A stretch of DNA of 36,845 nt from Planctomycetota bacterium (GTDB lineage Bacteria; Planctomycetota; Planctomycetia; Pirellulales; Pirellulaceae). Each line of letters starts with the position of its first letter. Positions within the stretch are counted from its first letter, which is position 1. Of this stretch, positions 1-36,845 are shown in pieces. Under the pieces are notes generated by a model. It saw only the letters and a list, made by a program, of their open reading frames with translations, did not search any database and had not been told where the DNA came from. The stretch is from contig JAGWWZ010000031.1 in NCBI GenBank assembly GCA_018970165.1, forward strand, positions 1 to 36,845, in the 5' to 3' direction. A program made the translations under genes and the position numbers.

Positions 1-858
1 AATCAAGCGAGAATTGAAATCGTCAACAGTCCGCTTTCCGAAGCCGCCGTTCTCGGATTCGAATACGGATACAGCTTGGATTGTCCGGAGGGGTTGATCC
101 TGTGGGAGGCACAATTCGGGGATTTCTGGAACGTTGCTCAGTGCATTGTTGACCAGTTCATCACCAGTGCAGAAGACAAGTGGAAACGGCTGAGTCGATT
201 GGTGATGCTCCTGCCTCACGGTTTCGAAGGTCAGGGACCAGAACATTGCAGCGCTCGGCTGGAAAGATTTCTGCTGCTAACAGCGGAACACAATGTCATC
301 GTGACTCAACCGTCTACGCCAGCTCAGTACTTCCATCTTTTGCGACGCCAAGTCAAATCCAAGTGGAGCAAGCCGCTGATCGTGTTGACACCGAAGAGTC
401 TGTTGCGTAACGCAGCGTGCACGTCGACCCTCGATGACTTTGAGCATGGATCCTTCCAAAAGATTCTTGCCGACGATCGTCCTGCTGGCACCCCGACCAC
501 GCGTGTGATACTGTCAACCGGCAAGGCTTACTACGATCTCCTCGAGGAACGCAAGCGACTCAATGCACAGAATGTAGCTCTCGTCCGCATTGAACAGTTT
601 TACCCTTTGGATGTAAGCCAAGTCATGCAGAGTCTCGCGATGTACGCCGATGGTACATCGGTCGTATGGTACCAAGACGAGCCGAGCAACATGGGCGCTT
701 GGCAATTTGTGAAGATGCGTTGGGGGGATGAAATCGCGAAACGATTCTCGTTGAGCCTCGTGTCTCGGCCCGAGTCGGCCAGTCCGGCGACCGGGTCGCT
801 GCGTTCACACAAACTCGAGGAACGCGATCTTCTCAATCAGGCGTTCTCCGGAGTTTAG
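1..858 (+). CDS. sucA: 2-oxoglutarate dehydrogenase E1 component, C-terminal part (5' truncated by window)
   Basis: The frame is open from base 1 and gives about 285 residues of the C-terminal third of the thiamine-diphosphate-dependent E1 subunit of 2-oxoglutarate dehydrogenase. This TCA-cycle enzyme decarboxylates 2-oxoglutarate and passes the succinyl group to the E2 lipoyl domain. Recognition rests on highly conserved E1o blocks: NSPLSEAAVLGFEYGYS near the start, then LILWEAQFGDFWNVAQ, then LPHGFEGQGPEHCSARLERF, then QPSTPAQYFHLLRRQ followed by KPLIVLTPKSLLR. The C-terminal segment (RIEQFYPLD, then WYQDEPSNMGAW) is the usual transketolase C-domain. The ThDP-binding N-terminal part lies outside the window. 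No E2 gene (sucB) follows; the next gene is an unrelated small protein 14 nt downstream. Identification is firm; only the 5' end is missing. Confidence 0.95.
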   Translation, partial: NQARIEIVNSPLSEAAVLGFEYGYSLDCPEGLILWEAQFGDFWNVAQCIVDQFITSAEDKWKRLSRLVMLLPHGFEGQGPEHCSARLERFLLLTAEHNVIVTQPSTPAQYFHLLRRQVKSKWSKPLIVLTPKSLLRNAACTSTLDDFEHGSFQKILADDRPAGTPTTRVILSTGKAYYDLLEERKRLNAQNVALVRIEQFYPLDVSQVMQSLAMYADGTSVVWYQDEPSNMGAWQFVKMRWGDEIAKRFSLSLVSRPESASPATGSLRSHKLEERDLLNQAFSGV

Positions 859-872
859 CAAAACCGCACATC

Positions 873-1382
873 ATGGATGCTTCGAGTCAACAGCACCCCA
901 TTGAGCTACCCAGGCATGTAGATATCGCCTTCGATTGCCTACCACTGCGCAGCGTCACTCGCCTGGATCCCCCGCTCGATGCGTCCCCAGGCTTGACCGC
1001 GAAATGGGAACGGATCAAAAAAACTATTTCCGAGCATGGGACCCACAACACCTATTACTTGCACAACGCACACTGCCGATTCTTTGTGACCAATGACCCG
1101 AATTGCGGCATGATCGCTTTCAAATTCGAAGGTGTGCTGTTCACCGATGAAAACGATTTGTCAGCCCGCAAGTGTCTGCTCCAAATCACTCTCGACCAAG
1201 AGAACGTCCCGTGGCTCGAGCAGCATGTGGTGCGATGGTTTTCGGAAACCGTGAATCATGCGGTATGCTCGGAGTTCGACAAATACATCGGAGCCGGGAA
1301 TCCTGACCTGACCCGCAAGCGGATGGAACAACTGCAGCAGATGATCGAACAGTCCGGCGGCTTTGTCGGGATGCATCTGTAA
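873..1382 (+). CDS. conserved hypothetical protein (169 aa)
   Basis: I do not recognise a named family. The 169-residue soluble protein has no signal peptide or membrane segment. It starts at ATG 873, 14 nt after the sucA stop, with no clear Shine-Dalgarno site, so it is probably co-transcribed with sucA. The middle (about residues 60-125) alternates hydrophobic and polar residues as in a beta-rich fold (YYLHNAHCRFFVTNDPNCGMI, shortened: CRFFVTNDP ... GMIAFKFEGVLF). The C-terminus carries a basic helical stretch (DLTRKRMEQLQQMIEQSGG). Three cysteines sit in the first 130 residues without a CxxC pair. A protein of this type following sucA may be lineage-specific. Coding status is supported by length, position and ordinary codon use; the function is unknown. 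Confidence 0.75.
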   Translation: MDASSQQHPIELPRHVDIAFDCLPLRSVTRLDPPLDASPGLTAKWERIKKTISEHGTHNTYYLHNAHCRFFVTNDPNCGMIAFKFEGVLFTDENDLSARKCLLQITLDQENVPWLEQHVVRWFSETVNHAVCSEFDKYIGAGNPDLTRKRMEQLQQMIEQSGGFVGMHL

Positions 1383-1468
1383 CGGATGGCACGCGTTTCT
1401 CGCGATATACAACGCGATTTCTCCTCTCCATCCCGAAAATTCGTCAAACCCAGGCGTTTGGACAGGCC

Positions 1469-1474
1469 TATAAT
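1469..1474 (+). promoter_or_regulatory. possible -10 box (TATAAT) upstream of the 1532 gene
   Basis: A perfect TATAAT lies 57 nt upstream of the ATG at 1532, in the 149-nt gap after 1382. No good -35 hexamer sits 16-18 nt upstream; TTGGAC at 1458-1463 is too close. The ATG at 1532 has AAGAGG at 1515-1520, spaced a little far (11 nt). This is a candidate only. Confidence 0.3.
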
Positions 1475-1531
1475 GGTCTACTGATACCTGAGTGGATGTT
1501 CCCCCTTTAACCTCAAGAGGTTTCGCGATTC

Positions 1532-4500
1532 ATGTCCCAGGTCGCTTCACCGAGTAAGCCATTCCCGCAAGGCCCTTCCAACGGCGGCCATGATGCGGCT
1601 TCGCCCAATCGGGACTCGCTAAGGAGCTACATTGAGCAGGCCGCCCGCAATATGCGGCGAACCGAATTTTTCTACGGCTTGCTTTGGTGGTTGACGGTTG
1701 TCGTTTTCATCGTGACAACTGCGGTGTTGGTCGACCACTGGTTATGGCCGTTAAACAAACTCGCCCGCTTCACCGTCCTTTCTGGACTGGCACTTTGGAG
1801 TTGCTGGTGGCTTCCTCGAAGAGTGATGCCCCCGATGATCCATCAGATACATATCGAACATGCCGCTCGAACCATCGAAAAACAGTTTCCCGATTGCAAA
1901 GACAGCTTGATCAGTTGGCTGCAACTTTCCCGCGATGACTCCAAAACGCCAAAAGGGGTCGTCTCCTATCTCGGTCGCTACGCAGTTCGCAATCTCAACG
2001 GACAGGACGCGCAAAGCGTTGTTGACTCAGCCACCGTTGTACGCCTCGCAGCCGCGTTCTTCGGATGTTTACTTTGCAGCGCGATCTACATGTTCTCTAG
2101 CCCCAAAAGTGGCTTCACATCGATTGCGCGACTAATAATGCCTTGGGCGAATATCGCTCCTGCGGCCCGAGTCCAAATCGTCGACGTCTTGCCTGGAAAC
2201 TCTACCGTCACACAAGGATCTATTCTGCCCCTGTCGGTCACCGTGCGCGGCATGCACCAAGGAGATAAGGTCGGCGTACAATTCGATCTTTCGGATGAAC
2301 AATTGGTCGGCCAATCTGTACCCATGACCGCCGAGATCGAACGGATCAGCTACAAACTCGACCTCGGAAAAACCTTCGGTGGGATTCATCAACCCCTCAA
2401 ATATTGGATCCACGCCGGCGATGCGGTCGAGGGACCGTTTGATGTGAAGGTTCAAGTTGTTCCACTGGTAGCTATCGAACGAACCGAGCTTCTGTACCCG
2501 GCATACACGAAACTCAAGCCTCGAACCTTGCTCCAGAACGGATCCTTCGAAGCACCCGAAGGAACCCGTATCGACTTGCTCGCTTCTACCAATCAACGTA
2601 TGAAAACGGCTCGTCTGGAATTCGATCCCGTGGTGGAGCAATCCGTTTTCCAAACAGCGCGAGACCTCGTCAATATGGAGATCCTCGAGCATCAACTAAA
2701 AGGACAATGGATCGCACTGCTCGATGACAAACAAACCAATCCTACTTCCACCACCTATCGCATCCACGCCACCAACGATCTCGGTGAATCCAACGCTGAC
2801 CCCGTGCTTTACCAAGCCAAAGTCATCAAGGACTTGCCTCCGGAAGTCTCGATCAACTCCGATATCCCCGCAATCTTGGAGATCCCTGTCGGCGGTTCGA
2901 TAGAACTGGAATTGCGCAGCAATGATCCGGACTACGGACTACGAGCAATGCATGTGTTCGGAACCACATCCTCCCCAGAACCAAGCGACCTAAAGAGTCG
3001 GAATGATTTGTTCCGAGAACTGATTTTCGAATCCGAAGAAGGTGTTCTCGGGCAGGTTTCCCGAACATGGAACCTCGAACCCAGCAACTACGATTTCAAG
3101 CCGGGACGCGAATTCGACCTGTTCGTTGAATCGCTCGATAATAGACATGATCCGAAGTCGCAGCAGCTGAGTCCCAATCGTTCCATTAGCACGCCAGTGC
3201 GAGTCCGAATTGTCGAGGACAAACAACCCTCCAACGAGGAGAATCCAGAAACACCACCCGATGAGGGAGCCCAACAAGAGAACAAAGGAACTAAACCCAA
3301 AACGAAATGGGAATTGACCCCTGATCAAAAACCAAATAGTCGCTCCAGGGGATCCAAGAACAGCGACAATCCTGCAAAGGAATCCCAAAACCAGAACAAT
3401 GATTCCCGCGATAGCTCCAATAACAAGGGAGTTGGCAGCTCCAACTCTGGTGACTCTCAACCAAGCGACGGTCAAGGAAAAGAGTCAGGACAGGGACAGG
3501 GGGCAGGAAAAAGTCAGGGACGAAATAACGGCAAGGGACAAAACAAAGAGCAAGGGAATAGTCAAGATTCAGGTTCCTCGCCGGAGCAGGGCCCAAGCGA
3601 TGGTCAAGGGCAAGCAAACGGTCAGGGCCAAGCGAATGGACGAGGCCAAGGGATAAGCGAAGAAGCGAATCCCGACTCGGCCGGAAATATGAACGCCGAA
3701 TCCAACCGCAACAACATGCGAACCGACAGCAAGACAACCTCCCAACAAAACCCATCCCAGGAAATCGCAAAACCACCCTCCCATGATGGTGAAGCTATTG
3801 AGCGAATCAAGCAATTCCGAGAACAACAAGAGAGTCGGAACGACGGACAGTCAGACAACGCTCAAGGCAATCCATTGCCTCAAAACAAGACTGGATCGAA
3901 TCAAGAAAACGACCAGACCGGTATGGACCAAAGCTCCAAAGGAAATGATCAACCTGGTAACGCGACTTCGGGAAATGAAGATTCTAGGAATGCCCCGCCG
4001 GGCCGTGAGAGAACTGACTTAAAGGGTTCATCCGAGCAGGAAGGCACTAACAAAGAAGGCACTAACAAAGAAGGCACTAACAAAGAAGGTGCCGGCAAAG
4101 AAGGCACTGGAAAAGAAGGCACTGGAAAAGAAGGCACTGGAAAAGAAGGCACTGGAAAAGAAGGCGATGGAAAAGAAGGTGCTGGAAAAGAAGGCGCTGG
4201 CAAAGAAGGCACTGGCAAAGAAGGCACTGGAAAAGAAGGCACTGGCAAAGAAGGCACTGGCAAAGAAGGCACTGGCAAAGAAGGCACTGGCAAAGAAGGT
4301 GCTGGCAAAGAAGGTGCTGGCAAAGAAGGTGCTGGCAAAGAGGAATCCAGCAAGAAGGAGAGATCTCAGGGGACTTCCAATGGATCACAAGATCCTGGTG
4401 CTGGAGACGGATCGGGTGACGGTAGCGAGGATGGCGGCGACTCAGGCAATTCGTCTAGCAAATCGTCAAAGGGCGGGACTGGAGGCTCGCCGGGTTCTGG

Positions 4501-4957
4501 GGTCAACCGCGGCGGGAAAACTCCCGAGGGTGGCGGTGGATCAAAAGGAAGCGGAGGGGAGACGAAGACCAAGGGTGCAGAGAAAGCGAATCTGGAATAC
4601 GCTGAAAAGACAACAGACATGGTCCTAGATTATCTTGATCGTCAACGCGACCAACCGGACCCCGAATTGCTGAAGCGAATGGGGTGGACGGCTGAAGATC
4701 TTCGAAAATTTGCTGATCGTTGGAAGTCGGCGCGTGAACAGTCTCGCTTGACACCAGAGAAACGTGCGGAGTTTGAAGCAGCCTTGCGTTCGTTGGGTTT
4801 GCGGCACGCTGATCGGCGCCCGACACGTCTTGAGGACCGAGACGACCAACTTAAGGGGATGCAAGAAGAAGGGGTGCGGCTGCGACCTCCCGAAACTCTT
4901 CGTGAGCAATTCGAAGCGTTCCGCAAAGCCGCTGGCAAATTGAACAAATCTCCCTAG
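1532..4957 (+). CDS. giant membrane-anchored low-complexity protein (DUF4175-like architecture)
   Basis: This is a 1141-residue protein. Residues about 46-67 and 78-94 form two adjacent membrane helices and a third lies near 168-188, giving an N-terminal anchor. Between helices 2 and 3 is a conserved-looking segment (HAARTIEKQFPDCKDSL). Residues about 200-560 form a beta-rich extracytoplasmic region. From about 563 to 1010 the chain is Gly/Ser/Asn/Gln/Lys-rich and probably disordered, including 20 pentapeptides EG(T/A/N/D)(G/N)K at residues 837-936. The last 120 residues (from LEYAEKTTDMVLDYLDRQ) form a compact charged helical domain that I believe recurs in planctomycete proteins of this kind. 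The layout parallels the 20780-24526 protein in the MoxR operon, so it looks like a paralogue standing alone. A role in envelope organisation is inference; no enzymatic motif is visible. Confidence 0.8.
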   Translation: MSQVASPSKPFPQGPSNGGHDAASPNRDSLRSYIEQAARNMRRTEFFYGLLWWLTVVVFIVTTAVLVDHWLWPLNKLARFTVLSGLALWSCWWLPRRVMPPMIHQIHIEHAARTIEKQFPDCKDSLISWLQLSRDDSKTPKGVVSYLGRYAVRNLNGQDAQSVVDSATVVRLAAAFFGCLLCSAIYMFSSPKSGFTSIARLIMPWANIAPAARVQIVDVLPGNSTVTQGSILPLSVTVRGMHQGDKVGVQFDLSDEQLVGQSVPMTAEIERISYKLDLGKTFGGIHQPLKYWIHAGDAVEGPFDVKVQVVPLVAIERTELLYPAYTKLKPRTLLQNGSFEAPEGTRIDLLASTNQRMKTARLEFDPVVEQSVFQTARDLVNMEILEHQLKGQWIALLDDKQTNPTSTTYRIHATNDLGESNADPVLYQAKVIKDLPPEVSINSDIPAILEIPVGGSIELELRSNDPDYGLRAMHVFGTTSSPEPSDLKSRNDLFRELIFESEEGVLGQVSRTWNLEPSNYDFKPGREFDLFVESLDNRHDPKSQQLSPNRSISTPVRVRIVEDKQPSNEENPETPPDEGAQQENKGTKPKTKWELTPDQKPNSRSRGSKNSDNPAKESQNQNNDSRDSSNNKGVGSSNSGDSQPSDGQGKESGQGQGAGKSQGRNNGKGQNKEQGNSQDSGSSPEQGPSDGQGQANGQGQANGRGQGISEEANPDSAGNMNAESNRNNMRTDSKTTSQQNPSQEIAKPPSHDGEAIERIKQFREQQESRNDGQSDNAQGNPLPQNKTGSNQENDQTGMDQSSKGNDQPGNATSGNEDSRNAPPGRERTDLKGSSEQEGTNKEGTNKEGTNKEGAGKEGTGKEGTGKEGTGKEGTGKEGDGKEGAGKEGAGKEGTGKEGTGKEGTGKEGTGKEGTGKEGTGKEGAGKEGAGKEGAGKEESSKKERSQGTSNGSQDPGAGDGSGDGSEDGGDSGNSSSKSSKGGTGGSPGSGVNRGGKTPEGGGGSKGSGGETKTKGAEKANLEYAEKTTDMVLDYLDRQRDQPDPELLKRMGWTAEDLRKFADRWKSAREQSRLTPEKRAEFEAALRSLGLRHADRRPTRLEDRDDQLKGMQEEGVRLRPPETLREQFEAFRKAAGKLNKSP
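4040..4339 (+). repeat. 15-bp tandem repeat, 20 units, coding for EG(T/A/N/D)(G/N)K
   Basis: Twenty consecutive in-frame 15-nt units of the form GAAGG(C/T)(ACT/GCT)GG(A/C)AAA encode the order EGTNK x3, EGAGK, EGTGK x4, EGDGK, EGAGK x2, EGTGK x6, EGAGK x3. Blocks of identical variants suggest stepwise duplication by slippage or unequal exchange. The repeat is a multiple of 3, so copy-number change keeps the frame. The units before it (GSSEQ) and after it (EESSKKE) are degenerate. Confidence 0.95.
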
Positions 4958-4990
4958 CGTTCTTCAGCAAGACGTGCTATTCCCTCCATG

Positions 4991-5026
4991 CTAAAAGAAA
5001 AAGGGCCGATTGATTGCGATCGGTCC
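4991..5026 (-). terminator. Rho-independent-like terminator on the minus strand
   Basis: Read on the minus strand, GGACCGAT and ATCGGCCC (5026-5019 and 5010-5003) pair over 8 bp (one G-U) with an 8-nt loop, followed by TTTTTCTTTT. On the plus strand the hairpin is preceded, not followed, by the A-rich tract. No minus-strand gene lies immediately upstream, so it could stop antisense transcription across 5058-6329 or act as a 5' leader structure of that gene. Confidence 0.4.
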
Positions 5027-5046
5027 GTTGATACTAGTTTGTATTC

Positions 5047-5050
5047 GAGG
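5047..5050 (+). promoter_or_regulatory. Shine-Dalgarno site fixing the start at 5058
   Basis: GAGG lies 7 nt before ATG 5058, within a purine run ending AAGG. It favours this ATG over the upstream in-frame TTG at 5010, which lies inside the hairpin at 5003-5026. Confidence 0.6.
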
Positions 5051-5057
5051 GAAGGTC

Positions 5058-6329
5058 ATGGACACGGCCAAGAGATTGCTGTCTTTTCGTTTGCTTGTGG
5101 CTCTTCGTTCGCCTGTACTGGTTTGCGCGGGTGCGTTGCTGTATCTCGGTTCAGCCTCTGGAGTAAACGCTGATCCACCGTTTTCCAATCTGTTCCGCAA
5201 GAGCAGCGCCAAGCAATTGAGCGTTAGCGAATTGAAGCCTGAGCATGGTCCATGGCTGATTTTTGCAGCTTCGTTTGAAGGTCCTCAAGCCAAGGACAAA
5301 GCTGAAGCTTTAGCACAGGATTTACAAAGAGACCAAGGGCTTCCCACGTTCATTATGAACAAGAAGTTTGACTTCACAGAATTGATGTACGGCTCGGGTA
5401 TTCGCGAAGACGGTCGTCAAAAGGTGATGAAGTATCGAGATCGCAAAGTCGTCGAAAGCTATGCCGTTCTTGTTGGCGAATTCGATTCCACCGAGAGTCC
5501 AACACTCAAGTCCACGCTCGAGACTGTAAAGACAGCCAAACCCAAATCGCTGATGTCACCGGGTGCGGAACCTGAAAAACAGGATACATCAAGCGTCAGG
5601 GGTTTCCGGAATATGCTTCGCAGTTCTGTCAAAGACAAGGCACCTGGACCTTTGGAAACCGCGTTTGTAACACGCAACCCCCTTCTGCCTCTCGACTTCT
5701 TTCAAGCACCCGAGATGGAGAAGTTTGTTTATGACTTGAATCGCGATCCTGGATACAACGAGAATTCTCTGCTGGATTGCAAAGGCAAGTATACCGTGCG
5801 TGTATTGACATTCCGCGGCGATGATCAATTCATTTCGTGGGGGCGGAATTCCCCTGGCGATGGCAAGCAAGACGATCCCGACAAACCTTCGGCTCTGGAA
5901 GTTGCAGCGGAGAAAGCCTACCTCGCGACCAAAGCATTGCGGAACGTAGGAATTGAGGCCTATCAATTTCACGATCGAACTCATAGCATCGTAACCATTG
6001 GTAGCTTTGAAACGCTGGGGACCGCCGATACGAACAATCAGTTCCAATACTCGACAGAGATTCAAAAAGTCCTGGCAAAGTTTGGACCATCGTCGAATAC
6101 TCGCGACACGAGTGAATTCGGCGTAAATTTTGGCCCCGCAGTTCAGCCTCGACTTCTTTTCGATGTGGTGCCGCAGAGTCAGATTCCCGAGTTGACGAAA
6201 GGAAGCCGCAAGGAACAGCTTGACTGTTTCCAAAAGCTGTCCTTCGGTTTCGATATTCGCCCAACCCCGATGGCTGTACCGCGTTACCATGCTTCGCGCA
6301 TCTATGCGGGAGCGAAACTTGGGCGGTAA
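5058..6329 (+). CDS. secreted protein with two SPOR-like segments, function unknown
   Basis: The protein has 423 residues. An N-terminal signal peptide (basic MDTAKRLLSFR, hydrophobic LLVALRSPVLVCAGALLYL) probably ends after VNA at residues 36-38. Two segments look like SPOR-type peptidoglycan-binding folds (a beta strand, then a helix with regular Ala, then a strand). The first, near residues 65-105, reads WLIFAASFEGPQAKDKAEAL then LPTFIMNKK. The second, near 240-320, starts YTVRVLTFRG and continues AAEKAYLATKALRNVGIEAY and HSIVTIGSF. That reading is by eye, without a profile. The middle (150-230) is charged and flexible. It stands between the giant low-complexity gene and a convergent SDR gene, with 24 nt to the latter. 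The function is unknown; a periplasmic role is inferred from the signal peptide. Confidence 0.8.
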   Translation: MDTAKRLLSFRLLVALRSPVLVCAGALLYLGSASGVNADPPFSNLFRKSSAKQLSVSELKPEHGPWLIFAASFEGPQAKDKAEALAQDLQRDQGLPTFIMNKKFDFTELMYGSGIREDGRQKVMKYRDRKVVESYAVLVGEFDSTESPTLKSTLETVKTAKPKSLMSPGAEPEKQDTSSVRGFRNMLRSSVKDKAPGPLETAFVTRNPLLPLDFFQAPEMEKFVYDLNRDPGYNENSLLDCKGKYTVRVLTFRGDDQFISWGRNSPGDGKQDDPDKPSALEVAAEKAYLATKALRNVGIEAYQFHDRTHSIVTIGSFETLGTADTNNQFQYSTEIQKVLAKFGPSSNTRDTSEFGVNFGPAVQPRLLFDVVPQSQIPELTKGSRKEQLDCFQKLSFGFDIRPTPMAVPRYHASRIYAGAKLGR

Positions 6330-6353
6330 GCGGTTTTGCTCGCGGCCGAGTCC

Positions 6354-7124
6354 TCAGTAATACTGCTGATGGACGGGCTTAATCACCAACTCTGGGATAT
6401 GCACGCGTGGAGGCAGTGCCGCAAGGTTCACTACGACTTGGCCGACATCTGATGGTCTAAGGATGCGTGCTCGGTGTTCTTGCGACAGAGGCACGGGTCG
6501 ATGATCGAGGATCGGCGTGTCCACTTCGCCCGGATAGACATTCGTAACGCGAATTCCCTCCGCTCCAACTTCATTGGCGATACAGGTTCCCAACGCAGTC
6601 ATCGCGAACTTGCTTGCTGAATAGGCTACTCCCCCGAGAGCGATCGCACGTTTTCCGGCTACGCTTGAAATATTGATGATCAGCCCAGCTTGACGCTGAC
6701 GCATTCCTGGCAACACGGCATGGATCAGGTTGTAGGCTCCCGTCGCATTGATCGCCATGACTTGATCCCATTGCTCGGGAGCCATCTCCGCCATCGAGCG
6801 GGTTTTGATGTTCACACCAGCAGCATTGACCAAGATATCGATCGGTCCCAGTCTTGTTTGCACCTCTGCAACAAAATTGGCGATGCTACCTCGATCCGTT
6901 ACGTCGAGCGCCTGGCCCAATAGACTGTCGCGTGCACCGGGAAAATCCTTCAAGACATCCTCGACAACTTGGGCTCGCCGAGAACCGATCGCAACCTTGC
7001 TTCCCACAGCGGCAAACGCACGTGCGATTCCAAGACCGATGCCGGTAGCCCCCCCAGTTACGAGAACAACTTGATCACGCAATGAATCAGTGGCTTGACT
7101 ATTTGATGAATCGGTCATTGTCAA
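6354..7124 (-). CDS. short-chain dehydrogenase/reductase (SDR), NAD(P)-dependent
   Basis: The protein has 256 residues, typical of classical SDRs. Visible motifs are the cofactor glycine motif TGGATGIG at residues 23-30, the acidic DV at 74-75, NAAG at 100-103, the structural Asn in INATG (126), the catalytic serine in NISS (153/154), and Tyr168 and Lys172 in YSASK. After strand 2 the sequence SRR (48-50) has arginines, which usually means NADPH preference. PGEVDTP (198-204) is the usual substrate-loop entry. The substrate is not predictable from sequence. The ATG at 7122-7124 is chosen, but MTDSS two codons later is equally possible. It is convergent with 5058-6329 and divergent from the sigma-factor gene at 7363, so it is a single-gene unit. 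Confidence 0.92.
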   Translation of the reverse strand: MTMTDSSNSQATDSLRDQVVLVTGGATGIGLGIARAFAAVGSKVAIGSRRAQVVEDVLKDFPGARDSLLGQALDVTDRGSIANFVAEVQTRLGPIDILVNAAGVNIKTRSMAEMAPEQWDQVMAINATGAYNLIHAVLPGMRQRQAGLIINISSVAGKRAIALGGVAYSASKFAMTALGTCIANEVGAEGIRVTNVYPGEVDTPILDHRPVPLSQEHRARILRPSDVGQVVVNLAALPPRVHIPELVIKPVHQQYY

Positions 7125-7134
7125 ATTGCGAAGT

Positions 7135-7159
7135 CGGGAGATTGGGGGACGGGAGATTG
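7135..7159. repeat. short direct repeat, CGGGAGATTG twice
   Basis: CGGGAGATTG occurs at 7135-7144 and 7150-7159, separated by GGGGA, in the 238-nt divergent gap between the SDR gene and the sigma-factor gene. G-rich GGGAGATTG-type strings look like dispersed intergenic repeats, but only this copy is visible here. They could also be an operator. Nothing else was recognised in this gap. Confidence 0.5.
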
Positions 7160-7353
7160 TCGGGAAACGAATCCATTGTGTTCATTCCTGTCGAATGTGC
7201 GACCCCAGACACTCGATGTTGGGGGATCGACGGGCGATTCCCGACCGCTAACTTGAGAGAATTCCGAAAAAAGTTCTAAGAAACGGCGTCGAACTACGTT
7301 GTTTGGATGTCGGCAGTTCGATTTCGGGTCTGGACCAGGAGTTTCGAAGCCAT

Positions 7354-7357
7354 GAGG
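7354..7357 (+). promoter_or_regulatory. weak Shine-Dalgarno site favouring GTG 7363
   Basis: GAGG lies 5 nt upstream of the in-frame GTG at 7363. The earlier in-frame TTG at 7303 has no such site, so the shorter sigma-factor start is preferred. Confidence 0.4.
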
Positions 7358-7362
7358 CCATC

Positions 7363-7923
7363 GTGAAGCAGTCGGTCGAGGCACCCACGCAAACCAATAC
7401 TCTGGATCAGCAAACCTGGCTCCAGGAGGTGTTCGCTCGTTTGCAGCGTCCACTTTCCGCCTATGCGATGAAACTGGTCGGGGGTGATTGGGATCGAGCC
7501 CAGGACTGCGTGCAGGAAGCGTTCTGTCGATTGTGTCGCGAAGATTACCGCAAGGTCGCATCACATGTCGATGCTTGGCTATTCAAAACGTGTCGAAACC
7601 ACGCGATGGACATCCATCGCAAGGAGGCTCGAATGACAGTGCATTCCGATTCAGCTCCGATCCTGGAGTTGCAATCCCGAGAGGATACTCCGGCGCATCG
7701 AGTTGTTCAGAATGAAGAGCATTCGATGGTTGAGGCTCAGATATCGCTCCTGCCTCGACTCGAGCAAGAGGTGGTCCAACTCCGTTTGGCTCAGGGGTTG
7801 TCCTACAAACAAATCGCAGACGTGATGGACCTGAGCGTATCGCATGTGGGGGTGTTGCTTCACCAAGCCGTCAAACGCCTTCGCCAATCGCTCGCCGAAC
7901 CAGACGGTCTCGCTGAAGCATGA
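7363..7923 (+). CDS. ECF-type RNA polymerase sigma factor
   Basis: This sigma-70 family extracytoplasmic-function factor has 186 residues from GTG 7363 (206 if it starts at TTG 7303). Region 2 runs from about TWLQEVFARLQRPLSAYAMK through DWDRAQDCVQEAFCRL (the helix that binds the -10 element and core polymerase) to DAWLFKTCRNHAMDIHRK. Region 4 is the C-terminal helix-turn-helix: LPRLEQEVVQLRLAQGLSYK, then IADVMDLSVSHVGVLLHQAV. It directs polymerase to a stress or envelope regulon. The gene downstream encodes a membrane protein with an anti-sigma-like N-terminus, so this pair is probably sigma factor plus regulator. A separate zinc-finger anti-sigma gene is not present. The start is uncertain; the family assignment is not. 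Confidence 0.9.
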   Translation: MKQSVEAPTQTNTLDQQTWLQEVFARLQRPLSAYAMKLVGGDWDRAQDCVQEAFCRLCREDYRKVASHVDAWLFKTCRNHAMDIHRKEARMTVHSDSAPILELQSREDTPAHRVVQNEEHSMVEAQISLLPRLEQEVVQLRLAQGLSYKQIADVMDLSVSHVGVLLHQAVKRLRQSLAEPDGLAEA

Positions 7924-7996
7924 TTACCTCGAGCAAGACCACTCCGCAACATTCAACAGACAACCCCACCAGTGAATCATCAAAACGGTAATAGCC

Positions 7997-10462
7997 ATGA
8001 ACGATAACACACCGTCCTCCGATCGACCTGAATTTGAAGAATGGCATCTAACAGCCTTGGCTCTGGGCGAATTGGATGCTGAGCTTGCTGTATCGACGCA
8101 GCAACGTATCGATGCCGATCCTGATCTGGCTCGTCAATATGCTGAGATCCAATCGACGCTGGCGCTCGTTGGAAAGGAACTGAAAAACCCTTCAACGATG
8201 CGAGACTTGGACGAACCGAGAAGGGATGAAGTCATCGCTCATTTCCAATCAGCGACCCGATCTTCGGAACGCTGGGGGCAGGGGCGCTGGCGAGTTGCCG
8301 GAGCAGCTGGGTTGCTCGCCCTCGCAGCATCCGTCGTCCTCTTCCTGCAATGGAAGGGTAACTTGTCGCCCGACATCCGATCGGGTACTCGAGTAACTTA
8401 CGAAATACCTTCTGCTCGTTCAGAGAGCAGAGATGCCACCAATCCCATGGTCGCTGAACAGTTCGGCGCAGTATCACCTGCAGACAATCCGCAACCTGAG
8501 AACTCGATAGCTTTAGGCGATGCTCCCTCAATCTCATCGAGCCCCATAGCAAAGGACGCAACCCTTGAAGAGCAAGACTTCGTCTCGAACGCACAAGCGG
8601 AAGCTGGCGAAAGACGCTTCGCCGTCGGGGGTGGCATGGCAGGTTCTGGCGGCGCTGCTGGCGCGTCCAAGGTCAAACTTGAGGAAAGAGCGGGCGGTGC
8701 GGGAGGGATGCCTGCTCCGGGAGCATCGAACTCGTTACGCTCCAGGGTATCGGGGTCGTCTGCGGCGCCACCCCCATCACAGGTGCTTCCATCCGAGCCA
8801 CTTGCGCGGGACACGATGAGACAAGGACGCCCCGAGAGACTGGACGAAAACGAAGGAAGGTTCCGCTTTGGCGGAAAGGATCCTGTTGGCGGAAGGAACC
8901 CTGCCGACGAAGTCGAAACGTTGGCTTGGAACGATCAGAAAGCGGATGAATCAAAGAGCTTGCCTGAAGAGTTGCGGGCTAATGTTCCCAGCTTCAATCG
9001 ACGACTGCGTGAAACCGGGGATCGATTCGACGCGATACCTGAAACGCCTTTCGTCAACGTCGACCAGCACCCCTTATCGACCTTCTCGATCGATGTCGAC
9101 ACCGCATCGTATACCAAGCTCCGGCAGTATGTCCTCGAACAACATACGCTGCCATCCGCGGACACGATTCGCATTGAGGAGTGGATCAATTATTTTGAAT
9201 ACGATTATCCTGGTCCCAAAGACGACTCGCCGTTCGCGGCTCACCTACGGCTAGCAAACTGCCCTTGGAATTCCGAGCACAAACTGGTGCGAGTCGCGAT
9301 TGCGGCGAAGAAGCCATCTACCGAGGAGCGGCCCAGCTCGAATCTTGTCTTCCTGATCGATGTATCAGGCTCGATGAGCGATTCGAACAAGCTCCCTTTA
9401 GTCAAACGAACGCTTCAGCTTTTGACGTCGCAACTTCGCGAACAGGACCGCGTCGCGATCGTGGTTTACGCTGGAGCAGCCGGATGCGTATTACCGAGCA
9501 CCTCGGGCGCCAACAAGGAGACGATTCTCGCGTCGATCAACGAGCTGCAATCGGGTGGGTCGACCAACGGTGGCCAAGGAATCCAGCTTGCATACAACAT
9601 CGCCAAGGAGCATTTCATCGCGGGTGGAATCAACCGCGTCCTCCTCTGCACCGACGGCGACTTCAATGTGGGAGTCACAGGAACCGACCAACTGGTAGCG
9701 ATGATGCGAGAGAACGCACAAAGCAATATTTTTCTAACGTGCCTTGGATATGGGATAGGCAACTACAACGATTCGATGATGGAGCAGGTCTCTAATCAAG
9801 GGAACGGCATCTACGCGATGGTCGACAGCGAACTGGAGGCGAAGCGGGTCATGGTCGAGCAATTGTCGGGGACGCTTATGACGGTCGCGAAAGATGTCAA
9901 ACTGCAGATCGAGTTCAATCCGGCGAAAGTGGCATCCTATCGATTGATCGGCTACGAGAACCGACGCTTAGCTACGAAGGATTTCGCAGACGATCGAAAG
10001 GATGCTGGCGAGATCGGAGCGGGCCATTGCGTGACAGCACTTTACGAAGTTGTGCCAGCGGGGGCCGCGACTATTCACCCAGCAGATACGGAGCTTCGCT
10101 ATGCGAAACGCAAGACGGCCGATGTTGCGAGCAAGCCGGAGGCTGGAGATGCAGCCTCCGAGCATACTCAAGAGTGGCTGTATTTGAAGATACGGTCCAA
10201 GCAACCCGAGGCGAGCGAGAGCACGCTGCAATCGTTCGTGCTCAGAGAGAGCAAAGAGGAATCCTACCGCGGCGATCAAAGCGATATGGATTGGGCATCG
10301 AGCGTCGCTGAGTTCGGGCTATTGATGCGCCGCAGTCAGCTCGCATCGGGTGCCGATTGGGATCGCATGCTATCCCGATCGATGGAGAACGCCGGTTCTG
10401 ATCCCTATCGCCGCGAGTGCATCCTGATCATGCAGCAGTCGCGGCGAATTTTGGGACGTTAG
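7997..10462 (+). CDS. anti-sigma-like N-terminus fused to YfbK-type von Willebrand factor A protein
   Basis: The protein has 821 residues. Residues about 14-62 (EEWHLTALALGELDAE, then ADPDLARQYAEIQ) match the helical N-terminus seen in anti-sigma factors of this kind, but there is no cysteine, so no zinc site. A single membrane helix at 98-118 follows. A disordered linker with Gly/Ala-rich stretches spans about 120-350. The YfbK N-terminal domain begins near 355 (HPLSTFSIDVDTASY). The VWA domain has a complete MIDAS start DVSGS at 455-459 (within LVFLIDVSGSM), with the later acidic loop in CTDGDF. A YfbK C-terminal domain (DUF3520) follows. Lying 73 nt after the ECF gene, it probably anchors or sequesters that sigma factor while its VWA part senses a periplasmic partner. 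The topology, with the VWA part outside, is inferred. Confidence 0.9.
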   Translation: MNDNTPSSDRPEFEEWHLTALALGELDAELAVSTQQRIDADPDLARQYAEIQSTLALVGKELKNPSTMRDLDEPRRDEVIAHFQSATRSSERWGQGRWRVAGAAGLLALAASVVLFLQWKGNLSPDIRSGTRVTYEIPSARSESRDATNPMVAEQFGAVSPADNPQPENSIALGDAPSISSSPIAKDATLEEQDFVSNAQAEAGERRFAVGGGMAGSGGAAGASKVKLEERAGGAGGMPAPGASNSLRSRVSGSSAAPPPSQVLPSEPLARDTMRQGRPERLDENEGRFRFGGKDPVGGRNPADEVETLAWNDQKADESKSLPEELRANVPSFNRRLRETGDRFDAIPETPFVNVDQHPLSTFSIDVDTASYTKLRQYVLEQHTLPSADTIRIEEWINYFEYDYPGPKDDSPFAAHLRLANCPWNSEHKLVRVAIAAKKPSTEERPSSNLVFLIDVSGSMSDSNKLPLVKRTLQLLTSQLREQDRVAIVVYAGAAGCVLPSTSGANKETILASINELQSGGSTNGGQGIQLAYNIAKEHFIAGGINRVLLCTDGDFNVGVTGTDQLVAMMRENAQSNIFLTCLGYGIGNYNDSMMEQVSNQGNGIYAMVDSELEAKRVMVEQLSGTLMTVAKDVKLQIEFNPAKVASYRLIGYENRRLATKDFADDRKDAGEIGAGHCVTALYEVVPAGAATIHPADTELRYAKRKTADVASKPEAGDAASEHTQEWLYLKIRSKQPEASESTLQSFVLRESKEESYRGDQSDMDWASSVAEFGLLMRRSQLASGADWDRMLSRSMENAGSDPYRRECILIMQQSRRILGR

Positions 10463-10468
10463 GGCGAA

Positions 10469-11902
10469 CTAGTTTCTATTGACTCCCTGCAGAAGGGCTT
10501 GGATACCGAAGGTGAAGAAACTGCCTAGACCGAAGTTCAGGATTTCTTCACAAGGCTTGTATCGCAAGATGAGAGTGTCACCCGGTTGAACAAGTATTCG
10601 TTCTCTCGGGTCGAGATTCGCTTTGGCTAGGTCGACCTCGATAGTGATTTGCCCGTTGCATGGAGTCTTTCGCAACACGTACAGCACTCCCGGTGGCACA
10701 CCACCGATCGATCCGATGCCGAAGCCACCACCGCCACCTCCGCCGCCTCCCATGCCTTTGGAGCCCGCAATCGCCGATCCCGATAGAGCCATCGCGCCGA
10801 AGACATCAAGGTCATAGTCGCGAGGGATGATAAACTCGCCACCTGGCAGCAATCCACCGGTGTAGAAGACGTCGGCAGTTCTCGATTCGATGTAAACGAT
10901 ATCACCATCTTCGAGAATGATGTCCTCTTCGCGGAAGTTCGGAATCACTCCGGGAGGTAAACGCAAGGGAATCTTGAGAACGGTAGGGTCATCAGGAATT
11001 GGCGGAGGGCATCCGCAAGGATCTGGGTTGCAATAGTACTGCTGATAAAACTGTTGGATGAATGCATCCCGTTTCCTTTGGTCCGCTTTCGACGCCCGCA
11101 GAATCTTGACTTCGTTTCTAGCATTCACCCCAGGCAGGCCACCTGACGACATCATCGCATGGAGCACGTCGTTCTGATACGCCTTGAGCTTGATCAAACC
11201 ACCTTGGGCGCTGAAGTCAGAACCGCGAACGAATCCGCCTCTTGCCCCACCGCCGCCACCACCGCCACCACCACCGAAGCCTTGTTGCCCTTGGCCAACC
11301 TGACCACCTATGTCCTGACGTACAACGACAATGTTGAAGGTTCGCTCCTTAAGCAGGGTGACGATCGGGCGCAAACGATCCGAATCTGTAAGGATTTTGG
11401 CGTCGAGATAATACTTCCGAATCAGTTCTCGAGCCTGATCGACCGTGAGTCCTTTCACTTTGATCGGCGCGAGCAGCGGTAGCTGGATAGTACCGTCATT
11501 GATCACCGCAACGGGGAAGCCGAGCGACGGATCAAGTTGGCTGTCCGCTTCTGGGAAGTTCACTGGGGGTGGTTCAGGCGGTCGATCGGGAGGATTGTAG
11601 GGAAGGATCCCATCGATGTAGACGCCGAGAATGTCTCCTTCGTCGAGCAGGTATTCCCGAGGCGGTTCTTGGGCCAATCGCGACGGATCTAACGGGACCA
11701 AATTGGCTTTGGACTGCGCGAGGAATTGCGGGGGAAGACGCTGAGCCGGTATTCCCGAAATCGGTTGTGTGATCGTCGAGCATCCAGAACTCAATCCTCC
11801 GCCTAAGATCGCAACACCGATCCAGCAAAGGCGTTTCACTCTGGAAACCTGGCTTCCAATTGCAAGTCCTGCCTTCATGTATCGATTCCATCCTTGGGAC
11901 AT
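10469..11902 (-). CDS. polysaccharide biosynthesis/export lipoprotein (Wza-like)
   Basis: The protein has 477 residues. The signal peptide (VKRLCWIGVAILGG) ends in a lipobox LSSGC with the lipidated cysteine at 41. A poly-export (PES) domain follows at about 85-195 (YLLDEGDILGVYIDG, GTIQLPLLAPIKVKGLTVDQ, then AKILTDSDRLRPIVTLL). One SLBB-type domain spans about 230-340 (LIKLKAYQNDVLHAMMSSGG, then EDIILEDGDIVYIES) and another about 343-450 (ILVQPGDTLILRY). In the family these form an outer-membrane channel that exports capsule or exopolysaccharide. Poly-glycine runs interrupt it at about 209-219 and 384-393. GAGGA lies 7 nt before the ATG, which supports this start. The gene is 89 nt downstream of a small lipoprotein gene on the same strand, and the opposite-strand O-antigen-ligase-like gene fits a polysaccharide locus. 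No Wzc-type kinase gene is visible. Its 3' end converges on 10462 with 6 nt between stops. Confidence 0.88.
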   Translation of the reverse strand: MSQGWNRYMKAGLAIGSQVSRVKRLCWIGVAILGGGLSSGCSTITQPISGIPAQRLPPQFLAQSKANLVPLDPSRLAQEPPREYLLDEGDILGVYIDGILPYNPPDRPPEPPPVNFPEADSQLDPSLGFPVAVINDGTIQLPLLAPIKVKGLTVDQARELIRKYYLDAKILTDSDRLRPIVTLLKERTFNIVVVRQDIGGQVGQGQQGFGGGGGGGGGGARGGFVRGSDFSAQGGLIKLKAYQNDVLHAMMSSGGLPGVNARNEVKILRASKADQRKRDAFIQQFYQQYYCNPDPCGCPPPIPDDPTVLKIPLRLPPGVIPNFREEDIILEDGDIVYIESRTADVFYTGGLLPGGEFIIPRDYDLDVFGAMALSGSAIAGSKGMGGGGGGGGGFGIGSIGGVPPGVLYVLRKTPCNGQITIEVDLAKANLDPRERILVQPGDTLILRYKPCEEILNFGLGSFFTFGIQALLQGVNRN

Positions 11903-11909
11903 TTCAATT

Positions 11910-11914
11910 TCCTC
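11910..11914 (-). promoter_or_regulatory. Shine-Dalgarno site of the Wza-like gene
   Basis: On the minus strand GAGGA stands 7 nt before the ATG at 11900-11902. This supports the 477-residue start over the second ATG at codon 9. Confidence 0.6.
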
Positions 11915-11991
11915 GCAAACCTTGGGTCGCGTATGCTCAATCGCGTGATGAAATCGCCGAAGGCGATCTCAAGGAAGGGCGTGTGTAGAAA

Positions 11992-12666
11992 TTACGGAAT
12001 TCGCAAACTCGTCGGTGGGACTCGCTGCTCCGTAGTTCCCTCGATAATCGTCGTTTCAATGACTTCCCCGTTCAAGACCTCAGCGTTCGGCATCGCCGAC
12101 TGAAAGTTCTGATCGAAGGGTGGGACCGGATAGATGCCGTTGTACTCAGTCGGCATCCGGCCATGTTCGACATACTCATTTTGTATCCCGCGGGACGTTT
12201 GAATCTGTGTCCAGTTTCCAACCCCTTCTTTCTCTGCAGCCATCGCACCCTGTGGATAACCGGAGAACCAAGCAGCAACGCGTGCTTGGCCTTCGCTGGA
12301 CTGGTATTTCCATCCCCAATATTCTCGAGGTGGAAAGGCTGGCGTGCATCCGTCGCGTCCTGCGGCGACATCCATATAGCCCGCCTTAAAACCGCGAGAG
12401 TAGTCTTTCAAATACTTCTGATTGACATAGCAGTGCTTGCGACTGTGCCACGCCTTAGTCGCCATGCATTTTTGGCGATAGCTCATCATGCCATCATTCC
12501 AGTAGCGATTGTATTGCCAGGATTGCTGAGCACCCGTCCACGCCGTACAACCTGTGGACGACACCAGAGCAGATGCAATCATCACAACTGCAATCCAACA
12601 CTTGCGTGTAGGTCTGCCTTCGGTCATCTTGCCGTCACTATGGCTTACTTGTTCATCGACGACCAT
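11992..12666 (-). CDS. lipoprotein of unknown function next to the exopolysaccharide exporter
   Basis: A lipoprotein signal (CWIAVVMIASALVSSTGC) precedes a mature domain rich in Tyr/Trp and Arg/Lys: SWQYNRYWNDGMMSYRQKC, then KAWHSRKHCY, then GFKAGYMDVAAGRDG and FPPREYWGWKYQSSEGQARV. The last blocks suggest a conserved, partly aromatic domain that I recall from planctomycete hypothetical proteins. Start choices are ATG 12714 (240 residues, too long an n-region), ATG 12666 (224 residues, preceded by GGGGGA at 7-nt spacing) and ATG 12627 (best signal-peptide length). I use 12666 provisionally. It is 89 nt upstream of the Wza-like gene on the same strand and probably in its operon. A partner role in export is inferred from position only. 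Confidence 0.8.
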   Translation of the reverse strand: MVVDEQVSHSDGKMTEGRPTRKCWIAVVMIASALVSSTGCTAWTGAQQSWQYNRYWNDGMMSYRQKCMATKAWHSRKHCYVNQKYLKDYSRGFKAGYMDVAAGRDGCTPAFPPREYWGWKYQSSEGQARVAAWFSGYPQGAMAAEKEGVGNWTQIQTSRGIQNEYVEHGRMPTEYNGIYPVPPFDQNFQSAMPNAEVLNGEVIETTIIEGTTEQRVPPTSLRIP

Positions 12667-12714
12667 CGACGATTCCCCCGTTGGTTTGAATCTGTCAACG
12701 CGGAATGAAAGCAT

Positions 12715-12971
12715 TCCACGTTCGGGCCACTCAATACGTCTAACCGCTTTCGTTTATCGCCAGATGAGGGAGTTCGAATTTAACGATTGTGCCGACGACG
12801 ACTGGATTACCTAATTTTTCCGCATGCGAAAGTTCTTCCGAAAATTCACAATGTTGCGGATTATTCACGGTTAAGCGTTGGGTCCATGCCAGGTGAATTG
12901 TTGTTGGAGCTTGGGATGCAGAGTAATTTAGAGATTGCGTAAATCCCCGAAATTCGCACACGCCTCGCCTC
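12715..12971. other. divergent intergenic region, no gene
   Basis: This AT-richer spacer lies between the minus-strand lipoprotein/Wza-like genes and the plus-strand O-antigen-ligase-like gene. It must hold promoters for both directions. The self-complementary CGCATGCG, flanked imperfectly by TT/AA, lies near 12821-12828 and could be an operator. A TTGTTG-17 nt-TAATTT arrangement shortly before 12972 is too weak to call a promoter. No small coding gene was found. Confidence 0.5.
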
Positions 12972-15725
12972 ATGCAAGTACTCGAACCCCGCTCAATACA
13001 TCTGAATCTCTTCACTGCACTCGTTGTCCAAGCACTAGCCATCGTCATGATGCTGCTGGCGCCCAGTTGGTACGGGTCTGCGACTTGGCAAGCCCAGCAG
13101 GTTCTTTTTGCACTTGGAATAGCATTAGCTGGATCTATGGCTTTTCATGTTGCAATCACGGCTGCACTTGGCGAAAAATGCGCAGCGCCAAATGCACTGT
13201 CGTGGACCTTGTTTGCCTTGGGTGGATTGGGGCTATTGCAATCTCAGCCCCTGTACACATGGGAGAACAGCGGCCTCTCTTGCCCGCCTTCGGTTGCCAT
13301 ACAGCGCTGGGCCTTGGGGAAAGCATCGGCACCAGCAGCCATCATCGAGGGGATGGTCTCAAACAATGCTAGCGCGATTGAGCAACTCCCGAAAGAGCAT
13401 TGCGCTCTGGGAGGGGTTCCCGAAGAGATGAAACAACTGTCGATGAGTGTCGAGCCGATGACCAGTCGAGGGGCGGCGGGGAGTTTGTTTTTAGCGGGAC
13501 TATTGGTATGGATTGGTAGTTCACTTTTTTCGCGTAGGAACCTTTACCCGATCTTGCTCGGATTTGCAGTTGTTCTGGGAATAGTGATCGCCTTGTTGGG
13601 GATTCTCAACGCCTTGATTCCTGGATCTCGGCAATGGATTGGCATGAGCGGTAACTCGTTTGCGACCTTTGTATCCAAGAATTCGGCTGGTGCATTCCTC
13701 AATGTCTCACTCGCGGCGGCTTGGGGGTTCGCGATTTGGACTTTCCATCGAGCTTGGAAAAGCAAGCGTCACAGTTCGCAACGGAAATGGCATGGCGCAT
13801 GGGAATCTGGGCCATTCGCCGTGGTACGAGAAGTTTTGGCAAAACTCGATGCGATTCAAATCGCTTCTATACTTGCAGTTGCATGGATTGCGACTTCGGT
13901 CTTTGTCTCTCTTTCGCGCGGCGCAGCGGTCTCCGCAATCGCTGCGGGACTCGCAACCGCCATATTGATCCTACCAGGCAAGCATCGGAACTTTGCGTTC
14001 TTTGGGGCTTTACTGGTAGCCGCTTTGGCGGTCGGATTGATGGTCTTTTTCCAATTGGATGAACAGGTTTCAACTCGATTCGAAAGCCTGGGTGAAATCG
14101 ACATGGAGACCGAAGCCGTTGGAGGCAGACTGTACATTTGGAATGTCAGTTGGCGAGCGGCTCTCTTCTACGGATGGCTCGGGAGTGGACTGGGCACTTT
14201 CCACTACTCTTCGCTACCCTTTCAGAGACCATCATCGACAGGCTGGTTTTATCACGCTGAGAGCATCTACTGCGAAGCGATCGTCACGATCGGCTATCTC
14301 GGGGTTATTGCAATTGCAGCCGCCATCGTTGGCTGTTTCTTTTCGCTCCGTTCGATCTATGTGTCCCGAAGATTCTCAGACTTCGCTCCAATGCTCACAG
14401 CTGGCATGTTTCTACTGCTGAGCCAAAGCATGCACAGCGCAGTCGACTTCGCGATGATCCTGCCGGGGGTTTACATTCCTACAGCTTTGCTCATGGGCGC
14501 CGCATTGGGTGGCTGCCCCGAATCGCTTAGGATCATCCAGAAACTCAAGCGCAAGAAAGAGGCAGGCTTGGAGGCGGCGAAGGAAGGCAATGGTCCCGAA
14601 ATGCAGCCGTCTTGGCTTCTCTCCATCGCATCGTTGGTGGTTGCATTGGGTTGTATGTTGATACTCAATCACTGCAGACAGGCTGCGATTCCACTCGCAG
14701 TAGCTGAATCTCTCGATCAGGACTTTCAGAAGCAGGACAAACTTGGAATCGAGGATCGCGAGGGCAATCGGGTGGAAAAATTGATCGAACAAGCCGCTCT
14801 AAGGGGAGTCACGATTGAAGATTCACCCCATCTCATGCGACTGGCAGCAAAAAGTATTTGCTTCGATGATCGCAGAAAGCAGTGGAAATCCCGAACGCCC
14901 GAATCGGATCCAAGACTCTCATGGACCGAAACGGACCCTTTCATCATTCGCCTCGCTTACGATCGCGTGGATGACGCAAATCGAGAAGCTTGGTTGCGCT
15001 CTATCGGCGGCGAAACCAGATTGGAATCGATTCGCAAAGCCAGTTCCCTTTACGCGAAGGCAAGAGCGCAATCACCTCTGGACTGGCATGCGCTCTGGGG
15101 GAATATTCATACCAGTCTGGATTGCTCAGCAACGGAGTTGGCTCGGTTTGCTCCTGTCGTGCAACGCACCAGCGGTCATCTGCCGCAACTGCTGACCTCG
15201 GCAGCTATCTTTTTCAATGATTGCCTATCTCAGGAGGATCGGGTTCGGCTATGGAAATCCACATTGCAAAGCTCTCCTGCCGCTTCGATCGACATCGGTC
15301 GACTCATGAGTTCGCAATTTGAGGACGAATCTGTCCCAGTCGAGATTTTTCCAGATAACGCGAACATACTGTACAGTCTGGCTAGAGAAGTGTTCACCAA
15401 GAAGGCTTTTCCCAAAACGCACGCAGTCCTTTGTCGTCGCGCGACCGATTCGGTTGCCTTGCAATCCAATCGCACCCCGTCAGCAACTGCACTTCTGCTG
15501 GCAGACATCGCGAGCGAGGCCGGGGATCCCGATTCGGAGATGAAACACCTTTCACTCTATCTGCAATACAAACCTGATGATGCGTTGACCTGGATCCGGC
15601 AGATCAATCGTCAAATCCAAATTGGGAATTGGGAAGATGCCGACCAAAGCCTTCGCAAACTGAAACAATTAGATCGTAAACACCCGGCGATCCCAGAGCT
15701 CTCAAAAAAGATCAATAGCCGATGA
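12972..15725 (+). CDS. O-antigen ligase/polymerase (Wzy_C-like) membrane protein with TPR-like C-terminus
   Basis: The protein has 917 residues, with about ten or more membrane helices in the first 500. The Wzy_C/WaaL-like region (about 300-450) shows the SRGAAVSA helix, the extracytoplasmic loop segment GGRLYIWNVSWRA and GSGLGTFHY, and the conserved His428 in WFYHAESIYCEAIVTIGYLG. In this family a His and Arg in the large periplasmic loop act in glycan transfer or polymerisation from undecaprenyl diphosphate. The region after residue 520 is soluble and alpha-helical with repeated helix-turn-helix spacing (SLYAKARAQSPLDWHALWG, ALLLADIASEAGD, HLSLYLQYKPDDALTWI), resembling TPR repeats. It is divergent from the Wza-like operon, so a role in the same surface polysaccharide is probable. 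Polymerase versus ligase cannot be separated by sequence. Confidence 0.8.
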   Translation: MQVLEPRSIHLNLFTALVVQALAIVMMLLAPSWYGSATWQAQQVLFALGIALAGSMAFHVAITAALGEKCAAPNALSWTLFALGGLGLLQSQPLYTWENSGLSCPPSVAIQRWALGKASAPAAIIEGMVSNNASAIEQLPKEHCALGGVPEEMKQLSMSVEPMTSRGAAGSLFLAGLLVWIGSSLFSRRNLYPILLGFAVVLGIVIALLGILNALIPGSRQWIGMSGNSFATFVSKNSAGAFLNVSLAAAWGFAIWTFHRAWKSKRHSSQRKWHGAWESGPFAVVREVLAKLDAIQIASILAVAWIATSVFVSLSRGAAVSAIAAGLATAILILPGKHRNFAFFGALLVAALAVGLMVFFQLDEQVSTRFESLGEIDMETEAVGGRLYIWNVSWRAALFYGWLGSGLGTFHYSSLPFQRPSSTGWFYHAESIYCEAIVTIGYLGVIAIAAAIVGCFFSLRSIYVSRRFSDFAPMLTAGMFLLLSQSMHSAVDFAMILPGVYIPTALLMGAALGGCPESLRIIQKLKRKKEAGLEAAKEGNGPEMQPSWLLSIASLVVALGCMLILNHCRQAAIPLAVAESLDQDFQKQDKLGIEDREGNRVEKLIEQAALRGVTIEDSPHLMRLAAKSICFDDRRKQWKSRTPESDPRLSWTETDPFIIRLAYDRVDDANREAWLRSIGGETRLESIRKASSLYAKARAQSPLDWHALWGNIHTSLDCSATELARFAPVVQRTSGHLPQLLTSAAIFFNDCLSQEDRVRLWKSTLQSSPAASIDIGRLMSSQFEDESVPVEIFPDNANILYSLAREVFTKKAFPKTHAVLCRRATDSVALQSNRTPSATALLLADIASEAGDPDSEMKHLSLYLQYKPDDALTWIRQINRQIQIGNWEDADQSLRKLKQLDRKHPAIPELSKKINSR

Positions 15726-15882
15726 TCGAGCGGGTAAACACCCTGTTTTGATCTCTTTCTTCACGGAAATACTTGCCTCAGCCCCCGTAACCGCACACAA
15801 TCGAGTCGGTTCGTCCTGTTCCTATCGTCAGTCTCCCGTGACGATGACTTCCCTTCTTTTTTGAAACGTAGAAAGCCACAGG

Positions 15883-16734
15883 ATGGCACGTCGAATTTTG
15901 CCCACGGTAGCGATGATCGCATGCTTAGCATGGATCGGCTTCGCGATTTGGGCCGTTGCCCAAGGCCCGATGCGACGATCCAGAAATCGAGATTGGCAAG
16001 GGGCCGGCCGCGGTGAAGTTCCGAGTTGGGAAGTCGACCCGAAATTCATCAAGGATACATTCACCTTCGTTCGCATCCGATACGACAACCATCCCTACCG
16101 TCGCGGCTACGGTTGGGCTACCGACTTTCGAGACAGCGAACTCAACTTTTCACTGCGACTTCAACAACTCACGACCCTCAAGGTGAACCCCGAGCCGATC
16201 GTTCTCCAGTTGAACGACCCTCGCCTGTTCGATTATCCGTTCATCTACATCATCGAACCGGGAGCTCTGATGTTCCATGAAGACGAAGTCAAAGCCCTCC
16301 GCAACTATCTGCTCCGAGGAGGCTTTCTCCTAGTCGATGATTTTTGGGGTGATGACGAATACGAAAATTTCTACCAAGAGATCAAACGTGTATTTCCGGA
16401 TCGAGAACCGCAAGAGGTTCCGCTCGAACATGAAATCTTCCACTGCGTCTACGACTTGAAAGAGAAACCACAGCTCCCGTCGATTCACGCTGCTTGGCAA
16501 GGGCGTCAGTCCGGCGTTTTTTGGGAATATCGCCCTGGTTCCGATACCAGCATCCCTCACTATCGCGCTATCTACGACGATGCAGGCCGAATCATGGTAT
16601 TCATCTGCCACAATACCGATCTGGGTGACGGCTGGGAACGCGAAGGAGAAGATCCTTGGTACTTCGAAGAGTTCTCTGTTAAGAAAGCCTATCCCATGGG
16701 GATCAATATCGTGACCTACGCCATGACCCACTGA
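15883..16734 (+). CDS. DUF4159 domain-containing protein
   Basis: The protein has 283 residues, with an N-terminal signal or membrane helix at about 5-26 (LPTVAMIACLAWIGFAIWAV). The DUF4159 domain follows from about 60: FTFVRIRYDNHPYRRGYGW, DFRDSELNFSLRLQQLT, then RLFDYPFIYIIEPG, LRNYLLRGGFLLVDDFWGDD and VPLEHEIFHCVYDLKEKPQL. The fold is related to class I glutamine-amidotransferase-like proteins, without a visible Cys-His catalytic pair. In planctomycetes and related phyla it regularly accompanies MoxR genes. It is the first gene of the operon, 59 nt upstream of the MoxR gene. Its molecular role is unknown. Confidence 0.9.
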   Translation: MARRILPTVAMIACLAWIGFAIWAVAQGPMRRSRNRDWQGAGRGEVPSWEVDPKFIKDTFTFVRIRYDNHPYRRGYGWATDFRDSELNFSLRLQQLTTLKVNPEPIVLQLNDPRLFDYPFIYIIEPGALMFHEDEVKALRNYLLRGGFLLVDDFWGDDEYENFYQEIKRVFPDREPQEVPLEHEIFHCVYDLKEKPQLPSIHAAWQGRQSGVFWEYRPGSDTSIPHYRAIYDDAGRIMVFICHNTDLGDGWEREGEDPWYFEEFSVKKAYPMGINIVTYAMTH

Positions 16735-16793
16735 ATCCTTCCTACGCTTCGCAGAACCAGATTTCCGACATCCACCCCATAAAGACCCCATCG

Positions 16794-17792
16794 ATGCAAC
16801 AACTTGATCTCGAAAACGATGACGCGCAACTGGTTGAGCAACTGCAAACGGGTCGAACCCATATCGAACGCGAACTGGCAAAAGTCATCGTCGGACAGAA
16901 ACCGGTCATCGAGCAGCTTCTGATCTGCCTCTTCTCCGGCACCCATTGTTTGATCACCGGGGCACCCGGACTGGCAAAGACCCTCTTGGTCCGAAGCGTC
17001 GCCCAAGTATTCCACCTTGATTTCCAACGGATCCAGTTCACGCCAGACCTTATGCCCGCCGACATCACCGGAACCGAAATTCTGGCCGAAGTCGAGGGAC
17101 GCCGTAGTCTGCAATTCCTACGAGGCCCAATCTTCGCCAATGTGATCCTTGCCGACGAAATCAACCGCACTCCCCCGAAAACCCAATCGGCACTGCTCGA
17201 AGCGATGCAGGAGCATCAAGTCACCGCTGCTGGCAAACGGTATCCTCTCCCGGAACCGTTCTTCGTGTTGGCGACTCAAAACCCGATCGAGATGGAAGGA
17301 ACCTACCCTCTTCCCGAAGCGCAGCTCGATCGATTCATGTTCAATGTTTTGATCGATTACTTGCCCTACAAAGATGAACTGCAAGTCGTCCTCGAAACCA
17401 CCAGCCGCACGCCGCAGAAGATCGAACCTCTCTTCAGGGGCGAAGACATACTTCGATTCCAAGGACTCGTGCGCCGTATGCCGATCGCCGAGGAAGTCGC
17501 TGGCTATGCCGTACGCTTGGCCGCCGCAACTCGAGCAGGACGAGAACAAGCTCCGGACTTCATCAATCAATGGGTGACCTGGGGGGCCGGACTTCGAGGC
17601 GCGCAAATGCTCGTGCTGGGTGCCAAAGCTCGAGCGCTGATCAACGGACAATCCCACGTCCGCCATGAAGACATTCGCGCCCTAGCGGCACCCGTGTTCC
17701 GACATCGCATCCTGATGTCCTACAAGGCAGAAGCCGAAGGTGTCACGGTCGAGGATTGTATTGCTCGACTTCTTGAGGAAGTCCGCCCGTGA
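16794..17792 (+). CDS. MoxR-family AAA+ ATPase
   Basis: The protein has 332 residues and a complete MoxR core: Walker A GAPGLAKT at residues 56-63, the pre-sensor segment QFTPDLMPADITGTE (81-95), Walker B VILADE at 117-122 followed by INRTPPKTQSALLEAMQEHQ, sensor 1 ATQNP at 160-164, and the arginine-finger region EAQLDRF near 180. The C-terminal helical lid extends to residue 332. MoxR proteins are chaperone-like ATPases that mature or remodel VWA/MIDAS partners, usually encoded next door, as here. The stop overlaps the next start in GTGA, showing translational coupling. Confidence 0.97.
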   Translation: MQQLDLENDDAQLVEQLQTGRTHIERELAKVIVGQKPVIEQLLICLFSGTHCLITGAPGLAKTLLVRSVAQVFHLDFQRIQFTPDLMPADITGTEILAEVEGRRSLQFLRGPIFANVILADEINRTPPKTQSALLEAMQEHQVTAAGKRYPLPEPFFVLATQNPIEMEGTYPLPEAQLDRFMFNVLIDYLPYKDELQVVLETTSRTPQKIEPLFRGEDILRFQGLVRRMPIAEEVAGYAVRLAAATRAGREQAPDFINQWVTWGAGLRGAQMLVLGAKARALINGQSHVRHEDIRALAAPVFRHRILMSYKAEAEGVTVEDCIARLLEEVRP

Positions 17793-18730
17793 GCCAACTG
17801 CAGTCACCTCGCGAACCATGGATCGACATGAAAACCCTGATGGCGATCCAGGACCTCCCCTGGCGGGCAAGAACGCTGGTCGATGGCCTCAACGCAGGCT
17901 TGCACCGCAGCCCACTCCATGGGTTTTCCGTCGAGTTCAGCGAGTATCGCCCTTTCAGCCAAGGGGACGACCCCCGAACCATCGATTGGAAACTCTACGC
18001 ACGGTCCGATCGTTACTACGTTAAAAAGTTCGAGGACGAAACCAACCGTCGTTGCTATCTGGTCGTCGATCAAAGCCGCTCGATGAGCTACGGCTCGATT
18101 CCTTACAGCAAACACGACTACGCCCGAACACTCGGGGCAACGCTGTCCCTTCATCTGATTCGCCAACGCGACGCAGTTGGGTTACTCACCTTCGATGAAT
18201 CGGTCAAAGAAATTGTCACGGCCCGATTTCGCCATGGTCAATGGAAACGAATTCTAGGGTTGCTGGACCGGGAACCATCGGGAAATCAAACCGATATCGC
18301 AAAACCATTGTCGGATGTCGCGCAATTGGTATCGCAGCGCAGTCTGGTGATCGTTCTTTCGGACTTCTTGGTCCCCATCGAGTCTCTGCGCGTTCCGCTC
18401 GGCCTGCTTCGAGCTCGACGTCATGAAGTCGTGCTGATGCGAATCCTCGATCCACGCGAAATCGATTTCGATTTTGATCAAGCCGCCATGGTTCGCGATG
18501 CGGAAACCGAGCGAGAGATCTTCGTCGATCCCTCGGTTGCCAAGCAAAATTACCTTGAGCGATTTCAAGCTCACCAAAGAGACTTGAAATCTCTTTGCGA
18601 ATCGGCTGGCATCGGTATCGAAACCCTGCGCACCGATCAACCTATGGACCAAGCTTTGGTCCGTTTCCTATCGCAACAACAACGGCGTGGGACATCTCGC
18701 AACCAACCCTCTGAGGTTGGCTCGCCATGA
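17789..18730 (+). CDS. DUF58 domain-containing protein
   Basis: The protein has 313 residues. The DUF58 signature is clear at about 41-85: SPLHGFSVEFSEYRPFSQGD, DPRTIDWKLYARSDRYYV, then KKFEDETNR. The following VWA-like part has a MIDAS DQSRS at 94-98. DUF58 proteins are the usual partners of MoxR ATPases. It starts at GTG inside the GTGA overlap with the MoxR gene, and ends in an ATGA overlap with the next gene. There is no signal peptide or membrane helix, so it is cytoplasmic or peripheral, between the ATPase and the membrane VWA proteins. Confidence 0.95.
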   Translation: MSQLQSPREPWIDMKTLMAIQDLPWRARTLVDGLNAGLHRSPLHGFSVEFSEYRPFSQGDDPRTIDWKLYARSDRYYVKKFEDETNRRCYLVVDQSRSMSYGSIPYSKHDYARTLGATLSLHLIRQRDAVGLLTFDESVKEIVTARFRHGQWKRILGLLDREPSGNQTDIAKPLSDVAQLVSQRSLVIVLSDFLVPIESLRVPLGLLRARRHEVVLMRILDPREIDFDFDQAAMVRDAETEREIFVDPSVAKQNYLERFQAHQRDLKSLCESAGIGIETLRTDQPMDQALVRFLSQQQRRGTSRNQPSEVGSP

Positions 18731-20775
18731 ACTTTCTCAGCCCCCTGTACGCTGCAGCCGCACTCGCGATCGCTGTTCCCATCCTGCTTCACTTGGTCAG
18801 ACGACAACCCAAAAACAGGCTCGCATTCAGTTCGCTTCTGTTTCTCTCGGAAACTCCTCCGCGATTGACGAGAAACAGTCGCATCGAAAACTGGTTTCTC
18901 CTCTTACTGAGATCCCTCCTGTTGCTGATGATTGCATTTGCATTCGCGAGGCCCTATTGGAGCGAAGCGGTGAATACAACCGCCAGTTCGGCTGCGGGCA
19001 AGCGAAAGTGCATCCTCATCGACCAGAGCGCTAGCATGCAGCGCGACGGTGTGTGGAAAAACGCGATTGGACAAGCTCGCGAAGTGATTCAAAGCGCCCT
19101 CCCCACCGACACGATCGCTGTTTACGGATTCGATTCGCAACTCCATTCTGTCCTTCCTCTTTCGCAAGCTCGCAGTCTACCGATCGGCAAAAGATCCTCA
19201 TCCGCTCTATCCGCGATTGACTCGCTCAATCCCTCTTGGTCGCCATCGGATCTCGGCACAGCAATTGTCACCTGCCTCGACACACTTCAAGTGGATAGCG
19301 CGGACAACGAAGAAACCCACTCTGGACATGCGGAAATCATCATCATTTCCGACTTGACTATCGGTTGCGATGTTCGCGCATTGGAACAGGGCGAATGGCC
19401 CGAGGATACTTCTGTGCAATTGATACGCGCGGTTCCTAGCAAACCGGGGAATGCGTCGTTTGTTCTCCTCGATCCTACCGACCCGACCAATGAATCGGGG
19501 GAATATCGAGTCCGCGTCTCGAACGCTCGCGATTCCGTTCCCGAGTCATTTCAACTTCGATGGTTAAACAAAGACGGCAACGGTATCCAAGAAACCTCGG
19601 TCGAATGCACGGTTCCTCGAGGCTCCTATCGCATTGTGAAATGTTCGCCTCCGCCCGAGGCGGCTTCGGGAATCGAACTAATTGGAGATGATTGTCCATT
19701 CGATAACCGACGATTTCTCGTGATGGATCCTCCGTCTCCTTCGATGATCGGCATTGTCGAAGAGGATGGACTTCCCCCCGAGGAGTCACTCGCCTATTTC
19801 TTGGAACGGATTCCCCTGGATACTGCCTATCGCAAAGTGCAGCTACAACGCTACAAGCCCGGTTCGGATTGGCTCAGCGAGCAGAGCAAGAGCCCTGCAT
19901 GGATCATCTTGTCTCATGCTGCAACACTTCGCGATGCCGATCAGTGTCGCAGCGTTCTGCAGGCTGGCGGTTATGTCACTTTGGTGATGGATCGTCCCGC
20001 CAATTCCCCACACCGCGACGGGGGAACTCTCGGGGATCAGTTGAAAAAAATAACAAGTCGGTGCACCGAAGTTGAGATCGGCGCAGTTTCGGAACGCAAG
20101 GTGCGAGAGTTCGATTTTCTGCAGCGGCTTGAGTTCGGGCACCCAATCCTCGCACCCCTTGCGAATTCGCAATTCAACGATTTTTCAAAGGTTCGGTTTT
20201 GGCGGCATCGTATGATTGAAGGTTGGGAGTTTTCCGACTGGCGAGTCTTGGCATGGTTCAGCGAAAACCATCCTGCCATCTTGGAACGAGATGCACAAAA
20301 GGGGAAGTTTTCCGTCATGACCTTCGGTTGGCAGCCTGTGGAGAGCCAGTTGGCATTGTCGAGCAAGTTTGTGCCGTTGATCGCCGGATTTTACGCCCAG
20401 GCCCAACCGGATACGGGGGCACGCAGGGAATGGATCGCCGGAAGCGATCGCGCTCCCAAACCCGGCATCTACAGCGACCCACAGGATTCCGATGAATCCA
20501 GGAAGGTTGCGGCCAATATCGACCCCCGCGAGAGTTTGACCGATCCGTTGGATCCCTCCGAATTGACCCGCTATGGAGTCCCACTGGCATCGGATCAACC
20601 CTCCGAACAAATCACAAACCAACGGGAGCGAGTGTTGGTTGCCGCAGAGTTGGAAGCTCGTCAGGCATGGTGGTGGTGGCTCGTCTCTGCCTGCCTCATA
20701 GCAGTGGGCTTGGAATCGTTGTTATGCTGGAGTAGATCTGCCACCGCGCCCTCGCTGAGTTTGGCCAAGGAGTAG
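18727..20775 (+). CDS. BatA-like membrane protein with VWA domain
   Basis: The protein has 682 residues. The N-terminal double-membrane-helix domain (BatA N-terminal type) has helix 1 at about 5-23 (LYAAAALAIAVPILLHLVRR) and helix 2 at about 57-74, with RLAFSSLLFLSETPP and the conserved ARPYW following. A VWA-like domain starts at about 93 (KCILIDQSASM) with MIDAS D99, S101 and S103. A large extracytoplasmic region follows, and one more helix lies near 655-675 (a WWWW-rich segment). Aerotolerance-type Bat proteins act with MoxR in envelope maintenance. It overlaps the DUF58 gene in ATGA and is 4 nt before the next gene, whose AAGGAG (20767-20772) lies in its own last codons. Confidence 0.9.
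   Translation: MNFLSPLYAAAALAIAVPILLHLVRRQPKNRLAFSSLLFLSETPPRLTRNSRIENWFLLLLRSLLLLMIAFAFARPYWSEAVNTTASSAAGKRKCILIDQSASMQRDGVWKNAIGQAREVIQSALPTDTIAVYGFDSQLHSVLPLSQARSLPIGKRSSSALSAIDSLNPSWSPSDLGTAIVTCLDTLQVDSADNEETHSGHAEIIIISDLTIGCDVRALEQGEWPEDTSVQLIRAVPSKPGNASFVLLDPTDPTNESGEYRVRVSNARDSVPESFQLRWLNKDGNGIQETSVECTVPRGSYRIVKCSPPPEAASGIELIGDDCPFDNRRFLVMDPPSPSMIGIVEEDGLPPEESLAYFLERIPLDTAYRKVQLQRYKPGSDWLSEQSKSPAWIILSHAATLRDADQCRSVLQAGGYVTLVMDRPANSPHRDGGTLGDQLKKITSRCTEVEIGAVSERKVREFDFLQRLEFGHPILAPLANSQFNDFSKVRFWRHRMIEGWEFSDWRVLAWFSENHPAILERDAQKGKFSVMTFGWQPVESQLALSSKFVPLIAGFYAQAQPDTGARREWIAGSDRAPKPGIYSDPQDSDESRKVAANIDPRESLTDPLDPSELTRYGVPLASDQPSEQITNQRERVLVAAELEARQAWWWWLVSACLIAVGLESLLCWSRSATAPSLSLAKE
20767..20772 (+). 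promoter_or_regulatory. Shine-Dalgarno site before 20780
   Basis: AAGGAG lies 7 nt before ATG 20780, within the final codons of the BatA-like gene, fixing this start and coupling the two genes. Confidence 0.65.
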
Positions 20776-20779
20776 GAAT

Positions 20780-23700
20780 ATGGATCCTCAAATCGAGTAT
20801 TTCCTGGCGAGAGTTGCACAGCGTTTCCGCAGCCGGCGTTGGGCATGGTGTTTGAGTCTCCTTTGGCTAGCGCTCGCACTTGCGATCGGAGCCGGATGGA
20901 TTTCAATCCCCGCGCTTGAGGGTCTTTCGTGGAGGTCATGGGCGACTCCGCTAGGTATCGTGTTTGCGGGTTTCGTGGTTTCGTGGTTGTACTCGCGCTG
21001 GTCCCATCGGGATCTTCGTGCGATGGCATCTCATGTCGAACGGGCATTTCCTACGCTCGAACAGCGATTGCTGACCAGTGCCAATACTTCGACAGATAGC
21101 TCCCCCTATTTCCGTCGTCGCTTGGCACAGGATGTGATCCGACACGCCCGATCACACGATTGGAAGCAGGCTCTTTCGCCATTCCAATTTTGGGGAGCAT
21201 GGATGCTTCAGTGGCTTGCTTTTTTGTGTTTAGCGATGCTGGTATCCATGGGTTGGAATCCCTCCTTGGGCAAACTGCTTCCAAGTGGTGCAGCGGATGC
21301 GATCTTCGGTCCATCCGATCGTTGGCAAGTAGAGCCAGGCGATATCGAGGTGGAGCGAGGTAGCGATTTATTTGTGACCCTGCGATTTGAGCAACAACGA
21401 TCCGAACGGATCGATCTCGATGCGAAACTGATCCTCGAGAAACCGGATGCTCGCGAAATGTTGGCGATGGCACGCTCTCTGGGTGATTCGATCTTTGGAG
21501 CAGCGGTACGTCGCGTTGAGGATTCCTTTCAATACCGTGTCGAAGTGAGTGGGCAATCGAGTCCCACCTACCGTGCGACCGTCTTTGAATATCCCGCCTT
21601 AGTCCGATGCGATGCACTGATCGAGCCTCCATCGTACGCTCGCCAACCGGAAAAACGGATCGAGGATACACGCCGTGTCACCGTCCCTGAAGAGACAAAA
21701 TTGACTTGGATCTGCACTCTCAACAAACCTATCGATATCGCCGAACTCGTCGACGAAGATGATATCGCAACCCCATTGGTAGCCGAGTCTGAGAACAGCA
21801 GCATCTATCGAGCGACTTTCACGATGAAGAAATCGAAGAAGTGGAAGATTCGCTTAATCGATCGCGATGGTCGCCGTGCGAAGATTGAGGAGCAACTGTC
21901 CGCTCGCGTCCTTCAGAACAAGCCATCAGCCATTCAATTGGGACGGCCCGCGGATCAGCGAGTGTCTCCCATTCAGGAGATCGATCTTACCGCAACGTTG
22001 ACCGACGACTTTGGTATCCGCAAAGGGGGATTGACCTACTCGCTCTCTGGCCAAGAACCTCGCGAGATCGTGCTTCTCGATGCACCGGAATTGTCTTCCA
22101 TGGCTCTCAAGGAAGAGGTCTCTTACTCACTCGCATTAGAGGATCTGAATGCGCAGAGCGATCAGTTGCTCTCGTATTATTTCTGGATGGAGGATCTCGA
22201 CAACAACGGAAACCCGCGCCGAACGGACGGCGACATGTTCTTCGCGGAGGTCAGACCTTTTGAGGAGTTGTTCCGCCAAGGGGATAATGCATCATCGAAT
22301 CAGCAACAATCGCAACAAAGCCAGGGTTCACAAGCCTCGGGTATGGCTGAAGAACTTGGCGAGCTTCAGAAGAAAATCATCACAGGCACTTGGAATACGA
22401 TTCGCGAATTCAACGTCAAATCGAATGAGGAGCGACGAACCTCGGTCGACGTATTGCTCGAATCGCAACAACAAGCGCGATCCCAGACGGATGCTCTCTC
22501 GCAAGCGATCCAAAGTGAGGATTCTCAAGGCATTCTTCAGCAAATCCAGCAGTCGATGGACGATGCGATCGAGAAACTCAATCAGGCGAAACAGGATTCG
22601 TCATCGGATTCACTCAGACAAGCGATGCAGCAGGAGCGTACCGCCTATGAGGGTCTCTTGAAACTCCGAGCACGGGAGTTCGAGGTCAACCAGTCCCAAC
22701 AATCGCAATCTTCGAGCCAATCGCAATCGCAAAGTCAGCGTTCTCGACAGCAGCAGATCGAGCAATTGAAACTGGAGAACGATGAGAATCGCTATGAGAC
22801 GGAAAGCCGTCCGGAAACCAACGAGGATGCCGCGCAGCGCGAGATGCGTCAGGTGATGAACCGCCTCGACGAACTCGCCCGCCGCCAGCAAGATCTCAAC
22901 GAACAATTGCGAGAGTTGGACCTCGCCCTTCAAGAAGCCAAAACCGAAGAGGCAAAGAAAGAGATCGAGGAGCAACTCAAACGTCTGCGAGATAGCCAGC
23001 AGGAGTTGCTGCAGGACACCGATGAGTTGCTTGACCGTATGAATCGCGAGAGCAATCAGCAAAGCATGCAGGAATCGCGAGAACAAATGGAACAAGCGCG
23101 AGAACAATTGCGGGAATCTTCCGAAGCCATCGAGCAGCAGCAACCATCGTCCGCACTCGCGTCCGGATCGAGAGCACAACAGACGATGGAACAGACACGG
23201 GAGTCCCTGCGCCAGCAGTCTGCATCCGGCTTGCAAGAGAATATGCGTGAACTACTCGAACAGGCCGACTCTCTGGAGCGACGGCAACAACAATTGGAAC
23301 AACGCATGCCAGGTCGCCCCGCTGACGATGCAACACCTCGTCCCGAAGATGACACAAACCCACCGAATCAAAACTCCGTCCTCAGACCCGAAGCCTCAAC
23401 CGAAGCGGATGACTCGCTCGCCAAGGATTGGCAACAACAGCGTCAGGCACTCGAAGAGCTTCTTGAGAACGTGAAGGAAACAGTCACCGAATCGGAGACG
23501 AGCGAGCCAGTGCTCGCCGAGGAACTTTACGAGACTTATCGACAAGCCCAACGCGAACAACTCGGCGAACGCTTGGAAAAAACATCGCAGTTGCTCGAAC
23601 GAGGTTTGGATGAACCCGCTCGAACACTCGCAGACCAAGCCGGCCAGGGAATCCGCCGTCTCCGAGAGCAAATCGAGCAATCCTCCGAAAGCGTACTCGG

Positions 23701-24526
23701 CAGCGAACAACAGTCCCTCAACCGGGCCCTGCGAGAACTCGATCGCGCCCGAGAGGCTCTGCAACCCGAAAACGAATCTGCCGATCCCCAGGGTTCCAAT
23801 CCCCGGGGTTCAGATTCCGAAGAAGCCGAATCAGAGCGACCTAGCGGTCAACAACAAGAAGGTCAACAACAAGAAGGTCAACAACGTGAAGGCCAACAAC
23901 GTGACGGCCAACAACGCGACGGCCAACAACGCGACGGCCAACAACGCGACGGCCAGCAACGCGACGGCCAGCAACGTGAAGGCCAACAACGCGACGGCCA
24001 ACAACGCGACGGCCAACAACGCGACGGCCAACAACGTGAAGGCCAACAACGCGACGGCCAACAACGTGACGGCCAACAACGTGACGGCCAGCAGCGTGAA
24101 GGTCAGCAGTGGGGCAACCAGCAGCGAGCCGAGACCGGCCGCTCCCTTGGACCATGGAATATGGAACTCCCGATGGGGCCTCTGCTCGGCGAGGAGTATC
24201 AAGAATGGAATGATTCGATTCGAGAGGTTGAGGAATTGGTTCGCGATCCGGAACTCAAGGCCGAGGCGGCTCGCATCCGCGAGGCGGCTCGGGAAATGAG
24301 GATCGAGTACAAGCGGCATTCCAAGGTGCCTCAGTGGCCGTTGGTCGAACGATTGATCACGCAACCCATGGATCAATTGCGAGGTCGAATCGCACAGGAA
24401 CTGCTTCGCAAAACCGCAGAAAAGAATCAGATCGTTCCTCTGGATCGCGATCCTGTTCCTCGCCAATTCCAAAAGGCGCTCGACAGTTACTTTGAGCGCC
24501 TCGGGTCCGAGAGTCCCAAGCCATGA
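20780..24526 (+). CDS. giant coiled-coil membrane protein with pentapeptide repeat (DUF4175-like)
   Basis: The protein has 1248 residues. There are three membrane helices near the N-terminus (about 19-41, 51-74 and 137-159). The loop between helices 2 and 3 has [18 protein letters not shown], matching in place and pattern the 1532-4957 protein. A beta-rich extracytoplasmic region spans about 180-480 ([19 protein letters not shown]). A very long Gln/Glu/Arg-rich coiled-coil region spans about 500-1000. Seventeen GQQ(Q/R)(E/D) units fill 1023-1107. A C-terminal helical domain begins at about 1120 ([20 protein letters not shown]). Such proteins are known in planctomycete MoxR operons; the molecular role is unknown, but a periplasmic scaffold is plausible. 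Its stop overlaps the next start in ATGA (24523-24526). Confidence 0.88.
23846..24100 (+). repeat. 15-bp tandem repeat, 17 units, coding for GQQ(Q/R)(E/D)
   Basis: Seventeen in-frame 15-nt units of the form GG(C/T)CA(A/G)CA(A/G)CG(C/T)GA(C/A) encode GQQQE x2, [10 protein letters not shown] x5, [10 protein letters not shown] x3, [10 protein letters not shown] x3, GQQRE. The last degenerates into GQQWG. Three-to-one alternation of RD and RE units points to higher-order duplication of about 60 bp. The frame is always preserved. Confidence 0.95.
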
Positions 24527-26895
24527 TGTTGTTGGCGGATTTGGTATTCGCGCGGCAGGCTTGGTTGCCGTGGGCTTGGGGATTCGGCGCAATTCTGCTG
24601 ATCCTGTCCCTGCTGTCGTACCGCAAGAGCGCCATGCCACTGCAGATGCGTTGCCTCGCGCTGCTGCTTCGTTCGTTGGGTATCGGTTTGCTTCTTTTTG
24701 CCTGGCTGGAACCGATGTCCAGTAGGGAGCAGCCCAAGCCTCAAGCCAACTCGCTGTTGGTAGCGGTCGATAACAGCAACTCGATGAAAGCCTTGGTGAG
24801 CAACAGCGATGAAGAAGCGTTTCGATCCTTAATCGCCGATGACGCATCTTGGCTCGTGAATGCAACGGAAACCTATCGCGTCCGGAAGTATCTCTTCGAT
24901 AGTGAAGTTATTCCAACCGACTCTCTCACTTCATGGACGGGTGAAGGGAGCAGTTCCTCGCTGGACCGGTCTCTCAAAAATCTTGCAACACGTTATCGCG
25001 ATCAACCGGTAGCGGGGATCATTCTCGTGACCGATGGGCGATCGACCGATCCCGCCGATGCGATGAAACGACAGCTTGTGCGAGAAACGGGTGGACAGAT
25101 ACCTATCTTCCCAGTACGTATCGGCGCACTTCGCACGCTGCGCGATCTGAAGATCGACTCGGTCTCGGTCCTACAATCGGAATTCGAAACCGCACCAGTG
25201 ACGATGACCGCGGAGGTCTCCCACGTTGGTTTCTCCGGTGAGGAAGCAGAGGTAGAACTCAAGGATACCGCTGGCAAAACAATCGACAGCAAGAAGGTAT
25301 CATTGTCCGCCGATCGGCCCACGGCGAAAGTCGAGTTTCGATTTCGTCCAGAGCAGAGTGGCGTAACAGCCTACGAGCTGGTTGTTAAACCATCCGACCC
25401 GAACTCCCTCGACTCGAAACCGGAAATCACCCAGAGCAACAATCGACGCTTTCAAGTCGTCGATCGAGGCATGGGCCCCTATCGGATCTTGTATTTGGCG
25501 GGTCGACCGAATTGGGAATACAAGTTTCTTCGCCGCGCACTCGATGAAGATGCGGAGTTATCCCTGACCTCATTGATCCGTATCGCCAATCGTGAGATGA
25601 AATTCAGTTTCCGAAGCTCCAAAATGGATTCGACGAACCCTCTGTTCTCCGGCTTTGAAGATGTCTCCGACGATGAGAAGCAACAATACGACGAGCCGGT
25701 TTATGCACGACTGGGAGTTCGCAACTCTGGGGAATTGCAAAAAGGATTTCCAAAAGATGCCGAGGAGTTGTTCGAATATTCTGCGTTGATCATCGATGAT
25801 TTGGAGCATCAGTTCCTAACGCTCGACCAGCAGCAATTGATCCGCCAATTCGTCGCGGTTCGCGGTGGTGCGTTGCTTGCACTCGGTGGCCAAGAGAGCA
25901 TGCGAGGGACGGAGTTTCGGGACTCGGTGTTGGGCCAGATTCTCCCCCTTTACGGAGACTCTTCGCCGGTTTCAACGAGCGTTCCGGAATTGTTTCAGGA
26001 GTCGCCGGAAAAGTTGCGGTTTCAATTGACGCGCGAGGGGTGGTTGCAACCTCCCATGAGGTTAGCGGATAACGAGACTGCCGAACGTAAACGATTGGAA
26101 GCGATGCCTGAGTTTCAAGTCTTCAACCGCACCAGTCGGCTCAAGCCAGGGGCATCGATCTGGATCGAAGGAGAGGTAGGGGAAGGGGAACGGATTCCTG
26201 TTTATATCTCGCAGCGTTTTGGACGAGGCAAATCCGCAGCCTTCATGCTCGGCGATTTTTGGCGATGGGGACTCAAGTATGAAGGGGAAGATCGAAGCCC
26301 CGTCTACCAAGCGTGGAGGCAAATGATACGTTCAGCTATCGCTGACGTTCCCAAACCGATCTCGATTGATCCATCGATCTCGGACGATAACCCTCGACTT
26401 GCCCGAATCCTCGTGCATGTGGCGGGTCCTGATTTTCAATCGGTCGACAATGCCCAGGTCCAAGTTGCCTTTCAATATCCGGATGGACGAAAGGTGGACG
26501 CTGTTGCTCAGCCTTCATCGCAAACCGCTGGCGACTATGAAACCGAGGCGGTCATGAGCGATTCCGGAGTCTATATGGCTACCGCAACGGTCGCCGGGCC
26601 GGACGGTTCCGCAATGGGGACCGCAACCGCAGGATGGGTGTACGAACCCGAAGCAACGGAAATGGCTCGACTCGGAATCGATGAAGACAAACTGCAGCGT
26701 TTGGCAGAGACCAGTGGCGGGAGTATTCTTTCGCCATCGCAACTGCAGTCGCTGGCCAATTGGATGCCGACCGATCGCGTCCCGATCAAAGAGATCCGGA
26801 CTTATCCATTGTGGCACGCCCCTTGGGTGATCGGATTAGCCATCGGCGCGCTGATGCTCGAGTGGTGGATAAGGAGACGCTATGGTTTGGCGTAA
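24523..26895 (+). CDS. membrane VWA protein with glutamine-amidotransferase-like domain
   Basis: The protein has 790 residues. The N-terminus has two membrane helices (about 15-33 and 45-62). A VWA-like domain follows from about 78 (LLVAVDNSNSM), MIDAS D83-S85-S87, with TDGRSTDPADAM later. A class I glutamine-amidotransferase-like region runs over about 320-490 (LAGRPNWEYKFLRRAL at about 325, then LIIDDLEHQFLTLDQQQ, GGALLALGGQESM). A C-terminal membrane helix (WVIGLAIGALMLEWWI) closes the protein. No catalytic Cys is evident at the GATase nucleophile position, so this domain is likely binding rather than catalytic. It is coupled to the giant protein by ATGA, and its end overlaps the C13-like gene by 14 nt. 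Confidence 0.88.
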   Translation: MMLLADLVFARQAWLPWAWGFGAILLILSLLSYRKSAMPLQMRCLALLLRSLGIGLLLFAWLEPMSSREQPKPQANSLLVAVDNSNSMKALVSNSDEEAFRSLIADDASWLVNATETYRVRKYLFDSEVIPTDSLTSWTGEGSSSSLDRSLKNLATRYRDQPVAGIILVTDGRSTDPADAMKRQLVRETGGQIPIFPVRIGALRTLRDLKIDSVSVLQSEFETAPVTMTAEVSHVGFSGEEAEVELKDTAGKTIDSKKVSLSADRPTAKVEFRFRPEQSGVTAYELVVKPSDPNSLDSKPEITQSNNRRFQVVDRGMGPYRILYLAGRPNWEYKFLRRALDEDAELSLTSLIRIANREMKFSFRSSKMDSTNPLFSGFEDVSDDEKQQYDEPVYARLGVRNSGELQKGFPKDAEELFEYSALIIDDLEHQFLTLDQQQLIRQFVAVRGGALLALGGQESMRGTEFRDSVLGQILPLYGDSSPVSTSVPELFQESPEKLRFQLTREGWLQPPMRLADNETAERKRLEAMPEFQVFNRTSRLKPGASIWIEGEVGEGERIPVYISQRFGRGKSAAFMLGDFWRWGLKYEGEDRSPVYQAWRQMIRSAIADVPKPISIDPSISDDNPRLARILVHVAGPDFQSVDNAQVQVAFQYPDGRKVDAVAQPSSQTAGDYETEAVMSDSGVYMATATVAGPDGSAMGTATAGWVYEPEATEMARLGIDEDKLQRLAETSGGSILSPSQLQSLANWMPTDRVPIKEIRTYPLWHAPWVIGLAIGALMLEWWIRRRYGLA
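26871..26876 (+). promoter_or_regulatory. Shine-Dalgarno site before 26882
   Basis: AAGGAG lies 5 nt before ATG 26882 inside the end of the preceding gene. It confirms the start and the 14-nt overlap. Confidence 0.7.
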
Positions 26896-27859
26896 GGTGC
26901 TGCTCGCTTGTTTGCTGGTCCAAGCATGGACGACGAGTATACTTCTGGCCCAAGAAGCGCCTCGCGATCGACGCATGTGTGTGGTGCTCGGAGCCGCGGG
27001 AGAGTCGCAATATGGTGACGCGTTCAGAACCTGGGGCTCTCGTTGGCAACAAGCGGCGAGCGGTTTTGACTTTACAATGATCGATGGAACGGACGATGCG
27101 CAAACGGGTGACACGCTAGCGCATCGAGACGCGATCATGCAATGGATCTCGAGGGCCGATCCGAGCGTACGTGAGCATTGGCTGATCTTCATTGGGCATG
27201 GCACGCACGATGCAAAGACCACTCGCTTCAATCTGAAGGGCCCGGATATATCGGCGATCGACCTCGGAAAATCACTCAACGGGAAACCCGGGAAATGGGT
27301 CCTGATCTTTTGTTCCTCTGCTAGTGCGCCGTTTCTTTCGGCCGTGTCGGGAGCGGATCGTGTTGTGATTACCGCAACCAAGAGCGGGTCCGAAGAAAAC
27401 TATTCACGCTTCGGCGATTTCCTGTCGCAGAGTCTGAGCGATGACCAGGCCGACATGGACCACGATCGGACCGTATCGGTTCTCGAGTTGTTTCTCGCCG
27501 CCAGTCGTCGCGTTGAGAGATACTATGCCGAGCAAAGCCTACTGGCTACTGAACAGTCACTCCTGGACGACAACGGAGATGGTCGAGGAACACCGGCTGT
27601 GTTTTATCGGGGAGTCCGTGCGGTCAAGGCTCCAACCGAGGGTGCATCTTTGGATGGCGAAGCTGCCCGGCGAATCGTTCTGTCCCGAAACGGGCCTTCC
27701 CTATCTCGAGAGAACGAGGACAGGATCGCGGCGATCGAGTCCGCGATCGAAGCACTTCGTAGCAAAAAGACTGACATGGATATCGATTTCTACTATGACG
27801 AACTCGAGAAACTTCTTGTGCAGCTCGCAGGTTACCTCCAGCAGAACCAAAATCCTTGA
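26882..27859 (+). CDS. secreted clan CD (C13/caspase-like) cysteine peptidase-like protein with EF-hand-like loops
   Basis: The protein has 325 residues. A signal peptide (KVLLACLLVQAWTTSILLAQ) ends near residue 24. A caspase/legumain-type core is visible: strand CVVLGAAG, then WLIFIGHGTHD with candidate catalytic His106, then WVLIFCSSASAPF with candidate Cys144, then VVITATKSGSEENYSRFGDF. The His-Gly and Cys-Ser-(Ser/Ala) pair in this order and spacing is characteristic of clan CD. Two acidic loops, DMDHDRTVSVLELF (191-204) and DDNGDGRGTP (229-238), resemble calcium-binding EF-hand/dockerin loops. The C-terminal 60 residues are helical. It is the last gene of the MoxR operon. Substrate and activity are unknown. 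Confidence 0.75.
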   Translation: MVWRKVLLACLLVQAWTTSILLAQEAPRDRRMCVVLGAAGESQYGDAFRTWGSRWQQAASGFDFTMIDGTDDAQTGDTLAHRDAIMQWISRADPSVREHWLIFIGHGTHDAKTTRFNLKGPDISAIDLGKSLNGKPGKWVLIFCSSASAPFLSAVSGADRVVITATKSGSEENYSRFGDFLSQSLSDDQADMDHDRTVSVLELFLAASRRVERYYAEQSLLATEQSLLDDNGDGRGTPAVFYRGVRAVKAPTEGASLDGEAARRIVLSRNGPSLSRENEDRIAAIESAIEALRSKKTDMDIDFYYDELEKLLVQLAGYLQQNQNP

Positions 27860-27914
27860 TATCCTGTTCTCGATCTCGATGAATTTTTCAGTTTCAGTAG
27901 GACGAATGCGATAC

Positions 27915-27920
27915 GAGGAG
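27915..27920 (+). promoter_or_regulatory. Shine-Dalgarno site fixing GTG 27926
   Basis: GAGGAG lies 5 nt upstream of GTG 27926, a strong site for this genome. It settles the unusual GTG start of the adaptor gene and suggests the RND pair is translated independently of the operon ahead (66-nt gap). Confidence 0.7.
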
Positions 27921-27925
27921 ACTCT

Positions 27926-29080
27926 GTGGGAATCAATCATTCTCTAGCAACGACAATGCTGCTAGGAGCACTCGTGGCGGCGTCCCATGGTTGTGCATCC
28001 AAGAAGATCGAACCTGTATCCGCCCCGCCACCGGAAGTTACGGTAGCACTCCCTATTGCACGGCCGGTAACCGAATTCTACGAGTACATCGGACGCACGC
28101 GAGCACCGCAGCGAGTCGACGTTCGGTCTCGCGTCACAGGATATCTAACCAAGATTCATTTCGAGGACGGAAAAGAAGTCCAGGTAGGTGAGCCTCTTTT
28201 CGAAATCGATAATCGTCCGTATCAGTATGCTTTGGAAACCGCGCAGGCACGGCTGCAGCAGGCCGAGGCTCAACTCAAGTTGTCGAATCAATTGCTAGAG
28301 CGCAATAAGAGCTTGGCCAATACCAACGCGGTCTCTCAGCAAGATCTGGACGATGCCGTGCAGCGACAAGCCAGCGCGGTGGCGGAATTGAATGCATCCA
28401 AAGCCGCGATCTCTCAAGCGAAGCTCGATCTCGAATTCTGTAGCATCACCGCGCCGATCGCCGGTCGGCTTAGCCAAACCAATATCACCGTAGGCAACCT
28501 GATCGGATCCACGCAATCGGAATCAACACCTCTGACCACGATCGCGAGCGTCGATCCGATTCATGTTTTGTTCGATGTTGACGAAGCGGCGGTCCTGCGA
28601 TTCCGCGAGATGCGTCGCGAGCAGGGTGACGATGTCCAATTTACGCACGTGCGAGAACTGAATCAGAAAATCCTCGTCGGCCTCTCGAACGAAACCAATT
28701 TCCCCCATGAAGCGATCCTCGACTTTGTCGATAACGAAGTGCGAACAACGACAGGGACACTCTTAGTTCGTGCGGAGCTTCCGAACAAGGATCGATTCTT
28801 TGCGCCTGGCATGTTCGTTCGAGTTCGGATTCCCATTGGACGCCCGGTCGATTCCCTTCTCGTTCCCGACCGGGCAATCTTGAATGATCAAAGCCTCAAA
28901 TATGTGCTAGTGGTCGACAGCAATAATCTAGCTCAGCGTCGAGATGTGGAGTTGGGAACTTTAGATAATGGACTTCGCGTGATCCGGCGCGGCATCGAAG
29001 CGACCGATCGCGTGATCGTCAACGGCATTCAGCGGGCCCGCCCCGGAGCCAAGGTCAATCCAGGGACGGAGCGGAACTAG
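27926..29080 (+). CDS. RND efflux periplasmic adaptor (membrane fusion protein)
   Basis: The protein has 384 residues. The signal segment (LATTMLLGALVAASHGC) ends in a weak lipobox with Cys23. A biotinyl-lipoyl half-domain follows (VDVRSRVTGYLTKIHFEDGK, then VGEPLFEIDNRPY at about 83-95). A helical hairpin at about 95-170 (ALETAQARLQQAEAQLKLSN, AVSQQDLDDAVQRQASAVAE) is followed by the second lipoyl half (FCSITAPIAGRLSQTNITVG), a beta-barrel domain (DPIHVLFDVDEAAVLRFRE) and a membrane-proximal C-terminus. It links the inner-membrane pump encoded 2 nt downstream to an outer-membrane channel that is not encoded in this window. Confidence 0.95.
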   Translation: MGINHSLATTMLLGALVAASHGCASKKIEPVSAPPPEVTVALPIARPVTEFYEYIGRTRAPQRVDVRSRVTGYLTKIHFEDGKEVQVGEPLFEIDNRPYQYALETAQARLQQAEAQLKLSNQLLERNKSLANTNAVSQQDLDDAVQRQASAVAELNASKAAISQAKLDLEFCSITAPIAGRLSQTNITVGNLIGSTQSESTPLTTIASVDPIHVLFDVDEAAVLRFREMRREQGDDVQFTHVRELNQKILVGLSNETNFPHEAILDFVDNEVRTTTGTLLVRAELPNKDRFFAPGMFVRVRIPIGRPVDSLLVPDRAILNDQSLKYVLVVDSNNLAQRRDVELGTLDNGLRVIRRGIEATDRVIVNGIQRARPGAKVNPGTERN

Positions 29081-29082
29081 CC

Positions 29083-32000
29083 ATGCTCGCACGATTCTTT
29101 GTCGATCGACCGGTCTTTGCGACCGTGCTTTCGCTCGCAATCATTCTTCTAGGGATCATCTCTCTCGCTCGGCTTCCCGTTGCTCAGTATCCCGAAGTCA
29201 CTCCGCCGACGATCCAGATCACGGCGGTTTACCCGGGTGCAAACGCCCAGGTGGTCGCGGAAACCGTTGCGGCCCCATTGGAACAAGAGGTCAACGGCGT
29301 CGAGAAGATGATTTACATGTCTTCGCGATGCACCAACGATGGCGTACTGACACTAGATATCACTTTTGAACTGGGAACCAACATCGACTCGGCGCAGGTA
29401 CTCGTCCAAAATCGTGTCGCCATCGCTGAGGCAAAGCTGCCCGAAGAGGTCCGGCGTCAGGGGGTGGTTACTAAGAAAAAATCGCCGAGCATTCTGTTAG
29501 CGGTCAACATCGTCGCCTCCGAGCCGCGATACGATCAGCTCTATCTCTCAAACTTTGCCACCATCGAAGTCAAGGATGCATTGACGCGCATTCCCGGTGT
29601 AGGAGACGTCGGCATGCTTGGGGCTCGCGACTACTCGATGCGTATCTGGCTGGATCCAGAGAAACTCGCGATTCGTAATCTCAATGCCGGCGATGTAGTG
29701 AAAGCTCTGCAGGAACAGAACGTTCAGGTTGCAGCCGGACGCATCGGACAAGAGCCCATCGCTCAGGGACAGGATTTTCAGTTGGCGATCAATACCAAGG
29801 GACGTCTGCTCGAACCGGAGCAATTCGATGCAATCGTTGTGAAGACCGGATCGGATCGTGAATTAGTTCGACTCGGCGATATCGCACGGGCGGAGTTGGG
29901 AGCGAGAAACTATGACGTTTCCAGTTCGCTCGATGGCAAGCCGACCACCACGATGGCGGTCTTTCAACTCCCAGGTAGCAACGCGCTCGAGACTGCGAAA
30001 GCAGTTCGAGAAGAAATGGAGGAGTTGAAGCGAACCCGTTTTCCACCCGGGGTCGATTATGCGATCGTGTACGACACGACCGTATTTGTCGAGGAATCGG
30101 TGCACGAAGTCTACAAGACATTGTTCGAGGCGTTCGTCCTCGTCTTTCTTGTCGTCCTGCTCTTCTTGCAGGATTGGCGAGCCACACTGATGCCGATGAT
30201 CGATGTACCGGTATCTCTAATCGGGACACTGGCTGTCATGCAATGGATGGGATTCTCGCTCAACAACCTCTCTATGCTTGGACTCGTGGTCGCCATCGGC
30301 ATCGTCGTCGATGATGCGATCGTGGTCGTAGAGAATATCGAGCGATGGATGAACAAGGGGCTTCCTGCTCGCGAGGCGACCATTCGAGCGATGGAGGAAA
30401 TTACGGGACCGGTCATCGCCATCACATTAGTGCTCAGCTCGGTGTTTCTCCCCACCATTTTCATCGCGGGTATCCCAGGAAAATTCTTTCAACAGTTTGC
30501 ATTGACTATCGCGGCATCGACCATCATTTCCGCCATCAATGCGATGACGATGGCCCCAGCCCGAGCTGTGACCTTGATCAAACCGCACCGCGAGGGTCAT
30601 CCTCGGGAGGCGTTACCTTGGTGGGGAGTGGGTGCCCTCGCCGCCTACTTCGCTTATCGACTAGGTGACTCATTATTGCTTCCGTATCTGCAGTCCTCTT
30701 CGATTGAGTACGGAGCGATTGCGGTGCTCGCCTTAGTGGGATTCGGACTCGGTGCGTGGGCGAATGGTTGGGTGAACGGGTTCTTGCAATGGCTGTTCGC
30801 AGGATTCAATCGAATGTTTGATGCGCTCACCCAGGTGTACGGAAAAACGGTATCCCTCGCCGTTCGTTTGAGCTTCATTATGTTGATCGCCTACGTTGGA
30901 CTGATCGCCCTGACAGCCCGAGGTTTCCAGGTTGTTCCTGGAGGTTTTATCCCCCAGCAGGACAAGGGCTATCTGATCGTCAATGCACAACTGCCCGATG
31001 GTGCGAGCCTGCAGCGAACGAAAGCCGTCGCCGATCGGATGGATCAGATGATTTTGGATACCGAGGGGGTAGAACATACGATCAGTCTGCCCGGGTACTC
31101 CGTCTTTACCAGCACCAACGCTTCCAACTCGGTCGGAATGTTCGTTGTCCTAGAACCGTTTGAACATCGTGCAGGAAACAAGGAGCTCTATGCTTCGCGT
31201 GTGATTGAGAAGCTTCAATCGAAATTGGATGCGATTCAGGAAGCGAAAATTGTTGTTGTCGGAGCACCACCGATCGATGGTCTGGCATCGACGGCAGGGA
31301 TGAAGATGCAGGTTCAGGATCGCAACGGAGCGGGTCCCAATGCACTGCAGGGAGCGATCGACAATCTCGTGATCGCGGGGCGATCCGATCCACGCTTGGT
31401 CGGAGTGTACAGCAACTATTTCGCCAATGAGCCTCAACTGTATATCGATATCAATCGTGAAAAAGCGAAAGCCGCTGGGGTTGCACTCAACGATGTCTTT
31501 CAAACCCTTCAGGCATACTTGGGATCTGCTTATGCGAACGACATCACCCGCTTTGGCCGAAACTGGCAAGTCAATGTACAAGCAGATGCCGGTTTTCGAC
31601 GCAACACTGCGGATATCGGAAAGCTACAAGTGAGGAACCAAAAGAATGAAATGGTTCCGCTAGCAACCCTAGTCGATGTTCGCGATGTCAGCGGTCCTGG
31701 GATCGTGACTCGCTTCAATATGTATCCATCGGCGGATTTCATCGCCAGTCCGGCTGCGGGGAATGGGACCGGGGATGCCATCGCCTTGATGAATGGTATT
31801 GCGGAGAGAGAACTTCCCAGTTCGATGAGTTCGGAATGGACCGAACTGGCTTACCAACAGATCGTTGTTGGAAAAGATTTGTTGACCAAATGGGTTTTTC
31901 CACTGGCGGTCTTGTTTGTGTTCTTGGTCCTCGCGGCTCAGTACGAGAGTTGGTCGATGCCAATGGCGATCCTTTTGATCGTTCCGATGTGTCTGTTGGC

Positions 32001-32388
32001 TGCCGTTGCCGGATTGTGGCTCAATGGATCCGAGAACAACATCTTCACTCAAATAGGTCTGGTGGTGCTGATCGCTTTGGCGGCCAAGAACGCAATTCTC
32101 ATCGTCGAGTTCGCAAAACAGCTTCAGGAAGAGGGCAAGGATCGGCGCGAGGCCGTCATCGAGGCATGCCGTGTCCGCTTGCGTCCAATCCTCATGACTT
32201 CGTTTGCGTTTATCCTGGGAGTCGCACCGCTCATGCTCGGTCGCGGCGCGGGATTCGAGATGCGATATTCCCTCGGATTGGCGGTGTTTTCCGGGATGCT
32301 GGGGGTAACTCTCTTCGGCTTGTTTTTTACTCCCGTCTTTTACTACCTCATCGACCGATGGACTCGCCGTCCACCAAAAAACCACTAG
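29083..32388 (+). CDS. HAE1-type RND efflux pump (AcrB-like permease)
   Basis: The protein has 1101 residues, a little longer than AcrB (about 1050). It begins with the standard ARFFVDRPVFATVLSLAIIL helix and continues through LPVAQYPEVTPPTIQITAVY. The proton-relay acidic pair is Asp410-Asp411 in GIVVDDAIVVVENIERWM, and the partner lysine is Lys1002 in AAKNAILIVEFAKQL. Two large periplasmic porter loops are present. About 60 additional residues after TM6 (roughly residues 505-570) contain two extra hydrophobic stretches (ALPWWGVGALAAYFAYRLGD, YGAIAVLALVGFGLGAW) absent from AcrB. The substrate cannot be predicted. It forms a two-gene unit with the adaptor, 2 nt apart. Confidence 0.97.
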   Translation: MLARFFVDRPVFATVLSLAIILLGIISLARLPVAQYPEVTPPTIQITAVYPGANAQVVAETVAAPLEQEVNGVEKMIYMSSRCTNDGVLTLDITFELGTNIDSAQVLVQNRVAIAEAKLPEEVRRQGVVTKKKSPSILLAVNIVASEPRYDQLYLSNFATIEVKDALTRIPGVGDVGMLGARDYSMRIWLDPEKLAIRNLNAGDVVKALQEQNVQVAAGRIGQEPIAQGQDFQLAINTKGRLLEPEQFDAIVVKTGSDRELVRLGDIARAELGARNYDVSSSLDGKPTTTMAVFQLPGSNALETAKAVREEMEELKRTRFPPGVDYAIVYDTTVFVEESVHEVYKTLFEAFVLVFLVVLLFLQDWRATLMPMIDVPVSLIGTLAVMQWMGFSLNNLSMLGLVVAIGIVVDDAIVVVENIERWMNKGLPAREATIRAMEEITGPVIAITLVLSSVFLPTIFIAGIPGKFFQQFALTIAASTIISAINAMTMAPARAVTLIKPHREGHPREALPWWGVGALAAYFAYRLGDSLLLPYLQSSSIEYGAIAVLALVGFGLGAWANGWVNGFLQWLFAGFNRMFDALTQVYGKTVSLAVRLSFIMLIAYVGLIALTARGFQVVPGGFIPQQDKGYLIVNAQLPDGASLQRTKAVADRMDQMILDTEGVEHTISLPGYSVFTSTNASNSVGMFVVLEPFEHRAGNKELYASRVIEKLQSKLDAIQEAKIVVVGAPPIDGLASTAGMKMQVQDRNGAGPNALQGAIDNLVIAGRSDPRLVGVYSNYFANEPQLYIDINREKAKAAGVALNDVFQTLQAYLGSAYANDITRFGRNWQVNVQADAGFRRNTADIGKLQVRNQKNEMVPLATLVDVRDVSGPGIVTRFNMYPSADFIASPAAGNGTGDAIALMNGIAERELPSSMSSEWTELAYQQIVVGKDLLTKWVFPLAVLFVFLVLAAQYESWSMPMAILLIVPMCLLAAVAGLWLNGSENNIFTQIGLVVLIALAAKNAILIVEFAKQLQEEGKDRREAVIEACRVRLRPILMTSFAFILGVAPLMLGRGAGFEMRYSLGLAVFSGMLGVTLFGLFFTPVFYYLIDRWTRRPPKNH

Positions 32389-32391
32389 CAC

Positions 32392-32431
32392 ACAAACCGA
32401 CCATATTCGGCTAGAATGCCGTACGGTTTGT
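32392..32431. other. two-part stem-loop in the 32389-32463 gap
   Basis: ACAAACCG (32392-32399) and CGGTTTGT (32424-32431) are a perfect 8-bp inverted repeat. Inside it, CGGC (32408-32411) and GCCG (32418-32421) form a second 4-bp stem around TAGAAT. It lies 3 nt after the pump stop and could be a transcription terminator of the efflux operon. The downstream tract (CATTCTTCCC) is only moderately T-rich, and TAGAAT could instead be a -10 box of the next gene. Confidence 0.45.
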
Positions 32432-32463
32432 CATTCTTCCCAACTTGTTTTTGAACAACGACG

Positions 32464-34092
32464 ATGTCCTCCTCTCAATCTTCCCATTCCGAACCGATCA
32501 AGTGGAACTACAACCTACCCAGGCTCTTTCTCGAACAATGTCGAAAGAAGGGGAATCGGGTCAAAGTCGTCGACACAACCGGGGTCAAACTCTCCGGCAA
32601 CGACATGCTGCTCAGGACTCTGGCACTCAAGCGAATTATCGAACGAGAGGCGATCAAACCCAGTGAAGAGCACGTAGGGGTTCTGCTTCCGCCGACGGTC
32701 CCCGCAGTCGTCACCAATATGGCTCTCACCTTGTCCCGACGAGTTGCGGTCAACTTGAATTACACCGTCTCGGAATCGATCATCAATCGATGCATCGAAA
32801 TTGCAGAGATCAAGCATGTGATCACCAGTCGCAAGGTGATGGACAAACTCGGATACAAGCTCGACTGCGACTTGGTCTATTTAGAAGACCTTAAGGATAA
32901 AGCGATTTTGGCCGATAAACTTGCGGCCTTTATTCAGGCTAAGGTCATGCCGATCTCGATGCTGGCTCGCAAGTTCAAGCTCAACTCAGTCAAACCCGAC
33001 GATCGCCTTACGATCATCTTCACATCGGGATCGACCGGTATCCCGAAGGGGGTGCCGCTGACGATGCTCAACATCGCATCGAACGTGCAAGGGATCAACA
33101 CAATCATCGATGTTCGAGACGACGACTGCTTCTTGGGCATCCTTCCCTTCTTTCATTCCTTTGGCTATACGGTCACCCTGTGGGGTACGATGGCCCTTCC
33201 CGCATCCGCTGCCTACCATTTCAATCCGCTCGAGCCCAAGCAGATTGGCAAGTTGATCGAACAGACCAAGTGCACGGTCGTGCTGGGGACGCCAACTTTC
33301 TTGCGTGCGTTCCTCAAGCGAATCGAACCTGAGCAATTCAAATCGGTAGAGATCGTTATTGTCGGTGCCGAGAAGATGCCGATCCCGCTCGCTGACGCAT
33401 TTGAAGCCCGATTCGGGGTCCGACCCACCGAAGGGTATGGCACGACGGAACTGAGTCCGGTTGTCTCGGTCAATTTCCCGCCGCGACGCGCTCGGACACC
33501 GGAACAGAAACTACGGCTGCGCGAGGGATCGGTCGGACAACCGTTGCCGGGGATTCGAGCTCGCTCGGTGTCGCTCGACGACGGACATGTGCTCGGTCCC
33601 AATGAAGATGGTATGCTCGAATTCGCCGGCCCCAATGTGATGCCCGGCTATCTCAAACAGCCGGAGTTGACTGCCAAAGTCATGCATGGTGAATGGTACA
33701 CCTCGGGAGATGTTGGACACGTCGATAAAGATGGGTTCATCTACATCACCGGACGGGAGAGCCGTTTTTCCAAGATCGGTGGCGAGATGGTTCCTCATAT
33801 TCAAGTCGAGGAAGAGATCGCCAAGATCGTTGGTGGCAACGAAGACACAACCACCATCGCTGTTTGTGGCGTGCCCGATGAAAAGAAGGGGGAACGATTG
33901 ATCGTTCTCTATTCACAACTGGAGCATCCACCAGAAGTGATCGTTCGCAAATTGATCGAGGCGGGACTCCCCGGCATTTTTGTGCCGAGCCCCGATAGCT
34001 TCGTCCAAGTGGATGCGATTCCGATTTTAGGGACTGGCAAGCTCGACTTGCGTGGTCTTCAGAAACTGGCGCTCGAAAAATGCAACTCCTAG
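32464..34092 (+). CDS. acyl-[ACP]/acyl-CoA synthetase, Aas C-terminal type
   Basis: This ANL-superfamily AMP-forming ligase has 542 residues. Core motifs are the phosphate loop FTSGSTGIPKG at 186-196, the A5 motif GYGTTELSP at 324-332, the A7/A8 hinge YTSGDVGHVDKDGFIYITGR, and the catalytic C-terminal lysine in ILGTGKLDLRGLQ. The sequence most resembles the acyl-ACP synthetase half of bacterial Aas (LNYTVSESIINRCIEIAEIK, PFFHSFGYTVTLW). The N-terminal glycerophosphate-acyltransferase domain of Aas is missing and not encoded nearby. It would load fatty acids onto a carrier. It is followed after 30 nt by an LplT-like transporter gene, the same partner as in enterobacteria. Confidence 0.9.
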   Translation: MSSSQSSHSEPIKWNYNLPRLFLEQCRKKGNRVKVVDTTGVKLSGNDMLLRTLALKRIIEREAIKPSEEHVGVLLPPTVPAVVTNMALTLSRRVAVNLNYTVSESIINRCIEIAEIKHVITSRKVMDKLGYKLDCDLVYLEDLKDKAILADKLAAFIQAKVMPISMLARKFKLNSVKPDDRLTIIFTSGSTGIPKGVPLTMLNIASNVQGINTIIDVRDDDCFLGILPFFHSFGYTVTLWGTMALPASAAYHFNPLEPKQIGKLIEQTKCTVVLGTPTFLRAFLKRIEPEQFKSVEIVIVGAEKMPIPLADAFEARFGVRPTEGYGTTELSPVVSVNFPPRRARTPEQKLRLREGSVGQPLPGIRARSVSLDDGHVLGPNEDGMLEFAGPNVMPGYLKQPELTAKVMHGEWYTSGDVGHVDKDGFIYITGRESRFSKIGGEMVPHIQVEEEIAKIVGGNEDTTTIAVCGVPDEKKGERLIVLYSQLEHPPEVIVRKLIEAGLPGIFVPSPDSFVQVDAIPILGTGKLDLRGLQKLALEKCNS

Positions 34093-34122
34093 ACGCGTTT
34101 TATACTCACAGGATTCTTTTCG

Positions 34123-35424
34123 ATGGATGAAACGCAAGCGGACGGTCGCCCTACATTGCTTCGAGATCGATCGTTCTGGGGGTTGGCGATCACCCAGTTC
34201 CTCGGCGCGTTCAACGATAATCTGTATAAGCAGATGATGCTGCTGATGGCGATTCCCGGCGTGGCGATGGCCGTTAAGAGTGGAGATCGCCAGGGGTGGG
34301 CAACGGCTCTTTTCAGCTTGCCCTTTGTCTTGTTGAGTAGCTACGCGGGCTTTCTATCCGATCGATACAGCAAAAGCTCGATCATTGTCATCTGCAAGTT
34401 TGCTGAGATAGCTATCACCCTCTTGGCGATCCTCGCATTTTCGTTATATGGTAATTTCGGCGACTGGGGAACATGGAGTGTCCTCCTGCTCATGGGGGTT
34501 CACAGCACGTTCTTCGGGCCCGGTAAATATGGCATTCTCCCCGAACTGTTTCGAAAGGCAGACGCTCCTCGCGCCAATGGCTTGATCCTGATGTCAACCT
34601 TCCTGGCGATCATCCTCGGGGTCGTTCTGGCGGGTGTGATCAAGGACTTGCTCGTGATCAAGAACGCGGATGGGACCGAGGACTTCAGTCATTTGTGGAT
34701 TGGATCGATGGTTTGTACGGGGGTTGCAATCGTGGGAACCATCTCTTCGCTGTTCATTCGCAAAACGCTACCCGCACAGCCCGATGCTCAATTGGTCATG
34801 GCGGATTTCGTCGCACCGACACCGGTGCGTGAATTGTTCCGTCGGGACAGCCCGCTACTCCTGGCGATTATCGTATCGAGCGTCTTCTGGCTGATCGGCG
34901 GGATCGTGATGCCCGTGGTCAATGCAATGGGCAAAGTGCAAATGGGCCTGACCTCAGATGGAGCCGTGAGTGTTCTTACCGGCGGGCTTGCGATTGGCAT
35001 CATTCTGGGTGCCGTATGTGCGAACGTGGTGTTCAAGCAGATGAATGCCGCGACGCAGGTGCGACTCGGCATGATCATCATGATCGTGGCAATGGTGATC
35101 TTAGGCTTCTGGTTGCAAGGAGGCCAACCGGTCCTCGGCTATGCAGGTTCTTTGGTCTTTTTGATCATCGCCGGTATTGGCGCAGCGGTCTTTGTCATCC
35201 CTCTTCAGGTCTTCCTCCAACAGCGCCCTCCCGCCGAAATCAAAGGTCGAATGATCGCGACGATGAATTTCGCGAACTTCGTTGGGATTCTCTTAGCAGG
35301 TCCCCTCTATCAACTATTTCTTTCGCTAGCGACTAGTATCGACTGGCCGGTATCTTCCGTATTTTGGATGATGTCGCTGATGTTGTTACCCATTGCCTTA
35401 TTTTATCGCTTGCCAAACGACTAA
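34123..35424 (+). CDS. LplT-like MFS transporter (probable lysophospholipid transporter)
   Basis: The protein has 433 residues and about 12 predicted membrane helices. LplT-type motifs are ITQFLGAFNDNLYKQMMLLM near the N-terminus and GVHSTFFGPGKYGILPELF before helix 5; the first-half MFS loop is FLSDRYSKSS. In enterobacteria LplT moves lysophospholipids to the inner leaflet for reacylation by Aas. Here the Aas-like synthetase lies directly upstream, which strongly suggests a shared job, though whether it acts on lysophospholipid or free fatty acid is not proven. Start ATG 34123 has an AGGA site 9 nt upstream. Confidence 0.85.
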   Translation: MDETQADGRPTLLRDRSFWGLAITQFLGAFNDNLYKQMMLLMAIPGVAMAVKSGDRQGWATALFSLPFVLLSSYAGFLSDRYSKSSIIVICKFAEIAITLLAILAFSLYGNFGDWGTWSVLLLMGVHSTFFGPGKYGILPELFRKADAPRANGLILMSTFLAIILGVVLAGVIKDLLVIKNADGTEDFSHLWIGSMVCTGVAIVGTISSLFIRKTLPAQPDAQLVMADFVAPTPVRELFRRDSPLLLAIIVSSVFWLIGGIVMPVVNAMGKVQMGLTSDGAVSVLTGGLAIGIILGAVCANVVFKQMNAATQVRLGMIIMIVAMVILGFWLQGGQPVLGYAGSLVFLIIAGIGAAVFVIPLQVFLQQRPPAEIKGRMIATMNFANFVGILLAGPLYQLFLSLATSIDWPVSSVFWMMSLMLLPIALFYRLPND

Positions 35425-35571
35425 GGGCGGCTCGGGTGGCACGCTCGGAGGCTTTGCGACGGGCGTGGGATCCTAGCTCGGACACGTCGCAGCTGCCAGC
35501 GGTAATCGCAAAACCGCTCGAATCCCATTTCAAATTGCAGCAATCTCGAAAAACTCTCTTCATCATCCTTT

Positions 35572-35588
35572 CTGCTATAATAGAGCAG
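35572..35588 (+). promoter_or_regulatory. palindromic element around a TATAAT box
   Basis: CTGCTATAATAGAGCAG contains a perfect TATAAT (35576-35581) within an imperfect palindrome, 74 nt before ATG 35656. No good -35 is seen at 17-nt spacing. A -10 box overlapped by an operator is possible. Upstream, AGCGGT (35498-35503) and ACCGCT (35513-35518) form a small hairpin without a T-run after the MFS gene. The rest of 35425-35655 shows no gene. Confidence 0.35.
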
Positions 35589-35655
35589 TCATTCAAGTCA
35601 CCCCACACAGTGACTACCCCGCCACTACTATCCCACCCCACCCACCCTTCCAACG

Positions 35656-36845
35656 ATGAAACTATCTTCTTCATTCGTGCTGGGAACACTCCTGTTAAGC
35701 TTGCTCCTCGGCACCAACGTTCTCGCCGACGACAAACAACTCGAGCCCCAGTTCCAGGACTCGTTCGCGAACCTCATCGCAGGCCACTGCCTCGAATGCC
35801 ATAGCACCGAAGTTGCCGAAGCTGATGTCGATCTCGAAAAACTTCTTGATTGGAGGAATCTGTCCAACAATGCCCTTGTGCTGCAACGAGCCCTCGAGCA
35901 AATCAAAACCCAACAGATGCCGCCGGCCGAGTCCAAACAACTCTCATCCGAGCAGAAGCAACAACTGCTCACATGGTCGAACGCTTGGCTTCGAACTGAA
36001 GCCCAACGGCAGGCAGGAGATCCTGGACCGGTCGTACTGCGACGACTCAACAACGCGGAATACACCTACACCCTCCGCGACTTGACCGGCATCCCGACAC
36101 TCGACCCAGCCAAAGAGTTTCCGGCCGACGGCGCCGCTGGTGAAGGATTCTCCAATGCGGGTGCCGCGCTCGCGATGTCCCCCGCCATGGTCCAAAAGTA
36201 CCTCGATGCTGGCAAAGGGGTCGCCAAGTACGCGGTCCTCCTCCCCGATGGTATCCGTTTCGAAGCGAACCCTTCGAGCAGCGACATGACCAATCAACTG
36301 CTCGACTCGATCCGCGGCTTCTATGCTCGCTACACGGACAACCAAGGGGGCGATAAGGTCAACTTGCAAGGGATCGTCTTTGAAACCAACCAAGGTGGTC
36401 GACTGCCCGTGGAGAAATATATCGCCGCCACCATCGCAGTCCGTGAGCAACTCGCAAACGCAGGCACCTCGGCTGCAGATGAGTCCCAGGTTCTCAACTC
36501 CATCGCTCGCGATCGCAAGCTAAATCTCAAGTATCTCACAGCGCTCTGGCAATTGTTTTCGAAGTCGAGCTCATCGACCACTGACCAAGGCTTGCTCGAA
36601 TCGCTCCGACGCCGATGGCGTACGACTTCGGTTGAAAACGCCGATTCCCTTTCAGCCGAAGTACTGACTTGGCAAAAAGCGCTCTGGCGATTCTCAAGCA
36701 TCGGCCACATCGGTAAAGTCAACGGCCCGAAAGCTTGGCAGGAACCCGTCGACCCCATCCAAACGCAACAGGAGATTCGATTTCCTCTCCTCGACTCGGC
36801 GGGCAAGGACCACGTTTCGTTCTTCATCCAAGTCGGTGACGCAGG
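35656..36845 (+). CDS. secreted haem c-binding DUF1587/DUF1592-type protein, 3' truncated by window
   Basis: The frame is open from ATG 35656 to the window end (396 residues). A signal peptide (KLSSSFVLGTLLLSLLLGTN) ends at VLA-D, residues 22-25. A class I-like cytochrome c segment follows, with haem motif CLECH at 45-49 and a Met in KTQQMPP (88) as likely sixth ligand. Then comes the DUF1587 domain, starting LRRLNNAEYTYTLRDLTGI at about 128-146. Planctomycetes carry many such proteins, usually in pairs with DUF1552 genes; the partner would lie downstream, outside the window. The role is probably periplasmic electron transfer or polysaccharide-related oxidation, but it is not established. There is no clear Shine-Dalgarno site. 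Confidence 0.9.
   Translation, partial: MKLSSSFVLGTLLLSLLLGTNVLADDKQLEPQFQDSFANLIAGHCLECHSTEVAEADVDLEKLLDWRNLSNNALVLQRALEQIKTQQMPPAESKQLSSEQKQQLLTWSNAWLRTEAQRQAGDPGPVVLRRLNNAEYTYTLRDLTGIPTLDPAKEFPADGAAGEGFSNAGAALAMSPAMVQKYLDAGKGVAKYAVLLPDGIRFEANPSSSDMTNQLLDSIRGFYARYTDNQGGDKVNLQGIVFETNQGGRLPVEKYIAATIAVREQLANAGTSAADESQVLNSIARDRKLNLKYLTALWQLFSKSSSSTTDQGLLESLRRRWRTTSVENADSLSAEVLTWQKALWRFSSIGHIGKVNGPKAWQEPVDPIQTQQEIRFPLLDSAGKDHVSFFIQVGDA

Follow-up and report, generated by a model that had tools for sequence, protein, structure and literature searches.

A conserved seven-gene MoxR-VWA operon of Planctomycetota ends in a caspase-fold protein without a conserved nucleophile cysteine

An operon of seven genes in a planctomycete contig brings together a MoxR AAA+ ATPase and three VWA proteins and ends in a protein with the fold of a caspase. 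Gene order, co-occurrence, the ATPase motifs, the MIDAS motifs of the three VWA proteins, the caspase fold and its lack of a conserved nucleophile are all results of direct computation. On balance, we lean slightly towards reading the seven genes as one conserved MoxR-VWA machine of the inner membrane and periplasm, in which the caspase-fold subunit would be catalytically dead. Little is understood of MoxR-VWA operons although they are widespread, and an additional subunit that stays constant provides a handle on what such a machine holds.

The window (the whole stretch of DNA analysed, 36,845 nucleotides) carries the MoxR-VWA operon at positions 15883-27859, where the list of open reading frames and their translations gives seven + strand genes, in the following order:

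15883-16734, + strand: DUF4159 protein, 283 aa (Pfam PF13709, 5.9e-56; PDB relative 4i66, 8.1e-8)
16794-17792, + strand: MoxR AAA+ ATPase, 332 aa (Pfam AAA_3, 1.9e-63; Walker A and B present)
17789-18730, + strand: DUF58 protein with a VWA domain, MIDAS D94-S96-S98, T168 and D192 (Pfam DUF58, 3.5e-46)
18727-20775, + strand: BatA-like membrane protein with a VWA domain, MIDAS D99-S101-S103 (Pfam BatA, 7.6e-16; TIGR02226, 1.2e-20)
20780-24526, + strand: DUF4175-like membrane protein, 1248 aa (partial Pfam DUF4175 match, 1.2e-9, residues 275-439)
23845-24090, + strand: 15-nt tandem array of 16.4 copies inside the DUF4175-like gene (TRF)
24523-26895, + strand: gene 6, VWA/GATase1-like membrane protein, 790 aa (AlphaFold pLDDT 84.3, profile match, MIDAS)
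26882-27859, + strand: gene 7, caspase-fold protein, 325 aa (AlphaFold pLDDT 91.6, Foldseek, hhalign, conservation)

The junctions from gene 1 to gene 7 measure +59, -4, -4, +4, -4 and -14 nt. Promoter-like and terminator-like sites showed no excess over shuffled sequence, and the limits of the operon are therefore drawn from gene order and from flanking regions that vary between relatives. An earlier note on this DNA had described a tightly joined seven-gene operon with MIDAS motifs in three products, and had staked it on conservation of gene order. Both descriptions hold: the seven same-strand reading frames keep their order in relatives, and the DxSxS motif of the DUF58, BatA-like and gene 6 products is retained in the relatives' alignments.

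The comparison of gene order was made on 38 relative loci, chosen from the gene 7 search matches for having enough contig on either side, and 26 of them contain all seven genes in identical order and on the same strand. This is far beyond chance, and chance clustering is rejected. The remaining 12 loci are incomplete: six carry the DUF4175-like gene with genes 6 and 7, three carry genes 6 and 7, one lacks only DUF4159 and two have gene 7 alone. From 569 confirmed relatives the best 80 were taken, a sample that therefore favours near relatives, and in 75 of these loci gene 6 precedes gene 7 by at most 1 kb; of the other five, two start at a contig edge and three (L154, L193 and L211) have no neighbouring gene 6. 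Gene 7 was likewise seen with no gene 6 nearby in L081 and L087. Judging by their titles, sixteen of these 80 loci are verrucomicrobial, and the rest of the set includes planctomycete loci. The seven genes were also found together on a 1.1 Mb replicon of Gemmatirosa (Gemmatimonadota), in a circularly permuted order: gene 6, gene 7, DUF4159, MoxR, DUF58, BatA and DUF4175-like. At this locus gene 7 is split over two overlapping reading frames (21 and 216 bits), DUF4159 lies within a 958-aa reading frame, and the DUF4175-like frame extends past the end of the stretch.

Within a set of 60 genomes of relatives, the window's own genome included, gene 7 was found in 39 (E<=0.001) and an ortholog of gene 6 (E<1e-100) in 38, each of which also has gene 7; the 22 genomes lacking gene 6 include one, G026, in which gene 7 is matched in part. 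Orthologs of DUF4159 (E<1e-80) occur in 36 of the 60 genomes, 35 of which also have gene 7, the sole exception being the fragmented genome G004, and four genomes (G005, G007, G025 and G050) have gene 7 without a DUF4159 ortholog. Co-retention does not depend on adjacency in three single-contig genomes in which only these three genes were sought: in G006 and G032 DUF4159 is remote from genes 6 and 7, and all three genes are mutually apart in G036, with all of them present in each case. Over the phylum, gene 7 occurs in 33 of 294 genomes (E<=0.001). Strong matches, taken as E<1e-50 for gene 7 and E<1e-80 for gene 6, single out one identical group of 21 among the 294, a coincidence with a naive probability of 1.6e-32 when kinship is ignored. 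In these phylum genomes gene 6 was scored from three candidates per genome only. The other 12 genomes have only weak gene 7 matches and no gene 6 at the 1e-40 limit; when eight of them were read by profile, seven showed a gene 6 relative near gene 7 and one (L106) gene 7 alone. In one genome, G120, relatives of gene 6 (best 3e-50) occur without any match to gene 7. With its members retained together so strictly, the partner set lends itself to direct tests.

Distant and second copies show more varied arrangements. Of 11 such loci (L106, L107 and L117-L125), eight have a relative of gene 6 in the neighbourhood of gene 7; a DUF4159 gene stands between the two in L121, L124 and L125, and gene 7 is the sole member of the seven families in L106 and L123. 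The second gene 7 copy of G005 heads a second MoxR operon. The caspase-fold gene was also seen within further MoxR-DUF58-BatA operons: it comes first in L122, and in L117 it sits between gene 6 and DUF4159. The association may have been rearranged more than once. A plasmid tblastn search for wider relatives returned two records for each of two queries.

Two features place the ATPase among the MoxR proteins, namely the AAA_3 domain with its Walker A and B motifs and the neighbouring VWA/MIDAS proteins (DUF58, BatA and gene 6). Its GxPGxAKT and ADEINR motifs are invariant in all 42 aligned sequences, and hydropathy gives it no membrane segment. The DUF58 protein has one borderline segment (residues 186-204) and a highly conserved MIDAS (DxSxS in 59/59, T168 in 58/59 and D192 in 59/59). 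In the BatA-like protein, for which no PDB sequence match was obtained at E 0.1, DxSxS is kept in 65/65 and hydropathy points out two N-terminal hydrophobic segments and one C-terminal one. The DUF4175-like protein has two hydrophobic segments, followed by a long C-terminal part rich in Gln, Glu and Arg that probably forms a coiled coil; the tandem array in its gene encodes GQQR(D/E) pentapeptide units, and may vary in length between strains. The DUF4159 protein starts, like gene 7, with an export-like segment (residues 8-26, a signal peptide or an anchor). VDDFWG is conserved in 28/28 of its aligned sequences, and so is CHNTDLGDGWE, except for L247 (26/28). The invariant Cys-His-Asn-Thr-Asp (C242-D246) and VDDFWG look like parts of an active site, and the protein may have an activity of its own. 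This topology agrees in part with the periplasmic assembly around a giant scaffold that had been suggested: by hydropathy the set is largely periplasmic, it has a large Gln-rich member, and its end protein is exported and has a clan CD fold.

Gene 6 required profiles and a structural model, Pfam giving only sub-threshold matches to VWA_3, YtkA and GATase1_like. A profile of 33 proteins matched the solved GATase1-like structures 3soz, 2gk3 and 3rht (4e-9, 7.8e-8 and 1.6e-5) over approximately profile positions 406-570, with a fourth match to 2ds4 (0.0099) at positions 639-688. The AlphaFold model (pLDDT 84.3) contains two N-terminal helices, then VWA-like, beta-rich and GATase-like parts and a C-terminal helix, the domain names being assigned by reading secondary structure. 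Hydropathy gives two N-terminal membrane segments. A whole-chain Foldseek search was uninformative, with multi-domain glycosidases on top at TM ~0.1. The MIDAS DxSxS is largely maintained (Asp in 102/103, middle Ser in 101/103, last Ser in 89/103). At what is presumably the nucleophile elbow of the GATase-like part, located by eye, gene 6 reads G-G-Q-E-S, and among the printed residues 2 of 103 sequences have Cys at one of these positions.

The last gene has no Pfam match above the cut-off. Searched against PDB sequences, its profile (A1) yielded three chance matches (E 0.54-0.92), and folds were compared for this reason. The AlphaFold model, built with 49 sequences, has a pLDDT of 91.6 and a pTM of 0.86, and Foldseek against the PDB places it in the clan CD caspase fold: the best match is caspase-7 (E 6.7e-7, probability 1.00, TM by query ~0.4), and all 50 matches listed are caspases, MALT1 or a metacaspase. 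Remote homology was measured against a yardstick of 15 C14 domains from relatives. In hhalign, a 130-row gene 7 alignment reached E 1.6e-7 (93.9% probability) and the 49-row alignment A2 reached E 3.3e-5 (72%), and of five column-shuffle controls four scored E 0.4-0.83 while the fifth returned no row. The family was aligned at three sizes, with 46 sequences, with 130 (some genes fetched twice) and with 122 after removal of repeats and addition of Gemmatirosa. The protein has a hydrophobic N-terminus (residues 6-24) and two C-terminal helices (276-294 and 301-323).

Two acidic elements of gene 7 are strongly conserved, an EF-hand-like loop at residues 191-202 (117/122) and an acidic loop at 229-233 (119/122). 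These loops would fit a different role for the operon, devoted to maturing a single periplasmic enzyme or respiratory complex, with gene 7 handling Ca2+. The literature credits MoxR proteins with the maturation of particular complexes, and MoxR acts in this way on methanol dehydrogenase. However, an EF-hand-like segment was seen by eye in five of the 15 C14 controls as well (L214, L220, L224, L227 and L229) and is not special to the gene 7 family; cation binding would thus be ancestral. No client gene was identified, the neighbours of relatives having been scanned for the window's own families only, and we consider a maturation factor of this kind unlikely.

The question of catalysis turns on the nucleophile position. 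A D-A/C-C motif is present in 14 of the 15 C14 controls, and we take its second Cys to be the catalytic one. In the register given by profile alignment, the GHG histidine corresponds to His106 of gene 7 and the catalytic Cys to residue 145, which is Ser in the window protein. Among 122 members this residue is Ala in 62, Ser in 27, Thr in 13, Gly in 9, Phe in 8, Asn in 2 and His in 1, and is never Cys (0/122), although His106 and Ser148 are each kept in 121/122. Residue 146 is Ser in 107/122, Cys in 2 and Ala, Pro or Gly in 13. The preceding residue, 144, is Cys in 91/122, including the window protein; nevertheless 27 members (18 close and 9 distant) have no Cys anywhere in 143-148, and the Gemmatirosa protein is likewise without one. 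On a tree computed with these columns left out, the state of Cys144 changes 14 times (an approximate count, as the tree was made by FastTree only), and those of His106 and Ser148 change once each. No conserved Cys-His dyad of an active clan CD peptidase was found in the family.

These counts weigh against an active clan CD peptidase that would be controlled or assembled by the MoxR-VWA part and would cut with Cys144, or with a Ser at 145 or 146, together with His106. The caspase fold, the near-invariant histidine, the frequent Cys144 and the export-like N-terminus would suit such an enzyme, but the position aligned with the catalytic Cys never holds one, neither Cys144 nor Ser146 is constant, and more than a fifth of the family has no Cys in 143-148; we regard an active peptidase as improbable. 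With Cys144 in most members and in the window protein, part of the family may still be cysteine enzymes. The simplest reading of the sequences is a pseudoprotease, in which the acidic loops appear constrained in place of the Cys position. The shape of a caspase without the cutting residue suggests that the fold has been reused as a building or binding part. The earlier note had called this protein C13-like, a clan CD peptidase-like member of a possible proteolytic-activation machine. The clan assignment is upheld by fold and by profile homology to C14, and the peptidase part of it is not, for want of a conserved nucleophile Cys; the C13 label finds no match to PF01650 in gene 7 or in its own genome; and proteolytic activation sits badly with a family that keeps its histidine while position 145 is never Cys and the stretch 143-148 is free of Cys in 27 of the 122 members.

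Several described systems resemble the operon in part. Prokaryotic metacaspases (Peptidase C14) share with gene 7 the fold and remote sequence homology, but their catalytic Cys is replaced in the gene 7 family, and Pfam C14 has no match in gene 7 or anywhere in its own genome. Partial loss is on record, since 64% of planctomycete metacaspases keep the dyad according to the part of the literature available. The Bat operons of Bacteroides (aerotolerance), Leptospira and Borrelia cluster MoxR, DUF58 and BatA-type VWA genes, and the window operon has the same co-directional MoxR-DUF58-BatA order. In the available accounts, however, Bat operons carry BatD, TPR and SH3 members, whereas the window has DUF4159, DUF4175-like, VWA/GATase and caspase-fold genes; none of the seven products matches BatD or TPR models in Pfam at E 0.05, so that this is no Bat operon in the strict sense. 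The four-gene cmdA-D operon of Rhizobium leguminosarum (RL3499-RL3502), in which mutation reportedly affects membrane integrity and cell shape, likewise links a MoxR gene (RL3499, MRP subfamily) to further genes; the consulted portions of papers citing it mention no caspase-like gene, and the likeness is drawn from their descriptions.

In words, the nearest described systems are the MoxR-vWA conflict systems (Kaur et al., 2020; PMC7159879), ternary systems that combine MoxR with vWA and in some cases caspase-superfamily domains, yet their companions differ. A defence role with the caspase-like protein as effector is very improbable: caspase effectors do accompany MoxR and vWA in such systems, planctomycetes are among their hosts, as far as the available text goes, and the window MoxR matches bpMoxR, the Pfam model of one of these systems (PF20030, 41.2 bits, cut-off 27), but AAA_3 outscores it by far over that stretch (212.6 bits), none of the seven products has a PADLOC match at 1e-3, the gene set is constant and co-retained where effectors are variable, the caspase fold is exported and degenerate, and DUF58, BatA and DUF4159 have no occurrence in the main text of PMC7159879. 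A third component of the ternary type (VMAP, iSTAND, FtsH or beta-propeller) was not recognised among the seven by Pfam and PADLOC, the flanks having been scanned in part.

The seven-gene set is described neither in the full-text literature searched, with subscription papers mostly outside it, nor in the consulted portions of PMC7159879, PMC3893208, PMC5118466, PMC5700661, PMC3501461 and PMC7481262. The same full-text literature gave no mention of MoxR together with DUF4159 or DUF4175, or of DUF4159 alone; DUF4175 appears there in one Acinetobacter envelope paper. An undescribed function, as first proposed, thus stands for this particular set in the literature searched, but not for similar MoxR-DUF58-BatA operons, for which phenotypes have been published.

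Returning to the machine that we favour, we envisage MoxR as a cytosolic ring, with the DUF58 VWA protein as its probable link to the membrane-bound BatA, DUF4175-like and VWA/GATase proteins. To judge by hydropathy, the VWA domains and the long parts of these membrane proteins would lie in the periplasm, together with the exported DUF4159 and caspase-fold proteins. MoxR proteins are chaperone-like ATPases with VWA partners, and the VWA domain of the Borrelia BatA-type protein BB0173 faces the periplasm, as stated in the available parts of the respective sources. The hydropathy profiles and the orientation of BB0173 are the reasons for proposing a cytosolic motor that acts through DUF58 on a mostly periplasmic membrane complex. 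ATP hydrolysis may remodel a periplasmic client or complex and thereby keep the envelope sound, an envelope role suggested by the parallel to cmd in Rhizobium. The product of gene 7 would use its old peptide-binding fold, and perhaps cations bound to it, for holding on to a client or partner without cutting it. More tentatively, and at rather less than even expectation, we propose that the caspase fold serves as a non-cutting, cation-dependent binding subunit that is obligate in a trans-envelope AAA+ machine of Planctomycetota, Verrucomicrobiota and Gemmatimonadota. Kept as an unvarying companion of an AAA+ ATPase that apparently does no cutting itself, the caspase fold would here have a non-proteolytic use in bacteria.

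The surroundings of the operon contain several further genes. An ORF of 1141 aa at 1532-4957 has no Pfam match and a weak DUF4175-like score (19.6 bits), and reaches 79 bits to the profile of the giant DUF4175-like protein, of which it is possibly a distant relative outside the operon. At 7303-10462 a Sigma-70 factor gene is followed by a YfbK-type VWA protein, a further VWA gene beyond the seven. Two more genes sit beside the operon, one on the - strand for a polysaccharide export protein (10469-11902) and one for an O-antigen ligase-like protein (12972-15725). On the other side, an HlyD-type efflux adaptor and an RND-like pump (27926-32388) start 66 nt past gene 7; none of the relative loci that were read showed the adaptor, and the two are therefore probably a separate unit. 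The window's own genome contains nine further MoxR paralogs (E below 1e-50), two of which have DUF58 and BatA-like neighbours and three more DUF58-like ones, two of these scoring under 40 bits.
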